A DNA stretch of 52,447 nt from Actinomycetes bacterium (GTDB lineage: Bacteria > Actinomycetota > Thermoleophilia > RBG-16-64-13): positions 1 through 52,447 of the forward strand of contig JAGXFW010000006.1 of NCBI GenBank assembly GCA_024637035.1, read 5' to 3'. The position numbers and the translations under genes were made by a program. Positions 1-52,447 of the stretch are shown piece after piece. The notes beneath the pieces are model-generated. The model made no database searches, was not told the DNA's origin, and was given only the letters and a program-made list of their open reading frames with translations. How positions within the stretch are numbered: the stretch's first letter is position 1; each line of letters opens with the position of its first letter.

Positions 1-1945
1 CCACCAGGGCGCCAAAGCCGCTGTAGCCGGAGGTCGCGTCCGGTGCCCACGTCTTCCCGCCGGCGGGTGTGGTGGCGTCGTAGGATTCCGCTTCGATGGA
101 CACCAGGCCGTCGGCTCCGGAGTCTTGGAGGATGGGGAGGCCGTTCGGCTGTCCCTGGATCACGTCGATGGCCATCAGGGCTTCGGTGGGGGGGTCGACC
201 CCGTCGCTCGCGCGCGCGGTGATCAGATCCCGCTGCCCGGGGACCGAAGGAGCGCGGTACGTGACGTTCTGGCCGGTCCCCACGAAGGTGCCGTACTGGG
301 CCTGCCAGGTGTAGGTGAGCCCGCCGCCATCCGGGTCGCGGGCCACGGCCGTGAGGGCCAGCTCACCGCCCGGCGAGGTGTAGTAGCGTCCGGCGTCGGC
401 CAGAGGCCCGCGCGTGAACACGGGCGACCGGGTGCCACTCAGCCCGACCGGGTCGCCGTACACCTCCACCTCTGCCAAGCCGGCTCCGCCGCCTCCGACC
501 GTGTCGGTGAAGCCGGTCACGGTGATGGTGAGGGAGGTCGTTTCCACCGGCACGGGTAGGACGAACTCGAACGGGGTGAGGGCGTCGTCGGGCAACGAGC
601 CGACCGGCACCAGGGTACCGCCCCCGAACGAGAGCATGGCGCTCGTCACCCGTTTGCCCAGCATGGGCCGATCGAAGAGCCGCACCGAGGTGATGCGATA
701 GGTGCGGGGCCATGTGAGCGTGAGTGACTGCCCCACCCCGCCGCCACCACCCGCCACCCACTCAGCCTGGGAGCCGGCGGGCGCGCCGTCCACCACGCCG
801 TCCACCGCGTTGCTCGGGAGTTGGAACCCAGCGGTGTTGGCGCTCGAGGCGGTCACGGTGGCGGCCAGGGCGATGTTGCGCGACCAGGGGTGCTTCCAGA
901 ACACCTCGTCGCTCTTACCGAAGGCGTAGTTGAAGCTGACCCGCTGAGAGACATGGGCGTCGATCATCCGGAACTTCAGGTTGCCGGCTAGGTCGGTCGT
1001 CTGCATGTCGCTGGGCACGGGGATGCTCACGCGGGCGGCCCAGGGGAAGACCTTCTGGGGCAGGTCGGGAGGCATGGTCAAGGCGACGGTGGGCGTGAAG
1101 CGAAGGATCTGGTCGGCGTAGTTCGTGGGAGAGCCCGTCTCGACGGGCAGGGGCCAGAGCACGTTCTTCCAGAAGTTCGCCGGACTCGGCGGCGGGAAGG
1201 TGGTAGGCGCCCAGAGGTCGGCGTAGGGGTAGGCGGTGGGATTATGGATCACGGCCGAGTAGACGTCCGGGCGGATGGTGGGGTCCTGCGCCTGCACGGC
1301 CGCGAGCGCGTCCACCAGATAACGGTAGACCAAGCGATGGTCGGAGTGCTCGTCCGCCGGCGACTGGGTGTAGATCTTGGTGGGACGGTAGCGCCGAAGC
1401 ACCTCCGCGGTATCCGCGAGGATCCGGTCGCTCCGGTACGCACCTGGGACTCCCGTCCGATACGAATGGAAGTCCCGCCCGCCGAGCCCGCGGTCTCCGT
1501 AGGTGGTGGAGCGCCCCGTGGCGGCAGACACGTACACCGCACCGGCCGGGTCCCGATAGTTGTTGTAGATGGACCGTAGTGCCCCGCCGGCCGAGATGCC
1601 CGGGTATCCCAGGTAGATCACGTCGTCTTCGGGAAGGCCGACGACCGCGACGGAGGCGATGCCCTCCGCCTGGCGCACGAGCCCGCTGGCGGCGCCCTGG
1701 TGGTCGCCGTTCGTGACCACGACGACCTTGGTGGGTGCGCCCACGGCCAGAGCCGTCTTGAGGATACCCGCCATGGCCAGCGCTTCGTCGTCCGGATGAG
1801 CCACGAAGACCAGGATGGAATCCGACGCCGTCGGCGCGTCGGCGGCCGAAGCGGGCACGGCCGCCAGTCCCAGGCCCGCGAGGACTCCCACCAGAAGGAG
1901 CAGCACGTAGGAACGTCGGCACGAGAGATGCTGGACCCGGGTCAT
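1..1945 (-). CDS. Secreted PIG-L/LmbE-family deacetylase with discoidin-like domain, C-terminus outside window
   Basis: The frame is open from an ATG at 1945 to the left edge, giving about 648 residues without a stop. A signal peptide occupies residues 1-35 (hydrophobic core, then VPASAADA). The zinc-site motif AHPDDE follows at residues 49-54, and a downstream DEHSDH supplies the usual later ligand. The family hydrolyses N-acetyl groups of GlcNAc-type sugars. After the catalytic domain (to about residue 300) comes a beta-rich segment with VDGVVDG, SLTLTWP and GLAEVEVYG, which resembles the galactose-binding/discoidin module often found on secreted PIG-L proteins. An Ig/PKD-like stretch and the start of another module (SIEAESYD) follow. 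I infer an extracellular enzyme acting on surface glycans. It has its own upstream promoter-like sequence. The true C-terminus is unknown. Confidence 0.85.
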   Translation of the reverse strand, partial: MTRVQHLSCRRSYVLLLLVGVLAGLGLAAVPASAADAPTASDSILVFVAHPDDEALAMAGILKTALAVGAPTKVVVVTNGDHQGAASGLVRQAEGIASVAVVGLPEDDVIYLGYPGISAGGALRSIYNNYRDPAGAVYVSAATGRSTTYGDRGLGGRDFHSYRTGVPGAYRSDRILADTAEVLRRYRPTKIYTQSPADEHSDHRLVYRYLVDALAAVQAQDPTIRPDVYSAVIHNPTAYPYADLWAPTTFPPPSPANFWKNVLWPLPVETGSPTNYADQILRFTPTVALTMPPDLPQKVFPWAARVSIPVPSDMQTTDLAGNLKFRMIDAHVSQRVSFNYAFGKSDEVFWKHPWSRNIALAATVTASSANTAGFQLPSNAVDGVVDGAPAGSQAEWVAGGGGGVGQSLTLTWPRTYRITSVRLFDRPMLGKRVTSAMLSFGGGTLVPVGSLPDDALTPFEFVLPVPVETTSLTITVTGFTDTVGGGGAGLAEVEVYGDPVGLSGTRSPVFTRGPLADAGRYYTSPGGELALTAVARDPDGGGLTYTWQAQYGTFVGTGQNVTYRAPSVPGQRDLITARASDGVDPPTEALMAIDVIQGQPNGLPILQDSGADGLVSIEAESYDATTPAGGKTWAPDATSGYSGFGALV

Positions 1946-1987
1946 GTCGAAAGGACCCTTTCGGGAGGCGCGTCACTACTATCCAAG

Positions 1988-2015
1988 ATGCTAGCACGAT
2001 TTCGTTTGAGTGCAA
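1988..2015 (-). promoter_or_regulatory. Putative sigma70-type promoter of the PIG-L gene
   Basis: On the minus strand a TTGCAC box (2015-2010) and a TAGCAT box (1993-1988) are separated by 16 bp. They lie about 42 nt upstream of the ATG at 1945, which leaves room for a short leader. The match is by eye only. Confidence 0.4.
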
Positions 2016-2115
2016 CTCCAATGGCAGGTGGCGCTAGACCGTGATCAAGAGTCATTCCCCAGACCTCCCGGCACGTGCCTGCTAGAGCTGGAGCGAGCGA
2101 ATTCGACGAGTGGCT

Positions 2116-2805
2116 TCACCCGGCCCCGAACGGATCCTGCCCTTCGTACACAGCGTTCCCCACCACGATCGTGTTCGCCAGCGCGGCCATCTCCCGTGCC
2201 TGCTCGGGCGTGCTGATGCCGCCTCCGTACCAGAGGCGGGTGTCGCCGAGAACCCGCCGTACGGCCCGGACGACCTCGGGCGATCCGTACGACCCGCTGT
2301 ATTCCAGGTAGAAGACCGGTAGCTTCAACATGTGTTCGGCCAGTCGGGCGAAGGCCACGACGTCGTCGATGCCCATCGCGGCTCGGGCGCCTGAGAGGCG
2401 TGCGACCGTGGCATCCGGATTCAGGACGCAGTAGCCCTCCACGACCACCTTCCCCCAGTCGATGACGTCGGCATAGCGCTTGATGGCCGCGTGGTGGTGA
2501 CCGACCACCCAGTCCACGTCATGGCTGTTCAACACCATGGGGACGAGGTAGAGGTCGAACCCCGGGCACACGGCTCGAGCGTCGGAGATCTCGAGAGCCA
2601 CGGGCAGTAGGGGCGGACCGGTCGGCGAATGGTGCCTCACCCGGTCGAGCACCGCACGCACTTCTTCGACCCCATAGCCTCCGCTGCCGCCGACCACCAC
2701 AGCATCGGCGCCCCAGGACAGAACGGTCGCCAGCCGTTTGTCGCTCACCGGACGGGCCGGGTCGAGCTTGACGATGCGGCGCCACCCGCGATGATCGACG
2801 TTCAT
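2116..2805 (-). CDS. pcrB: Geranylgeranyl/heptaprenylglyceryl phosphate synthase family (PcrB-like)
   Basis: A 229-residue TIM-barrel protein matching the GGGPS/PcrB family along its whole length. Visible family signatures are the early KLDPARP, GADAVVVGGSGG, the VLNSHDVDW segment, WGKVVVEGYCVLNP, PVFYLEYSGSYG, WYGGGI and the closing NTIVVGNAVYE. The family couples a polyprenyl diphosphate to sn-glycerol-1-phosphate through an ether bond. I chose the ATG at 2805 because GGCGGAG sits about 7 nt upstream; an in-frame ATG at 2838 has no such site. It lies 55 bp downstream of the aminotransferase on the same strand, so the two are probably co-transcribed. The chain length and whether G1P is really the substrate cannot be read from the sequence. 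Confidence 0.85.
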   Translation of the reverse strand: MNVDHRGWRRIVKLDPARPVSDKRLATVLSWGADAVVVGGSGGYGVEEVRAVLDRVRHHSPTGPPLLPVALEISDARAVCPGFDLYLVPMVLNSHDVDWVVGHHHAAIKRYADVIDWGKVVVEGYCVLNPDATVARLSGARAAMGIDDVVAFARLAEHMLKLPVFYLEYSGSYGSPEVVRAVRRVLGDTRLWYGGGISTPEQAREMAALANTIVVGNAVYEGQDPFGAG

Positions 2806-2860
2806 GTGCGCTCCGCCTGGCTGTGACTCCGGCTCCACCTGGTTGAAGACTCTCGCCCGC

Positions 2861-4225
2861 CTACCCGTAGAGACTCCGCACAGCCTCGCGGAACACCTCG
2901 GTATGACGGTCCACGTCGGCTTCCGTGGTGCCGGGGGCGATGAGCGCCATGTTGTGGAACGGCGTCATCAGGATGTCGCGGTTCAGGGCGAAGAGGTGCA
3001 TGTAGCGGTCCAGGTCCTCGTCCACCGCGGCCGCGGCCTCGGCGCCGTTCCGGGGAGGTTCCGGGCGGAACCAGTACTCGGTGCGGCACCCCAGGCGCTT
3101 GACGATCCACGGTAGCCCGAACTCGGCGATGACCCCCTCGACTCCCTCGTTGAAGCGCTCGGCCAAGGGGATGGTCTCCTCGTAGGCCGCCTCGTTCAGC
3201 ACGTCGCGCAAGGTGGCGCGCATGGCTGCCATGGCCAGGGCATTCCCGGAAAGCGTGCCGCCGATGCCACCGACGTCGGCGGTTTCATAGTCCCAACGTT
3301 CGCGGATACGGTCGGCCACCTCCGTCGTGAACCCGTAGACGGCGCAGGGGATGCCGCTGCCGATGGGCTTGCCGAGCACGAAGAAGTCGGGCTCGAGGCC
3401 GTGAGCGCGGGTGTAGCCACCTGCGCCGGTGCAGATGGTGTGGGTCTCGTCTATCACCAGGAGGGTGCCCGTGCGCCGAGTGATCTCCCGCAGGGCGTCG
3501 TGGTAGCCGGGATCGGGATGGATGATCCCGATGTTGGTCATCGCCGGCTCGGCGAGGACACAGGCCACGTCGCCGGGAGCGAGGGCCTCTTCCAGGGCGG
3601 CTATGTCGTTGAACTGGATCACCTTGGTGGTGAGCGACGGGTCCACCGGCGGCCCGATGTTGCCGGGCCGCGGTCCCGCGACGCCATCGGTGACCGTGAT
3701 GAAGGTCTCGTCCACCGTGCCGTGGTAGCACCAGTCGAACACGAGGATCTTCGGGCGGCGGGTGATGTGGCGGGCCAGACGCACGACGAACCGGTTGGCG
3801 TCGGTGGCGGTCATGGCCACCTGCCAGAAGGGCAGGCCGAAGCGGTCTGAGAGTTCCTCGGCGACGAGCACGGCGTCCTCGGTGGGCAACATCATAGTGA
3901 TACCACGACGCAGTTGCTCGGTGATGGCGGCCACGGAGGCCGGGGGTGAGTGCCCGGTCATGGCGCCGGTGTCGCCCAGGCAGAAGTCGAGGTAGCGGAT
4001 ACCGTCCACGCAGGTGAAGTAGGGGCCGGCGGCGTCCGCCACGAAAAGCGGGTAGGGTCCGGCCCAGCGGGTCATCCAATTCATCGGCACGCCGTCGAGC
4101 AGGTGTTCCTTCGCCCGCTCGAAGAGCGCCCGCGAGCGCGGGTGCCGTTGCTCGAAGAGCTGCGCCTCGGCTGTCAGGAGGTCGGCGAGCCGCCCTCGGT
4201 CGAGCCGTTCCGTTCCGTCAGTCAT
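2861..4225 (-). CDS. Class III PLP-dependent aminotransferase (glutamate-1-semialdehyde aminomutase-like)
   Basis: A 454-residue fold-type I aminotransferase of the class III group. The cofactor aspartate lies in LLVIDETHT, and the Schiff-base lysine is in FVLGKPIGSGIP. The N-terminal part carries the usual G.RYLDFCLGDTGAMTGH segment. The closest general shape is the glutamate-1-semialdehyde 2,1-aminomutase-like subfamily, but no other haem gene is nearby, so a role in an unassigned amino-acid or amino-sugar reaction is equally possible. The start at 4225 has GGAGGCGGGAAG directly in front. The stop of the upstream RCC1/CWB2 gene is 60 bp away, and pcrB follows after 55 bp, so these three may form an operon. 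Confidence 0.85.
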   Translation of the reverse strand: MTDGTERLDRGRLADLLTAEAQLFEQRHPRSRALFERAKEHLLDGVPMNWMTRWAGPYPLFVADAAGPYFTCVDGIRYLDFCLGDTGAMTGHSPPASVAAITEQLRRGITMMLPTEDAVLVAEELSDRFGLPFWQVAMTATDANRFVVRLARHITRRPKILVFDWCYHGTVDETFITVTDGVAGPRPGNIGPPVDPSLTTKVIQFNDIAALEEALAPGDVACVLAEPAMTNIGIIHPDPGYHDALREITRRTGTLLVIDETHTICTGAGGYTRAHGLEPDFFVLGKPIGSGIPCAVYGFTTEVADRIRERWDYETADVGGIGGTLSGNALAMAAMRATLRDVLNEAAYEETIPLAERFNEGVEGVIAEFGLPWIVKRLGCRTEYWFRPEPPRNGAEAAAAVDEDLDRYMHLFALNRDILMTPFHNMALIAPGTTEADVDRHTEVFREAVRSLYG

Positions 4226-4285
4226 CTTCCCGCCTCCACCTGGGTGCCGTTCCGTCTCATGGTGCCGGTCGAACGTGATCGCTGG

Positions 4286-6343
4286 CTACCAGATGATGCC
4301 CTTCACGGTCGGTTGGATGGTCGTCCCGAGCCCTACGAAGTCGAGCGCGCGTACGTCGGCAGCGTTGGCGACCAAAGCATCTCGCATCGGGGCCGGCAGC
4401 CCCGTCCTCTGAACGAGCAGCAGCATCCCTCCATCGGCGACCAGATACGGCGCCACCACCAACGCATCGGGGAAGTTCTCGCCGGTGGCCAGAGCCACAT
4501 GCCCGAACGACAGACCCATGCTCTTCGCGTAGGCGGCCACGAGAGCGCCGGTGTGGTAGCGGTCGGTGCCCACCTTGAAGACGGCGTCGGTGACTGAAGA
4601 CGGAGGCAGCACCCAGGTGCCCACGACCAGGCCTTGGGTCACGCCCAGCACCTTGATCTCGTCCGCCGTCACCTTGGGAAGTGGGCCGGCCTGGGGAGTG
4701 AGGAGGATCGGCCAGCCCATCTTCGCCGCCAGCGGTGCCGCGGAGAGGGCGTCGGGGAACTTGTCCCCGGGCACGAGTACGATCCGTTCTATCTTCCCGA
4801 GCTTCGTCTTGAGTTCTTCTGCTAGCAGCATGGCTGTCCGGTAGCGGTCGGAGCCGCGGATGGTCTTGATCTGGGCACCGGGCAGTGCAGCCGCCAGCGC
4901 GGGCTTCACCGACTCCGCGAGGCCCACGAAGAACACCGTGCCCGGGTCGAGCCGCTGCAACTCCGCCACGACGGCGGGGGTGAGACCCGTGGACGGCGTG
5001 ATGACGACCGGGCCGCCGAAGGCCCGCGCAAGAGGCGCGCACGCCAGCGCGTCGGGGAAGTCGTCGCCCTTCACCAGGAAGACCACCGGGGCGCCAGTCG
5101 GGAAGGCCTTCTTCGAGACCATGATCGCGGTCTCGTAGCGATCCGCGCCGGTGAAGTCGTGGTAGACCGTGGGCAGACGTACGCCCGTGAGCACCTGAGT
5201 CGGCGCGAGTTTGTCGGCGGTGTCGCCCGTGCCGAGCTGCCCCTCCTCGTTCTCGCCCCAAGCCCATAGGGTGCCGTCAGCCTTGAAGGCGAGGCTGTGA
5301 TAGAAGGGCGCGGCGATCTCCTGCCAATCCACGCCCGTGCCGATCTGCGTCGGAGTAAGGCTCGGGGTAGTGCTCCCGGAGCCGAGTTGTCCGCTCGCGT
5401 TCGCGCCCCAGGCCCACAGGGAGCCGGTCGTCTTGAGCGCTACCGTGTGGCCGCCGCCGGCGGCGACGCTGAGCCAGTCTATGTCTGCCCCGATCAGGGT
5501 GGGGATGAGACGTTCCAAGATGTCCCCGGTGCCGAGTGCTCCACCACCGGCCCCGGTCCCGTTGTATCCCCACGCCCAGAGAGCACCGCCGGTCGTGACC
5601 GCCGCCGTGTGCGCTCCACCGGCGCTGATGGCCAGCCAGTCCGCCGCCGAACCGATCCGGGTGGGAGTATGGCGTTCTGTGGCACCACTGGTGCCAAGCC
5701 GTCCGTTGCCGTTCCAGCCCCACGCCCACGCAGATCCGTCGGCCTTCAGGGCAACGCTGTGCATACCGTTGGCGGAGATAGCACGCCAGTCGGTGGCTGC
5801 GCCGATTCGCGTGGGCACGAGGCGCTGGTTGGTGTCGCCGGTGCCGAGTTGCCCGAAGTAGTTCGCACCCCAGGCCCACAGCGAGCCGTCGGCTTTGAGG
5901 GCGAGCGTGTGGTTGCCGCCTCCGGCGATGCTGCGCCAGTCGGTGGCTGCGCCGACGCGGGTGGGGGCGAGGAGCGGGGCGGTGTCACCGCTTCCGAGCT
6001 GCCCGAAGTAGTTCTCGCCCCACGTCCACAAGGACCCGTCGGCCTTCAGGGCCAACGTATGCGCGCCTCCGGCGGCGATGCTGCGCCAGTCGGTGTCTGC
6101 GCCGATGTGGGTGGGGGTGAGACGCTGCGCTGTGTCTCCGGTGCCAAGTCGGCCACTGTCGTTGCGGCCCCATGCCCACAGAGAGCCGTCGGCCTTGATC
6201 GCCAACGAATGGCCGAGACCGGCGGCGACGGTCTGCGGAGATGAGAGGCCGCCGCTCGAGGCGAGGGCCGGGGTCGCCGCGAAGAGGACCAGAAGGCCTG
6301 CGACGATGAAGGACAGACGGCGGCACAGCGGGCGTGTTCGCAT
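4286..6343 (-). CDS. Secreted RCC1-repeat protein with CWB2 cell-wall-binding repeats
   Basis: A 685-residue surface protein. Residues 1-29 form a signal peptide (RR, hydrophobic core, PALAS). Seven RCC1-type repeats follow, each with a [17 protein letters not shown] core and a GQLGTGDT turn, predicting a seven-bladed propeller. The C-terminal 300 residues hold three cell-wall-binding repeat 2 modules (ADRYETA, SDRYRTA, TDRYHTG, each followed by a [12 protein letters not shown]-like segment), which in other Gram-positive bacteria anchor proteins to wall polymers. I chose the ATG at 6343 because GGGGGA lies 5 nt upstream and the signal peptide starts there; the open frame extends further upstream without a ribosome site. 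The function of the propeller is unknown. Upstream DNA has a TATACT box and an inverted repeat. Confidence 0.88.
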
Positions 6344-6386
6344 GAGATCCCCCATGAGGTGGTGGTCGATCGTTCGCGGCGGCTCA

Positions 6387-6392
6387 AGTATA
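6387..6392 (-). promoter_or_regulatory. Putative -10 box of the RCC1/CWB2 gene
   Basis: TATACT on the minus strand, about 44 nt upstream of the ATG at 6343. The -35 region (CTGGTC at 17 bp) is poor, which would fit an activated or alternative promoter. One copy of the GGTGCGCGGG repeat lies within the spacer. Confidence 0.35.
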
Positions 6393-6396
6393 CGGA

Positions 6397-6463
6397 ACCC
6401 GGTGCGCGGGACCAGGCACTCGGGCCCAGGTACTCGAGACCCGGTGCGCGGGACCCGCGCACC
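6397..6463. repeat. Direct repeats and near-perfect palindrome upstream of the surface-protein gene
   Basis: The 17-mer ACCCGGTGCGCGGGACC occurs at 6397-6413 and again at 6439-6455 (period 42). The second copy runs into an inverted copy, so 6443-6463 is a 10-bp perfect stem (GGTGCGCGGG/CCCGCGCACC) around one base. Between the copies are two related 14-mers beginning AGGCACTCGG and AGGTACTCGA. The arrangement looks like a multi-site operator next to the -10 box at 6392-6387. Confidence 0.55.
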
Positions 6464-6500
6464 GTGACCCAACCTATCGCGCGTCGGGAGTCTCGGTCAA

Positions 6501-6532
6501 GCCGAGCGGAGCCGTCGCCTGGCGGGCTCGGC
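6501..6532 (-). terminator. Possible hairpin downstream of the metallophosphatase gene
   Basis: GCCGAG at 6501-6506 pairs with CTCGGC at 6527-6532 around a GC-rich interior that can pair further. It lies about 110 nt past the stop at 6644. There is no good U-tract, so a terminator role is tentative. Confidence 0.25.
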
Positions 6533-6643
6533 AGCCGTATCGGGCGGCCGCGTCGGCGTCTCGTGGCGCTGCAGCGGTGGCGCAGTGTCTGTGGGTCGTT
6601 GGCGCCAGGGTGGCGCAGTGGCGCCGCCGGCTCTACCGCGGCC

Positions 6644-8098
6644 CTACTTCCAGACCAGACGCCCCTCCACCTTCGAGGAGAGGTTCTGGCTCTCGCGGAG
6701 GTACTCCTCGAGCACCTGCTTGGCCGAGGTGGCCACCACTTTGTGCTGCGTCATCTCCTCCGGCGTGAACGTGAGGTAGGCCGCGGCGTTGTTCGCGTGA
6801 TAGCCCTGCACGCAGACGGTGTAGGTGCGGTCGGGGGTGACGGGGTCGCCGCCGACCATCAGCGAGAGCATGCGGTCGGCGGCGGCGTCGTACACAGCGG
6901 CGACGCTCGAGTTCACCTGATAGCACTCACCTTCGCCGGTGCGGTTCTCGTTACGCATCCAGTGCGCGAAGGCTCGTTCGAGAGCCTGTCCCGGGATCTC
7001 GTAGCGGTGCAGCGCATCGTCGTAGGGGAAGCAGGAGGTGAGGTCGCCCAGGGTCACGGCGGCGCCCAGTTCTTTCACCCGCACCGAGCCGCTCCCCAGG
7101 AGCATGACGTCGGCTTGGGCGCAGGCGGCGAACACGTCGGCGATGGCGTTGCCGAGCGCGGTCTCTTCCTCGCGGGCGGGGTGGGTGAGTTTCCGGCTGA
7201 ACTTGCAGAGGAGGGCGCCGTACTTCGCGTCCACCTCCGTCTTGAAGGTGCCGATGTAGTTCTTCAGCACCGTGTCGGGCTCGGCGATGCCGGATTCGAT
7301 GGGCACCAGGGTCCAAGTGTGCTCGACGATGCTGTTGGTGTCGTCGTCGACCACGATGTCGAACCGGCCGATCTGGTCGGTGCCGACCCCGGCTTGGGCG
7401 ATGAGGATGCCGTTCTCCACCAGCGGCGCATCGAGGATCGAGTGGCTATGCCCGCCGATGATCATGTCCACCCCCCACTGCGGATCGAGCATGCGCGCCA
7501 GCTCGATGTCCGAGTCGAGGCCGATGTGGGTGAGGAGGATGGTGAGGTCGATATCGTCGTTCTTGTAGGCGTTGGTGATGCGTCCGACCGCCGAGCCGGC
7601 TTCCTCCAGGTCGACGAAGCTCCCGATGAGGCTGTCTTGGGTGAGCGCGTCCATCACCTTCTCGGTGAGTATGCCGGTGAAGAGGATGTCGAACCCGGCC
7701 TTCTTGACGATGTGGTGCGACTGCATCAGGCGGCGTCCGCTGCCGCGGATGAACAGGTTGGCGTTCACGATGGGGAACATCGCCATCTTCTCGAGGAAGA
7801 GAAGGTGGGGGAGGCCGTAGTCGAGTTCGTGGTTGCCGAGCGCCACCACGTCGGGCGAGAGGTAGTTCATGATCTCGATGGTCGAGATGCCCTTCCACTC
7901 GGAGTCGATGATCGACCCCTGGAGCATGTCCCCCGCGATCACGTAGATCACGTTCTCCTCTTCTTCACGCACCTTGTTGAGGTATCCGGAGAGGAGGGCG
8001 AGCCCCCCTACAAGGTCGCCCCGGCCTTCGATAGCTTCGGCGAGGAAGTCGCCGTGCATGTCGTTGGAATGAAGGATGGTGAAGCGTTTGGTGTTCAC
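6644..8098 (-). CDS. 5'-nucleotidase/UshA-type bifunctional metallophosphatase
   Basis: A 484-residue two-domain protein of the 5'-nucleotidase superfamily. The calcineurin-type domain shows the metal motifs HSNDMHGDF, GDMLQGS, GNHELDYG and GGHSHS in order. The C-terminal domain has the substrate-pocket part with LGSGSVR, TLGDLTSCFPYDD and a late YLTFTPEE. No signal peptide is present, so the enzyme is predicted to be cytoplasmic, unlike classical UshA and more like the YunD type. I chose a GTG at 8098 because GGGGG lies just upstream and the metallophosphatase fold begins within ten residues; an in-frame ATG at 8173 would add an arginine-rich stretch with no counterpart. The substrate (nucleotide or nucleotide-sugar) is unresolved. 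Confidence 0.85.
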   Translation of the reverse strand: MNTKRFTILHSNDMHGDFLAEAIEGRGDLVGGLALLSGYLNKVREEEENVIYVIAGDMLQGSIIDSEWKGISTIEIMNYLSPDVVALGNHELDYGLPHLLFLEKMAMFPIVNANLFIRGSGRRLMQSHHIVKKAGFDILFTGILTEKVMDALTQDSLIGSFVDLEEAGSAVGRITNAYKNDDIDLTILLTHIGLDSDIELARMLDPQWGVDMIIGGHSHSILDAPLVENGILIAQAGVGTDQIGRFDIVVDDDTNSIVEHTWTLVPIESGIAEPDTVLKNYIGTFKTEVDAKYGALLCKFSRKLTHPAREEETALGNAIADVFAACAQADVMLLGSGSVRVKELGAAVTLGDLTSCFPYDDALHRYEIPGQALERAFAHWMRNENRTGEGECYQVNSSVAAVYDAAADRMLSLMVGGDPVTPDRTYTVCVQGYHANNAAAYLTFTPEEMTQHKVVATSAKQVLEEYLRESQNLSSKVEGRLVWK

Positions 8099-8114
8099 GT
8101 GAGCCCCCGGTCTC

Positions 8115-8345
8115 GTGTGCGCGGCGCAATGCTCCGATGCCCGAATCGTACGTCTCCGGGGAGGCCTCCGCAAGGCCGCGACCGACTACGATCGAGGGCT
8201 CGAGAACGGGAAGATGTTGGCCTTCCAGGCGTCGGCCATGCGTTTGGGAGAACTGACGGGCTTGGTCACCCAGGGCATGAGTGAGAAGGTCGACGATGAG
8301 GTGCTCGCGCTGCGGGCGCGGGCCGAGGCTGCCACGCGGGGGTGA
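8115..8345 (+). CDS. Hypothetical small helical protein (76 aa or shorter)
   Basis: An unrecognised short frame between two minus-strand genes. The C-terminal 50 residues look protein-like: amphipathic, with ENGKMLAFQ, MRLGELTGL and EKVDDEVLALRARAEAA, and third codon positions rich in G/C. The N-terminal 25 residues are less convincing, and I see no clear ribosome-binding site for the GTG at 8115. It may be the end of a decayed gene. It starts just outside the GTG of the metallophosphatase, so the two would be divergent. Confidence 0.3.
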   Translation: MCAAQCSDARIVRLRGGLRKAATDYDRGLENGKMLAFQASAMRLGELTGLVTQGMSEKVDDEVLALRARAEAATRG

Positions 8346-8379
8346 CTCGACGGTCCGTCTGGGCGAATCAGCCCCTGGA

Positions 8380-9483
8380 TCAGCCCTTCTTCCGCCGCCC
8401 GCGTCTGCCGCCGGGCGCCGGGTTTCCTGATGTCTCGGGACGGCGATCGCGCATGTTGCGGATGCGAGCCTCCTGCTGTTCGGCGACGTCGTCGAGTTCC
8501 TCCTGCAGCTTGAGGTAGCTTTCGAGGCGCTCTCGCGGAAGGCTGCCCGCCTCGATCGCGGCCGTCACAGCGCACCCAGGTTCCGTTCGGTGCTTGCAGT
8601 CCGCGAAGCGGCAGCCCGAGATGAGCGACACGATGTCGGGGAAGGTGGCCGCCAACCCCGAGTCCGCATCCCAGAGGGCGAGCGCACGCAAGCCGGGAGT
8701 ATCGATCAGCACGCCGCCGGACGGGAGAGGGAAGAGCTCCCTGGCGACCGTCGTGTGGCGCCCCTTGTCATCGAAGGCTCTCACCTCCTTGGTCTTCTGC
8801 AACTGCTCGCCGGCAAGCAGGTTCAACAGCGTCGACTTCCCCACGCCGGATGCGCCCAACAGCGCGACCGTCCGGTGACCCGTGGTGTATTCGGCGAGTT
8901 CCTCTATGCCCAGGCCGGTGATGACGCTGGTCACGTGGATGGGCACGTCGAGCGCCACCGACGCGGCCGCCTGCCGCGTCGCCTCCCCCTGGCTCGGATC
9001 CAAGAGTAGGTCGGCCTTCGTGAGCACGACCACCGGCTGGGCACCGCTCTCCCAGGTGAGCACCAGCTCCCGCTCGAGGCGCCGCAGGTTCAGGTCGCCG
9101 CCGAGGGCGTGCACGAGGAACACCGTGTCCACGTTCGCGGCCACGACCTGACGGGCCGTGGGCTTGCCCGGATCGCCGCGCGTGAAGACGGATCGGCGGG
9201 GCAGGATCTCGTCGATCACCATATTCTCGAGCAGGTCATCGTCGCGCATGACGACCCAGTCGCCCACGGCGATCTGCACGGGGTCTTCCACGTCTCGGAC
9301 GAGGTCGGGAGCCGCCTCCGCGCGCACGTGGCCTGAGGCGGTGAACACGAAGCTGCTCCCCCTATCGACGCGGATCACCCGCCCAAGCGTGAGGCCCAGG
9401 GCGGCGTGGGGGCGGAAAAGGGCTTCCACACGGTCGTCGAAGCCCAAGGGGGTCAGAGCGGCGGCGATGGCGGGGTCAGACAT
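8380..9483 (-). CDS. rsgA: Small ribosomal subunit biogenesis GTPase RsgA
   Basis: A 367-residue circularly permuted GTPase that assists late 30S maturation. The N-terminal OB-fold (about residues 30-105) precedes the GTPase motifs in the permuted order: G4 TKAD at 155-158, G1 GASGVGKST at 210-218 and G3 DTPG at 261-264. The zinc site has C291, C296, H298 and C304. A basic tail (GGRRGRRKKG) ends the protein and fits rRNA contact. The length is usual for the family. The ATG at 9483 is followed by a typical variable N-terminus, and the site upstream is weak. The gene stands alone among same-strand neighbours that are not ribosome genes. Confidence 0.95.
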   Translation of the reverse strand: MSDPAIAAALTPLGFDDRVEALFRPHAALGLTLGRVIRVDRGSSFVFTASGHVRAEAAPDLVRDVEDPVQIAVGDWVVMRDDDLLENMVIDEILPRRSVFTRGDPGKPTARQVVAANVDTVFLVHALGGDLNLRRLERELVLTWESGAQPVVVLTKADLLLDPSQGEATRQAAASVALDVPIHVTSVITGLGIEELAEYTTGHRTVALLGASGVGKSTLLNLLAGEQLQKTKEVRAFDDKGRHTTVARELFPLPSGGVLIDTPGLRALALWDADSGLAATFPDIVSLISGCRFADCKHRTEPGCAVTAAIEAGSLPRERLESYLKLQEELDDVAEQQEARIRNMRDRRPETSGNPAPGGRRGRRKKG

Positions 9484-9580
9484 GCGATCCGATCGTGAGG
9501 GGGGCGCCCGCGTTCATCTGCGGGTCACCAGGCAGGATAGTACGAGGGCGATGGGCCGTCAACCCGGGAGGCGTGGCTAG

Positions 9581-11245
9581 CTAGGCGAACAGCTGGTAGT
9601 ACAGGGTGCGGGCCGGTTCTCCTACTCCCGCCAGGCTTTCCTGCGTGATCTGGTCAGCTGTCTCGAAACCGATCACCTGCACCAGATTGGCCTTGAAGAA
9701 CGATTCGTATGTTTGGAGCGCCCGAATCACCTGTGGTGCGCCGCCGGCCACCGGCGACCAGCAGACCGTACCATTCTTGTCGATGCGTATCGGTATCTCC
9801 TGCTCGCGCACGAAGGTCTCCAGCCGTACGCTCAGCCGAACACGAGTCTCTGCGCCCGCCTTGGCTCCCACCATGTCGAGCTGCGCCTGGAGCAGTTCGA
9901 CAGCGCTCGCGGCCAGACTGTGAGCGTGGCCGGCTTCCTCCCGATGACCTAGAAGAGAGAACGATGCGTACCCCTCGTACTCCTCCTTGGGAAGGATGTC
10001 ACGAACAACGTCGAGCACCTTCTCGCGCACCAGTGCCGGGCCGGTCTCCACAGCGAACTGCTCGACGAACAGGTCGACCAGGTCGGGATCGAACTGTGTC
10101 CCGCGGTGCTTCTTCAGCTCGGCGAGCACGTCGACGGGCCGGAGCGCCACTCGGTAGTTCCTTGTGGACGACATGGCGTCGTAGGCGTCGGCGATGGCCA
10201 GGATCCTTGCCGTGAGGGGGATCGCTTCGCCCGCGAGGCCGTCGGGATAACCGCTGCCGTCGAGCCGCTCGTGGTGGTGACGTACGGCGCCGATCACGGC
10301 CGCGCCCTTCAGCACCGGGCGCAGGATGTCCGCGCCTAGCGCGGGGTGGGTCTTGACCACCTCGAACTCCGCGTCGGTGAGGCGCCCGGGCTTCAGCAGG
10401 ATGGCGTCGCGCACGCCGATCTTGCCGATGTCGTGCAGGAGTGCTCCGGTGGCGAAGTCGTTCACCAACTCGCTTGAGAGCCCCGCGAGCACCGCCAGTG
10501 CGACTGCGTGATCGCGCACCGATTGCGAGTGTCCGAAGGTGAAGGGGTCGCGCGCGTCGACCGCCCGCGCCAGCGACGTGACCATGCCCCAATAGGCGGC
10601 GACTCGGTCCTCGTTGAGACGCGCCTGGTGTATCGCGATAGCGGCCTGTTTTCCAAAGGTCGCCAGCAGGTCGAGGTCGCCGCGGGTGAACTCACCTCCG
10701 GCGCGCCGGTTTGTGAGGTTGAGCACCCCGTACAAGGCCCCCGATCGTTCTAGAGGCACGGACATCCCGTCGCGCACGTCGGCTCGATGGTGGTCGCCGG
10801 GGCCCTCGTCGTGCGGAGTCTCGCCACTCACAAGCAGCAGCGGCTTCCTCTTCTCGGCCACCCATCCAGCGATGCCCGATCCGATGCGGATGCGGATCTC
10901 GGGCCAGGCCGCCTTCGGTATGTCGCTTGCAGCTCCTACGACGAGGTCGTCGGAATCGCCGTCGAGTACGAGGAGCGATCCGGCCTCGGCATGCAGCAGG
11001 TGGATGGCGGAATCGAGGATGGTGGCGAGGATGACGTCAAGTTCCCGGTCGCTGTTTATCAGATCGTTGATGTCGAGGACCGCGGTGAGGAAGCCGTCCG
11101 TGCCCGGCGTTACGGACACCGGGGGAATCTTGGCAGGCGCAGTTCTAGGGGCGGTCGCATGTGCCAGACTGAGTAGAGTCTTCTTCTCGCTCAAGAGCCT
11201 GCCGTCTCCACTTCGAATCGGGTGAACGAACTCCGGACCATGCAC
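9581..11245 (-). CDS. GAF and HD-GYP domain protein (cyclic-di-GMP phosphodiesterase-like)
   Basis: 554 residues. A GAF domain spans roughly 55-210 and an HD-GYP domain 215-400. The metal/catalytic signatures are intact: HDIGKIG at 271-277, HHERLDGSGYP at 324-334 and, further on, ADAYDAMSS. HD-GYP proteins hydrolyse cyclic di-GMP (or cGAMP). The last 150 residues form a separate domain I do not recognise, ending in LYYQLFA. No transmembrane segment is seen, so the sensor is cytoplasmic and the GAF ligand is unknown. The given start is a GTG with a weak upstream site; a TTG further in is also possible. It is divergent from the HTH/membrane gene at 11373. Confidence 0.88.
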   Translation of the reverse strand: MHGPEFVHPIRSGDGRLLSEKKTLLSLAHATAPRTAPAKIPPVSVTPGTDGFLTAVLDINDLINSDRELDVILATILDSAIHLLHAEAGSLLVLDGDSDDLVVGAASDIPKAAWPEIRIRIGSGIAGWVAEKRKPLLLVSGETPHDEGPGDHHRADVRDGMSVPLERSGALYGVLNLTNRRAGGEFTRGDLDLLATFGKQAAIAIHQARLNEDRVAAYWGMVTSLARAVDARDPFTFGHSQSVRDHAVALAVLAGLSSELVNDFATGALLHDIGKIGVRDAILLKPGRLTDAEFEVVKTHPALGADILRPVLKGAAVIGAVRHHHERLDGSGYPDGLAGEAIPLTARILAIADAYDAMSSTRNYRVALRPVDVLAELKKHRGTQFDPDLVDLFVEQFAVETGPALVREKVLDVVRDILPKEEYEGYASFSLLGHREEAGHAHSLAASAVELLQAQLDMVGAKAGAETRVRLSVRLETFVREQEIPIRIDKNGTVCWSPVAGGAPQVIRALQTYESFFKANLVQVIGFETADQITQESLAGVGEPARTLYYQLFA

Positions 11246-11372
11246 GGGAACCGCGACGAACTGCGTTCCAGTTTCGTATCGGTGGAATAGTCTTTCTGCT
11301 TTAGTAGAATTGAGACAAAGGCCCCACGGCGGCGCGTGATTGCGCTAACCTGTAGGTGGAGTCGAGAGAGGG

Positions 11373-12794
11373 ATGGATCGGGGGTTCGGAGCGATGGAAG
11401 CCGGGCAGGGCGGTCGAGGACTCACCTTGGTGGGCGGTCTGCTTCGGGAGACGCGCACCAAAAGTGGCCGGACCCTGGCCGAGACCGCCGAGGCGATGGG
11501 TGTGCGGTCCACCTACCTCGATTCACTCGAGAGGGGCGAACTGCATCGCTTCATGGGGCCCTCGTACGTGGAGAGCATGGTGGTGCGGTACGCCCTCTAC
11601 CTTGGTCTCGATCCCGACCGCGTGCTCGATGAAGCCGTAGGCGTCGAGATGACGAAGGACTCCGGGGCTGACTCCACCACGGAGCCCAAGCCTTCGGTGA
11701 CACGGCCGGTTTCCGCGAGCACGGCACCCGCCGCGACTCCCCGGGCTGCCGCACCTTCTGGGCAGGGTGCCGCCACGCCAGCCGCGCCGGTCGTACCTCC
11801 CACGCCTGCCGTACCTCCCACGCCTGCTGTGTCTCCCACGCCTGCTGTGTCTCCTGAGATCCCCCCGGCCGCGCGTCAGGCTCGACCGACTCCGCCGGAG
11901 ACCTTGGCGTCGAGCTTCGAAGCGGCGTCCATTCCCGGATTCCTGAGGGAATCCGTGACCGAGAGGGCGGCGGCGAAAGACTCGGTTCCCGATGTCTCGA
12001 CTGCCGCCGTGCCTGGGGCCGGTGTCTCGAAGTCCGCAGGGCTGATACCCGAGGGCGCAGAACCCGACGCTTCGGAAACACTTCCCCTGCTGCCCACTCG
12101 GCGGTCCGCTCGCGGGCCGGTGGTGCACTCGGCGACGGAGGCTGCGCCCGCGACCAGGCGCTCATCCCGGCGCAGCGGCGCGGATGTGGGCTCGGGCGGG
12201 GCCAAGAGCTCGGGCGGATCTCGGAGTTCGGGCGGGGCGGGCACCTCGAGCAGCGGCCGCGGTTCGTCGCCTCTGCTGTCCCGCTGGTGGATCATACTCC
12301 CCGTCATCACGGCGGTACTGGTGATCGGTTTCTTCGGCGCACGTGCCTTCGGGATCATCGGCGGCGACGACTCCTCCACGAGCCCGGTGACGCTCGCACA
12401 GCCGGCCGGCACGAGCACTACGCTGGCGGCTGACCTCGCAACCACCACATCAGGTCCACCGGTCACGTGGTTCCCCCCCGTGCAGACGCCTCCTGACGGC
12501 TGGTTGGCGGTGGGTATGCCGAGCACGGGCACCACCACGACCACCGGCTCGACGTCGACCACCGTCGCGACCACCACGAGCACCACCAGGCCTGCGGCTA
12601 CCACCACCACGCGGCGACCCACGACCACCACGCGGCGGCCCACGACGACGACGCCGCCTACCACAGCCAAGCCCACGACGACGACGCCTACTACGACCCC
12701 TTCCACCACCACTACCACGACCGTGCCACCTACAACCACGACGACTACTACCCCGACCCCCTCGACGACCATCGACACGCAGCCGCCTGGCTGA
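11373..12794 (+). CDS. RodZ-like HTH/transmembrane protein with Thr/Pro-rich extracellular tail
   Basis: 473 residues. Residues 18-90 are a helix-turn-helix of the HTH_25 type found at the RodZ N-terminus (LRETRTKSGRTLAETAEAMGV, YVESMVVRYALYLGLDPD). A Pro/Ala/Ser-rich linker with four PTPAV-type repeats follows, then one transmembrane helix at about 305-328 (WWIILPVITAVLVIGFFGA) and a 145-residue tail made almost entirely of Thr and Pro. Unlike its neighbour at 12926 it lacks the beta-rich RodZ C-terminal domain. In RodZ the HTH binds MreB; here the partner is unknown. Start 11373 is preceded by GAGAGAGG; an ATG at 11394 is an alternative. Confidence 0.78.
   Translation: MDRGFGAMEAGQGGRGLTLVGGLLRETRTKSGRTLAETAEAMGVRSTYLDSLERGELHRFMGPSYVESMVVRYALYLGLDPDRVLDEAVGVEMTKDSGADSTTEPKPSVTRPVSASTAPAATPRAAAPSGQGAATPAAPVVPPTPAVPPTPAVSPTPAVSPEIPPAARQARPTPPETLASSFEAASIPGFLRESVTERAAAKDSVPDVSTAAVPGAGVSKSAGLIPEGAEPDASETLPLLPTRRSARGPVVHSATEAAPATRRSSRRSGADVGSGGAKSSGGSRSSGGAGTSSSGRGSSPLLSRWWIILPVITAVLVIGFFGARAFGIIGGDDSSTSPVTLAQPAGTSTTLAADLATTTSGPPVTWFPPVQTPPDGWLAVGMPSTGTTTTTGSTSTTVATTTSTTRPAATTTTRRPTTTTRRPTTTTPPTTAKPTTTTPTTTPSTTTTTTVPPTTTTTTTPTPSTTIDTQPPG
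11793..11846 (+). repeat. 18-bp in-frame tandem repeat
   Basis: Three near-identical 18-mers (GTACCTCCCACGCCTGCC and variants with GTGTCT) follow each other, and a partial fourth begins at 11847. They code for the VPPTPA/VSPTPA repeats of the linker and should be prone to length variation. Confidence 0.7.
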
Positions 12795-12925
12795 TATCTA
12801 GCAACACCTTCCTTCATCTCTCCGACGCCGGATCGCGCGCAGTCACTCCGCGCACTGATCGGCGAAGGAATGCGACGCGCGGCAGGGAACAGTTATTGAA
12901 TGCGGCGTCGCGAGAGGAAGAGTCG

Positions 12926-14500
12926 ATGAACATGATCACTGAGATCGAGGGGCTCCCCGCGGTAGGCGAGTGGCTGAGGCGTTCGAGGACTGAGGCGGGC
13001 CGGTCGCTGGACGACGTGGCAGGCGCACTCGGAATCCGCACGGGGTATCTGGATGCTCTCGAGCGTGGCGAGCTCAGCCGTTTCTTCGGGCCGACGTATG
13101 TGGAGAGCATGGTAGTGAGGTACGCGCTCCACCTCGGCATCGACCCGGATGCGGTGCTGCTGCAAGCCGCGCGAGAGCCGGGGCCTTCGACCCCCTCCGG
13201 GACCAGACCGCGTCCGCCCGTAGTTCCACCGGCCGCCAGACGTTCGACCGTTTCCCCGGCCGGGAAGAACGGTGCCACGGCGGCGCCCTGGGCGACGGTC
13301 GGCCCGGTGCGCACGCCTACGGCCGAGCCGTCCTCTGCCGCTCCGGAGCCGCCGAGCGCTCCCGAAGTAGCCTCCATTCAAGATCATCCGCCCGCTCAGG
13401 CAGCACCTCAGCACCCGGAAGGGGTCCCTGGCTTCGGGGCGTCCACGCTGGGGAACGGAGACACGCCCGCCTGGCTTGCGGAAGACCGCCCTCCGACCCG
13501 TATGGACCTGCCGGATGGCCGGCGGTGGTCTCGGTCATCCGAGACGCGTCCGCCGGAGCACGGAGAAGCTGTCCCGGCCGCGGCGCCGCAGCCCGCTCGG
13601 TCCATCCCATCCACCCCGGAGGCACTCCTCGCCGACCTGGAACGCATCGCGGCATCGCCGGCGAGCGGGCGGCGATCTCTGGCCGACAACGACGTCCCCC
13701 CCGTGGTCCCCGAGTCGAGGGTGGCGCGCAACAAAGCTCGCGCCGTGGCCCGCAGAGGCGAGCATGAGTCCTCTTCGGCGCGTGTGGGCCGCACCGAGTC
13801 CGGTGCCGCCGACAAGGCCCGTGCCCGGGGCGACTTCCGTCTCGGCCCGCGGCTGTCGCGTGCGTGGGTGGTACCGCCTCTCGCGGTGATCCTGGCGGTG
13901 TTGGGGCTGTTCGGCGCGCAGCAGTTCGGTCTCCTGTCGCTGTTCGGCGGGGACGACGGAGCGACGAGCACGACTCTTCAGGCCGCGGTGTCGTCTTTCA
14001 CCACCACGCCATCCACTTCGACGGCGCCGTCGAGTTCCTCCGTCACGTCTGCCGCCGCCGCGGCGCCCCTGGTCTCATCAACCGAGTCGACGATGCTCTC
14101 CGCCACCACGACTACTGGTTCAGGCGCCCTGGTCCCTCCGGCCGCCGGCACGACCACGACGGCCTCATCGACTACCTCCACTGCACCCGCTCCTACCTCG
14201 ACCACCACTACGACACCCGCGACCCCCGCTGCGCCGTCAACGGGCGGCGGCTTCGCCCTCGTCTTCAAGGCGACCACGGCAGACGTGTGGGTGGAGTTGA
14301 CCTCCGTGGACACCGGGCGCGTGCTGCACGCGGGCGTCGTGGCCAAAGGCGGGTCGCTGGATGTGAAGGTCGATGGGCCGGTGAATGCGGTCATCGGTAA
14401 GCCGGAGGCGGTCGCTGTGACGGTCGACGGTCAGACGGTCGCCGCTCCACGGGCGTTCAAGTGGCGCATCACGTCGGCGGGCATCGAGCAGCGGGGATGA
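12926..14500 (+). CDS. RodZ-like HTH/transmembrane protein with C-terminal DUF4115-type domain
   Basis: 524 residues with full RodZ architecture: HTH_25 domain at residues 10-80 (VGEWLRRSRTEAGRSLDDVAG, YVESMVVRYALHLGIDPD), a long Pro/Ser/Arg linker, one transmembrane helix at about 314-336, a Thr/Ser-rich spacer and a C-terminal beta domain of about 80 residues (VFKATTADVWVELTSVDTG ... KWRITSAGI). RodZ links the MreB cytoskeleton to cell-wall synthesis in rods. No mreB is in the window, and the position next to a BY-kinase suggests a polysaccharide-related role. I chose the ATG at 12926 because GAGAGGAAG lies 6 nt upstream; a TTG at 12896 is less likely. The HTH segment is close to that of the preceding gene, indicating duplication. 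Confidence 0.8.
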   Translation: MNMITEIEGLPAVGEWLRRSRTEAGRSLDDVAGALGIRTGYLDALERGELSRFFGPTYVESMVVRYALHLGIDPDAVLLQAAREPGPSTPSGTRPRPPVVPPAARRSTVSPAGKNGATAAPWATVGPVRTPTAEPSSAAPEPPSAPEVASIQDHPPAQAAPQHPEGVPGFGASTLGNGDTPAWLAEDRPPTRMDLPDGRRWSRSSETRPPEHGEAVPAAAPQPARSIPSTPEALLADLERIAASPASGRRSLADNDVPPVVPESRVARNKARAVARRGEHESSSARVGRTESGAADKARARGDFRLGPRLSRAWVVPPLAVILAVLGLFGAQQFGLLSLFGGDDGATSTTLQAAVSSFTTTPSTSTAPSSSSVTSAAAAAPLVSSTESTMLSATTTTGSGALVPPAAGTTTTASSTTSTAPAPTSTTTTTPATPAAPSTGGGFALVFKATTADVWVELTSVDTGRVLHAGVVAKGGSLDVKVDGPVNAVIGKPEAVAVTVDGQTVAAPRAFKWRITSAGIEQRG

Positions 14501-14559
14501 ACTCTCCTCCGCCGCAGGCTCGCTACCGCGCTCGCGGCGGCGGGCGCGGCGGAGTCATC

Positions 14560-14595
14560 GGCGCACCTGTGGGTCCATAGGCGCACCTGTGGGTC
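14560..14595 (+). repeat. 16-bp direct repeat upstream of the first BY-kinase
   Basis: GGCGCACCTGTGGGTC occurs at 14560-14575 and 14580-14595, a 20-bp period (two helical turns). The second copy ends 17 bp before the -35 box at 14612, so it may be an activator or repressor site. Just upstream a GC-rich inverted sequence around 14508-14552 may end transcription of the previous gene. Confidence 0.5.
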
Positions 14596-14611
14596 GGACT
14601 CCCTGACCTGC

Positions 14612-14640
14612 TTGTCCGAGCCGCCCCGGTGCACTAGACT
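14612..14640 (+). promoter_or_regulatory. Promoter of BY-kinase 1, leaderless type
   Basis: TTGTCC (14612-14617), a 17-bp spacer and TAGACT (14635-14640). The ATG at 14649 begins 8 nt after the -10 box, so transcription should begin at or within a couple of bases of the start codon. No Shine-Dalgarno sequence is present. Confidence 0.6.
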
Positions 14641-14648
14641 TGGCCGCT

Positions 14649-16250
14649 ATGGATTCACCAAGGAATCAGAGCCAAGGCCAGCAGGAGACGATCGATCTCG
14701 GCGTGTTCATCCGGGTCATCCGGGAACGCCTTTGGTTCATCCTCGTCGTGGCCGCAGCCTTCGTAGCGGTCGTGCTGGTGCTTTCGCTGCTGACCACACC
14801 CAAATATCGCGCTAGCTCCCAGCTGCTGTACAAGATATCGAAGCTCGAACAGGCACTGACCGGCACGCAGGTGTTCGACGTGCGCGACGTCAACCGGGAG
14901 CTACAGACCGGAGCCGGGCTCGTGCGGCTCAAGGTGGTTGCCGAGGCCGTCCGCCGCGAACTCGGCGTGTCGTACAGCGACCAACGCATTCTCAGCATGG
15001 TCCAGGTGCGTCCGCAAAGTCAAACGAACCTCGTGGTGATCACCGCGACGAGCACCGACGCGTTCGAAGCCTCGCAGATCGCCGACGCCTTCGCGGAGCA
15101 GTTCGTCGATTTCCGGCGCACAGCTGATCGCCGCGCGGTTGCGGAGGCCGGTGCTTTGATCGAGCAGGAGATCCAGAGTCTTCCTGTGGCCGAGAGAGAC
15201 TCGGGGCGTGGGCTTATCCTCACCGACAAGCTCAAGGAACTCCAGATCCTGGAGGCTCTCCAGACAGGCGGATTCGAGATCGTGCAGAGGGCATCCGTGC
15301 CCGAACAGCCGTTCAGTCCCCGCCCGTTGCGCAACAGCGCTCTGGCGCTTCTCGTGGGACTTGCCGCCGGCGTGGCGGCCGCCCTACTGCTCGAGTACTT
15401 GGACCGGCGTATCAAGGATGAGGACACGCTCTCGGACGTCCTAGGTGTCCCCGTCCTGGCGCGCGTTCCGCAGGTGGGGAAGGTCAAGTGGATCAAGGAG
15501 AGCAAGGAACGTTCTTCGCTGCCGATCGGGTTCATGGAGGCCGATTCCCCGACGCTCGAAGCATTTCGGACCCTTCGCTCCAATCTTCAGTACTTCCAAG
15601 TGGAGAAGCCCCTCCGCTCCCTGCTTATTACCAGCGCGCTCCCTCGAGAGGGCAAGTCTGTCACCAGCATCAACCTTGGCCTGAGCCTCGCGCTCTCGGG
15701 TTCCAGGGTGGTGCTCATCGAGTCCGACCTGCGGCGGCCCATGTTGCACAAGTACTTGGAGCTGAGCAACGACATGGGCGTCTCGAACGTCTTGGCGGGC
15801 ACGCATAGCTTCTCCGAGGCCGTGCAACTCGTACGGGTTGAGAACCTCGCTTCGCCGCATTCGGGGGCAGGCAGACCGGGGGCTCGCGTGCTCAAGAAGA
15901 ACATGTACTGCGTCACCTCGGGGCCCATACCCCCCAACCCCACCGAGCTGATAGGCTCCGGCAAGATGGCCGACCTCATCGAGAGCGCCAAGGAGATAGC
16001 GGACTACGTGCTGGTGGACTCCCCGCCGCTCCTGTTGGTGGCCGACGGGCTCAGTCTGGCCGGTCTCGTCGACGGCGTGATCATCTCATCCCATATCGGC
16101 CACAGTAAGGTGGACGAAGCTCGGGAGGTGCGCCGAGCCCTTGAGCGCACGAGTGCTCGAGTGATCGGTTGCATCGCGAGCGGCGTATCGCGCGGCAAGG
16201 GCTACTACTACGGCTACGGGTATGGTGTGTCCGATGGCTCCACGAAGTGA
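14649..16250 (+). CDS. Polysaccharide co-polymerase/BY-kinase (Wzz-CpsD fusion), copy 1
   Basis: 533 residues. The N-terminal Wzz domain is bounded by transmembrane helices at about 28-48 and 231-248, with PEQPFSPRP just before the second. The cytoplasmic kinase part has Walker A ALPREGKS (331-338), the Walker A' IESDLRRP (357-364) and Walker B VLVDSPP (455-461). The tail GYYYGYGYG (518-526) is the autophosphorylated tyrosine cluster expected for bacterial tyrosine kinases. The family sets polymer length and controls export through cycles of phosphorylation. The promoter is of the leaderless type. Copy 2 at 37748 shares the architecture and long identical stretches such as NMYCVTSGP. The HTH gene at 16222 overlaps the 3' end. 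Confidence 0.92.
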   Translation: MDSPRNQSQGQQETIDLGVFIRVIRERLWFILVVAAAFVAVVLVLSLLTTPKYRASSQLLYKISKLEQALTGTQVFDVRDVNRELQTGAGLVRLKVVAEAVRRELGVSYSDQRILSMVQVRPQSQTNLVVITATSTDAFEASQIADAFAEQFVDFRRTADRRAVAEAGALIEQEIQSLPVAERDSGRGLILTDKLKELQILEALQTGGFEIVQRASVPEQPFSPRPLRNSALALLVGLAAGVAAALLLEYLDRRIKDEDTLSDVLGVPVLARVPQVGKVKWIKESKERSSLPIGFMEADSPTLEAFRTLRSNLQYFQVEKPLRSLLITSALPREGKSVTSINLGLSLALSGSRVVLIESDLRRPMLHKYLELSNDMGVSNVLAGTHSFSEAVQLVRVENLASPHSGAGRPGARVLKKNMYCVTSGPIPPNPTELIGSGKMADLIESAKEIADYVLVDSPPLLLVADGLSLAGLVDGVIISSHIGHSKVDEAREVRRALERTSARVIGCIASGVSRGKGYYYGYGYGVSDGSTK

Positions 16251-16800
16251 GAGCTCGGAATTCTCCGGCACGAGGCGGTTCGCGGGTCGGGTAGATGGGC
16301 GTGAGGTGGGGGCCGGCCGATTGAGGGCCGCTCTGACCAGCAGTGGGTCACCCGGCCTGGTTCTCCGCGACGTCCGTGTCCACCGTCGGCTCGATCCCGA
16401 AGACATCTCCGCCGCGCTCGGCGTACGGACCGAATACATCGAACCGGTCGAGGCCGACCGGGGCGACGAGATACTCGGCGCGAACCGCTCGATGAAGCTG
16501 ATAGCGGAGTACGCCGCGGCGCTTGGACTTGATGTACAGGTGATCGAAGACTGGTTCGCCGGCAGCCGGAGCTACGATGAAGATCACGACGAGCCGGAGT
16601 TCCCGGTTGCTCGGTCCGAATCGAACGCGCGTGCCTCCCTACTGTTCGACGATAACCGGAACGCTCGCGCGGTCGCCGTTGCATTCGGTCGTCCGGTGCC
16701 GAAGGTCGACAACGACCTCAGGCTGCGCAGATTCGGCGTTCTGTTCCTTCTGGTGGGGGTGCTCTTGAGCCTGATCTCCCTCTATCCGCAGATACTCTAG
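16222..16800 (+). CDS. Small HTH/transmembrane protein, RodZ N-terminal-like (third of four)
   Basis: 192 residues or slightly fewer. A degenerate HTH_25-like domain covers about residues 47-115 (RDVRVHRRLDPEDISAALGV, MKLIAEYAAALGLDVQVIEDW). A single transmembrane helix ends the protein (FGVLFLLVGVLLSLISLYPQIL), so there is almost nothing outside the membrane. The gene overlaps the end of the BY-kinase by 29 bp (ATG 16222) or 17 bp (ATG 16234), which implies translational coupling and a shared role. Neither start has a good ribosome site. A DNA-binding or scaffold role cannot be separated by sequence alone. Confidence 0.7.
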   Translation: MVCPMAPRSESSEFSGTRRFAGRVDGREVGAGRLRAALTSSGSPGLVLRDVRVHRRLDPEDISAALGVRTEYIEPVEADRGDEILGANRSMKLIAEYAAALGLDVQVIEDWFAGSRSYDEDHDEPEFPVARSESNARASLLFDDNRNARAVAVAFGRPVPKVDNDLRLRRFGVLFLLVGVLLSLISLYPQIL

Positions 16801-16811
16801 GGAGCAGTGCC

Positions 16812-17273
16812 GTGGTGCCGCCGGTAGATGACGCCGGAACCGGCTCCCAGGACCGAGCCACACGCACTCGTGGGGCACTCGCCCGTTTCCGTGACCCCGG
16901 TTCCGTATTGAAAGCGGCGCGGGTCAGCCGAGGCTATGATGTGCGGCAGGTGGGGGCGATCCTCGGCATGCGTGCGGACTTCGTCTCTGCCATGGAGGAG
17001 GGCCGGTTCGACCGGCTTCCGGGTCCCGCTTCCTATGCACCCGGCATGGTGGCGCGGTATGCCTTGTTCCTCGATCTGGAGCCGCGCCCGCTTCTTGAGC
17101 GCATCCCTGGGGCGCTGCCTACGCCACCCCCGCCATCCGCGGCGAGTCGCCGATGGACGTTGCCGTGGGGGGAGCGCACAGAGAATGAGCGACGGTTGGC
17201 GCTGTGGACCCGGTTCGTCGGAGGGGTATTGGTTGTTGCGGGCCTGCTGCTCGTGGCCTTGGCGCTGAGCTGA
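16812..17273 (+). CDS. Small HTH/transmembrane protein, RodZ N-terminal-like (fourth of four)
   Basis: 153 residues. The HTH_25-like domain at about 30-98 (SVLKAARVSRGYDVRQVGAI, YAPGMVARYALFLDLEPRPLLE) is closer to the first two proteins than to the third. A proline run follows, then a terminal transmembrane helix (FVGGVLVVAGLLLVALALS). The start GTG at 16812 has GGAG about 7 nt upstream and lies 11 bp after the previous stop, so it belongs to the BY-kinase operon. It has no extracellular domain and probably works on the cytoplasmic face, perhaps through contact with the kinase or the other HTH proteins. Confidence 0.72.
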   Translation: MVPPVDDAGTGSQDRATRTRGALARFRDPGSVLKAARVSRGYDVRQVGAILGMRADFVSAMEEGRFDRLPGPASYAPGMVARYALFLDLEPRPLLERIPGALPTPPPPSAASRRWTLPWGERTENERRLALWTRFVGGVLVVAGLLLVALALS

Positions 17274-17280
17274 CCCGCGC

Positions 17281-17682
17281 TCAGCCGCGCTGGCGGAGCG
17301 CTATCCCACCTGTGATGCTCAGCACCCCGAGAGCAAGAGCGGCCAAGGGGAGGCCGGTGAACGGGAAACTGCTCCGCCCGCTCTTCTCCCCGCCCGCTGC
17401 CTTTGCCAACGCATCGGCGAGGGTGTCGCCCGAGTCGATGTAGGGCAGAGCCCCCTTCAGAAGGGTATCGAGCGCACTCAGCGTATCGGCTTGACCGTAC
17501 TGCCGTACGGAGGCGTCGTTCAGATAGGCGTCGATCTCGGCCTTGCTGTACGGGCCGTCGAGTCTGCCGTCGGCCACGTAGTCGTTGTAGATGTCCTGAG
17601 GCGTGGCGGCGAGAGCAGCGGATGCGAGCAGAAGCAGACCCGTCGCCCCGAGCACCAGAATGGCGAGAATCTTCCTACCCAC
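17281..17682 (-). CDS. Secreted FPFTG-tail protein, copy 1 (LPXTG-like surface anchor)
   Basis: 133 residues. Signal peptide: RK, a hydrophobic core and SAALAATP. The short mature part has TPQDIYNDYVADGRLDG, YSKAEIDAYLNDASVRQYG and a leucine-rich helix. It ends in SSFPFTG, a hydrophobic helix and RQRG, the order of a sortase sorting signal with FPFTG in place of LPXTG. I chose the GTG at 17682 because AAGGAGG precedes it by 4-5 nt and the signal peptide begins there. A TATGAT box lies 35 nt upstream. The same family recurs at 39920-40273 and as a broken copy at 39393-39649, each time beside a BY-kinase. No sortase is in the window, so anchoring is an inference. Confidence 0.75.
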   Translation of the reverse strand: MGRKILAILVLGATGLLLLASAALAATPQDIYNDYVADGRLDGPYSKAEIDAYLNDASVRQYGQADTLSALDTLLKGALPYIDSGDTLADALAKAAGGEKSGRSSFPFTGLPLAALALGVLSITGGIALRQRG

Positions 17683-17770
17683 GCATCCTCCTTCGGTTGA
17701 TGGCTTGTTCCCCTCAATCATACTACGTGCACTCTGCGGATACAGCTATGAGGTCGCTGCCGCGAAGCGC

Positions 17771-20356
17771 CTACGGGGTAGCGACTCGCTCGGTGAGGTC
17801 GAGGAGTGTTCGTGCCACCTGCGTGTTCAGGGGGTTGCGCTCTTGGGCTTTCGCTAGGTGCGTTCGGGCCGAATCTCTCAGTTCCTCGGGGGAGAGGCCG
17901 CGCAGGCGCGTCGCGTTAGCTACTGCCTCTGGGGTGAGGGCGGGGGAGTCGGAAGTGCTGCCGGCCTCCGTGGCGACACCCCCTTCCTCCAAGGCCTCCG
18001 CCAGCTGAAGCGCCGCCAGCGCCGCCTTGTAGTGCAGGGACCACGCCAGGGGATCCAATCGAACCGCCCTTTCTCGGGCGTCGAAGGCCAGGGCGAGGGC
18101 GTCTAGCCGTGCTCCCTGTCCCGCGGGGCGACCGGCGTCGGCCATGCGGGCGGCCGCCTCGTACACATCGGCAGTGGTGGTGAGCGGACTTGGCGAGATG
18201 GGGAGAATGCGCGCGGCCGTGGATGCCGCTCCCAGAGCCGCGACGCTGTCCGATGATGAGTTCGCCAGGGCGAGATCCTGGTAGCGCAAGGAGAGGTACT
18301 GTGGCGTGAGCGCAGCGATGGTCACCAATGATCCTGCGATCAGACACACGCGGAACCACGTGGAGAGCGGGCCGGGAGGCGAGAGCATGTTCGATCTGCC
18401 GGCGCGTCGTGTCGATCGTCGTTCGGAGGCGCGGTCGCCTCTCTCCCGCTTGTCACGATGGCGATCCGCGCGGCGGTACCCGGTGAACGGGGCGTCGGCA
18501 AAGAGGGGTATCGTGCCCAGATCCTCCACGCCCTGAGTCGCCGCCCTCTCGATTGGGTCGTTCAGGGCTTCGTACTCGGCGGAGTCGTCCCCGGTGCCGT
18601 CGGTGTCGTGGGACTCGTTGGCGGTGCGGTGCGTCGAGCCGCCGCGACCGATCAAGGCCGCCCACCGAGGCCACATGACGCCCGCCCGCGCGTCGATCGA
18701 CGCCACACTTGCGGCGAAGAGCAGAAGGGCCACCATCGCCACACCCGGCATGTGCCAGAGCCACTCGACGCTGCCGTGCACGAGCCAATAGGCGAAACCC
18801 ATGAGCAGTGCCACTTCCCAGGCGTATTCTGAGGAGTCGAGACCCCAGCGTCCACCCAGGAATTCCACATCAGGCCCACGCGCGGAATCCTCAAACCGGG
18901 GGTCGGCGGGGGGGAGGCGCTTTCTGTGCCGGAGCCACGTGTGCCGGGCTCCCTGCCAGGCGGCCGAGTAGCGGGCCCAGAGGATGCCCGCGGCGCCCAC
19001 GGCGAACGCGCCGAAGAGGAGGGCGGCACCCACGACGCCTGTCTCCGAGAGCACCCGGAGCTCGATGCTGTGCGGCTGCCTCACTTTCGCGTTCTTGTTC
19101 GTGCGCCATTCGTCGTGGTAGTACATGTAGTTGCCCGCGCCCACTCCGGTGACCGGCTCCGCCTCGAACGCCCTCCACGCGACCCGCCAGAGGTCCCAGC
19201 GTCCGCTCGTGGACAGAACCGCCAGGCGAGACGAGGTCTCCGCCTCGCGCATCGAACCGCTCTGCCCCGACAGCGTGGTTACTTGGTCGGCCGTGAAGCG
19301 TTCCCAAGTGGCGCCTAGCCACTCTCTAGGTTCGCCCACCCGGCGCTCGAATGCCTGGTAGCCCACGAACAACGACCCTGCGATCACGAGCACGGCGAGC
19401 GCGCCGAAAACCGCCTTCATGCGGCCGCTCACGTTCACCCATCGCTCCAAGATCGCCAGCACGAGGCCCACGCCGGTCGCCACCGCGACCGCGATCAGGA
19501 CGATGCGGGCGGCGGTCACGCCACCGATCTCCTCCGCGCCACGTGCCCAGTACTGGTTCAGGTCTGGGAACGCCCATACCACGAGGGCCGCAGGCGTGAG
19601 CAGGAACACGAGCGTGCGGAGACGGGCGGGGGAGATCGTGAACATGAGCAGAGTCGTGATGATCAGCGCGTAGAGTGCCCCACGCGATTGCGGTAGAACG
19701 GCTAGACAGATGAGGCCGGAGGCGGCACCGAGGGCCAAGCCTCGGACGGGTGCGAACTCGGCGCGGTCGGAGGCGAGCGACACCAGCGGCCAGAAGAGCA
19801 CGAGGAAGAGGGCGCCCGCGTTGTTCGGGTAGCTCACCGGATAGCTGAAGCGGGTGCCCTGGGTGAAGAGAAGCCCGATGTTCGCCGTGTCGATAGTCCC
19901 CAGACGATATGCCACGATGCCTACGATCGCCAGCCCACCCACGAGCACCAGATAGCGGAACGCGCGTCGGGCGTTCCGGTCGGTGAGGTAGGTGAGTGCC
20001 AGCGCCAGCACCACGAGGTAGAGAGCGGAGCGGCCCACCTCTTCGAATGCCGCGTCGCGCGAGCCCGCCCATAAGAACGACGCGGCCACCCAGACCACGT
20101 AGAGGGCGAACGAAACGAGCACGACGAACGAGAGTGCACGGGGGCGCCGCGGGTAGCCTGCGGAAAGGCCGGCCACCAGACCGAAAGCCGCGATGCCGAG
20201 GCCGGGTAGGAGCCATTGCCGGTGCAGGAACCCGCCGTATGAGAAGGCGAGGAGTAGCCACACTGCCACCAGACCGACGATCGGCGCGGCGTTCAGCACG
20301 CGCTCGCGGGGAGAGGAGGGCAAGGCGCCCGATCGCTGTTCTGCGGCTCCGTACAC
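17771..20356 (-). CDS. O-antigen ligase/polymerase-family membrane protein with C-terminal helical extension
   Basis: 861 residues. Residues 25-450 carry about ten transmembrane segments and the Wzy_C/WaaL-type periplasmic loop (SGRWDLWRVAWRAFEAEPVTGVGAGNYMYYHDEW, then QPHSIELRVLSETGVVGA is the conserved H-x-loop region). After two further membrane segments a charged linker of about 110 residues (many R, D, E) leads to another transmembrane helix and an alpha-helical tail with TPR-like spacing (DARERAVRLDPLAWSLHYKAAL, HLAKAQERNPLNTQVA). Members join or transfer polysaccharide chains at the outer face of the membrane. The start is GTG 20356, six bases after TAGAAT, so the mRNA may be leaderless. 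The TPR-like tail could bind partners. Confidence 0.82.
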   Translation of the reverse strand: MYGAAEQRSGALPSSPRERVLNAAPIVGLVAVWLLLAFSYGGFLHRQWLLPGLGIAAFGLVAGLSAGYPRRPRALSFVVLVSFALYVVWVAASFLWAGSRDAAFEEVGRSALYLVVLALALTYLTDRNARRAFRYLVLVGGLAIVGIVAYRLGTIDTANIGLLFTQGTRFSYPVSYPNNAGALFLVLFWPLVSLASDRAEFAPVRGLALGAASGLICLAVLPQSRGALYALIITTLLMFTISPARLRTLVFLLTPAALVVWAFPDLNQYWARGAEEIGGVTAARIVLIAVAVATGVGLVLAILERWVNVSGRMKAVFGALAVLVIAGSLFVGYQAFERRVGEPREWLGATWERFTADQVTTLSGQSGSMREAETSSRLAVLSTSGRWDLWRVAWRAFEAEPVTGVGAGNYMYYHDEWRTNKNAKVRQPHSIELRVLSETGVVGAALLFGAFAVGAAGILWARYSAAWQGARHTWLRHRKRLPPADPRFEDSARGPDVEFLGGRWGLDSSEYAWEVALLMGFAYWLVHGSVEWLWHMPGVAMVALLLFAASVASIDARAGVMWPRWAALIGRGGSTHRTANESHDTDGTGDDSAEYEALNDPIERAATQGVEDLGTIPLFADAPFTGYRRADRHRDKRERGDRASERRSTRRAGRSNMLSPPGPLSTWFRVCLIAGSLVTIAALTPQYLSLRYQDLALANSSSDSVAALGAASTAARILPISPSPLTTTADVYEAAARMADAGRPAGQGARLDALALAFDARERAVRLDPLAWSLHYKAALAALQLAEALEEGGVATEAGSTSDSPALTPEAVANATRLRGLSPEELRDSARTHLAKAQERNPLNTQVARTLLDLTERVATP

Positions 20357-20362
20357 GCGGGC

Positions 20363-20368
20363 ATTCTA
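20363..20368 (-). promoter_or_regulatory. -10 box of the O-antigen ligase-like gene, leaderless type
   Basis: TAGAAT on the minus strand, then GCCCGC, then the GTG start at 20356. The six-base gap matches the distance from -10 box to transcription start, and no Shine-Dalgarno sequence fits in between. I see no good -35 box. Confidence 0.45.
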
Positions 20369-20412
20369 CTACGAACTGAGGGGTCGGTTGCGTGACTAGC
20401 GTGGACCCGGCG

Positions 20413-21876
20413 CTAGTAGGCGCCCTTCCCGGCGAACACAACGTAGATGGTCTTCAAGAGGATCGTGATGTCGAGGCCGATCGACCAGTTCTCGAGGTAG
20501 TGGCGATCGAGTCTCACCATCTCGTCGAAGGTGAGGTCGCTCCTGCCCGACACCTGCCAGAGCCCAGTGATGCCTGGGCGGCCCTTGAGCCGCGCGAAGT
20601 GCGGGGTCTGGTACTCCGCCACCTCGCGGGGGAGGGGCGGTCGGGGGCCTACCACGCTCATCTCGCCGCGCAACACATTGATGAACTGGGGTATCTCGTC
20701 GAGACTCCAGCGGCGGAGGAAGCGGCCCACCGTCGTGATGCGGGGATCCGTCTTCATCTTGAAGATATGCCCTTCAGCTTCGTTCTCGTCTTCCAGTTCC
20801 GCGAGGCGAGCCTCTGCATCCTGCACCATGGTGCGGAACTTGAGCATCTGGAAGTGCTTCCCGTTGGCCCCCACGCGCTCTTGGCGGAACAGCACGGGGC
20901 CCGGGGAGGTGAGTTTGACGGCGAGGGAGATGAGCAGGAGTAGCGGCGACCCGATGACAAGAGCGGTCACCACGATGGTCAGGTCCAGACCACGTTTGAA
21001 GGTGCGCTGCACTTCGTCGAGCGGATCGACCGCCATCTCGACTACGGGCAGTTCGGCGAGGCCGTGCAACTTGGCGTTACGGTACGACTGTTCGAAGAGC
21101 GACGGCACGAGTTGGTAGGGCACACCTGCCGCGGTGAGCAGATCGGTGATCTCGGGGAGGTGCTGGGCTTCGTGTTTGTCGAGCGCGACGATGACTTCGT
21201 CTGCGCCCGTTTGGATCAGTGCCGCCTTCACGTCGCGCACCGTGCCCACGAGTGGCACGAGGCGTCCGTCGCCGGTGGGGAGGTGATCCCCCTGCTCGCC
21301 CACGCATAGTGAGCCCACGCAGTGCACGCCGAGCCACTGCCGCTTGTCGAGGAACGCCACCAGGTCGGTGGCCGCTCCGCTCCCGCCGACCACGAGCACC
21401 CGGCGTGTCGCTTCGCCTTGGCGGAAGAGGCGGGTCTGGTAGGCCCATAGGGCGTATCGAGATGCCAGCATGAGCCCGAGCAGAAGGGCGAGATGCACGA
21501 GAATCACGAGTCTCGACAGCGCTACGTAGCCGGTGAAGAACCCCTTGGTCGCGAAGGAGACCGCGATGACCACCATGTATGCCAGAGCGAGGTTCTTCGC
21601 GACGGAGCCGAAGTCGGCCAGACGCGTCATGCGCCGTCTGGCGGTGTACTGATCGTCTCGGAACAGCAGCACCATCAATACGAGACCGAGGAGCACCAGC
21701 GTGATGATATGCGCGACCCGAGGCATAGTGCCCTGCACGTATCTCAGCGGCAGCGCATACGTGCTGCCCACGAGAGCCACGGCTGCGGCCACCGGATCGA
21801 GCACCGTCAGGATGCGTCGAGGCAACGGCCTATCGGTGATCGTGGAGTCTGTGAGCGTGCCTATCCTCTGAGCCAA
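20413..21876 (-). CDS. Undecaprenyl-phosphate hexose-1-phosphate transferase (WbaP/WcaJ family)
   Basis: 487 residues. Four hydrophobic segments and a CoA-binding-like domain occupy the first 285 residues (VLVVGGSGAATDLVAFLDK). The bacterial sugar-transferase domain follows: a membrane-entry helix after FKRGLDLTIVV, SPGPVLFRQERVG, KFRTM, RRWSLDEIPQFINVLRGEMS, VGPRPPLPREV and GITGLWQVSGRS. These enzymes start repeat-unit synthesis by placing a sugar-1-phosphate on undecaprenyl phosphate at the inner membrane face. The first in-frame start is TTG 21876, immediately after an in-frame TGA; its initiation context is weak. It is divergent from the glycosyltransferase at 21981 across about 100 bp. 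Confidence 0.92.
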   Translation of the reverse strand: MAQRIGTLTDSTITDRPLPRRILTVLDPVAAAVALVGSTYALPLRYVQGTMPRVAHIITLVLLGLVLMVLLFRDDQYTARRRMTRLADFGSVAKNLALAYMVVIAVSFATKGFFTGYVALSRLVILVHLALLLGLMLASRYALWAYQTRLFRQGEATRRVLVVGGSGAATDLVAFLDKRQWLGVHCVGSLCVGEQGDHLPTGDGRLVPLVGTVRDVKAALIQTGADEVIVALDKHEAQHLPEITDLLTAAGVPYQLVPSLFEQSYRNAKLHGLAELPVVEMAVDPLDEVQRTFKRGLDLTIVVTALVIGSPLLLLISLAVKLTSPGPVLFRQERVGANGKHFQMLKFRTMVQDAEARLAELEDENEAEGHIFKMKTDPRITTVGRFLRRWSLDEIPQFINVLRGEMSVVGPRPPLPREVAEYQTPHFARLKGRPGITGLWQVSGRSDLTFDEMVRLDRHYLENWSIGLDITILLKTIYVVFAGKGAY

Positions 21877-21964
21877 TTCGAATCACCACGGATGCGTTCG
21901 CGAGGGGTCGGTCGGGTCGTCGTCATACTACCATCGTCAGGCCTTCGCTAATCTCGTCCGCTGG

Positions 21965-21970
21965 TATGCT
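21965..21970 (+). promoter_or_regulatory. -10 box before the WcaI-like glycosyltransferase
   Basis: TATGCT lies 10 bp before the ATG at 21981 in the divergent region shared with the sugar transferase. It would give a leader of a few bases at most. The -35 region is poor, so this is tentative. Confidence 0.3.
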
Positions 21971-21980
21971 TAGACCAACG

Positions 21981-23222
21981 ATGAAGATCCTCCTGCACTC
22001 CCTCAACTTCGCACCTGAACCCATCGGGGTCGGCAAGTACTCCGGCGAGATGACGGCGTTTCTCACGGACGAAGGCCATGACGTGCACGTGGTGACCGCT
22101 CCTCCCTACTATCCTTCGTGGCGAGTGGCACCCGGGTACGGAGCGTGTCGCTACTCGGTGGAGCAGCGCGACGGTGCCAAGGTGACCCGCTGTCCCACGT
22201 GGGTGCCGAGCGATCCCACGGCGCTCACGCGTCTCCTGCACCTTGGTTCCTTCGCAGCATCCAGCGTGCCGCCATTGGCGCTCGCGGTTAGGTGGGCGCC
22301 CGACGTGGTGCTCGCGGTCGCGCCCACGCTTCTTGCGGCGCCCGGCGCACTTGCGTTGGCTCGACTCACCGGGGCGAGGTCGTGGCTTCACGTGCAGGAC
22401 TTCGAACTTGACGCGGCGCTGGGTCTCGGGCTTCTCGGGTCTCCCGCTCGACACGTGGGTGAGCGCTTTGAAGTCGCCGTGCTCAGTGCTTTCGACCGGG
22501 TGTCCTCGATCTCTCCGGCCATGGTCCGGGCACTCGCGGGGAAAGGGGTGCCGCCCGATCGCGCGTACCTGTTCCCGAACTGGGTCGACACTCAGGCGAT
22601 CAGGCCTCTCGCGGTCGCCTCCCCTTTCCGTGCGGAACTGGGTCTCGACCCCGGGGCGACCGTGGTGCTCTACTCCGGGAACCTCGGGCTCAAGCAAGGG
22701 CTCCACGTGCTCGTGCAGGCTGCCGCCTTGCTCGCCGACGTGCCGCTCATCCAGTTCGTGATCTGCGGTGAAGGCAGCGCTCGAACGGCCCTCATGCGGG
22801 CGGCTGAGGAAGCTCGGCTTCCGCACCTGCGCTTCCTTCCGCTCCAGCCGGTCGAGCGGCTCAACGAACTACTCAACTTGGCCAACATCCACGTGCTCAC
22901 CGAGTTGCGTGGTGCTGCCGACCAAGTGATGCCCTCAAAGCTCACGGGCATCTTGGCGAGCGGCCGGCCGGTGGTCGCTACGACTACTCCCCGCACCTCC
23001 CTGGGCAAGGCGGTGTGTGAGTCCGGCGGCGGCGTGCTGGTTCCGCCCGAGGATCCGCGGGCTCTCGCCGCCGCCCTGCTCGATCTACATCGGCGCGCTG
23101 CCGAGGCCGAGAGGTTGGGCCGAAACGCCCGCCGCCACGCGGAGCGGCGCCTGGAACGTACGGCGGTACTGGGCGAATTCTGCCGCGAACTGGAACAATC
23201 GACGAACGGGGGTCGACGGTGA
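21981..23222 (+). CDS. WcaI-like family 4 glycosyltransferase
   Basis: 413 residues from the ATG at 21981; an in-frame ATG at 21966 overlaps a TATGCT box, so I prefer the later one. The N-terminal Rossmann domain begins MKILLHSLNFAPEPIGVGKYSGEM, as in the colanic-acid WcaI group, followed by PYYPSW. The C-terminal domain has VLYSGNLGLKQGLHVLVQAA and the nucleotide-sugar region PSKLTGILASGRPVVATT. Family 4 enzymes are retaining and transfer from a nucleotide-sugar to a lipid-linked acceptor on the cytosolic side. The donor sugar is not deducible. The next gene starts inside its stop codon (GTGA), so the two are coupled. Confidence 0.88.
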   Translation: MKILLHSLNFAPEPIGVGKYSGEMTAFLTDEGHDVHVVTAPPYYPSWRVAPGYGACRYSVEQRDGAKVTRCPTWVPSDPTALTRLLHLGSFAASSVPPLALAVRWAPDVVLAVAPTLLAAPGALALARLTGARSWLHVQDFELDAALGLGLLGSPARHVGERFEVAVLSAFDRVSSISPAMVRALAGKGVPPDRAYLFPNWVDTQAIRPLAVASPFRAELGLDPGATVVLYSGNLGLKQGLHVLVQAAALLADVPLIQFVICGEGSARTALMRAAEEARLPHLRFLPLQPVERLNELLNLANIHVLTELRGAADQVMPSKLTGILASGRPVVATTTPRTSLGKAVCESGGGVLVPPEDPRALAAALLDLHRRAAEAERLGRNARRHAERRLERTAVLGEFCRELEQSTNGGRR

Positions 23223-23950
23223 AGAACGTCGAGCAGCTTGTCGACAAGTACTACTCGAGCGATGCGTCTTCGGCGCGCCGCACCGACGGTACGAGAGTGT
23301 TCTACGACCTCGTGCTCACGAGCCTTCCTCGGCCGAGCGAATGCGCCGTGCTGAACCTGGGGGCGGGACCATCCGTCGAGGAGCCGCGGCGGGTGCGGGG
23401 CGCTTTCGCACGGGTAGTCGGCATCGACGTTGACGACGATGTCATGGGCAACCCCGATCTTGACGAAGCCCACGTGTACGACGGCGGCGACTTCCCGCTC
23501 GAGAGCGAGCGGTTCGATCTGGTGTTCTCCGACTGGGTGATCGAGCATCTTCCCGACCCGGAGGCCGTCTACTCCGAGGTCTTCCGGGTGCTGAAACCCG
23601 GCGGCTGCTTCCTGTTCCGCACACCCAACACCAAGCACTACGTGACGCTAGGGTCTCGCCTGCTACCAGACAGGCTGCACTTCGTGGCCAACCGGATGCG
23701 CCGCGTCGAACCCGACCACGGCACCTACGACACGTACTATCGCTCGAATAGCCCAGCACGAGTGCGGGCCCTACTCGGTGGCGGGGGATTTCGGAACGTG
23801 GAGGTGCTGTCCCTGGAGTCGCTTCCTGTGTACCTGAGGTTCAATCGCTTCGCCTTCCTCGCAGGGGTGTTATACGAACGGGTCGTGAACTCCAGTGAGG
23901 TGCTTGGATCGTTTCGGCGGACGCTGATCGCGAAGAGTTGGAAGCCGTAA
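23219..23950 (+). CDS. SAM-dependent methyltransferase, class I
   Basis: 243 residues starting at a GTG that overlaps the preceding stop codon. The SAM-binding motif I is LNLGAGPS, followed by the acidic VVGIDVDDDV. The middle has FDLVFSDWVIEHLPDPEAVYSEVFRVLKPGG, typical of Methyltransf_11 proteins, and a later FRTPNTKHYVTL. It is coupled to the glycosyltransferase, so the likely substrate is a sugar hydroxyl or lipid-linked intermediate. Right after its stop the same strand carries a C-terminal-like fragment (VYKNWRPSLVPEATVDPRG to a stop at about 24093) without a start codon, so the original neighbour was lost. Confidence 0.85.
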   Translation: MKNVEQLVDKYYSSDASSARRTDGTRVFYDLVLTSLPRPSECAVLNLGAGPSVEEPRRVRGAFARVVGIDVDDDVMGNPDLDEAHVYDGGDFPLESERFDLVFSDWVIEHLPDPEAVYSEVFRVLKPGGCFLFRTPNTKHYVTLGSRLLPDRLHFVANRMRRVEPDHGTYDTYYRSNSPARVRALLGGGGFRNVEVLSLESLPVYLRFNRFAFLAGVLYERVVNSSEVLGSFRRTLIAKSWKP

Positions 23951-24359
23951 CTACGGCGGATTTCCCCAACCGACCATCTCGGGCAATTCTGGTTCGCGTC
24001 TACAAGAACTGGCGGCCCTCGCTGGTGCCGGAGGCGACGGTTGACCCGAGAGGCGTCCTATTCGACTGGACGGTTGCCTCCAAGTCCGTGTAGTCCGGTC
24101 TGACATCGGCAGCCAGTGTTGTCCGCCGATCAGCTTGGCCCTCGGCCCTACGATGTCGTATGCACCCGGATACTGCGCGAAACCCACGAACCCAGGCGGT
24201 AGGTTCACGATGTGGTAGAAATCCGTCTCGCCGGCGCGGGGAGAGTGATTCTGGGGTGGCGGGACGAGGCTTCGCCGAGGAAGGGTCATCGAGTCCGTGG
24301 ACTCAGCGCTGCTCGAGCGGCTCGGAACGGCTACGGGCCAGCCATGGGCGACGGCCCGG
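23951..24359. other. Region of decayed coding sequence, no intact gene
   Basis: No complete gene is visible. On the plus strand about 45 codons up to a TAG near 24093 look like the end of a protein (RVYKNWRPSLVPEATVDPRG). On the minus strand at about 24230-24117 a protein-like run (DFYHIVNLPPGFVGFAQYPG ... IGGQHWLP) is followed by a frameshift. I cannot assign either to a family. The region ends at the truncated methyltransferase and the IS remnant, which fits a rearrangement scar. Confidence 0.45.
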
Positions 24360-24857
24360 TCACACCCTCTTCCGCGCGATCAACGCGAATGTGTTCTCCA
24401 CGCCGAGTGCCGCTCCCACCGGCTGGAAGATCCGGCTCTGAGTGCTCCAATACGACTCGATCGAGCAGTCGAATCCCAGTCCTTCGAGCAGACGGCTGAT
24501 AGCCAGCTGGTCGACACCGTTCCTCTTCACGTGGTATTCCGCGTTGTCGTGGATGGAGTCCTCCAAGTAGACGCCGCGCGCCCGTCTGATCTGTCGCCGT
24601 AATGCACCGACCGCGTCGCCCTTGAACACGCGCCAGGAAGCATACGCCGCGAGTGAGAAGACCCTGTCGAACTTCCCCATTGAATCGTACCGAAGGGGGT
24701 CTTGGAAGGAGAAGAACTGCCCGTGCTGGTTGAGAACCGACGCGGCGTCGGTGATCAGACCCAGGTAGTCAGGCACGTGGTGCAGGAAGGAGTTGGCCAC
24801 GACGATGTCGTAGCGCTCCCCCTTCTTCAGCAGAGCGTCAGCGGCGACCTGGCATCT
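24360..24857 (-). pseudogene. Methyltransferase, N-terminus removed at an IS3 remnant
   Basis: About 165 residues of a class I SAM methyltransferase remain: ADALLKKGERYDIVVANSFLHHVPDYL, SVLNQHGQFFSFQDPLRY and a C-terminal alpha/beta part ending in FALIARKRV. The SAM-binding glycine motif is absent, because the homology stops at about 24857, where the IS sequence begins. The frame continues into the antisense of the IS and meets an ATG there, but that chimeric N-terminus is an accident of the junction. It was presumably once part of the polysaccharide cluster. Confidence 0.75.
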
Positions 24858-25050
24858 CACAGAAGTGGCCGGGCAAAACTGGACACCCCGATAGGTGATA
24901 CTGCTCCGAGGCACATGACCACGGAGGAGCAGCGAAGATGCCAAGAAGACCGAGACGCAACCACTCACCGGCGTTCAAGGCCAAGGTCGCCCTGGAAGCC
25001 ATCAAGGGCGAGGAACCCCTCATCCAGACCGCCGAGCGCTACGACGTGGC
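24858..25050 (+). mobile_element. IS3-family element remnant (left end and start of orfA)
   Basis: The segment begins with CACAGAAGTGGCCGGG and carries the same left end, leader and orfA start as the element at 52305 (few mismatches over about 140 bp). OrfA starts at ATG 24938 with MPRRPRRNHSPAFKAKVALE, the Hin-like HTH typical of IS3 OrfA, and stays similar to about RYDV, after which unrelated sequence begins. The rest of orfA, orfB and the right end are missing, so it cannot move by itself. It separates two truncated genes that face away from each other. Confidence 0.8.
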
Positions 25051-25291
25051 CGCACCGGTCGCAGCGTTGGTCGGCGCTCTCCGATGGGCCAAGGGGGAGC
25101 TGGGCATTTCGAACAGGATGGGCTTGTCGACACGGCTGGTCAATCTGATCGGTAGATCGCGCGGCAGACCGGCGGTGGATGCGACGACGCTCGAGGAACT
25201 CCGAACCCACTTCCGTCCTGAGGTGGAGACTTTGAGCCACCTACTCGGACGCGATCTCATGCATTGGTGCGACGTAGTGAGCGAGCAGTGA
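25051..25291 (+). pseudogene. Sulfotransferase C-terminal fragment fused to IS3 orfA start
   Basis: The last 80 codons before the stop at 25291 look like the end of a sulfotransferase: ELRTHFRPEVETLSHLLGRDLMHW is the usual closing helix of the Sulfotransfer_1/3 proteins, preceded by the RLVNLIGRSRG segment. The PAPS-binding loop and catalytic parts are missing. The frame continues in from the IS orfA at about 25050, so a chimeric ORF of 117 codons exists by chance. This would be a third sulfotransferase gene of the locus, now dead. Confidence 0.6.
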
Positions 25292-25317
25292 TCCCAGGTC
25301 GAGGCGACCGGCGGCGG

Positions 25318-26445
25318 CTACCGGCCGCGGTGGGCCTCTGCGACCCGCACCAGTTCTGACGCCACACCTTCCCATCGTCGCCGACCGCGTTCTCGGTGGT
25401 GTGTGTGGGCAGCGAAGGCCCCACGTGAAGCTGCCTGATACGTTGTAGGTGAGGCTGCCCAATCCAGCAGCCGATTGACGGCGGGGGCGACGAAGTCGTC
25501 GTTGCGATCGATGACGAGGCCGGCAGTTTCGGGCACCACTTCGCGGATGGCACCGCGATCGTAGGCGATGACAGGAAGCGCGTGCATCATCGCCTCGTGA
25601 ATCACGAGTGGCTCGGCCTCGTTCACATACTTGGTCGGGAATAGAAGAGCGTCTATCTCTCTGAAGAACGCCGTCTTGTCGGGGCCGTAGAGGGGCCCCA
25701 AGTAGGTGGTAGTGGTGAGCTCATCTAGCCGGCTGCGTATCGCTCGCTCCGTCTCGTCGTCCTGAAATGGGCCAGCCAGGCGAGCCTCGATGGGCTCGGC
25801 GCCCTCTTCGAGACGCGCTACCACGTCAAGGAACTCGAACACACCCTTTTCCGCTGCGATGTTGCCGAGGAAACCGATCGTCTTCAAGCCGACCCGTTCC
25901 GGCGGCGTGGTCCCGGCAGGCTCTAGTAGTAGCCCGGCGTTGGACACGGCGACGGTACGCCCCGCCGCGGTAGGGTAGGCGGACTCCAGTCTTAGAGCCA
26001 TCCCCTCTGAGAGGACCACGTGGGTCGTCTGCCTGCCGGCCGCAGCGATTAGCGCTCGGGTCAACAGATTGGGTCGATCGAGATAGGCGTAGCTGTGGTA
26101 GTGGAGGAATATCGGGACGGCTCGTATGCGGGCCACGATCACGAAGAGGAGCTCATATACCTGCCCGAGGCCGCCCGACACGCTCATGTACAGTGCCTCG
26201 GCCGCGGCGCGTGGTTCTCGGATGAACCGGCCAAGGCCGGCGAGCACTCGCGGAAGTCGGCCGAACCGCGCCCAGACTGCCCGATCCAACGACGAGGCTG
26301 CCACGTCGATCACCAGTACGGATGCGCCGATCGAGCGGAGTTGGTCGGCGACTGCCGCGTTGACGGCGGCCATGCCGTGTACCGGTGGGGGTAGGGGGCC
26401 GACGAGAACGACCCAAGGACTCGCGACGGTGGGAGGTGTCGTCAT
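25318..26445 (-). CDS. Glycosyltransferase, GT-B fold (family 4-like)
   Basis: 375 residues. N-terminal VVLVGPLPPPVHGMAAVNAAVAD is the G-P-P loop of family 4 glycosyltransferases. The C-terminal half has IGFLGNIAAEKGVFEFLDV and the E-x7-E region LLFPTKYVNEAEPLVIHEAMMHALPVIAYDRGAI, so the catalytic domain is complete. Its ATG overlaps the stop of the sulfotransferase gene upstream (ATGA), placing it last in the cysC-cysD-cysN-polymerase-sulfotransferase operon. It probably adds one sugar of the repeat unit that is later sulfated. The donor and acceptor are unknown. Confidence 0.87.
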   Translation of the reverse strand: MTTPPTVASPWVVLVGPLPPPVHGMAAVNAAVADQLRSIGASVLVIDVAASSLDRAVWARFGRLPRVLAGLGRFIREPRAAAEALYMSVSGGLGQVYELLFVIVARIRAVPIFLHYHSYAYLDRPNLLTRALIAAAGRQTTHVVLSEGMALRLESAYPTAAGRTVAVSNAGLLLEPAGTTPPERVGLKTIGFLGNIAAEKGVFEFLDVVARLEEGAEPIEARLAGPFQDDETERAIRSRLDELTTTTYLGPLYGPDKTAFFREIDALLFPTKYVNEAEPLVIHEAMMHALPVIAYDRGAIREVVPETAGLVIDRNDDFVAPAVNRLLDWAASPTTYQAASRGAFAAHTHHRERGRRRWEGVASELVRVAEAHRGR

Positions 26446-27416
26446 GTCGTCTCGGTCTCAGATTCGCCGAGAGGCGTGTCGTTCAGCCGTGCGAGGACGG
26501 CGCGCATCCTGTCCGATTCCTCCGCGAGAGATTCATAGAGCCAAGCCGCCTCGGACGAGAGCCTGGGATCCGATCCCTGCTCCCCCTCAATGGGTGCATA
26601 CATAGCATTGTGCTTTGTCCGCTTCGCCAGTCGGGATAGAGCGCCGGGAAGCCGCCTCTTCAGGGTCTTGCCGAGACGCTCCGCTGATCGAGATTGAAGA
26701 AGCAACGTCAACGGGGACCATCTCGGTAGGCTGGCTTCGTTGACTCTGGGGAAATCGTCTCGCCCATCGTGAGGCACATCGAGGAATGCCAGCACTTCTG
26801 AGTAGACTCTTCCCGGATCAGCGGCCAGGTTGTCCAACTCGATTATCATACGCTGGTCCGCGGGCACCAGCGACACGAATCTCTCGAGTTGGGTGCCGAG
26901 GGAGGCAACCTGCCGGTACTGGAGCAACTCCGGCGCGCGTGCGTGGCGTGGCACCCGCAACCCGCGGGCCCGGCTCTCCTGGGCCTCCCAGGCTTGTGCG
27001 ATATCGGGAAGGTCCTCGTGGAGGAATCTCAGCATCTGGAGGTAGAAGGAGAGCGCTAGATCGACCGGTTCCCGCACCATCGCGATCATCTTGGCGTCAG
27101 GGTAGGCTTCGAGGATCTTCGCAACAGCCACTTCCGACATGAGGTAGAGCGTCGATCCCTCTCCGACGGCCTTGTGTTCCGGTCGTGCGCGGGAGAACAG
27201 GGCGAGGTAATCCTCGAGGAAGCGGACGCCAGCGAGGCTGCGCACCCCTGGGAGGTCATCGCACCAGAAGAACGGCTCCTTGGGATCGGAGAAGAACACG
27301 TTCGGGTGCTCGCGGAGATACTCCGCGAGAGCGGTCGTGCCGCACTTGGGCGCGCCGATGATGAAGAAGTCTGGGATGCGCTCGTGATGTCGCGCCATCA
27401 TCGTGATCCGGCCCAT
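26442..27416 (-). CDS. PAPS-dependent sulfotransferase
   Basis: 324 residues. The 5'-phosphosulfate loop IIGAPKCGTTALAEYL is at 19-34 and the 3'-phosphate-binding segment MIAMVREPVDLALSFY at about 109-124. The family moves sulfate from PAPS to hydroxyl groups, often of glycans, leaving PAP. A full-length NodH/heparan-type fold is plausible, and there is no signal peptide or membrane segment, so it acts in the cytosol on lipid-linked intermediates or precursors. The start ATG directly abuts the upstream stop, and the downstream glycosyltransferase overlaps by 4 bp. Production of its donor is encoded at the head of the same operon. Confidence 0.9.
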   Translation of the reverse strand: MGRITMMARHHERIPDFFIIGAPKCGTTALAEYLREHPNVFFSDPKEPFFWCDDLPGVRSLAGVRFLEDYLALFSRARPEHKAVGEGSTLYLMSEVAVAKILEAYPDAKMIAMVREPVDLALSFYLQMLRFLHEDLPDIAQAWEAQESRARGLRVPRHARAPELLQYRQVASLGTQLERFVSLVPADQRMIIELDNLAADPGRVYSEVLAFLDVPHDGRDDFPRVNEASLPRWSPLTLLLQSRSAERLGKTLKRRLPGALSRLAKRTKHNAMYAPIEGEQGSDPRLSSEAAWLYESLAEESDRMRAVLARLNDTPLGESETETT

Positions 27417-28157
27417 TCACGCATCTGCATCGCGCTCCAGACGGCGATAGAGGGCGTCGGCCAGGCCTAGTAGGCTTGCGGCTCTGGAATCATCCCTCAT
27501 TGCGGCTTTCATGGCTTGCTTCGGGAGCGCGCGGGAGGATTCGGGCAGGGGCATCGTGTATTCGACGACCATGCCCTTTCGGGCTGCTGCGACTCTGCGC
27601 GCGATTTCCTCTATCTCCGCGTGCACTTCGCGCACGTGATCCTCGGTGTGTTCGAAGGGAGAGAACGAGGTGTTCGCCCTCAGGTTGAGAGCCCGCACCA
27701 CGGCGCCAAAATCTGTCACGACGGTCTCGAATCGTGCCACCGTGACATTCTGCCGGCAGTCCTCCACCGCGCTGTAGTAGTCGATGTAGTCGCGGAGAGC
27801 CTGACGCACGTTCGACGAGCGTCGATACAGCAGGTACGAGGCGGCGGTGTCGCCCGGATCGCGGATGATGGTGAGAACCGGGATGCCTCGGCTGGAGGCC
27901 GCCCGGACGATCGCAGGTGCGTGAAAATGATGCACAACGTCAACCGGCCGCGGCTGAGAGCGGATGAACGCGTAGGTGGCGAAGGTGTTGGCGCAGCGGG
28001 GGAACGCGTCGATCACCAACTCTGTGCCATGACCAAGCCTCTTGAGCGAACCATCGGCGGGTCGCCGCCGCGCGGAGACGAGTGGGAGGTAGATGGTCGG
28101 CGTCCTTTTAAGCCACGAAGTCGCCGCCCAGCGCGCGTTCGAAAAGGAGCGGATCAT
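27417..28157 (-). CDS. Second sulfotransferase-like protein
   Basis: 246 residues. The P-loop-like VIDAFPRCANTFATYAF (48-64) and the arginine segment LTIIRDPGDTAASYLLY (95-111) correspond to the two PAPS-binding motifs, with R in place of the usual K in the first. Compared with the neighbouring 324-residue enzyme, it is short. The gene starts inside the stop of the polymerase gene (ATGA overlap) and its stop is immediately followed by the next ATG, so it is within the same operon. Position and motifs support sulfation of a different hydroxyl of the same polymer. The substitution in the loop leaves some doubt about activity. Confidence 0.75.
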   Translation of the reverse strand: MIRSFSNARWAATSWLKRTPTIYLPLVSARRRPADGSLKRLGHGTELVIDAFPRCANTFATYAFIRSQPRPVDVVHHFHAPAIVRAASSRGIPVLTIIRDPGDTAASYLLYRRSSNVRQALRDYIDYYSAVEDCRQNVTVARFETVVTDFGAVVRALNLRANTSFSPFEHTEDHVREVHAEIEEIARRVAAARKGMVVEYTMPLPESSRALPKQAMKAAMRDDSRAASLLGLADALYRRLERDADA

Positions 28158-29563
28158 CGGGTCCTCCCCGTGACCACCGGGCGCAGATAGGAGGACACCC
28201 TGATGCGGCCTGCGCTCACGAAAACCACGATGGCAACCGACATGGCCGCGTTCATGAGCAGATCCGCGACCCCTGCGCTCAGATTCACGCCGATCATAGT
28301 GGTCGCAAGGGCGTCCAGGGTGAGGACGTACACGAAGATCGCTCCGAGATCCCGTTCAAGGAGGTACGGACGGAACGCCCGATAGTATGTCGCCAAGGCC
28401 AGCCCGTACAGGAGCATCCCCACCGCTACGCCGAGGAAGCCGAAGTTCCAGTAGAGTTCCACGGGAAGGCTTGGCGGGTGGCCCCCTCCGCGTGTGGTTT
28501 CGTAGGCACGCCCGTATACCTCAGATCCAAAACGATACCCCAGGCTGGTCTGCGGCTTGTCCAACCACATCGATCGGGGGATGGGAGCGGTCATCCAGCT
28601 CACCAAGCTCTCACCGTTCAGGTAAGGCACGTCCTGCGGGACTTTCTGCGCCAGAACGCTGGCCTTCTCAATGCCAACGAAGTTGCCGCTCGCGAAGATC
28701 TTCTCCGCGATCTGTACGGGTGAGGCTACCTCTGCGAGCTGCTCGACACTTCGCGCTCCCTCTCTGAGGCCGGTCATGGCGACGACCGCGACCAGTACGA
28801 CGACGAACGGGAGGACGATTCTTCCGGGCTTCAGTCGGCGGGTCACGGAGCGGAGAGAGCCCGTATAGTAGAGGATGATGATCGCCCCGAGAGCCAACCA
28901 CACGAGTTGACTGCGGACACCCGAGATCACCGGCCACATCGAAGCGGCGATGCCTGCTGCGACGAGGATGAGTCCGTTCCAGGACACCAAGCGCCTCTTC
29001 TCGGCGAGAAGCATGATGAGCGCCAGGAGGAAGGCGGGACGGCCCAATGAGGCGAGCCAGCGATGATACCCGAGTGCTATGCGGGTCCCATCCACGAACT
29101 CCGCGCGTTTGGCTGAGACGGTCCACACGCTCGTGATGCTCGCGCCCACGGCAGAGAGGAAGAGTGCCATGCCGGCCAGAGCGAGCAAGGCGAGTAGGCC
29201 GGCGAGGAACAGGGTGCGTTTCGAAGACCACTCGCCGAAGGCCACGAGTGGGATTCTCGGGAATCGGCTGTCGTGCGCGACAAGGTACCCGGCGACGAGG
29301 GCGGTCATGGCGATCGCCATCATAAGAGCGCCGTCGAAGAGGACGCTCTGCGGGTAGCTCAGGAGCAGGTCGGTGTGCTTGATCGGATCGGTGAGGGCGA
29401 TCCATGCGGCACGCCCGGTGACCCCTAAAAAGACGTTGAAGGCAACAAGCGTGAGTGGTTCGAACAGATCGTAGTCACTGCCCTGAACGAACTTCACCAA
29501 CACGGCGATGCCGAGGATTCCCAGGGGGATGAAGCCGAGGATCACTATCAGCGCGCTCTCCAC
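28154..29563 (-). CDS. Wzy-like polysaccharide polymerase
   Basis: 469 residues with about eleven hydrophobic segments across the whole length and no soluble domain, typical of O-antigen/capsule polymerases. A large external loop holds PIPRSMWLDKPQTSLGYRFGSEVYG and GGGHPPSLPVELYWNFGFLG, a pattern seen in the O-antigen polysaccharide polymerase family. It would join lipid-linked repeat units outside the membrane. The start is GTG 29563, 42 bp after cysN. The following sulfotransferase overlaps by 4 bp. This links polymerization with sulfation genes in one transcript. Confidence 0.8.
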   Translation of the reverse strand: MESALIVILGFIPLGILGIAVLVKFVQGSDYDLFEPLTLVAFNVFLGVTGRAAWIALTDPIKHTDLLLSYPQSVLFDGALMMAIAMTALVAGYLVAHDSRFPRIPLVAFGEWSSKRTLFLAGLLALLALAGMALFLSAVGASITSVWTVSAKRAEFVDGTRIALGYHRWLASLGRPAFLLALIMLLAEKRRLVSWNGLILVAAGIAASMWPVISGVRSQLVWLALGAIIILYYTGSLRSVTRRLKPGRIVLPFVVVLVAVVAMTGLREGARSVEQLAEVASPVQIAEKIFASGNFVGIEKASVLAQKVPQDVPYLNGESLVSWMTAPIPRSMWLDKPQTSLGYRFGSEVYGRAYETTRGGGHPPSLPVELYWNFGFLGVAVGMLLYGLALATYYRAFRPYLLERDLGAIFVYVLTLDALATTMIGVNLSAGVADLLMNAAMSVAIVVFVSAGRIRVSSYLRPVVTGRTR

Positions 29564-29605
29564 GACCTAGTGCGCCTTTCGTGGATGTTTCGACACCGGG
29601 CGGTC

Positions 29606-31540
29606 TCAGCCCTTGGGCAGGACGCCGCGCTGTTCAAGAAGCGCACAGGCGCGCATCACGTGGACGTCGGTATCGCTCGTGTCCGCGATCTCGGGAACGT
29701 GAAGGTGGGCGAACCCGCGTGTAGCGTCTTTGTCCCCCACGCCCACGACGACGATCTCAGCCCCGTCGAGGACTGCCTCAAGCAGGGCAAGGTCGCTCTC
29801 GCCGATGTCGATGGCGGAGGCTACGAGGATAAGCCCTGAATCGAGGAACAGGTGCGCAGTCTCGGCGAAGCGCCTAAGGTGCTCCTCGCGGTTCTGGTGC
29901 AGGCTGTCGGGCGCCCGTTGCTTGAGGTCGGCGTCGATTCCGTACACCACGCTTCCGATGCCGAGGTAGTAGGTGGAGCGTCCCTGTGAGAAGAGCTCGC
30001 GTTCGAGGGCCTTGGCCAGGTCCTTCTTGCGCGAGTCGGCAGAGCCGGTGAAGAGTACGAGCGCGGGCTTCTGTCCGTACTTGCGGCTGCGTTCTTCCAT
30101 CGAGATGCTGCCGCGCTCCCACTTGACGTTCCGCAGGAGCACCGTGTCGCGCACCCAGGCCTGGTCGTCGATCAGGGTGTCCTGCACGATGCCGCCACCA
30201 CTGATCTCGTAGTCGTCGATCAGCACGAAGCGGCTGGTCTCGGTGAGTTCGGCGTCGATGTCGAAGGCCACGGGCCGCTCGCAGCGAAGCACGCACTCGG
30301 CCACGTCGTGCCGGCCGATGCGGTCGGCGTCTGGGATCGCCGCCAACGTGGAGGCATCGATCACGCGGGTGATCTCTTCCAGCCACACCGGCACGCGCAG
30401 GGTGCCCACGCGCAGCAGGTACTCCTTGTCCTTGGTCATCGCCTCGCGCGCGAGCCAGAACACACTGGCCCGCAAACGGGTGGCCACGCGGGGCGAGGGC
30501 TGGCCGGCGCGGCAGGCCAGCTGACCCCGGTTCACGTAGAGCTGTTCCTTGAGAGTGAAGCCGATGGCGTCGGTGGGGCGCACCGCGGGCACCGCCGAAC
30601 CCTCGGGCAGTGGCGGGAAGGTCTCGATCGAGGCCACTTCTGACTTCTTGCCTGAGGGGTAGAACACCACCTCGTCGCCCACGGCGATGCTGCCGGCAGC
30701 CACGGTGCCCGCCACGATGCGGCGGGAGTCACCGAAGCGGGTGAACTTGTACACGTCTTGCACGGGCATGCGGAAGGGCAGCTCGAGGTCGGCGTGCACC
30801 TCGCCGAAGCCGTCGAGCACCTGGAGCACGGTGGGTCCGTCGTACCAGGGCATCAAGGCGCCGGGGGTGGCGATGTTCTCGCCTTCCACGCCGCTCACCG
30901 GCACGAAGGCGGCCGGTTCCACACCGAGACCCTGGAGGAAGGCCGTGTACTCGTCGCGGATCTCGCGGAAGCGCTCCTCGTTGTAGCCCATGAGGTCCAT
31001 CTTGTTCACGAGCACAGCCACCTGGTCGATGCCGAGCATCGAGAGCATGTAGCCGTGGCGCCGGGAGTTCTCGCGCACGCCCTCCTGGGCGTCGATCACG
31101 AGCAGGGCGGCCTCGGCCCGGGCGGCGCCGGTGATCATGTTCTTGAGGAACTCGATGTGACCCGGAGCGTCGATGATGATGTAGTGGCGCAGCGCGCTCT
31201 TGAAAAACACGCGGGCCGAATCGATGGTGATGCCCTGGGCCTGCTCGTCTTTGAGCGCGTCGAGCAGGAAGGCGTACTCGAACGGTTTCGAGGTGCGCAC
31301 GCAGAGGTCTTTCACCTGCTGCAGCTTGCCGTCGGGCAGACTGTTCGTGTCGGCCAGGAGGCGCCCGATCACCGTGGACTTGCCGTGGTCCACGTGGCCC
31401 ACGATCACGATGCTCATGGCGGTGGAGGCAGCGTCGGCGGCAGGCGCGGCGTCGGCGGCGGCACCCATGGCGCCGGGCGCCCCGTCGCTCGAAGCGACGG
31501 CGCTCTCGCCGAGCGTGCCGGTCAACGTCTCTTCCTTCAT
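29606..31540 (-). CDS. cysN: Sulfate adenylyltransferase large subunit CysN with degenerate APS-kinase-like domain
   Basis: 644 residues. An Ala-rich leader of about 40 residues precedes the EF-Tu-like GTPase: G1 GHVDHGKST (48-56), the DAPGH switch and NKMD. Beta-barrel domains 2 and 3 follow. CysN with CysD makes APS from sulfate and ATP, driven by GTP hydrolysis. From about residue 470 a second domain resembles APS kinase ([21 protein letters not shown]), but the GxxGxGKST loop has become GSADSRKKD and the DGDN motif GIGS, so it should be inactive as a kinase. A normal CysC is encoded two genes upstream. The ATG directly follows the TAG of cysD. Confidence 0.93.
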
Positions 31541-32440
31541 CTACATGTACCCGTCGCGGCGTAGGGTCTCGAGCCCGCCGCCGTCGTCCTTGTCCTGGGC
31601 CCGCCCGGAGCGCTCGGCCACGTTCTTCAGTCGTCCGCTGCGGAGCTCCTCGATGATGTCGTCAACAGTGCGCGCCGGGGACTCGATCGGGGTGGTGCAG
31701 GGCTCGCAGCCCAGCGAGCGGAAGCGCGTACCGTCGCCCCGGTCGTAGTAGAGCGGGACGGTGGGGATGCTCTCGTACTTGATGTACTCCCAGATGTTCA
31801 GCTCGGTCCAGTCGAGCAGCGGGTGCACGCGCACGTGGGTGCCTGGGGCGAAGTCGGTCTTGTAGTAGCTCCAGAACTCGGGCGGTTGTTCGGCGATATC
31901 CCAGTTCGAGCCGCGGTCGCGGGCCGAGAAGTAGCGTTCCTTGCTGCGCGAGCCCTCTTCGTCGGAGCGGGCTCCCACGATCACACCGTTGTACGGCTCC
32001 TTGTTCGCGTCGACCTCGTAGCGGTCGAGCTCGTGGTTGAAGCGGTAGCGGGGCCAGCTGCCGTCGAGGGTGTGCTTGAGCGCCTGGGTCTTGAGGCTCT
32101 TGCAGCAGGCGATGCGGTCGATGGCGCCGTCGGGGTAGGTCTGCTTGGCGTCGAGTGCCTGGCGGTTCTGACCGTACACCATGAGGAGGCCCCACTCGCG
32201 GGTGAAGCGATCGCGGTACTCGATCATCTCGGGGATCTTGTAGGCGGTGTCGATGTGCACCAACGGGAAGGGCACGTGGCCGAAGAAGGCCTTGCGCGCC
32301 AGCCACAGCAACACCGTGCTGTCCTTGCCGATGGACCAGAGCATGCAGAGGTTCGAGAAGTTCGCGTAGGCCTCGCGCATGATGTGCACCGACGTGTTCT
32401 CGAGCTTCTTGAGGTGCGCAGGCAGAGGCTCGCGCTCCAT
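31541..32440 (-). CDS. cysD: Sulfate adenylyltransferase small subunit CysD
   Basis: 299 residues of the PP-loop ATP pyrophosphatase group. The nucleotide loop is [20 protein letters not shown] (residues 33-52), and later blocks such as [43 protein letters not shown] and [10 protein letters not shown] are family signatures. It adenylates sulfate together with CysN. I chose the ATG at 32440, which starts the conserved sequence and lies 29 bp after the cysC stop; the open frame extends far upstream through cysC. CysN begins with no gap. The tight spacing supports translational coupling. Confidence 0.95.
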
Positions 32441-32469
32441 CACGCCGCCCGGCACGGCCGCGGCCCCGC

Positions 32470-33060
32470 TCACAGACCCAGCCGCGCGAGTACGCGCTCC
32501 GTAGACTGCTTCACCGACTCCGTGCGCGTGTCCAACACCAGATCCGCCTCCAGTGGCTCCTCGTAGGGGCTGCTCACTCCCGTGAACTCCTTTATCTCGC
32601 CGGCAAACGCCTTCTCGTACAGGCCCTTCAGATCGCGCCGCCGACACTCGTCGAGCTCGCACGACACATACACCTCGACGAACTCACCCGGCTCGAAGAG
32701 ACGGCGTACGAGCTCGCGGTCTTCCCGGAACGGGGAGATGAAGGCCGAGAGCACCACGACCCCGGCGTCCACCAACAATTTCGCAACCTCGCCGATGCGG
32801 CGGATGTTCTCGCGCCGGTCGTCATCGGAGAAGCCCAGGTCGGCGTTCAGACCGTGGCGGATGTTGTCGCCGTCGAGCACGTAGGTGTGCACTCCACGCT
32901 CGTACAGACGCGCCTCGACCTCGCGGGCGATCGTGCTCTTGCCCGACCCGGAGAACCCCGTGAACCACACCAGCTGCGAGGTGTGCCCGTTGAGGGTGCG
33001 GCGCTTCGTCTTGTCGACGCTGTAGCTCTGCCAGACGACGTTCTTGGACTCTGGTGCCAT
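32470..33060 (-). CDS. cysC: Adenylylsulfate kinase CysC
   Basis: 196 residues. Walker [10 protein letters not shown] (35-43), DGDN (63-66) with [12 protein letters not shown], the lid [15 protein letters not shown] and FISPFREDR are all intact, so the enzyme should convert APS into PAPS. I chose the ATG at 33060 since an extended -10 box ends 8 bases upstream; an ATG at 33069 overlaps that box. It leads the operon cysC-cysD-cysN-wzy-sulfotransferases-glycosyltransferase. A partial second copy of its promoter and first 30 codons lies at 34562-34677. Confidence 0.95.
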
Positions 33061-33096
33061 GGGCGCCATTGTATCAGTCAGGGCGGGCGCTTCCCT
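32980..33096 (-). repeat. cysC 5' end, copy A of a duplicated segment of about 117 bp
   Basis: From inside codon 30 of cysC through the promoter and about 20 bp beyond, this segment is repeated at 34562-34677 in the same orientation with roughly 10-15% differences. The two copies bracket a 1.5 kb stretch with an AT-rich methyltransferase gene. Confidence 0.75.
33068..33076 (-). promoter_or_regulatory. Extended -10 promoter of the cysC operon, leaderless type
   Basis: TGATACAAT on the minus strand is an extended -10 (TGn then TACAAT). Seven bases (GGCGCCC) separate it from the ATG at 33060. There is no usable -35 box or Shine-Dalgarno sequence, so transcription probably starts at the codon. 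The same element is kept in the partial copy at 34649-34657. Confidence 0.6.
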
Positions 33097-33452
33097 AGGT
33101 AGTCGTTCCTCGATGGGCACCAGAAGAAAGGAGTGGTGGGTCATTTCCAGCAAGTGCGTGGCGAGGCGTTGGCTGCCGTCAATCCTACGCGGGCCGCCCT
33201 GCACAAGGGCGGAATCATGCTATCGCCCCAACGGAGCTTCTGCTTGGATCGGTCGATGTGCGGCGGGCTCTTGCCATCCGGGTACCCGCGCATATGGAAG
33301 GCAGTGAACCGGCGATCGGCCACCTCACCGGCGGCCCTGAAGCTGAGAAACCGTCCGGCGTGGCGCGTTTGATCCCTGGCGGGTGGGCGAAGCTCCCGAG
33401 CTTCCGGCTCACGCGGCGCTGAACGCGCTGTGCTGGGGAGTGTATATGGTGA
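33097..33452. other. Intergenic stretch without a recognisable gene
   Basis: No convincing coding frame. A small perfect hairpin (GAAGCT-cccg-AGCTTC) lies at 33389-33404, without a T run. At about 33435 base composition changes abruptly from GC-rich to AT-rich, marking the edge of the foreign segment. Confidence 0.5.
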
Positions 33453-34163
33453 CTATGATGCTTCGCATTCCTTCCGTATAACAGCGATATTGGAAAAGGC
33501 GAGCCAAGGAAATATTTGTGCCAGCCAAATTTCAAGTGGTTGCACCAATCGAAACCTATTTATGAATGGTAGGGGGAAGAAGTCATGGGAGTATTCGATT
33601 ACATTCAAACCAGCTATATTCTCAAGGAAGTTCATCCAATGAGACCGGTCCCAAGCATATACATGTCCACGGTTCACGTAGTGTAACTTCGTGACGTTTC
33701 CCAGGAAGATACCTAGTCGCACAGGGTTGGGAACTGCCAAGACAGCAACTCCATTGGGCTTAAGCATTTTCATGATTCCCAAGAGAACGTCAAGTGGGCG
33801 ATACGTATGCTCCAGAACGTGAGAGAAAACAATCACATCATAAGAAAGACCGGAATCGAACATAGCCTCAACTGAATCAATCATCATTATATCTTCGATT
33901 CCAGTCCTTTCCCTCGTAATGGATAAGTTGTTCTCATCGATATCGGCAGCAGTGAGTTTTAGGAGAGGGTTTCTTTCACCTATTTGTGAAAGTACGTTAC
34001 CTACCCCACACCCAATATCAAGGACTGTACCAGATGTTCCTGCATATTTGCATACCAATGCAGCAATCTTATGGTGATAAGGCTTGATTGTCTGCTCATA
34101 GCTGATATGGACATTTGGTCTTGTCCGGTAAGCTTCATCTATTCTTTCATTTCTAGAAGTCAT
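33453..34163 (-). CDS. AT-rich SAM-dependent methyltransferase, probably acquired
   Basis: 236 residues. SAM motif I is VLDIGCGVGNVLSQI, followed by LTAADIDENNL, and the post-I region has YDVIVFSHVLEHTYRPLDVLLGIMKMLKPNG, typical of Methyltransf_11/23 enzymes. The gene has A/T-rich third codon positions, unlike every neighbour, and a strong ribosome site (AAGGAGATAAC before the ATG at 34163), while nearby native genes are often leaderless. It sits alone between two copies of the cysC 5' end. I infer recent horizontal gain, possibly to modify the same polysaccharide. Confidence 0.88.
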   Translation of the reverse strand: MTSRNERIDEAYRTRPNVHISYEQTIKPYHHKIAALVCKYAGTSGTVLDIGCGVGNVLSQIGERNPLLKLTAADIDENNLSITRERTGIEDIMMIDSVEAMFDSGLSYDVIVFSHVLEHTYRPLDVLLGIMKMLKPNGVAVLAVPNPVRLGIFLGNVTKLHYVNRGHVYAWDRSHWMNFLENIAGLNVIEYSHDFFPLPFINRFRLVQPLEIWLAQIFPWLAFSNIAVIRKECEAS

Positions 34164-34371
34164 GTTATCTCCTTGCTCCCTATGAGGGAGGCCGTATAGA
34201 AGCTGCCTATGATCGACTCGGCCCAGCCGGTGTCAAGAGCGATTCTTGGTTTGGTTCTTCCTGCTCCGTTCGACTTCTTTGATCCCTCTTGCGCCGCCAA
34301 GAACAAAGGCGACGGGCACGCTTCCATTCGCGGCGGTTCTGCCGCTGCGTTCTCGGCCGGGACCTACGGGG
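34164..34371. other. Junction region of the acquired segment, no gene seen
   Basis: AT-rich sequence ends near 34205, after which composition is mixed. CTATGAT occurs near both edges of the AT-rich block (33454 region and 34206 region), perhaps by chance. I see no supported gene. Confidence 0.35.
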
Positions 34372-34641
34372 TCACGTCTTCCGGATCAGCAGCAGATGCT
34401 CTCGGCCGCATCTACCGAATCTGCCGAACGGCGGCACAGTGAGGAAGTGCTGGTCTTCACCCGCCTCCCCCGTGAGCCCTGGCCGAATGCGGGCGGCGTA
34501 TGCGGTCTGCGCGCTGGCGTGGACAGGCGGTCTTTTCCCGCGAACAGTCATCGAGGACCAGGTGTGTTCGTTGAGGGTACGGCGCTGCGTCTTGTCGACG
34601 CTGTAGCTCTGCCAGACGACGTTCTTGGGCTCTGATGCCAT
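34372..34641 (-). pseudogene. Partial cysC copy (first 30 codons) running into unrelated sequence
   Basis: Starting at the ATG at 34641, the frame reads [18 protein letters not shown], nearly identical to the CysC start, and remains similar to about NEHTW, where the real gene continues into the Walker A loop. Beyond this point the sequence is unrelated and stops at 34372. The catalytic kinase domain is absent. The promoter (TGATACAAT, 34657-34649) is intact, so the remnant may still be transcribed. Confidence 0.7.
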
Positions 34642-34677
34642 GGGCGTCATTGTATCAGCCAAGGCTGCCGCTTCCCG
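34562..34677 (-). repeat. cysC 5' end, copy B
   Basis: The second copy of the segment described at 32980-33096, same orientation, including the extended -10 box and the starting codons. Differences are scattered, so the duplication is not very recent. Confidence 0.75.
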
Positions 34678-34774
34678 GCCACGAGGGGGTCGCAGGCGAC
34701 AGCGTGGCCCCACGGACTCCGCGGCCCGCGGGCGCCGCGCAGGCGGGCGTCGCGCTCAGGAGCCGCTCTCTGCG

Positions 34775-36559
34775 TCACGGCCCCCACACCAACGGCACCA
34801 CGATCACGGTCATCAAGAAGAAGAGTAGGTTCAGAGGGACGCCTACCTTCAGGAAATCGGTGAAGCGGTATCCCCCGGGGCCGTAGACCATCAGGTTCGT
34901 CTGATAGCCGATGGGAGTGGAGAAGCTCGCGGAGGCCGCGATGGCGACCGTGATGGCGAAGGGCAGCGGGTCGGCGCCCGCCTGCGCCGCTGTGGCCATG
35001 GCGATGGGGAACACGATCGCGGCGGCGGCGTTGTTGGTGATGACCTCGGTGAAGAGGTTCGTGATCAGGTAGACGGCCGCGATGAGGGCGACGAAGCCGA
35101 ACTGGTCGGCCGCTCCGATGAGGGCCTCGGCGACGGCGCTCGCCACCCCGGTCTTGTCGAGCGCCTTGCTGATGCCGAGCGCACAAGCGATCACCACCAG
35201 CACGTTGATCTCCAGCGAGCGGCGCGCTTCCACCACCGTCACCGTGCGGGTGACCACGAGCACCACAGCGGCGAGGACAGCGGCGAGCAGGATGTTCAAG
35301 ATGCCCGTCGCGGCGAGCAGGATCATGCCGCCGATGGTGACGAGCGAGATGGTAGCCTTGCGCCGGTCGAAGGCCTTCAGGTTGGCCACCTTGCTGATCA
35401 TGTAGAAGTCGCGGGCCTGGTTCCACCGCTTCAGGAAGTCATCCCCGCTGAGCAGCAGGAGCGTGTCGCCGGGCCGGAGCCGGAGTTGGCCCAGGCCGGA
35501 GGTGATCTCGTGTCCGCGGCGGTGCACCGCCAACACGGCGGCGTCGTAGCGGGCGCGGAAATCGCCTTCGCGGATGGTCTTGCCCAGCATGGGTGAAGAC
35601 TCCGAGACCACGGCCTCCACGACCCGGCCGTCGCCGCGGTCGCGCATGTGGTCCAGATGCTCGGCGTCGTGTATCGACTCGAGACCCCTCAACTCCTGCA
35701 GTTCTACGGCGCTCGCGGCCGACCCGGCGAAGACCAGACGGTCGCCGCCCCTGAGCCTCTCGCCGGGACGCACGGGGGAGAAGGTCTGTCCGGCGCCGCC
35801 CGCCCGAGCAAGTTCGGTGAGGTACACGTAGCGCAACTGCCGCAGACCCGCTTCCTCCACCGTCTTGCCTACCACGCTGCTGCCCTCCGGCACACGGAAC
35901 TCGAAGACGTACTCGCGTCCACCGCTGGCGAACTCCTCGGCGGGGTCCTTGCGTGTAGGCAAGAGCCTGTAGCCGAGGGTGGCCATGAAGGCCACGCCCG
36001 CCACGGCGGCCGGGATGCCCACCCAGGCCTGGGTGAACATGCCGAGGGAGGTGCCCGTGGCTTCCAGGAGCATGCCGCTCACCACGAGGTTGGTGCTCGT
36101 GCCGATGAGCGTGCACACGCCCCCGAAGATGGCGGCGTACGACAGCGGTATGAGGAACTTCGAGGGAGCGAGGCCGCGCTTGAGCGCCCAGTCGCGGATC
36201 GTGGGGGTGAACATGGCCACGATGGGCGTGTTGTTCAGGAACGCGGACACGCCCGCCACGGGGCCCATCATGCGTAGCACCGAGCGGGGCCCGCCCGCAC
36301 TTCGGCCCATGGTGCGGTTGGCGAGCAGCGTGAGCGAGCCGGAGGAGCGGGCCGCATGGGCCACGATGAAGAGCACGGCCACGGTGAGCATGCCCTCGTT
36401 GGCGAAGCCGGCCAGCGCCTCCTTCGGGGTGAGCACCCCGCCCACCAGGAGCACGGCGAGGCCGGTGAACACGATGGCGTCGGGCTCGATCAGTTCGAGC
36501 ACCAACGCCGCGATCATGGCCACCACTACCGCCACCGTCAGCGCTGCGTGGAACGACAT
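34775..36559 (-). CDS. SLC13/DASS-type anion permease with RCK-C (TrkA-C) domains, likely sulfate uptake
   Basis: 594 residues. About eleven transmembrane segments are split by a cytosolic region (about 200-375) with two TrkA-C/RCK-C domains (EFRVPEGSSVVGKTVEEAGL and AVVSESSPMLGKTIREGDF). The first half has the SNT-type motif FLNNTPIVAMFTP and the GTSTNLVVSG segment; the second half has EVITNNAAAAIVFPIA and the PIGYQTNLMV motif. This layout is found in the SAC1/SLT sulfate transporters and related carriers. I chose the ATG at 36559 since GGGAGGGCAGG precedes it. Its position between cysC and cysQ makes sulfate the best guess; other divalent anions are not excluded. Confidence 0.85.
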   Translation of the reverse strand: MSFHAALTVAVVVAMIAALVLELIEPDAIVFTGLAVLLVGGVLTPKEALAGFANEGMLTVAVLFIVAHAARSSGSLTLLANRTMGRSAGGPRSVLRMMGPVAGVSAFLNNTPIVAMFTPTIRDWALKRGLAPSKFLIPLSYAAIFGGVCTLIGTSTNLVVSGMLLEATGTSLGMFTQAWVGIPAAVAGVAFMATLGYRLLPTRKDPAEEFASGGREYVFEFRVPEGSSVVGKTVEEAGLRQLRYVYLTELARAGGAGQTFSPVRPGERLRGGDRLVFAGSAASAVELQELRGLESIHDAEHLDHMRDRGDGRVVEAVVSESSPMLGKTIREGDFRARYDAAVLAVHRRGHEITSGLGQLRLRPGDTLLLLSGDDFLKRWNQARDFYMISKVANLKAFDRRKATISLVTIGGMILLAATGILNILLAAVLAAVVLVVTRTVTVVEARRSLEINVLVVIACALGISKALDKTGVASAVAEALIGAADQFGFVALIAAVYLITNLFTEVITNNAAAAIVFPIAMATAAQAGADPLPFAITVAIAASASFSTPIGYQTNLMVYGPGGYRFTDFLKVGVPLNLLFFLMTVIVVPLVWGP

Positions 36560-36882
36560 CCTGCCCTCCCGTGGGGCGCTCCTCACCATATCGACGCCCG
36601 CGCCCGCGACTAGGGCGACTACCGCACCTGGGGGATGGTATCAGTGTGTCGGGTTCTCCGCGAGAAAAGCGCGAGCGACCACCGCGGGGGGCTGTGGGCC
36701 CGAGGCCGCAGTGTGGGGCGGGCTGTGGCTTGAGGCTGTGGCCTGGGCGCCGCGATGGTAGGCTCTTCAGCGGCACAACGCGCGGCGCCGGCCCCCTCCG
36801 GGCCGTCGCTGCATGACGAGACAAACGACACGCGAGCCGGCGCCGACTGATGCGATGCCCGGCCCGGAAAGTGAGGCGCACG
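36560..36882. other. Divergent intergenic region between permease and cysQ
   Basis: No gene is visible. On the minus strand a TATGGT box at 36590-36585 could serve the permease. The middle holds G-rich near-repeats (GGGCTGTGG and GAGGCTGTGGCC). For cysQ I see no clear promoter, only a Shine-Dalgarno-like sequence before its ATG. Confidence 0.35.
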
Positions 36883-37701
36883 ATGGATCTGACGGAACTC
36901 ATGCGGTTGTGTGCTCTGGTGCGCGAGGCCGGCGCGGCCATCATGCAGGTGTACCGCGGGGGCGACGCCGCGCTCGAAACCGTCGACAAGGCCGACGGCT
37001 CGCCTCTCACCGTGGCCGACCGCGAGTCGCACCTCGTGCTTGCCGCCGGGCTCGAGGCGGCCTTTCCCGGTATTCCCGTGCTCTCGGAAGAGGGCCGCGC
37101 GATCCCCTATGAAGAGCGGCGCGGTTGGAGCCGGCTGTGGCTGGTGGACCCGCTCGACGGCACGAAGGAGTTCGTCAAGGGATTCGACGAGTTCACCGTG
37201 AACGTGGCCCTGATCGAAGACGGCGCGCCGGTGGCCGGCGCCGTGTACGCGCCCGCCCTCGATCGGCTGTATGCAGGAGGACGGGGCCTGGGGGCCTTCG
37301 TGCAGGAGGCGGGCGAGGAACCCCGGCCCATCACGGTGCGCTCCACGCCTCCCGCGGAGGGGCTGGCGGTGGTGCAGAGTCGCTCCCACCCCTCACCCGA
37401 GCTGGAGCAGTACTTGGAGGGCACATGGGTGGCCGAGCGCGTCTCGGCCGGCAGCTCGTTGAAGCTCTGTCTGGTGGCCGAGGGGCGCGCCGATCTGTAT
37501 CCACGACTCGGCCCCACCATGGAGTGGGACACCGCCGCCGGCCAAGCGGTCGTGGAGGCCGCGGGCGGCGAGGTACGGGTGGTGCTGAGCGGCGGCGCGG
37601 CGGCAGGAGAGCCTTCGGCATTCGTCGACGGCGGCCCCCTAACCTACAACCGCGAGGATCTTTTGAACCCGTGGTTCGTGGTGCGGGCTGCATCGATATA
37701 G
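36883..37701 (+). CDS. cysQ: 3'(2'),5'-bisphosphate nucleotidase CysQ
   Basis: 272 residues of the inositol-monophosphatase superfamily. Metal ligands are seen in SPLTVADRESH, LSEEGR (E70) and WLVDPLDGTKEFVKG (D89, D92), with a later PTMEWDTAAGQAVVEAAGG. CysQ converts PAP, the by-product of PAPS-using enzymes, into AMP and phosphate, which relieves inhibition of sulfotransferases. The ATG at 36883 is preceded by AAGTGAGGCG, and upstream ATGs lack a site. The gene is divergent from the anion permease. Together with cysDNC and the sulfotransferases it completes a PAPS cycle within 11 kb. Confidence 0.92.
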   Translation: MDLTELMRLCALVREAGAAIMQVYRGGDAALETVDKADGSPLTVADRESHLVLAAGLEAAFPGIPVLSEEGRAIPYEERRGWSRLWLVDPLDGTKEFVKGFDEFTVNVALIEDGAPVAGAVYAPALDRLYAGGRGLGAFVQEAGEEPRPITVRSTPPAEGLAVVQSRSHPSPELEQYLEGTWVAERVSAGSSLKLCLVAEGRADLYPRLGPTMEWDTAAGQAVVEAAGGEVRVVLSGGAAAGEPSAFVDGGPLTYNREDLLNPWFVVRAASI

Positions 37702-37709
37702 TCTGGGCC

Positions 37710-37739
37710 TTGAGTAGCAGGGGGTCCAACGTGTATCTT
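37710..37739 (+). promoter_or_regulatory. Promoter of BY-kinase 2, leaderless type
   Basis: TTGAGT (37710-37715), an 18-bp spacer and TATCTT (37734-37739). The ATG at 37748 starts 8 nt after the -10 box, the same geometry as at BY-kinase 1, and no Shine-Dalgarno sequence is found. Confidence 0.55.
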
Positions 37740-37747
37740 GTCGTCGG

Positions 37748-39370
37748 ATGGAAACGCCTGAAACCACCTTCACCGACACCGAGGAGCCCGTCGAGCTAGC
37801 GGACTACCTCCGCGTCCTTCGAGAGCGGAAGTGGGTGGTCGTCGCCATCCTACTCGTGGTCGTGGCGGCGGCTCTGGCCTACTCGCTCACGCGAACGCCC
37901 CGCTACCACGCCACCGCGGTGCTCACCCGCGACCCCAACACCCTCACCAACACCCTCTTCGGCAGCCGCGTCTTCGAGACACAGGATGTGAAGCGGCTGC
38001 TCGAGACCAGCGCGCAGAACGTGAACATCGAAGCTGTGGCATTGCGCGTGAAGGACGCGCTCGGCTCACCGCTCTCGGCGGAAGAGTTGGGCGGCATGGT
38101 CGAAGCGGTGGTGGCCACCAACGCCGACCTCGTGCGGGTCACCGCCACCAGCACCTCGGCCGACGAAGCCTCCGCCCTGGCCAACTCCTTCGCCCGCGAG
38201 TACGTCGCCCACCAGGCCGAATCCGATAAGAATGCCATCAGCCTGGCGATCCAGGTGGTCGAGAAGCAGGTGGACGCCCTCACCCTCTCCGAACTCGCGA
38301 GCAACCGCGGGGTCTTCCTGGTGCAGCGTCTCGAGGAGTTGGCGGTGATCGGAGAGTTGCAGAGTGGGGGATTCATCCTCACGCAGTTGGCCCCCGTGCC
38401 CACCGGGCCGTTCGATCCGCAGCCCGTGCGCGACGGTATTCTCGCGTTGGCCGTGGGACTGGTGCTGGGCGTGGGCGCGGCCTTCTTGCTCGAGTATCTC
38501 GACCGGCGCATCAAAGACGAAGAGACGCTCACCCGCGAACTCGGCCTACCGGTGATCGCGCACGTGCCCCGCATCGGCAAGAAGTGGGCCCACGCCAACG
38601 ACAAACGCTCCAACGCGCCCATCGGTTTCGGTAGCCTTGACTCACCCATACTCGAGGCATTCCGTACCATGCGCTCCAACCTGCAGTACTTCGAGGTCGA
38701 TCGGCCGCTGCGCACGCTGCTCATCACCAGCGCCCTGCCTCAAGAGGGTAAGACGGTCACCACGATCAACCTGGGCCTCAGCCTGGCTCTCTCGGGCCTG
38801 CGCGTGCTCGTGGTAGAGGCCGACCTGCGACGCCCCATGGTGCACCGCTACCTCGAGCTTGGGAACGACGTGGGCGTGTCGAACGTGCTCGCCGGCACCC
38901 ATTCGCTGGCCGAAGCCATGCAGCTCGTGCGCGTGGACGACTTCTCGCCGAGTGAAGCCCGGCGCAGCGGCCGGGGGCACGAGTCTGAGGGCGGCCTGCT
39001 CCAGAAGAACATGTATTGCGTGACCTCGGGGCCGCTGCCCCCGAATCCCTCGGAGCTTATCGCCTCGTCCAAGATGCGCGAACTTCTCGTCAAGGCGTCG
39101 GAGGTGGCCGACTACGTGATCATAGACTCGCCCCCGGCGCTGCTCGTGGCCGACGCGCTCACTCTTGCGGGGCACGTGGACGGGGTACTCATCTCGGCCC
39201 GCATGCACCACACCACGATCGACGAGGCCCGCGAGCTGCGTAGAGTGCTCAGCCGCACCAACATACGCCTCACCGGCGTGGTGGCCACCGGCGTCGTCGC
39301 CGGCAAGGGCTACTACTACCGTGGGTACGGCTACGGTTACGGCAGCTATCCAGCCCGCAAGGACGATTGA
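37748..39370 (+). CDS. Polysaccharide co-polymerase/BY-kinase (Wzz-CpsD fusion), copy 2
   Basis: 540 residues. Transmembrane helices at about 29-47 and 231-248 enclose the Wzz domain; kinase motifs are Walker A ALPQEGKT (329-336), A' VEADLRRP (356-363) and Walker B VIIDSPP (457-463). The tail GYYYRGYGYGYGSY has seven tyrosines available for autophosphorylation. It is a clear paralogue of the protein at 14649 with similar length and the same NMYCVTSGPLPPNPSELI block. It follows cysQ by 46 bp but has its own promoter. Presumably it controls chain length or export of a second polymer, or of the sulfated one. Confidence 0.92.
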   Translation: METPETTFTDTEEPVELADYLRVLRERKWVVVAILLVVVAAALAYSLTRTPRYHATAVLTRDPNTLTNTLFGSRVFETQDVKRLLETSAQNVNIEAVALRVKDALGSPLSAEELGGMVEAVVATNADLVRVTATSTSADEASALANSFAREYVAHQAESDKNAISLAIQVVEKQVDALTLSELASNRGVFLVQRLEELAVIGELQSGGFILTQLAPVPTGPFDPQPVRDGILALAVGLVLGVGAAFLLEYLDRRIKDEETLTRELGLPVIAHVPRIGKKWAHANDKRSNAPIGFGSLDSPILEAFRTMRSNLQYFEVDRPLRTLLITSALPQEGKTVTTINLGLSLALSGLRVLVVEADLRRPMVHRYLELGNDVGVSNVLAGTHSLAEAMQLVRVDDFSPSEARRSGRGHESEGGLLQKNMYCVTSGPLPPNPSELIASSKMRELLVKASEVADYVIIDSPPALLVADALTLAGHVDGVLISARMHHTTIDEARELRRVLSRTNIRLTGVVATGVVAGKGYYYRGYGYGYGSYPARKDD

Positions 39371-39392
39371 CCGGACACAGTCCTCTGGTCCT

Positions 39393-39649
39393 TCAGACCG
39401 CTCTGCGCAGTGCCCACCTTCCCCCGAGCAACGCGCCCGAGCAACGCGACTGCGCTGAAATGCGTGCAGGTCGATCTCGAGCTGGGTGAAGGGGTAGGTC
39501 GCCGTGCCGCCTTCGTCGCCGACGGGCCGGGGGTCGAGGAGAGTCCCCCAGACGATCGTGGTCAGCACCCCGATGGTACGGGGGTCGCTTGCCGGGGCGA
39601 CACCTCCAAGAGCCAGTGCAGCCACGAGAGCCAGGACAGTGACTTGCAT
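39393..39649 (-). pseudogene. Frameshifted and internally deleted FPFTG-tail protein, copy 3
   Basis: From the ATG at 39649 a signal peptide is readable (QVTVLALVAALALGGVA), then TATYPFTQLEI, corresponding to TTTFPFTGLEI of the intact gene at 39920. The mature domain (TPQDIYND... QYGD) is gone. After LEI one extra base and a perfect 13-bp tandem duplication (CCCGAGCAACGCG at 39423-39435 and 39436-39448) shift the frame. The expected GALLGG...LRRAV ending can still be read in another frame up to the stop at 39393. DNA similarity to the intact copy remains easy to follow. Confidence 0.72.
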
Positions 39650-39712
39650 GTGCGCAGCACGGCACGGCACAGGCCGGCAGAGATCCACTTCCTTTCGCCA
39701 TCCGCCCATAGA

Positions 39713-39746
39713 GAAGACCCCGCCCCCCAAAGGGGACGGGGTCTTC
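39713..39746 (-). terminator. Strong hairpin downstream of the FPFTG gene copy 2
   Basis: GAAGACCCCG-C-CCCC pairs with GGGG-A-CGGGGTCTTC, a 15-bp stem with one mismatch and a short loop. On the minus strand it follows the gene at 39920 and precedes the pseudogene, ending in TCTAT. The U-tract is weak, but the stem is very stable, so a factor-independent or two-way terminator is plausible. Confidence 0.5.
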
Positions 39747-39919
39747 GATGCTTCCCGTGGACCTCGGCTTTGGTCGCCTCTTCGGTCCGTCCTAGGCCGA
39801 TAACGGCGGCTTTCCAGCCCGGCTATGCTCTACTGCCGCGGTGCCGTTCCGGCGTTACCAACCCCCCGTTGCCGGCCACAGGACTGTCGGAGGCCCTGCT
39901 TTGGCGGAGAAGGGGTGGA
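39747..39919 (-). other. Possibly structured RNA leader, no gene
   Basis: On the minus strand several hairpins can form before the terminator-like stem: AGCC-GGAA-GGCT type at 39819-39808 and GGACC/GGTCC at 39788-39759 with an inner GGC/GCC. A run of hairpins ending in a strong GC stem upstream of a gene resembles an attenuator, yet I can assign it to no riboswitch class. Confidence 0.25.
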
Positions 39920-40273
39920 TCAGCCAGCCGACCTGCGCAGGACCAACCCGCCGCCGAGCAACGCTACTGCGCCGAAGGCGATGAGAGCGATCTCAAGACC
40001 GGTGAACGGGAACGTGGTCGTGACGCCACTCGAAGCGGTCATCTGCTTCGCAAGCGTATCCAGCACGCCCAAGTTGTACGGGTCACCGTACTGATGCACC
40101 GTTGCGTCGGCCAGATATGCTTCGAGTTCGGCCTTCGTGTAGGTGCTGTCAAGCTTGCCGTTGTCCGCGAAGTCGTTGTAGATGTCCTGGGGGGTCGCCG
40201 CGAGGGCTACTCCACCGAGGGCCATGACGACCATGAGCGCGAGTGCAACGGTCAAAACAATCTTCTTCACCAT
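39920..40273 (-). CDS. Secreted FPFTG-tail protein, copy 2
   Basis: 117 residues. Signal peptide: KK, hydrophobic core, GGVALAATP. The mature part has TPQDIYNDFADNGKLDS, YTKAELEAYLADATVHQYGD and LGVLDTLAKQM, closely matching copy 1 at 17281. The end is TTTFPFTGLEIAL, a hydrophobic helix and LRRSAG, the layout of a sortase-recognised tail. The ATG at 40273 has GAAGGGAGA upstream. Promoter-like boxes (TTTACA, 18 bp, TAGTAT) lie about 130 bp upstream, giving a long leader, unlike the leaderless genes around. Function unknown; the position next to BY-kinase 2 parallels copy 1 near BY-kinase 1. Confidence 0.75.
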   Translation of the reverse strand: MVKKIVLTVALALMVVMALGGVALAATPQDIYNDFADNGKLDSTYTKAELEAYLADATVHQYGDPYNLGVLDTLAKQMTASSGVTTTFPFTGLEIALIAFGAVALLGGGLVLRRSAG

Positions 40274-40397
40274 GCAGGTCTCCCTTCTCTTATGATGCGA
40301 TCACACTGCAGTTTGTGACCACATTCTTTCCCAACAACGGGCGAAACCATGCGGTGTACGCCCCATGCCGACGGTCCGACATCCGCCGATGCACACG

Positions 40398-40427
40398 ATA
40401 CTACTATACGCCGTCGACCCGTGTAAA
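40398..40427 (-). promoter_or_regulatory. Putative promoter of FPFTG gene copy 2
   Basis: TTTACA (40427-40422), an 18-bp spacer and TAGTAT (40403-40398); an alternative TATAGT overlaps. The start codon is at 40273, so a leader of about 115-120 nt would result. Confidence 0.4.
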
Positions 40428-40447
40428 CCCTTGCGCGGCTACATTTT

Positions 40448-42454
40448 TCATGAAGATCGGCCCCAATGGCCGGGCGGACGGTCGATGAACGGGATGGTCG
40501 GCGCCACGCAGGGGGCCGGTCGCGCGCCCGGGAACGTGCCCACTCCGGCCCAGTCGAAAGGCTCGTAGGTGGGGGCGCAGGCCTTCAGGGCCGCCATGAG
40601 TTCCTGTGAGGAAGCGTGGCGGTCGGCCAGCGCGATCAACCTCTCCAGATCGCGCGCGAAGTCAGGTGGCAACGCGGTCGATTCATCGCATGTCTCGTCC
40701 CGGCAGTAGCGGGCCAACTTGATCAGCGGGTGTTTCGTGGGGGAGGTGCTCTCGCCGCGGCACACCAGGTTCTCGTGCAGCTTCTCCCCCGGCCGGAGCC
40801 CGGTGACGTCGATGCCGATGGAGTCCGCGTGGCCGTTCGCCATGAGGTCGATCATCTTGCGGGCGAGGTCCATGATCGGCACCGGTGCGCCCATCTCGAG
40901 GATCAGGGTGCCGTGGTGCCCCTGGGCGCCGGTTTCGGTGGGAAGGTCGTCCAGAGCGGCGGCTTGGAGCACGAGCTGCACCGCCTCCTCGATCATCATG
41001 AAGTAGCGGGTCATCTCGGGGTGGGTGATGGTCACCGGCCCGCCCGCTTCGATCTGACGACGAAAGATGGGGATCACGCTGCCCCGGCTGCCGAGCACGT
41101 TGCCGAAGCGCACCGAGACGAAGCGTGTGCGGGGATACCGCGGGGCCAGGTGGTGCAGTACGTGCTCGCCCACCCGCTTGGTGGCACCCATGACGTTCAC
41201 CGGGTCGACGGCTTTGTCGGTAGATATGTTGACGAAGCGTTCAACCCCGGCCTGTGCGGCGGCTTCAGCCAACATGAGCGTGCCCTTGACGTTGTTGAGC
41301 ACGGCCTGGTCGGGGTGCAGTTCCATGAGCGGCACGTGCTTGAAGGCGGCAGCGTGGAACACCACCTCGGGCCGGTGCTTGACGAACACCTGCTCCATCT
41401 TCGCCCGGCCCAATATGCTCGCGGGCACCAGGGTGTAGGCGTGGAACTCCGAGACCCGGAGTTGCTCGTGCAGGTCGTAGAGGGCGGATTCGTCGCGGTC
41501 GACCAGCACGAGTTCGGCGGGCAGGAAGCTCGCTATCTGGCGCACGAGCTCGGAGCCGATGGAGCCCCCGGCCCCCGTCACCAGCACGCGGCGACCGCGC
41601 AGGTAGGCGGTGATGTCCGCCAGGTCGGTCTGTGCTTTGGGCCGACCAAGGAGGTCTTCGATGTGGAGCTCTCGCGCGTCGGCGAGAGTCGCGGCGCCGT
41701 CCACCAGCTGGGAGAGGTCGGGCAGCGTCTTGATGGGCACGCCTGCCGGCTTGACCAGCCGGTAGATGCGGCTCATCTGCTCCGCGGTGGCCGACGGCGT
41801 GCACACGAGCACCTCGTCCGCCTCGTACTCAGCCACCAGCCGGGGCACATCTTCCACCGTGCCCAGTACGGGGTGGCTCTGCAGGCGCATGCCGGCGAGG
41901 GCGGGGTCGTCGTCGACCAAACCCACCACGTGGACGCGCGCCGCGGGGTTCCGGCGGATCTCGCGCACGATCATGTCGGCCGCCTGGCCGGAGCCCACCA
42001 GCAGCAGGCGTTTGCCTCCGCCCACGTTCGAGAGACTCCGCTCGTGGAACACCCGCCCGTAGAAGCGCACACCGATCATGGCGATCGTTGCACCGACCCC
42101 GCCTACGATCACCACGGAGAACGGCAGCAGGTGCCTCCCGGTGGGCCAGCCGGCGGTGATCAGGAACAGGACCACCACGGCGATCAGAGACCCCTCACCC
42201 AGACGCAGTGCCTGCGACAGGCCCACGTAGCGGTTGACGATGGTGTAGACCGACCCGACCCAGTTGGCCACGAGGTGCGCGACGATGGCCAGTGCGGCAA
42301 AGGTCACGAAGTGGCGGCTCGTGAATGTCAGTTCCGCGGGGATATCCCCGGCGAAGCGGAATAGGAGGGCAGCGTAATACGCGACCACGATGATGATCGC
42401 GTCGATGGCCATGGCCAGCAGACGCCGGCGTGTGAGTTTGAGTGCCGCCTTCAT
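40448..42454 (-). CDS. Membrane-bound nucleotide-sugar 4,6-dehydratase (CapD/WbpM/PglF type)
   Basis: 668 residues. Four transmembrane helices in the first 130 residues are followed by a CoA-binding-like Rossmann domain (LLLVGSGQAADMIV, 151-164) and a short-chain dehydrogenase domain with GAGGSIGSELVRQI at 294-307. The catalytic region has NISTDKAV and NVMGATK, in which the usual tyrosine is methionine (M422, K426), as in long UDP-GlcNAc 4,6-dehydratases. The product feeds synthesis of deoxy-amino sugars such as QuiNAc or bacillosamine. The ATG at 42454 has GGGAGGG upstream. The DegT aminotransferase remnant at 51366 would have been a natural partner. Confidence 0.92.
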   Translation of the reverse strand: MKAALKLTRRRLLAMAIDAIIIVVAYYAALLFRFAGDIPAELTFTSRHFVTFAALAIVAHLVANWVGSVYTIVNRYVGLSQALRLGEGSLIAVVVLFLITAGWPTGRHLLPFSVVIVGGVGATIAMIGVRFYGRVFHERSLSNVGGGKRLLLVGSGQAADMIVREIRRNPAARVHVVGLVDDDPALAGMRLQSHPVLGTVEDVPRLVAEYEADEVLVCTPSATAEQMSRIYRLVKPAGVPIKTLPDLSQLVDGAATLADARELHIEDLLGRPKAQTDLADITAYLRGRRVLVTGAGGSIGSELVRQIASFLPAELVLVDRDESALYDLHEQLRVSEFHAYTLVPASILGRAKMEQVFVKHRPEVVFHAAAFKHVPLMELHPDQAVLNNVKGTLMLAEAAAQAGVERFVNISTDKAVDPVNVMGATKRVGEHVLHHLAPRYPRTRFVSVRFGNVLGSRGSVIPIFRRQIEAGGPVTITHPEMTRYFMMIEEAVQLVLQAAALDDLPTETGAQGHHGTLILEMGAPVPIMDLARKMIDLMANGHADSIGIDVTGLRPGEKLHENLVCRGESTSPTKHPLIKLARYCRDETCDESTALPPDFARDLERLIALADRHASSQELMAALKACAPTYEPFDWAGVGTFPGARPAPCVAPTIPFIDRPPGHWGRSS

Positions 42455-42665
42455 CGAATCAACCCTCCCAGGATGACGTTCGGCGCCCCGGTCCGTCTTC
42501 CTTTAGGCAGGCGACATGTCCAGGGACACCAGCCTATCTCTTGCGAGGGGTCGGGACAAGGAGGCGGGGGTTGCACCGAGCGGACGCGGCCTTCGGGTTG
42601 AGCTCGGTGCCGGAGCAGCCGATCACGAGCCTCGCGGGGTACCCCACGGCCTCGGTGTCCCCGAT

Positions 42666-43532
42666 CTAGACGATCTGGATCCGGCCCGCCACGTGCAGGA
42701 AGAACTCGGGCGACCAGACCTCGAGACTCTCTGGGTGGCGCACGAACGGCTCCACGTCGCGTACCGCGCGACCCACGTCGAGTGCCGCCACCGTCTGCGT
42801 CAGCAGGTCCTGGAACGTCGATGCGTCGAGCGTTTCGTGCGACGTCCAGTCGCCGCTCTGCCGCATGCGGTGCTCCAGGTGGGCGAGGTGGAGTGTTGGA
42901 TGGTTCGCCACGAACCACACCAGGTCGTACCAATCGCGGCCCTTCACTCGCTTCTTCCAGCGACGAAACAAGATGGCGTGCATCTTCCCGGCGAACAGGT
43001 CGGGGAGGGCATACGCGCGCACCGAGAAGGGCAGGGGCCGCAGCAGGAAGTGCGTCTGCGTGTCGAAGCCGCCAGGCGGATCGCGGTCCACCTCGAGTTT
43101 CACCTTGATGGTTTGGTTGGTCGGTATGCCTCGGGTGGCAGCGGCCACCGCGCCGATAGTGAGCAGGTGTTCAAGCGTGCCGGCCTTCAGGAACGCGGAT
43201 TGCACGGCGCCCCGTGTGGTCTTGGGCTTGGCGGTCACCGTGACTGTGAGCCCGAAGGCTGCGAGTTCGCGCTCCAGGCTCCCCAAGTACCGTCCAAGGT
43301 CGAAGTCTGGATCGGGCGCGAGGAGCGAGAAGTCAAGATCTTCGGAGAATCGATCGAGTCCGTAGAGGATGCGCAGGGCGGTACCTCCGTAGAACGCTGC
43401 GTGCTCGAAGAACTTGGCGCGCCACAGGCCGAGAAGCGCCAGTTCCTGGAACACCTCGCGTAGTGCCAGGGTGTAGTCGGCCGTGGTGCGATACTCGTAT
43501 CCCTGCAGCATGCGGGCCACGGCCTCGTTCAC
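42666..43532 (-). CDS. abiEii: AbiEii-type nucleotidyltransferase toxin (type IV toxin-antitoxin)
   Basis: 288 residues of the AbiEii/AbiGii nucleotidyltransferase family. The motif GGTALR (49-54) followed by RFSEDLDF (61-68) is the signature of the polymerase-beta-like active site, with both aspartates retained. Later segments (TIKVKLEVDRDPP, LFAGKMHAILFRR, KGRDWYDL) fit the family and keep the downstream K and D motif. AbiEii toxins modify tRNA or nucleotides and cause abortive phage infection or stasis. It overlaps the antitoxin gene by 4 bp and is downstream of it, as usual. The toxin appears intact. Confidence 0.92.
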   Translation of the reverse strand: MNEAVARMLQGYEYRTTADYTLALREVFQELALLGLWRAKFFEHAAFYGGTALRILYGLDRFSEDLDFSLLAPDPDFDLGRYLGSLERELAAFGLTVTVTAKPKTTRGAVQSAFLKAGTLEHLLTIGAVAAATRGIPTNQTIKVKLEVDRDPPGGFDTQTHFLLRPLPFSVRAYALPDLFAGKMHAILFRRWKKRVKGRDWYDLVWFVANHPTLHLAHLEHRMRQSGDWTSHETLDASTFQDLLTQTVAALDVGRAVRDVEPFVRHPESLEVWSPEFFLHVAGRIQIV

Positions 43533-44209
43533 GGTGCGGCCTCCCCCTGCGTCGGGCGCGGTCGCAGTGAGCGCACGACTGCGGCAAGAAGGCGCAGCTT
43601 GCGCGATCCGTAGGCGTCAGCGATCGGCTCCAGGCGGTCCGCGTCGAGCGAGGCGAGTCCCGCCGGGTCGACTCGCAGATCGTCAAGAAGGTAACGCTCC
43701 ATCGCGGTGACGCTAGCGATGCCGGAGCCTCGGTCGGTCTTCACTCGGTCGGCCAGCGCCTTCTCTGGGGTAGCGAGAAGGAACCGTCCCCCATCGATCT
43801 CTACGAGCTCCACGCCGAGCGGATACGCTGTCGGGGTAGCCGGGCGGTAGATGAAGAGTCCAACGGGGGTGTTGAACCGTCGAGCCCGGTTCATGGCCAT
43901 GGAGGTGACCGCTTCCACACGTTCGGGGATCAAGCCGTGGTACTGCAACGCGTATTCCAGTGAGACATACGACGGCCCGTACAGCATGTTCGCCAGAACC
44001 TCACGTGAGTAGGGCCTTCTCGCATGGGCGGGGCCGAAGACATAGAGCCCTTTCTTGACGCGCACGATGTCGCCGCGACGGAGTAGGGAAGTGATCTTGT
44101 CCCGTGGGTAGGCGAGGTCGCCGAGGGAGCCGAGGAGCGCCTGGTAGTCGAACTCCTCTCCGTCGATGCGTGCCCGGAGGCGGGCGATCGGAGGCAGACT
44201 GTCGTCCAT
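43529..44209 (-). CDS. abiEi: AbiEi-type antitoxin and autorepressor
   Basis: 226 residues. The N-terminal winged helix (about 25-60: DKITSLLRRGDIVRVKKGLYVF) is the AbiEi_4-type DNA-binding part, and the C-terminal part (about 75-200) has YGPSYVSLEYALQYHGLIPE and ATPEKALADRV, typical of the antitoxin domain. The family represses its own promoter and neutralises AbiEii without direct binding. The start ATG at 44209 is six bases after TAGAAT, so translation is probably leaderless. An inverted sequence around GTCGACATTGACTCGAC just upstream could be the operator. Confidence 0.9.
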   Translation of the reverse strand: MDDSLPPIARLRARIDGEEFDYQALLGSLGDLAYPRDKITSLLRRGDIVRVKKGLYVFGPAHARRPYSREVLANMLYGPSYVSLEYALQYHGLIPERVEAVTSMAMNRARRFNTPVGLFIYRPATPTAYPLGVELVEIDGGRFLLATPEKALADRVKTDRGSGIASVTAMERYLLDDLRVDPAGLASLDADRLEPIADAYGSRKLRLLAAVVRSLRPRPTQGEAAP

Positions 44210-44215
44210 GCGGGG

Positions 44216-44258
44216 ATTCTAGCAGAAACGAGCATAGTATGTCGAGTCAATGTCGACT
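44216..44258 (-). promoter_or_regulatory. AbiE promoter (leaderless) and possible operator
   Basis: TAGAAT (44221-44216) then CCCCGC and the ATG at 44209. Upstream, GTCGAC (44263-44258 region) and TCGAC copies around TTGACT form an inverted arrangement that could be the AbiEi binding site. The -35 match is weak. Confidence 0.45.
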
Positions 44259-44276
44259 TACTAGGCTCATATCGCG

Positions 44277-44642
44277 CTACGCAACGTCTGCGCCGGGCAT
44301 CTGAACGGAGAGCCCCTCGAAGCGGGAGTAGTGCTTCTGATCGAAGGTGGCGATCCGACGAAGGCCGCGGTGCCTGATCCAACCGGCGTTGTACGCGTCG
44401 ATGAAGTCGACGCTCGACTCTGCATACTCGAGCAGGGCCTCGGTGATGATGTCGCACCCCGGCAGCGATAGGCCCTCCATGTGGACGACTGCCAAGGCGC
44501 GCTCCACGACATCAGGCCTGGCCAGGTGGTAGTACCACTCGAGCACCCACACGATCTCGGCTACCACCATCGTATTGGTGACCAGCCCGACCTCTCCCGC
44601 TGCCGCCCGACGGAAGAGGGTCTCCGCAGACGCGACGAGCGT
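44277..44642 (-). pseudogene. PIN-domain toxin, N-terminally truncated
   Basis: The conserved part reads ASAETLFRRAAAGEVGLVTN, TMVVAEIVWVLEWYYHL, ESSVDFIDAYNAGW and IATFDQKHYSRFEGL, the middle and end of a VapC-type PIN domain with its later acidic residues. The first beta-strand with the catalytic DTN motif is missing: upstream of about 44642 the frame turns into low-complexity codons overlapping higA. The only in-frame ATG is at 44570, within the fold. No cognate antitoxin is adjacent. I take it as a decayed VapC. Confidence 0.6.
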
Positions 44643-44710
44643 GGGCGGACCAGCGGTCGGCCGTCGGCGCCATGCCTCTTCGGGGGCGCTTGCTGCAGCC
44701 GGGGAGCGGG

Positions 44711-45013
44711 TCAGGCGGCGAACGGGCGTATGTCGCGTTCCAGTCGCTCGCCGATATCTCGGCGCGCCCGCTCGAGGTCAAAGTCGGCCTGCAGACCCAT
44801 CCAGAAACCCTCGCTCGTCCCGAAGAAGCGGGCGAGCCGGAGCGCGGTATCGGCGGTGATCGCTCGTTTCTCGAGGACGATCTCGTTGATGCGCCTGGGC
44901 GGGACTCCGAGTTCGCGCGCGAGGCGGTTCTGACTCAAGGCCAACGGAATGAGGAACTCCTCCCTGAGGATCTCGCCTGGGTGGATGTTGGGTAGCGTAT
45001 GTGTGGCCGGCAT
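44711..45013 (-). CDS. higA: HigA-family antitoxin
   Basis: 100 residues with an Xre-type helix-turn-helix: IHPGEILREEFLIPLALSQNRLA, the recognition part VPPRRINEIVLEKRAITADTALRLARFFGTS, then EGFWMGLQADFDLERARRD, exactly the layout of HigA addiction-module antidotes. It binds HigB and the shared promoter. It lies 36 bp downstream of the toxin gene, the toxin-first order that marks higBA modules. The ATG at 45013 has GAGAGA about 8 nt upstream. Confidence 0.93.
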   Translation of the reverse strand: MPATHTLPNIHPGEILREEFLIPLALSQNRLARELGVPPRRINEIVLEKRAITADTALRLARFFGTSEGFWMGLQADFDLERARRDIGERLERDIRPFAA

Positions 45014-45049
45014 GACGGTCTCTCATTTCGGTCGGCTTGACGCCGGTTG

Positions 45050-45331
45050 TCAGTGGTAGTCGACGATCTCGACCTCGTGAACGTCTCCCTCGGCCCAGAG
45101 GAAGCAGACGCGCCACTGCTGGTTGATCCGGATGCTGAACTGGCCAGCTCGGTCTCCCCTGAGGGCCTCAAGCGCGTTCCCCGGGGGAATCCTCAGATCC
45201 TCCAACGAGCGCGCCGCGTTGAGCATTCGCAGCTTTCGACGAGCGACCCGTTGGATGTCGTGAGGGAGCCTCGTCGAGACTCGGCCATGCCAGATCTTCT
45301 CCGCTTCCCGCTCGCGGAAGCTCTTGATCAC
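45050..45331 (-). CDS. higB: HigB-family RelE-like mRNA endonuclease toxin
   Basis: 93 residues. VIKSFREREAEKIW starts the fold, followed by LPHDIQRVARRKLRMLNAARSLEDLR and the closing IRINQQWRVCFLWAEGDVHEVEIVDYH, which is typical of HigB ribosome-dependent mRNA interferases. I chose the GTG at 45331: it begins the conserved sequence and lies six bases after a TATAGT box with a TTGCCT -35 at 17 bp. An upstream ATG at 45415 would overlap the promoter. The toxin appears complete. Confidence 0.92.
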   Translation of the reverse strand: MIKSFREREAEKIWHGRVSTRLPHDIQRVARRKLRMLNAARSLEDLRIPPGNALEALRGDRAGQFSIRINQQWRVCFLWAEGDVHEVEIVDYH

Positions 45332-45337
45332 GGAATC

Positions 45338-45366
45338 ACTATAACGTGGCGCGTCATAGAAGGCAA
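45338..45366 (-). promoter_or_regulatory. higBA promoter, leaderless type
   Basis: TTGCCT (45366-45361), a 17-bp spacer, TATAGT (45343-45338), then GATTCC and the GTG of higB. This is the clearest example of a start codon placed at the expected transcription start. Confidence 0.65.
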
Positions 45367-45513
45367 TCCTTTGCAGTGCTGTCAAGAGCGCGTCGATGAG
45401 ACTATCGCGGCGCAAGCATCGGACCTATCAACCATTGGTGGGAGCTTGGCGGGGTCGAGAGTTGCTGCGCGTGGCGCGATGAGCGTGTCACGCGCTCGTG
45501 GCGAGCCAGCCCT

Positions 45514-45933
45514 CTACTTGTAGGGCAACGCCTCCATCGGCACCACGCCGGCCAAGGCGTCGAACTCCGGGTCCTTGTGCAACAGCACCGCGTCGTTGAG
45601 GAGGGCGAACGCGGCGATGATCGCATCAGCCAGGGAGAGGCGGTGCAGAGCCTTGAGCCGCGCCGCGGTGAGCAGAGTCGACTCATCCATACCCCACAGG
45701 ATCTCGATCGCGAGTTGCCTCACCAAGGCGGTGCGCCGATACGCTTCGGTCTCGCCCTTCTCCCGGAAGGTGATGTAGTGCGCTTCCAGGAGGACCGGCC
45801 AGGGCAGCAGGGTCGTGGGCTGCTCGAGGGCCCGCTCGACCACGTCCGCACCCGCTTCGTCTTCTATGAACGACAAGAGCGCCGAGGTATCGAGGAGGTA
45901 GGGACGTGGGGCCGTTTCGGAGGTCGCGCTCAT
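45514..45933 (-). CDS. vapC: VapC-type PIN-domain ribonuclease toxin
   Basis: 139 residues. The first acidic residue is in YLLDTSALLSFIEDEAGAD, the second in WPVLLEAHYITF, and the third group in RLSLADAIIAAFALLNDAVLLHKDPEFDAL, so the four-carboxylate PIN site is complete. VapC toxins cut tRNA or rRNA. The AbrB-type antitoxin gene lies 55 bp upstream on the same strand. A short repeated sequence coding for Met-Pro-Gly-rich words separates the two genes. Confidence 0.9.
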   Translation of the reverse strand: MSATSETAPRPYLLDTSALLSFIEDEAGADVVERALEQPTTLLPWPVLLEAHYITFREKGETEAYRRTALVRQLAIEILWGMDESTLLTAARLKALHRLSLADAIIAAFALLNDAVLLHKDPEFDALAGVVPMEALPYK

Positions 45934-45987
45934 GCCGGGTTGTCCATGCCGGGGGCGTTCATGGTGGGGTCGCTCATGCCGGGTTGC

Positions 45988-46227
45988 TCAGGAATGGGCT
46001 TCGCGTTCTCGATCGAGTGCCCGTTCCGCCAAGAGGCGCTCGGTGAGCCTCTCGCCACGCCCACACCCACGCAGCGCGTCGAGTGGATCCCCCGGAACGG
46101 GGATGACCCTGATGGTCTCCCCGTCGTCCAGCCACACGAGCCGGCCGCCGTCTTCCATGTGGTAGCGCCTGCGGATGGCCGCCGGCACGGCGGTCTGTCC
46201 ACGCTTGGTCACCGCTGTATGCGTCAT
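45988..46227 (-). CDS. vapB: AbrB/MazE-type antitoxin for the downstream PIN toxin
   Basis: 79 residues. HTAVTKRGQTAVPAAIRRRYHMEDGGRLVWLDDGETIRVIP is the swapped-hairpin AbrB fold. The C-terminal helix (RGERLTERLLAERALDRERE) should wrap the toxin. The ATG at 46227 has GGAGG 5 nt upstream. Two copies of a TGCCTTGTA(A)GATG element lie immediately upstream and probably bind the protein. A close paralogue, broken by two frameshifts and fused to a toxin, lies at 47018-47305. Confidence 0.87.
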   Translation of the reverse strand: MTHTAVTKRGQTAVPAAIRRRYHMEDGGRLVWLDDGETIRVIPVPGDPLDALRGCGRGERLTERLLAERALDREREAHS

Positions 46228-46244
46228 CTCCACCTCCATGGCCG

Positions 46245-46278
46245 CATCTTACAAGGCAACTTATTCATCTACAAGGCA
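46245..46278 (-). promoter_or_regulatory. Operator-like direct repeats upstream of the AbrB-type antitoxin
   Basis: On the minus strand TGCCTTGTAGATG (46278-46266) and TGCCTTGTAAGATG (46258-46245) are spaced by 21 bp, two helical turns, 18 bp ahead of the ATG. The same pair, diverged, precedes the paralogous relic at 47323-47356, which supports a conserved autoregulatory site. Confidence 0.55.
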
Positions 46279-46419
46279 GACCAGGTTCTTGCCGGTATCT
46301 GAATCCACTCGGACGTCATCCGCAATCCGCAGACAGCGACGTCGGATCCGGCACCGTGCGTCGGGCTGCGGAGGGGGTCGCCGCAGTGGTCTGACAGAGC
46401 CTTGAGACGATCTCGGAGC

Positions 46420-46560
46420 ATGGACGGCCGCGCTGAAGTGACAGTACAGCGCCCACCCCGCGCGCGGCTACCCCGTGGGTTCTCCGTCGACCCGAAGCCC
46501 GCCGACCCGGACGGGCGCCTACTTCTCACCCTCCTCGAGGAGCGCGAGGCCGGGCGGTGA
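46420..46560 (+). CDS. Small protein, possible antitoxin remnant
   Basis: 46 residues: MDGRAEVTVQRPPRARLPRG, then DPKPADPDGRLLLTLLEERE and a stop 7 bp before the PIN gene. The acidic helical end and the position directly in front of a PIN toxin are those of an antitoxin C-terminus, but I see no DNA-binding domain. It could be a truncated antitoxin or a chance frame. Confidence 0.35.
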   Translation: MDGRAEVTVQRPPRARLPRGFSVDPKPADPDGRLLLTLLEEREAGR

Positions 46561-46567
46561 GGGCCCG

Positions 46568-46999
46568 GTGAGGTTCTGGGACTCCTCGGCCCTCATACCC
46601 CTGGTCGTTGGGGCGGACGGTTCATCCGTCATGCATGCGTTGCTGGCCGAGGATCCCGACCTGATCATCTGGTGGGGGAGCGGCGTGGAGGGCGCGAGCG
46701 CCGTTCACCGCCTGCGCCGGGAGGGTGTGCTCGGTCCCCTGGAGACCGCCCAGGTGCAGGCCGGGTTCGCGAGTGTGCTCGACGCCGCCAACGTGGTCGA
46801 ACCGACCGACGCCATTGTCGCCACGTCCCTTCGCCTGCTTACCGCCCACCCCCTTCGAGCCGCAGATTCACTTCAGCTCGCGGCAGCGTTCCTCTGGACC
46901 CAGGATCACCCGGCAGGCAGGGACTTCGTCTGTCTCGACGCGCGCCTGCGGGTCGCCGCGGCCCTGGAGGGGTTCCGGATCTTGCCGGGGACTCTGTAG
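46568..46999 (+). CDS. PIN-domain toxin (plus strand)
   Basis: 143 residues starting at GTG 46568 (VRFWDSSALIPLVVGADGSS). The first aspartate of the PIN fold is in FWDSSALIP. The middle has WWGSGVEGASAVHRLRREG with a conserved glutamate, and the end has HPLRAADSLQLAAAFLW and DFVCLDARLRVAAALEGFRI. All PIN carboxylates appear present. It is the only toxin of the island on the plus strand. The upstream 46-residue frame is the only candidate antitoxin. Confidence 0.82.
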   Translation: MRFWDSSALIPLVVGADGSSVMHALLAEDPDLIIWWGSGVEGASAVHRLRREGVLGPLETAQVQAGFASVLDAANVVEPTDAIVATSLRLLTAHPLRAADSLQLAAAFLWTQDHPAGRDFVCLDARLRVAAALEGFRILPGTL

Positions 47000-47017
47000 G
47001 CGCGGCGGCCGAGGCCG

Positions 47018-47305
47018 TCACGCCCGACTAGCAACGTCTCCCAGGCGCCGGTCAAAGGTGGCGAGGGGCACCCGGAGCGACTGCGCCAGCGAGAGATATG
47101 CGGCGTCATGGACGGTGAGCCCACTGTCGAGAGCGAGTTGGGGCAGGGTCGCCCAGTCCGGGGACTGGAGAACGATCAACAGGCGGCGCGCGCTTTCGAG
47201 CTGTTCCAGGATCGCCTGCCTGCCGCCGTCCTCCATGTGGTAGCCGCCTGCGGATGGCCGCCGGCACGGCGTCCGTCCACGCTTGGTCACCGCTGTGTGC
47301 TTCAT
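47018..47305 (-). pseudogene. Antitoxin-toxin fusion relic (AbrB start joined to PIN end)
   Basis: The first 30 codons match the AbrB antitoxin at 45988 at DNA level (MKHTAVTKRG...YHMEDGGR), with one base lost and one gained about 30 bp apart, so residues in between are out of frame. After GGR the sequence switches into the second half of a PIN toxin (LDSGLTVHDAAYLSLAQSLR, LATFDRRLGDVASRA). A deletion must have removed the antitoxin end and the toxin start. Neither function can survive, though the frame is open. Confidence 0.72.
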
Positions 47306-47322
47306 GGTCACCTCCATGACGG

Positions 47323-47356
47323 CATCTTGTGAGGCAACTAGTGCATCTACAAGGTA
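47323..47356 (-). promoter_or_regulatory. Diverged operator repeats of the fusion relic
   Basis: TACCTTGTAGATG (47356-47344) and TGCCTCACAAGATG (47336-47323), the same 21-bp spacing as upstream of 46227. One half-site has decayed. Confidence 0.45.
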
Positions 47357-47358
47357 AG

Positions 47359-47553
47359 TCAGATTCCTGCCGTGGGCCCGTCGCGGCCTAGGGGGCAGGG
47401 TTCCGGGCCGTCTCGAGAGTCACACAGAACCCTGGGATCTCTTCTCCCAGTAGCCGGGGCGGCGCTTCGCCCCGGTCGACGTGCTTCATACCAACGGATC
47501 GTGGCGGCGAACTCGTCCGAAGCGGCCGAGTAGACTCGGACCGTCCGTTTCAA
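47359..47553 (-). pseudogene. RelE/ParE-family toxin, frameshifted
   Basis: The frame starts like a ParE/RelE toxin (VRVYSAASDEFAATIRWYEARRPG) and then loses similarity. In the next frame LLGEEIPGFCVTLETARNPAP, which resembles the following helix of the family, runs to a TAG. So at least one frameshift near 47480 has destroyed the gene. The ATG overlaps the stop of the antitoxin gene (ATGA), as expected for an intact parent module. Confidence 0.62.
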
Positions 47554-47786
47554 CGCCCGAGGATCTCCCGTTCAAACCGCCGCTTCGCGGACTCCCAGGG
47601 TTCCAGCGTGGCGGTGTCGCCCTCGACGGCCGCCACTCGGCGGGCGATCTCGATCGCCCATGCCGCGTCGCTATCGGGATCCCCCGGGCCGTCGAGGCTC
47701 GCAAGGATTTCCGCTGCCACGTCGGCTCGGGCGTCCGCATCGAGCCGCAGGGCGTCGTCCAACACAGCTTGCGCGCTCTTCATCAT
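47550..47786 (-). CDS. Addiction-module antitoxin component (ParD/RelB-like, short)
   Basis: 78 residues. SAQAVLDDALRLDADARADVAAEILASLDG is typical of the putative addiction module component family, with a C-terminal helix that normally covers the partner RelE/ParE toxin (DAAWAIEIARRVAAVEGD, WESAKRRFEREIL). The toxin gene downstream is frameshifted, so the antitoxin is probably an orphan. The ATG at 47786 is six bases after TAAGAT with TTGCTG at 17 bp: another leaderless arrangement. An ATG at 47783 is an alternative. Confidence 0.82.
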   Translation of the reverse strand: MMKSAQAVLDDALRLDADARADVAAEILASLDGPGDPDSDAAWAIEIARRVAAVEGDTATLEPWESAKRRFEREILGR

Positions 47787-47792
47787 GGTTCG

Positions 47793-47821
47793 ATCTTACG
47801 CCTCAGCTTGTCGGCCAGCAA
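47793..47821 (-). promoter_or_regulatory. Promoter of the addiction-module component, leaderless type
   Basis: TTGCTG (47821-47816), 17 bp, TAAGAT (47798-47793), then CGAACC and the ATG at 47786. No Shine-Dalgarno sequence. Confidence 0.58.
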
Positions 47822-48020
47822 GCCGGCATGAGGTTGGTTTCGATGATCGAGGCTCACCCGTTCCGTCAACTAGCCGTCGCGCCCACCCCCAGGGGCAAGA
47901 ACACTGTGAACGGCACCAGCGCCAACAGCGGGCGGTGGCACGGTGACCGTGGAGTGTTCGTGGCCCCTGCGCCACGCCGATAGTGCCTACCGTGCGAGTA
48001 GCGCCGGGTGACGGCATCGC

Positions 48021-48452
48021 TCAGACGCCCGCCGCGCCGCTCCACGGATCCGCCACCGACAAGCCGGCGATCTCCTCGAAGTCACCCACGTTGCGTGTAG
48101 CCAGGAGGAATCCGGCGGAGAGGGCCATGGCGGCGATCTGTGCGTCTTCTACGCTGATGGGACGGCCCATCCTCGTGCGCGCGGCCACCAGCACGGCGTA
48201 CCGCGAGGCGGCAGACTCGTCGAACGCAAGGCAGCGGCCGTGGAACTCCCCGAACATGCGGGCCGCCGCCACCTGCAGAGCCTGCCTGCGCCGGCCTTCA
48301 GGCAGCAGCTCGACACCCAGTTCGATCTGGGCGCGTGTCACGGCGGAGATGTACAAGCGGTACCCTGGCTGCGCGTCGACCCATCGGAGGACCGATTCAT
48401 CGGGCGCGTGTCGCATCAACTCCGATAGCACGTTCGTGTCGAGGAGGATCAT
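48021..48452 (-). CDS. fitB: FitB-type PIN-domain toxin
   Basis: 143 residues. ILLDTNVLSELMRHAPDESVLRW is the characteristic start of the FitB/StbB group; the conserved glutamate lies in TRAQIELGVELLPEGRRR, and the later acidic site in ISVEDAQIAAMALSAGFLLATRNVGDFEE. All catalytic carboxylates are seen. FitB is the ribonuclease partner of the ribbon-helix-helix protein FitA. Its ATG overlaps the stop of fitA (ATGA). The last residues (SGAAGV) reappear in the relic at 49649. Confidence 0.93.
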   Translation of the reverse strand: MILLDTNVLSELMRHAPDESVLRWVDAQPGYRLYISAVTRAQIELGVELLPEGRRRQALQVAAARMFGEFHGRCLAFDESAASRYAVLVAARTRMGRPISVEDAQIAAMALSAGFLLATRNVGDFEEIAGLSVADPWSGAAGV

Positions 48453-48706
48453 GCCTTGCGCATCGTGAAGTCGGGGGCGGCTCTCGCGACGGAACGCTCG
48501 GGTAGCTCCAGGTCGACCCCTCCGCTCTCGCGGAAGAGCTCATGAACGCGGGTTCCGAGACCGCCGGCCTCCGTGCCTGGGCCCATGACCGCCCGGCGAA
48601 GGATCTGCCGAGCGGCCTCCTCCATCGAAAGCCCCTGCTTGGCAGCCTCCACCCGTAGGGTGGCCTTGATCGTCTCATCGAGGCCACGGATAGTAAGGTT
48701 CGCCAC
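48449..48706 (-). CDS. fitA: FitA-type ribbon-helix-helix antitoxin
   Basis: 85 residues. VANLTIRGLDETIKATLRVEAAKQGLSMEEAARQILRRAV is a FitA/Arc-type RHH domain that binds DNA and the toxin. The GTG at 48706 has GGAGGAG just upstream; ATGs further out lie inside the promoter. A palindrome CAGTG-N4-CACTG overlaps the expected transcription start. The end (DLELPERSVARAAPDF) should contact FitB. Confidence 0.9.
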   Translation of the reverse strand: MANLTIRGLDETIKATLRVEAAKQGLSMEEAARQILRRAVMGPGTEAGGLGTRVHELFRESGGVDLELPERSVARAAPDFTMRKA

Positions 48707-48715
48707 GGCTCCTCC

Positions 48716-48740
48716 CAGTGATAGCACTGAGAGCATTGTA
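48716..48740 (-). promoter_or_regulatory. fitAB promoter and palindromic operator
   Basis: TACAAT (48740-48735) is a good -10 box. The perfect inverted repeat CAGTG-N4-CACTG (48729-48716) starts about six bases later, at the expected transcription start, and is well placed for repression by the RHH protein. Confidence 0.6.
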
Positions 48741-48819
48741 GTCATTGCAGGCGTTCGGTGTCAACCCGGTGGCCTCGCCCGGGCGTCCGCCCACACCCAT
48801 GCAGCGCGCCCAGCGGATC

Positions 48820-49209
48820 TCACACTTCGAGCACCCACCCCTCCTCGGCCGCCGCGGCGTGCCTCGCGAGGCGACGGTCGAACGTAGCGAAGGCGGCGGC
48901 CTTCCGTGCGGAGGCGAGGTGGAGCGCATCCGCGAAGTCCACGCCGTCTTCCATGAGAGCGAAGACGATGACGACCGCCGGGGCGTCCTCGACGGTGACG
49001 CCGGGCAGTCCGACGACGCCCCGCAGTGCCCGCAGGATGGCCGGCCCGTCGAGTCCGTAGCTGAAGCGGAGCACCCATTCCGTCTCGAGCAGCACGGTCT
49101 TGCACACGAAGACCTCTTCGCGCTCGAACAGCGCGGTGGCCCGGCGGGTCTGTCCCTCGTCGTCGGCGGTGACAAGCCGGACGAGGACGTTCGTGTCAAC
49201 CGCGATCAC
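48820..49209 (-). CDS. vapC: VapC-type PIN-domain toxin
   Basis: 129 residues. VIAVDTNVLVRLVTADDEGQ carries the first aspartate; VCKTVLLETEWVLRFSYGL the conserved glutamate; and EDGVDFADALHLASARKA and FATFDRRLARHA the later acidic sites. The GTG at 49209 overlaps the end of the AbrB-type antitoxin gene by 14 bp, so the pair is coupled. The protein shows no defect. Confidence 0.92.
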   Translation of the reverse strand: MIAVDTNVLVRLVTADDEGQTRRATALFEREEVFVCKTVLLETEWVLRFSYGLDGPAILRALRGVVGLPGVTVEDAPAVVIVFALMEDGVDFADALHLASARKAAAFATFDRRLARHAAAAEEGWVLEV

Positions 49210-49456
49210 GGTGGGCCTTCGCGCCGGCCGCCACCCCGGCATCCATCTGCTCGACGGTCTTCGCCGGCCCATCGTACCCGGCGGAGCCGACGACATCCTC
49301 GAGCCGTGTCCGCTCGAACGCGTCCGCGGGTCTGAGCAGCACGCCCTCCGGGGTGTCTTCCACGATGAACTCCATGCCCGCCTCCCACTCGTGGGCCGAC
49401 CGGATGCGGCTAGGCAGGACGATCTGCCCCTTGCTCGACAGCTTGGTGGTCTCCAT
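49196..49456 (-). CDS. vapB: AbrB/VapB-type antitoxin
   Basis: 86 residues. METTKLSSKGQIVLPSRIRS is the AbrB/SpoVT swapped-hairpin start, followed by EWEAGMEFIVEDTPEGVLLRPADAF and a C-terminal tail that would bind the PIN toxin. The ATG at 49456 has GGAGGAGGAG upstream. Two adjacent 11-bp direct repeats and a TATACT box precede it, giving a clear autoregulated unit. Confidence 0.92.
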   Translation of the reverse strand: METTKLSSKGQIVLPSRIRSAHEWEAGMEFIVEDTPEGVLLRPADAFERTRLEDVVGSAGYDGPAKTVEQMDAGVAAGAKAHRDRG

Positions 49457-49474
49457 CTCCTCCTCCCTCGTGGC

Positions 49475-49502
49475 GTAAGTAAGACGTATGTAAGACAGTA
49501 TA
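49475..49502 (-). promoter_or_regulatory. VapBC promoter and tandem operator repeats
   Basis: On the minus strand TATACT (49502-49497) is followed by GTCTTACATAC (49496-49486) and GTCTTACTTAC (49485-49475), two directly adjacent 11-mers. Their position just past the -10 box suits repression by the AbrB-type protein. Confidence 0.58.
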
Positions 49503-49648
49503 CGTCGAAGGTCGCGCCGAGAGAAGGCGTGCCGGTTGCCGTTGTCCGAGGATGCCTCGACCGGCGCCCTCCGACTATCGGACTTTGGGTCGAGGTCGGC
49601 AGGTCGATCAGTCGGCCGTCCCGCCGATGTGAGGCTTACCGTGATTCG

Positions 49649-49711
49649 TCAGATGCCCGCCGCGCCGGGGCCCACGACCGCCCGGCGAAGGATCCACCGA
49701 GCGGCCTCATG
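49649..49711 (-). pseudogene. Collapsed fitAB relic
   Basis: The minus strand reads EAARWILRRAVVGPG, the recognisable FitA segment (EEAARQILRRAVMGPG in the intact gene at 48449), then AAGI and a stop, which corresponds to the FitB tail GAAGV. So a deletion joined the antitoxin middle to the toxin end. The flanking DNA around 49720-49740 also resembles that around 48750 (CAGGCG..CGGTGTCAACC). This points to an old duplication of the fitAB unit. Confidence 0.55.
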
Positions 49712-49733
49712 TAGGCACTACAGGCGTGCGGTG

Positions 49734-50174
49734 TCAACCTGGGGTGGACTCCGCGCCGAGAAGGCGCACGCGCATCCCATGGCCCTCCACCCGAGCGAGG
49801 CGGGCGTCCGCGGTCCACAGATCGGCGTCCAGTTGCCGTGCCAGCGCGAGATAGTGGGCGTCGTAGGCGGCGGGGAGATCGAGCACGGATGCCAGGCGGA
49901 GCGCTTCAAGGTGCAGCGGAGCCGATGTCTCGAAGCGCACGGGGAGGCCGAGCGCGGCGTCGAGGGCTCGCTCAGCCGCGGTCGGGCTCAGGATTCCCGC
50001 TCGACGGTACCGATGGAGGGCGTTCGCCACCTCGTAGGTGAGGAGCTGGGGGGCGTGGAGCGCGCGCCCTTCTCCCAGCCATGCGTCCCACAGAGCCCAG
50101 GCAGCGGCGTCGTCGGGGCCCACGAACATCCGCACCACGAAGCTCGCGTCAACGCAGATCGCCGAAGCGCTCAT
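49734..50174 (-). CDS. PIN-domain toxin partnered with a Phd/YefM antitoxin
   Basis: 146 residues. ICVDASFVVRMFVGPDDAAA carries the first aspartate; LLTYEVANALHRYRRAG has the conserved glutamate; DLPAAYDAHYLALARQLDADLWTADARLARV completes the PIN site. The ATG at 50174 has GAGCGGG directly upstream and lies within the 3' end of the antitoxin gene (26 bp overlap). A longer open frame extends upstream but has no homology. The toxin looks intact. Confidence 0.88.
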   Translation of the reverse strand: MSASAICVDASFVVRMFVGPDDAAAWALWDAWLGEGRALHAPQLLTYEVANALHRYRRAGILSPTAAERALDAALGLPVRFETSAPLHLEALRLASVLDLPAAYDAHYLALARQLDADLWTADARLARVEGHGMRVRLLGAESTPG

Positions 50175-50478
50175 CCCGCTCCTCGCGTGCGGCGCGTATG
50201 ACGTCCTCCGCCGCGGGGACATCCCGCCCCCCTGACTCGGCCTTGATGAGCGCCCGCGCCCGCTGGGCCCGTTCCCGCCAGTCGGTGGTCTCGCGGGCCG
50301 CCAGGAGGCGTTCGTACTCGGCCACGCTGAGCACCACCGCCGCCAAACGCCCACCTCGCTCTACGAACACAGTCTCCCCCTCCTCTGTCACACGGCGCAG
50401 CACCTTGCCGAAGTGCACACGTGCCTCGGTGGCGCTTATCGCTCCGGTGGTCGTCGGCTGGTTGATCGATGTATCCAT
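50149..50478 (-). CDS. Phd/YefM-type antitoxin
   Basis: 109 residues. AISATEARVHFGKVLRRVTEEGETVFVERGGRLAAVVLSVAEYERLLA is the Phd/YefM fold that binds operator DNA. The C-terminal half (TDWRERAQRARALIKAE, AAEDVIRAAREERDERF) should wrap the PIN toxin. I chose the ATG at 50478 (an adjacent TTG is in frame). A TATAGT box ends 8 bases upstream, so it may be leaderless. Confidence 0.9.
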   Translation of the reverse strand: MDTSINQPTTTGAISATEARVHFGKVLRRVTEEGETVFVERGGRLAAVVLSVAEYERLLAARETTDWRERAQRARALIKAESGGRDVPAAEDVIRAAREERDERFGDLR

Positions 50479-50486
50479 CAATCAAC

Positions 50487-50492
50487 ACTATA
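50487..50492 (-). promoter_or_regulatory. -10 box of the Phd-PIN operon, leaderless type
   Basis: TATAGT, then GTTGATTG and the ATG at 50478. The overlapping GTTGATTGATGG could be an autoregulatory site. Confidence 0.45.
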
Positions 50493-50567
50493 GCACGGGT
50501 GAGTGCAATCGGCCTTTGGGCCTAGGATGGGCGGTGGACCCCCATGGGGCCCGGGGTCGCAGTCGGG

Positions 50568-50972
50568 CTACTCCACCCAGTTCTCCACCCGCAGGCCGGG
50601 GTAGACGGCGAAGTCCGCGGTGTTGTTCGTGACGAGGATGGCATCCACCGCCACCGCGTGGGCGGCGATGAGCTTGTCGAGGGCGTCCCGGGTCCGTTCT
50701 CGGGTGGCGAGGCGGATGGGGCCGTAGGCGGCGGCCGCCGGGGCGTCGAAGGGGAGGGGGAGGATGTGCTCGGTCAAGAGGTCGAGCGCCTCCCGGTTCT
50801 GGGCCTCATGGGGTCCCGAGGCGGTCACCCCGTAGACGAGCTCGGCCAAGGTGACGGCCGACATGACCACGTCGCCCACCCGGAGCTCGGCGAAGCGCGC
50901 CGCCACCTGCGGGGGCTGCCGCGTCATCAGGTAGATGCACATGTCGGTGTCAAGCAGGTAGCGGGAGGTCAC
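50568..50972 (-). CDS. vapC: VapC toxin, tRNA(fMet) endonuclease type
   Basis: 134 residues. YLLDTDMCIYLMTRQPPQV is the start of the VapC group that cleaves initiator tRNA in enteric bacteria; the glutamate is in SAVTLAELVYGVTASG, and DALDKLIAAHAVAVDAILVTNNTADFAVYPGLRVENW completes the site. The GTG at 50972 overlaps the antitoxin stop (GTGA). The protein is full-length. It is the last complete module before the DegT remnant. Confidence 0.93.
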   Translation of the reverse strand: MTSRYLLDTDMCIYLMTRQPPQVAARFAELRVGDVVMSAVTLAELVYGVTASGPHEAQNREALDLLTEHILPLPFDAPAAAAYGPIRLATRERTRDALDKLIAAHAVAVDAILVTNNTADFAVYPGLRVENWVE

Positions 50973-51205
50973 AGCGCCTCCCGATCGCCCTGCCGGTGCT
51001 CCCCACGGCCCTCGGCCATGAAGTCGTCGGAGAAACGGGCGAAGGCCGAGAGCGCCCCCGCCAAAGAGGCCCGCGCCGGCCGGATGCGGATCTCGTCCCC
51101 GATGCGTTCGATCTCCATGTCGAGGTCGGTCCGGTCGTAGACGAGCTCGGCCGGGATACGCACCGCCTGTGAGTTGCCGTTCCTGAAGACCCGAGTGAGG
51201 GCCAT
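50969..51205 (-). CDS. vapB: VapB-type (SpoVT/AbrB) antitoxin
   Basis: 78 residues. MALTRVFRNGNSQAVRIPAE is the hallmark of the VapB/AbrB antitoxins with NGNSQAVRIP; DRTDLDMEIERIGDEIRIRPAR continues the barrel, and an acidic tail follows. The ATG at 51205 has GGGAGGTGGAG upstream. An inverted repeat lies in the promoter region at 51243-51254. Coupled to the toxin by a 4-bp overlap. Confidence 0.93.
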   Translation of the reverse strand: MALTRVFRNGNSQAVRIPAELVYDRTDLDMEIERIGDEIRIRPARASLAGALSAFARFSDDFMAEGRGEHRQGDREAL

Positions 51206-51242
51206 GACTCCACCTCCCGGCGACCAGCGCGCGCCCGCATGT

Positions 51243-51254
51243 GTGTACGTGTAC
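51243..51254 (-). promoter_or_regulatory. VapBC operator palindrome
   Basis: TGTACACGTACA is a perfect inverted repeat (TGTAC-AC-GTACA) next to a TAGGAT -10-like box, 38 bp ahead of the vapB start. Such palindromes usually bind the VapBC complex. Confidence 0.55.
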
Positions 51255-51365
51255 ATCCTATCATGAAGGTGGAGTCGAGGGTAGCGCGCGCGGGGTCTGC
51301 TCACCCATCGGCCGGAGGTCGTAGTTTGGCCCGGAGGCGACGCCCGCGCCCGCGAGGAGGCGCCC

Positions 51366-52304
51366 CTACTGCGTGGCTTCCCCCAACACCTCGAGCACCA
51401 CGTCGGCGATGAAGTGCATGTGCTCGGGCTCCAGGGTGGGGTGCACCGGCAGCATGAGGGAGGTCTCGCCGAGTTCGCGGGCCACGGGGAGGCGCTGTGG
51501 CGGGACGAAGCCGGCGTCGATGAAGGCCTTCTCGCGGTAGATCTCGGGGCAGACGCCCACCGAGCCCGGCACGCCGCGGCGACCGATCTCGGCCATGACG
51601 CGGTCGCGGTCCCAACCGGGGCGGAGGTGCTCGGGGCGGACGAAGGCATAGAACTTGTACCAGGCATGCTCCACGTGGGGCGGCGGCAGGGGCACCCTCA
51701 GGCCGGGGGAGGCAGCGAGGCGCACGGCGAGGATAGCGGCGTTCCGGCTCCGGGCGGCCGTCCACTCCGGGAGCTTCCCGAGCTGCACCCGACCGATCGC
51801 CGCCTGCATCTCGGTCATGCGCCAGTTGCTGCCGAAGGACTCGATGTACCAGCGGAAGCCCGGGGCGTGCTCGCGGCCGTAGACGGCGTCGTGGCCTCGA
51901 CCGTGGTCCTTGTACGACCAGGCGCGCTCCCAGATTCCGGGGTCGTTCGTGGTGAGCATGCCGCCCTCGCCGCCGGTGGACATGATCTTGTCCTGGCAGA
52001 ACGACCAGGCGGCGCAATCGCCCCAGGAGCCGACCGGGCGCCCGCGGTAGGCGGCGCCGTGGGCCTGGGCGCAGTCCTCGATGACCTTGAGGCCGTGCGC
52101 TCCGGCCAGTTCGAGGATCTCGTCCATCTCGCAAGGCCGGCCGGCCAGGTGCACCACGATGATCGCCTTGGTGCGGGGCGTGAGCACCGCTTCGATGGTG
52201 GCGGCGGTGAGGTTCTGGCTCTCGGGGTCGACGTCGGCGAAGACGGGGGTAGCGCCCACGACCGCGACCGAACTCGGGGAGGCAACGAAGGAGCGCGGGG
52301 TCAC
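51366..52304 (-). pseudogene. DegT/DnrJ/EryC1-type sugar aminotransferase, N-terminus cut by IS3 element
   Basis: About 313 residues remain. Recognisable parts are VTPRSFVASPSSVAVVGATPVFADVDPES, the cofactor-binding VIEDCAQAHGAAYRGRPVGS, the PLP lysine in WSFCQDKIMSTGGEGGML and FGSNWRMTEMQAAIGRVQLGKL. The first 70-100 residues of the family, including the start of the large domain, are missing at the IS junction (about 52304). The frame continues into antisense IS sequence, which gives a misleading longer ORF. A working copy would make a 4-amino-4-deoxy sugar from the product of the 4,6-dehydratase encoded at 40448. Confidence 0.8.
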
Positions 52305-52447
52305 CACAGAAGTGGCCGGGAAAAACTGGACACCCCGATAGGTGATACTGCTCCCTGGTACACGACCACGGAGGAGCATGCAAAATGCCAAGAAGACCGA
52401 GACGCAACCACTCACCGGCGTTCAAGGCCAAGGTGGCCCTGGAAGCC
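52305..52447 (+). mobile_element. IS3-family insertion sequence, left end (continues past window)
   Basis: Begins CACAGAAGTGGCCGGG and is almost identical to the remnant at 24858-25050 in its terminal region, leader and first codons of orfA. It is in the same orientation. The remainder is outside the window, so completeness is unknown. Confidence 0.8.
52385..52447 (+). CDS. IS3-family transposase OrfA, partial
   Basis: ATG 52385 starts PRRPRRNHSPAFKAKVALEA, the N-terminal helix-turn-helix segment of IS3-family OrfA proteins, which bind the terminal inverted repeats. Only 21 codons are in the window. The codons match those of the remnant at 24938 almost exactly. Confidence 0.8.
   Translation, partial: MPRRPRRNHSPAFKAKVALEA

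Follow-up and report, generated by a model that had tools for sequence, protein, structure and literature searches.

The window analysed here is a stretch of 52,447 nucleotides (assembly GCA_024637035.1, contig JAGXFW010000006.1) from an Actinomycetes bacterium of the Thermoleophilia (GTDB lineage RBG-16-64-13). Its polysaccharide locus contains four genes, hereafter A, B, C and D, grouped around a gene for a BY-kinase (Table 1). All four gene products match HTH_25 above the curated Pfam cut-off of 24.6 bits (A, 46.6; B, 56.3; C, 29.5; and D, 52.3 bits), and hydropathy assigns one membrane segment to each (residues 305-323 in A, 313-331 in B, 171-189 in C and 135-153 in D). The initial annotation had proposed this architecture for the same four open reading frames, and all of them were recovered. 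AlphaFold models of C and D also show the membrane helices.

Table 1. Genes of the cluster and its downstream neighbours; positions are those of the window.
Feature	Coordinates	Strand	Details
Gene A	11373..12794	+	HTH_25 11439-11624; P/A/S/T linker; TM ~12285-12341; 150-aa Thr/Ser/Pro-rich outer tail
Gene B	12926..14500	+	HTH_25 12974-13156; linker; TM ~13862-13918; Thr-rich stretch; C-terminal RodZ_C
Fused Wzz/BY-kinase	14649..16250	+	Likely ATG 14649; ORF opens TTG 14640
Gene C	16222..16800	+	Divergent HTH_25 16363-16539; C-terminal TM ~16732-16788, then 3 residues
Gene D	16812..17273	+	HTH_25 16908-17090; C-terminal TM ~17214-17270 = protein end
Small secreted protein, sortase-signal-like C-terminus	17281..17721	-	Sequence inspection
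Wzy_C O-antigen ligase/polymerase-type membrane protein	17771..20356	-	Pfam match

The outer parts of the four proteins are dissimilar: by hydropathy, 150 residues lie beyond the membrane segment in A, 193 in B, 3 in C and 0 in D. A RodZ_C beta domain is found by Pfam in B alone (41.2 bits), with no match in A, C or D; the outer part of A is Thr-rich (71% Thr/Ser/Pro/Ala) and has no beta domain. It had been noted at the outset that only the second gene keeps the beta domain, that the first carries a Thr/Pro tail and that the last two have almost no outer part, and each of these statements holds. Linkers of more than 200 residues, rich in P/A/S/T, are present in A and B, and the linkers and tails of the cluster proteins are of low complexity and fast-evolving. 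With a membrane segment no more than three residues from the C-terminus, C and D look tail-anchored. The likelier start of B is ATG 12926, the mechanical open reading frame opening at TTG 12896.

The central gene gives profile matches to Wzz, weakly to GNVR and to AAA/ParA-type families, and its product aligns to the CapA1/CapB and Wzc kinases (E 2e-33). It has the Wzz/TM part of a BY-kinase, Walker A (SALPREGKS), Walker A' in a variant form (IESDLR), Walker B (VLVDSPP) and a C-terminal Tyr cluster (GYYYGYGYG), so that by domains and motifs it is a fused Wzz/BY-kinase. In the variant Walker A' (~15712-15740), Glu replaces Asp at the first position (ESDLR). Of 15 kinases checked in the order, 14 share this change, Asp occurring in G013 only. 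As initially described, the kinase gene lies between B and C and is overlapped by the latter: C starts 29 bases inside it and D starts 11 bases past C, which suggests that kinase, C and D form one operon with a single transcript. A TTGTCC-17-TAGACT block, recognized by inspection, is conserved just 5' of ATG 14649 and points to a leaderless start of the kinase's own. A 20-bp tandem duplication 5' of the kinase (14556-14595; CATCGGCGCACCTGTGGGTC) was considered as a conserved operator and rejected, as the sister species lacks it; the 16-bp core of the repeat has no other occurrence in the genome.

Profile and fold comparisons both rank RodZ structures first for the HTH domains. A profile of B searched against the PDB returns RodZ structures at the top (Chlamydia CT009, 4gqm, and Staphylococcus aureus YmfM, 3fym; also Thermotoga maritima 2wus), and a joint C and D profile returns 4gqm and 3fym first and 2wus weakly (E 0.014). 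The AlphaFold HTH domains of C and D are confident (pLDDT ~90 or more across most of the domain). When these models were re-aligned by structure, C gave 3fym (Z 10.8) and 2wus (Z 10.4), with the next structure at 8.2, and D gave 2wus (Z 10.3) and 3fym (Z 10.2), with the next at 7.7. For these reasons A-D are, as judged from sequence profiles and predicted folds, relatives of RodZ, and the kinship first proposed from the reading frames is upheld by profile search.

The initial annotation had further suggested that a paralogous scaffold family of this kind could organize the capsule machine in place of MreB or together with it. Five HTH_25 genes in the genome exceed the cut-off; four are those of the cluster, and the remaining one, a canonical RodZ, has rimO, pgsA, thpR and recA as neighbours (named by inspection). 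A full canonical MreB (505 bits) is encoded in the same genome. The cluster is therefore no stand-in for an absent MreB or RodZ, and replacement of MreB is not supported. The residues at the contact surface also lower the likelihood that the cluster acts with MreB. MreB binding by Escherichia coli RodZ depends on F60 and Y64 (PMC4047632, PMC6946637), and the equivalent residues of T. maritima and Chlamydia behave alike (PMC6946637, PMC4047632). We compared 16 cluster proteins from seven related genomes with 17 canonical RodZs from the order. At the Y64-equivalent column, Phe is present in 17/17 canonical RodZs and Met, Ile or Leu in 16/16 cluster proteins; at the F60-equivalent position, Tyr is kept in A, B and D and C has Arg. 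The aromatic pair of RodZ is thus broken at its second member in every cluster protein.

The change extends beyond this residue. Two columns past Y64, the canonical R becomes V, A or W; three columns past it, canonical T, S or Q becomes R in 14/16 cluster proteins (A, B and D) and Glu in C. At alignment column 37, canonical D, N or E is replaced by G in A, B and D, and further differences in helices 2-3 are fixed or nearly so (e.g. E to A, G or S at column 21). The surface has been rewritten and afterwards conserved, the pattern expected from a new shared partner; from gene neighbourhood alone, we infer that this partner is the kinase. The same data bear on the view that A-D are extra functional RodZs that bind MreB and recruit the BY-kinase to the machinery of elongation, coupling surface-sugar and wall growth. 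The fold is that of MreB-bound RodZ (D superposes on 2wus over 68 columns at 1.1 A), A, B and D retain an aromatic (Tyr) at the first of the two contact sites, and the genome has MreB. However, the loss of the second contact aromatic in 16/16 makes MreB docking less likely, and surrounding conserved positions are altered as well, while the canonical RodZs are unchanged in 17/17. We regard this view as unlikely.

We then compared the locus with those of related genomes, the P/T-rich HTH genes of relatives being obtained by targeted extraction. Non-canonical full-length HTH_25 genes are present in 7 of the 18 genomes of the order examined, in four genera, and all 16 of them lie within ~5.2 kb of a BY-kinase, so that the clustering is not due to chance. 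A kinase-adjacent B orthologue is present in all seven genomes and four genera, and D is kept near the kinase in three of the four genera. The full four-gene set is limited to the two genomes of the window's genus, the sister species (G006) having it in the same order, and C is found in this genus only. Genera g7 and g8 contain B and D, but here D sits immediately 5' of the kinase and not 3' of it; genus g12 contains B only. Gene order is partly conserved in the relatives: B stays with the kinase in four genera and D in three, and the four-gene composition is confined to one genus. In g7 and g8, B need not share expression with the kinase, since another gene separates it from D. A gene on the opposite strand between B and D in G007 and G009, which belong to two related genera (L059 8237-10315 (+) and L061 6631-8679 (-)) encodes a secreted M23-peptidase-like protein with SLH-like repeats (motif by inspection), and an M6 peptidase gene lies between B and D in G008.

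Outside the order, the cluster appears to have no counterpart among the genomes sampled. In a sample of 199 genomes of the class, most genomes have one HTH_25 gene and the window's genome has the most (at E 1e-6). In none of the 38 class genomes with at least two such genes is one close to a kinase, the smallest distance being ~8.5 kb (G190). Among 396 genomes of the phylum, the D profile exceeds 72 bits only on gene D of the window itself (238 bits). The length and score of the matches below it suggest canonical RodZ, most being judged by these two measures without inspection. Thus, no comparable kinase-HTH cluster of similar sequence was found outside the order in the class or phylum samples. 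A scan of named genomes returned the same order only, apart from a canonical RodZ in an alphaproteobacterium. Few genomes have been seen to carry the family, and as far as their titles show these are all draft assemblies or MAGs.

Not every kinase has such a neighbour. A second Wzz/BY-kinase in the same locus (37748-39370 (+)) shares 53% identity with the first and lacks an HTH partner, which means that such a partner is not obligatory. In the stretches fetched, no HTH genes were found beside the order's other kinases, including that at 37748. In a kinase tree, the HTH-adjacent kinases are clustered but, with the second kinase of the window placed among them, do not form a single clade.

The HTH tree, built on a 62-residue domain, is weak in its deep branches, while A (98/91), C (100/99) and the canonical group (100/99) are recovered as groups. 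A joins the B of the same genus at 90/79, and C groups with D at only 61/71. A is likely to be a genus-specific local duplicate of B, and C may have derived from D. The four-copy state is an elaboration, probably recent, in one genus, and the wider conserved core consists of B and the kinase. Between the two species of the genus, dN/dS is 0.32 for A, 0.37 for B, 0.25 for C, 0.30 for D and 0.10 for the kinase; all four HTH genes are under purifying selection between these species.

How BY-kinases are positioned and switched on is only partly understood, and we know of no cytoskeletal adaptors dedicated to them. We propose, with about even confidence, that A-D form a RodZ-derived subfamily of single-pass membrane proteins that act as adaptors for a BY-kinase/Wzx-Wzy-type exopolysaccharide machine. 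The proposal draws on (i) the RodZ-type HTH, the single membrane segment and the linkage to the kinase; (ii) the rewritten but conserved MreB-contact helix; and (iii) the purifying selection and the presence of canonical RodZ and MreB elsewhere in the genome. On this proposal the HTH domains, presumably cytoplasmic, would no longer use MreB in the manner of RodZ. Their docking site would be the kinase, or else one another together with a further partner in the cytoplasm, and they would serve to hold or gate the kinase at the membrane. A and B could reach outwards via Thr-rich stalks, and B also by its beta domain. C and D, which are short, tail-anchored and probably transcribed together with the kinase, could be cytoplasmic modulators or phospho-targets. 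A more far-reaching version, which we put forward tentatively and hold to be somewhat less probable, is that a RodZ branch left the MreB cytoskeleton to become the regulatory and scaffolding membrane partners of a BY-kinase polysaccharide machine, with the HTH re-aimed from actin to kinase. This suggests that cell-shape parts were reused for organizing or controlling surface-sugar assembly. If true, a RodZ branch with its fold kept and its actin-contact helix rewritten would represent adaptor reuse, a question that can be tested by a small set of pairwise interaction assays.

Three known systems provide comparison. RodZ (YfgA/YmfM; 2wus, 3fym and 4gqm) resembles the cluster proteins in its HTH_25 domain, single TM helix and, for B, RodZ_C, and ranks top by profile and fold; the cluster differs in having several extra copies beside a BY-kinase, in not keeping the MreB-contact pair, in the lack of an outer domain in C and D and in the separate location of the canonical RodZ. 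The Wzc/CapAB-type polysaccharide co-polymerases resemble the central kinase in Wzz, ATPase motifs and Tyr cluster, but Walker A' here opens with Glu rather than Asp (as in nearly all relatives checked) and RodZ-like genes flank the gene. RocS of Streptococcus pneumoniae partners the BY-kinase CpsD; its HTH is MarR-like, and the helix by which it binds the membrane is MinD-like (PMC7022226). Since it is anchored in the membrane, carries an HTH and acts with the BY-kinase of a capsule, it may serve as a functional analogue for C and D. The cluster differs in its RodZ-type HTH, in its predicted TM helix and in being encoded beside the kinase.

This likeness makes it attractive, for C and D above all, to see the cluster as membrane-tethered DNA-binding proteins, either regulators of polysaccharide genes or RocS-like membrane-nucleoid links talking to the BY-kinase (PMC7022226 for the RocS-CpsD partnership), and the HTH is of XRE type. 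Several observations argue otherwise: RodZ is nearer (Z ~10.2-10.8) than DNA-bound repressors (<=8.2); the HTH of E. coli RodZ does not bind DNA (PMC6946637); the cluster HTH domains have net charges of 0 to -5, against -1 to +6 for six XRE-like domains of the same genome; and upstream of the genes no repeat of operator type is shared with the sister species. The Pfam families reported for the cluster are HTH_25/XRE, with MarR not among them; the HTH of RocS, compared here by its description, is MarR-like. DNA tethering is improbable, to much the same degree as the binding of MreB by extra RodZs. Least probable is ordinary accumulation of drifting RodZ duplicates in a variable polysaccharide locus, without functional tie to the kinase, which would fit the low-complexity, fast-evolving linkers and tails and the restriction of A, C and the four-copy state to one genus but not an association held across four genera despite diverged sequence, consistent subfamily-specific residues, or purifying selection with operon-like overlap with the kinase.

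In the open-access literature, with subscription papers mostly outside it, we found no account that connects RodZ paralogues to a BY-kinase and no relevant paper on HTH_25/DUF4115 with capsule; text matches that seemed to join RodZ and BY-kinases through phosphotyrosine data of E. coli were spurious. A kinase-linked RodZ fold without the canonical contact residues is apparently without prior description in that literature.

Several neighbouring genes are also of interest. The small protein encoded after D ends in FPFTG, a hydrophobic segment and RQRG, and its homologues hold their place beside the kinase in related genomes; counterparts of the Wzy_C gene likewise remain near the kinase in the relatives checked. 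At 4286-6472 (-), a secreted protein has RCC1-like repeats and, after them, apparent CWB2-type cell-wall-binding repeats (by inspection). Within the polysaccharide locus, at 26442-33204 (-), a sulfotransferase gene adjoins CysNC-like, PAPS_reduct-domain and APS-kinase genes, and for this reason the exopolysaccharide of the locus is probably sulfated.
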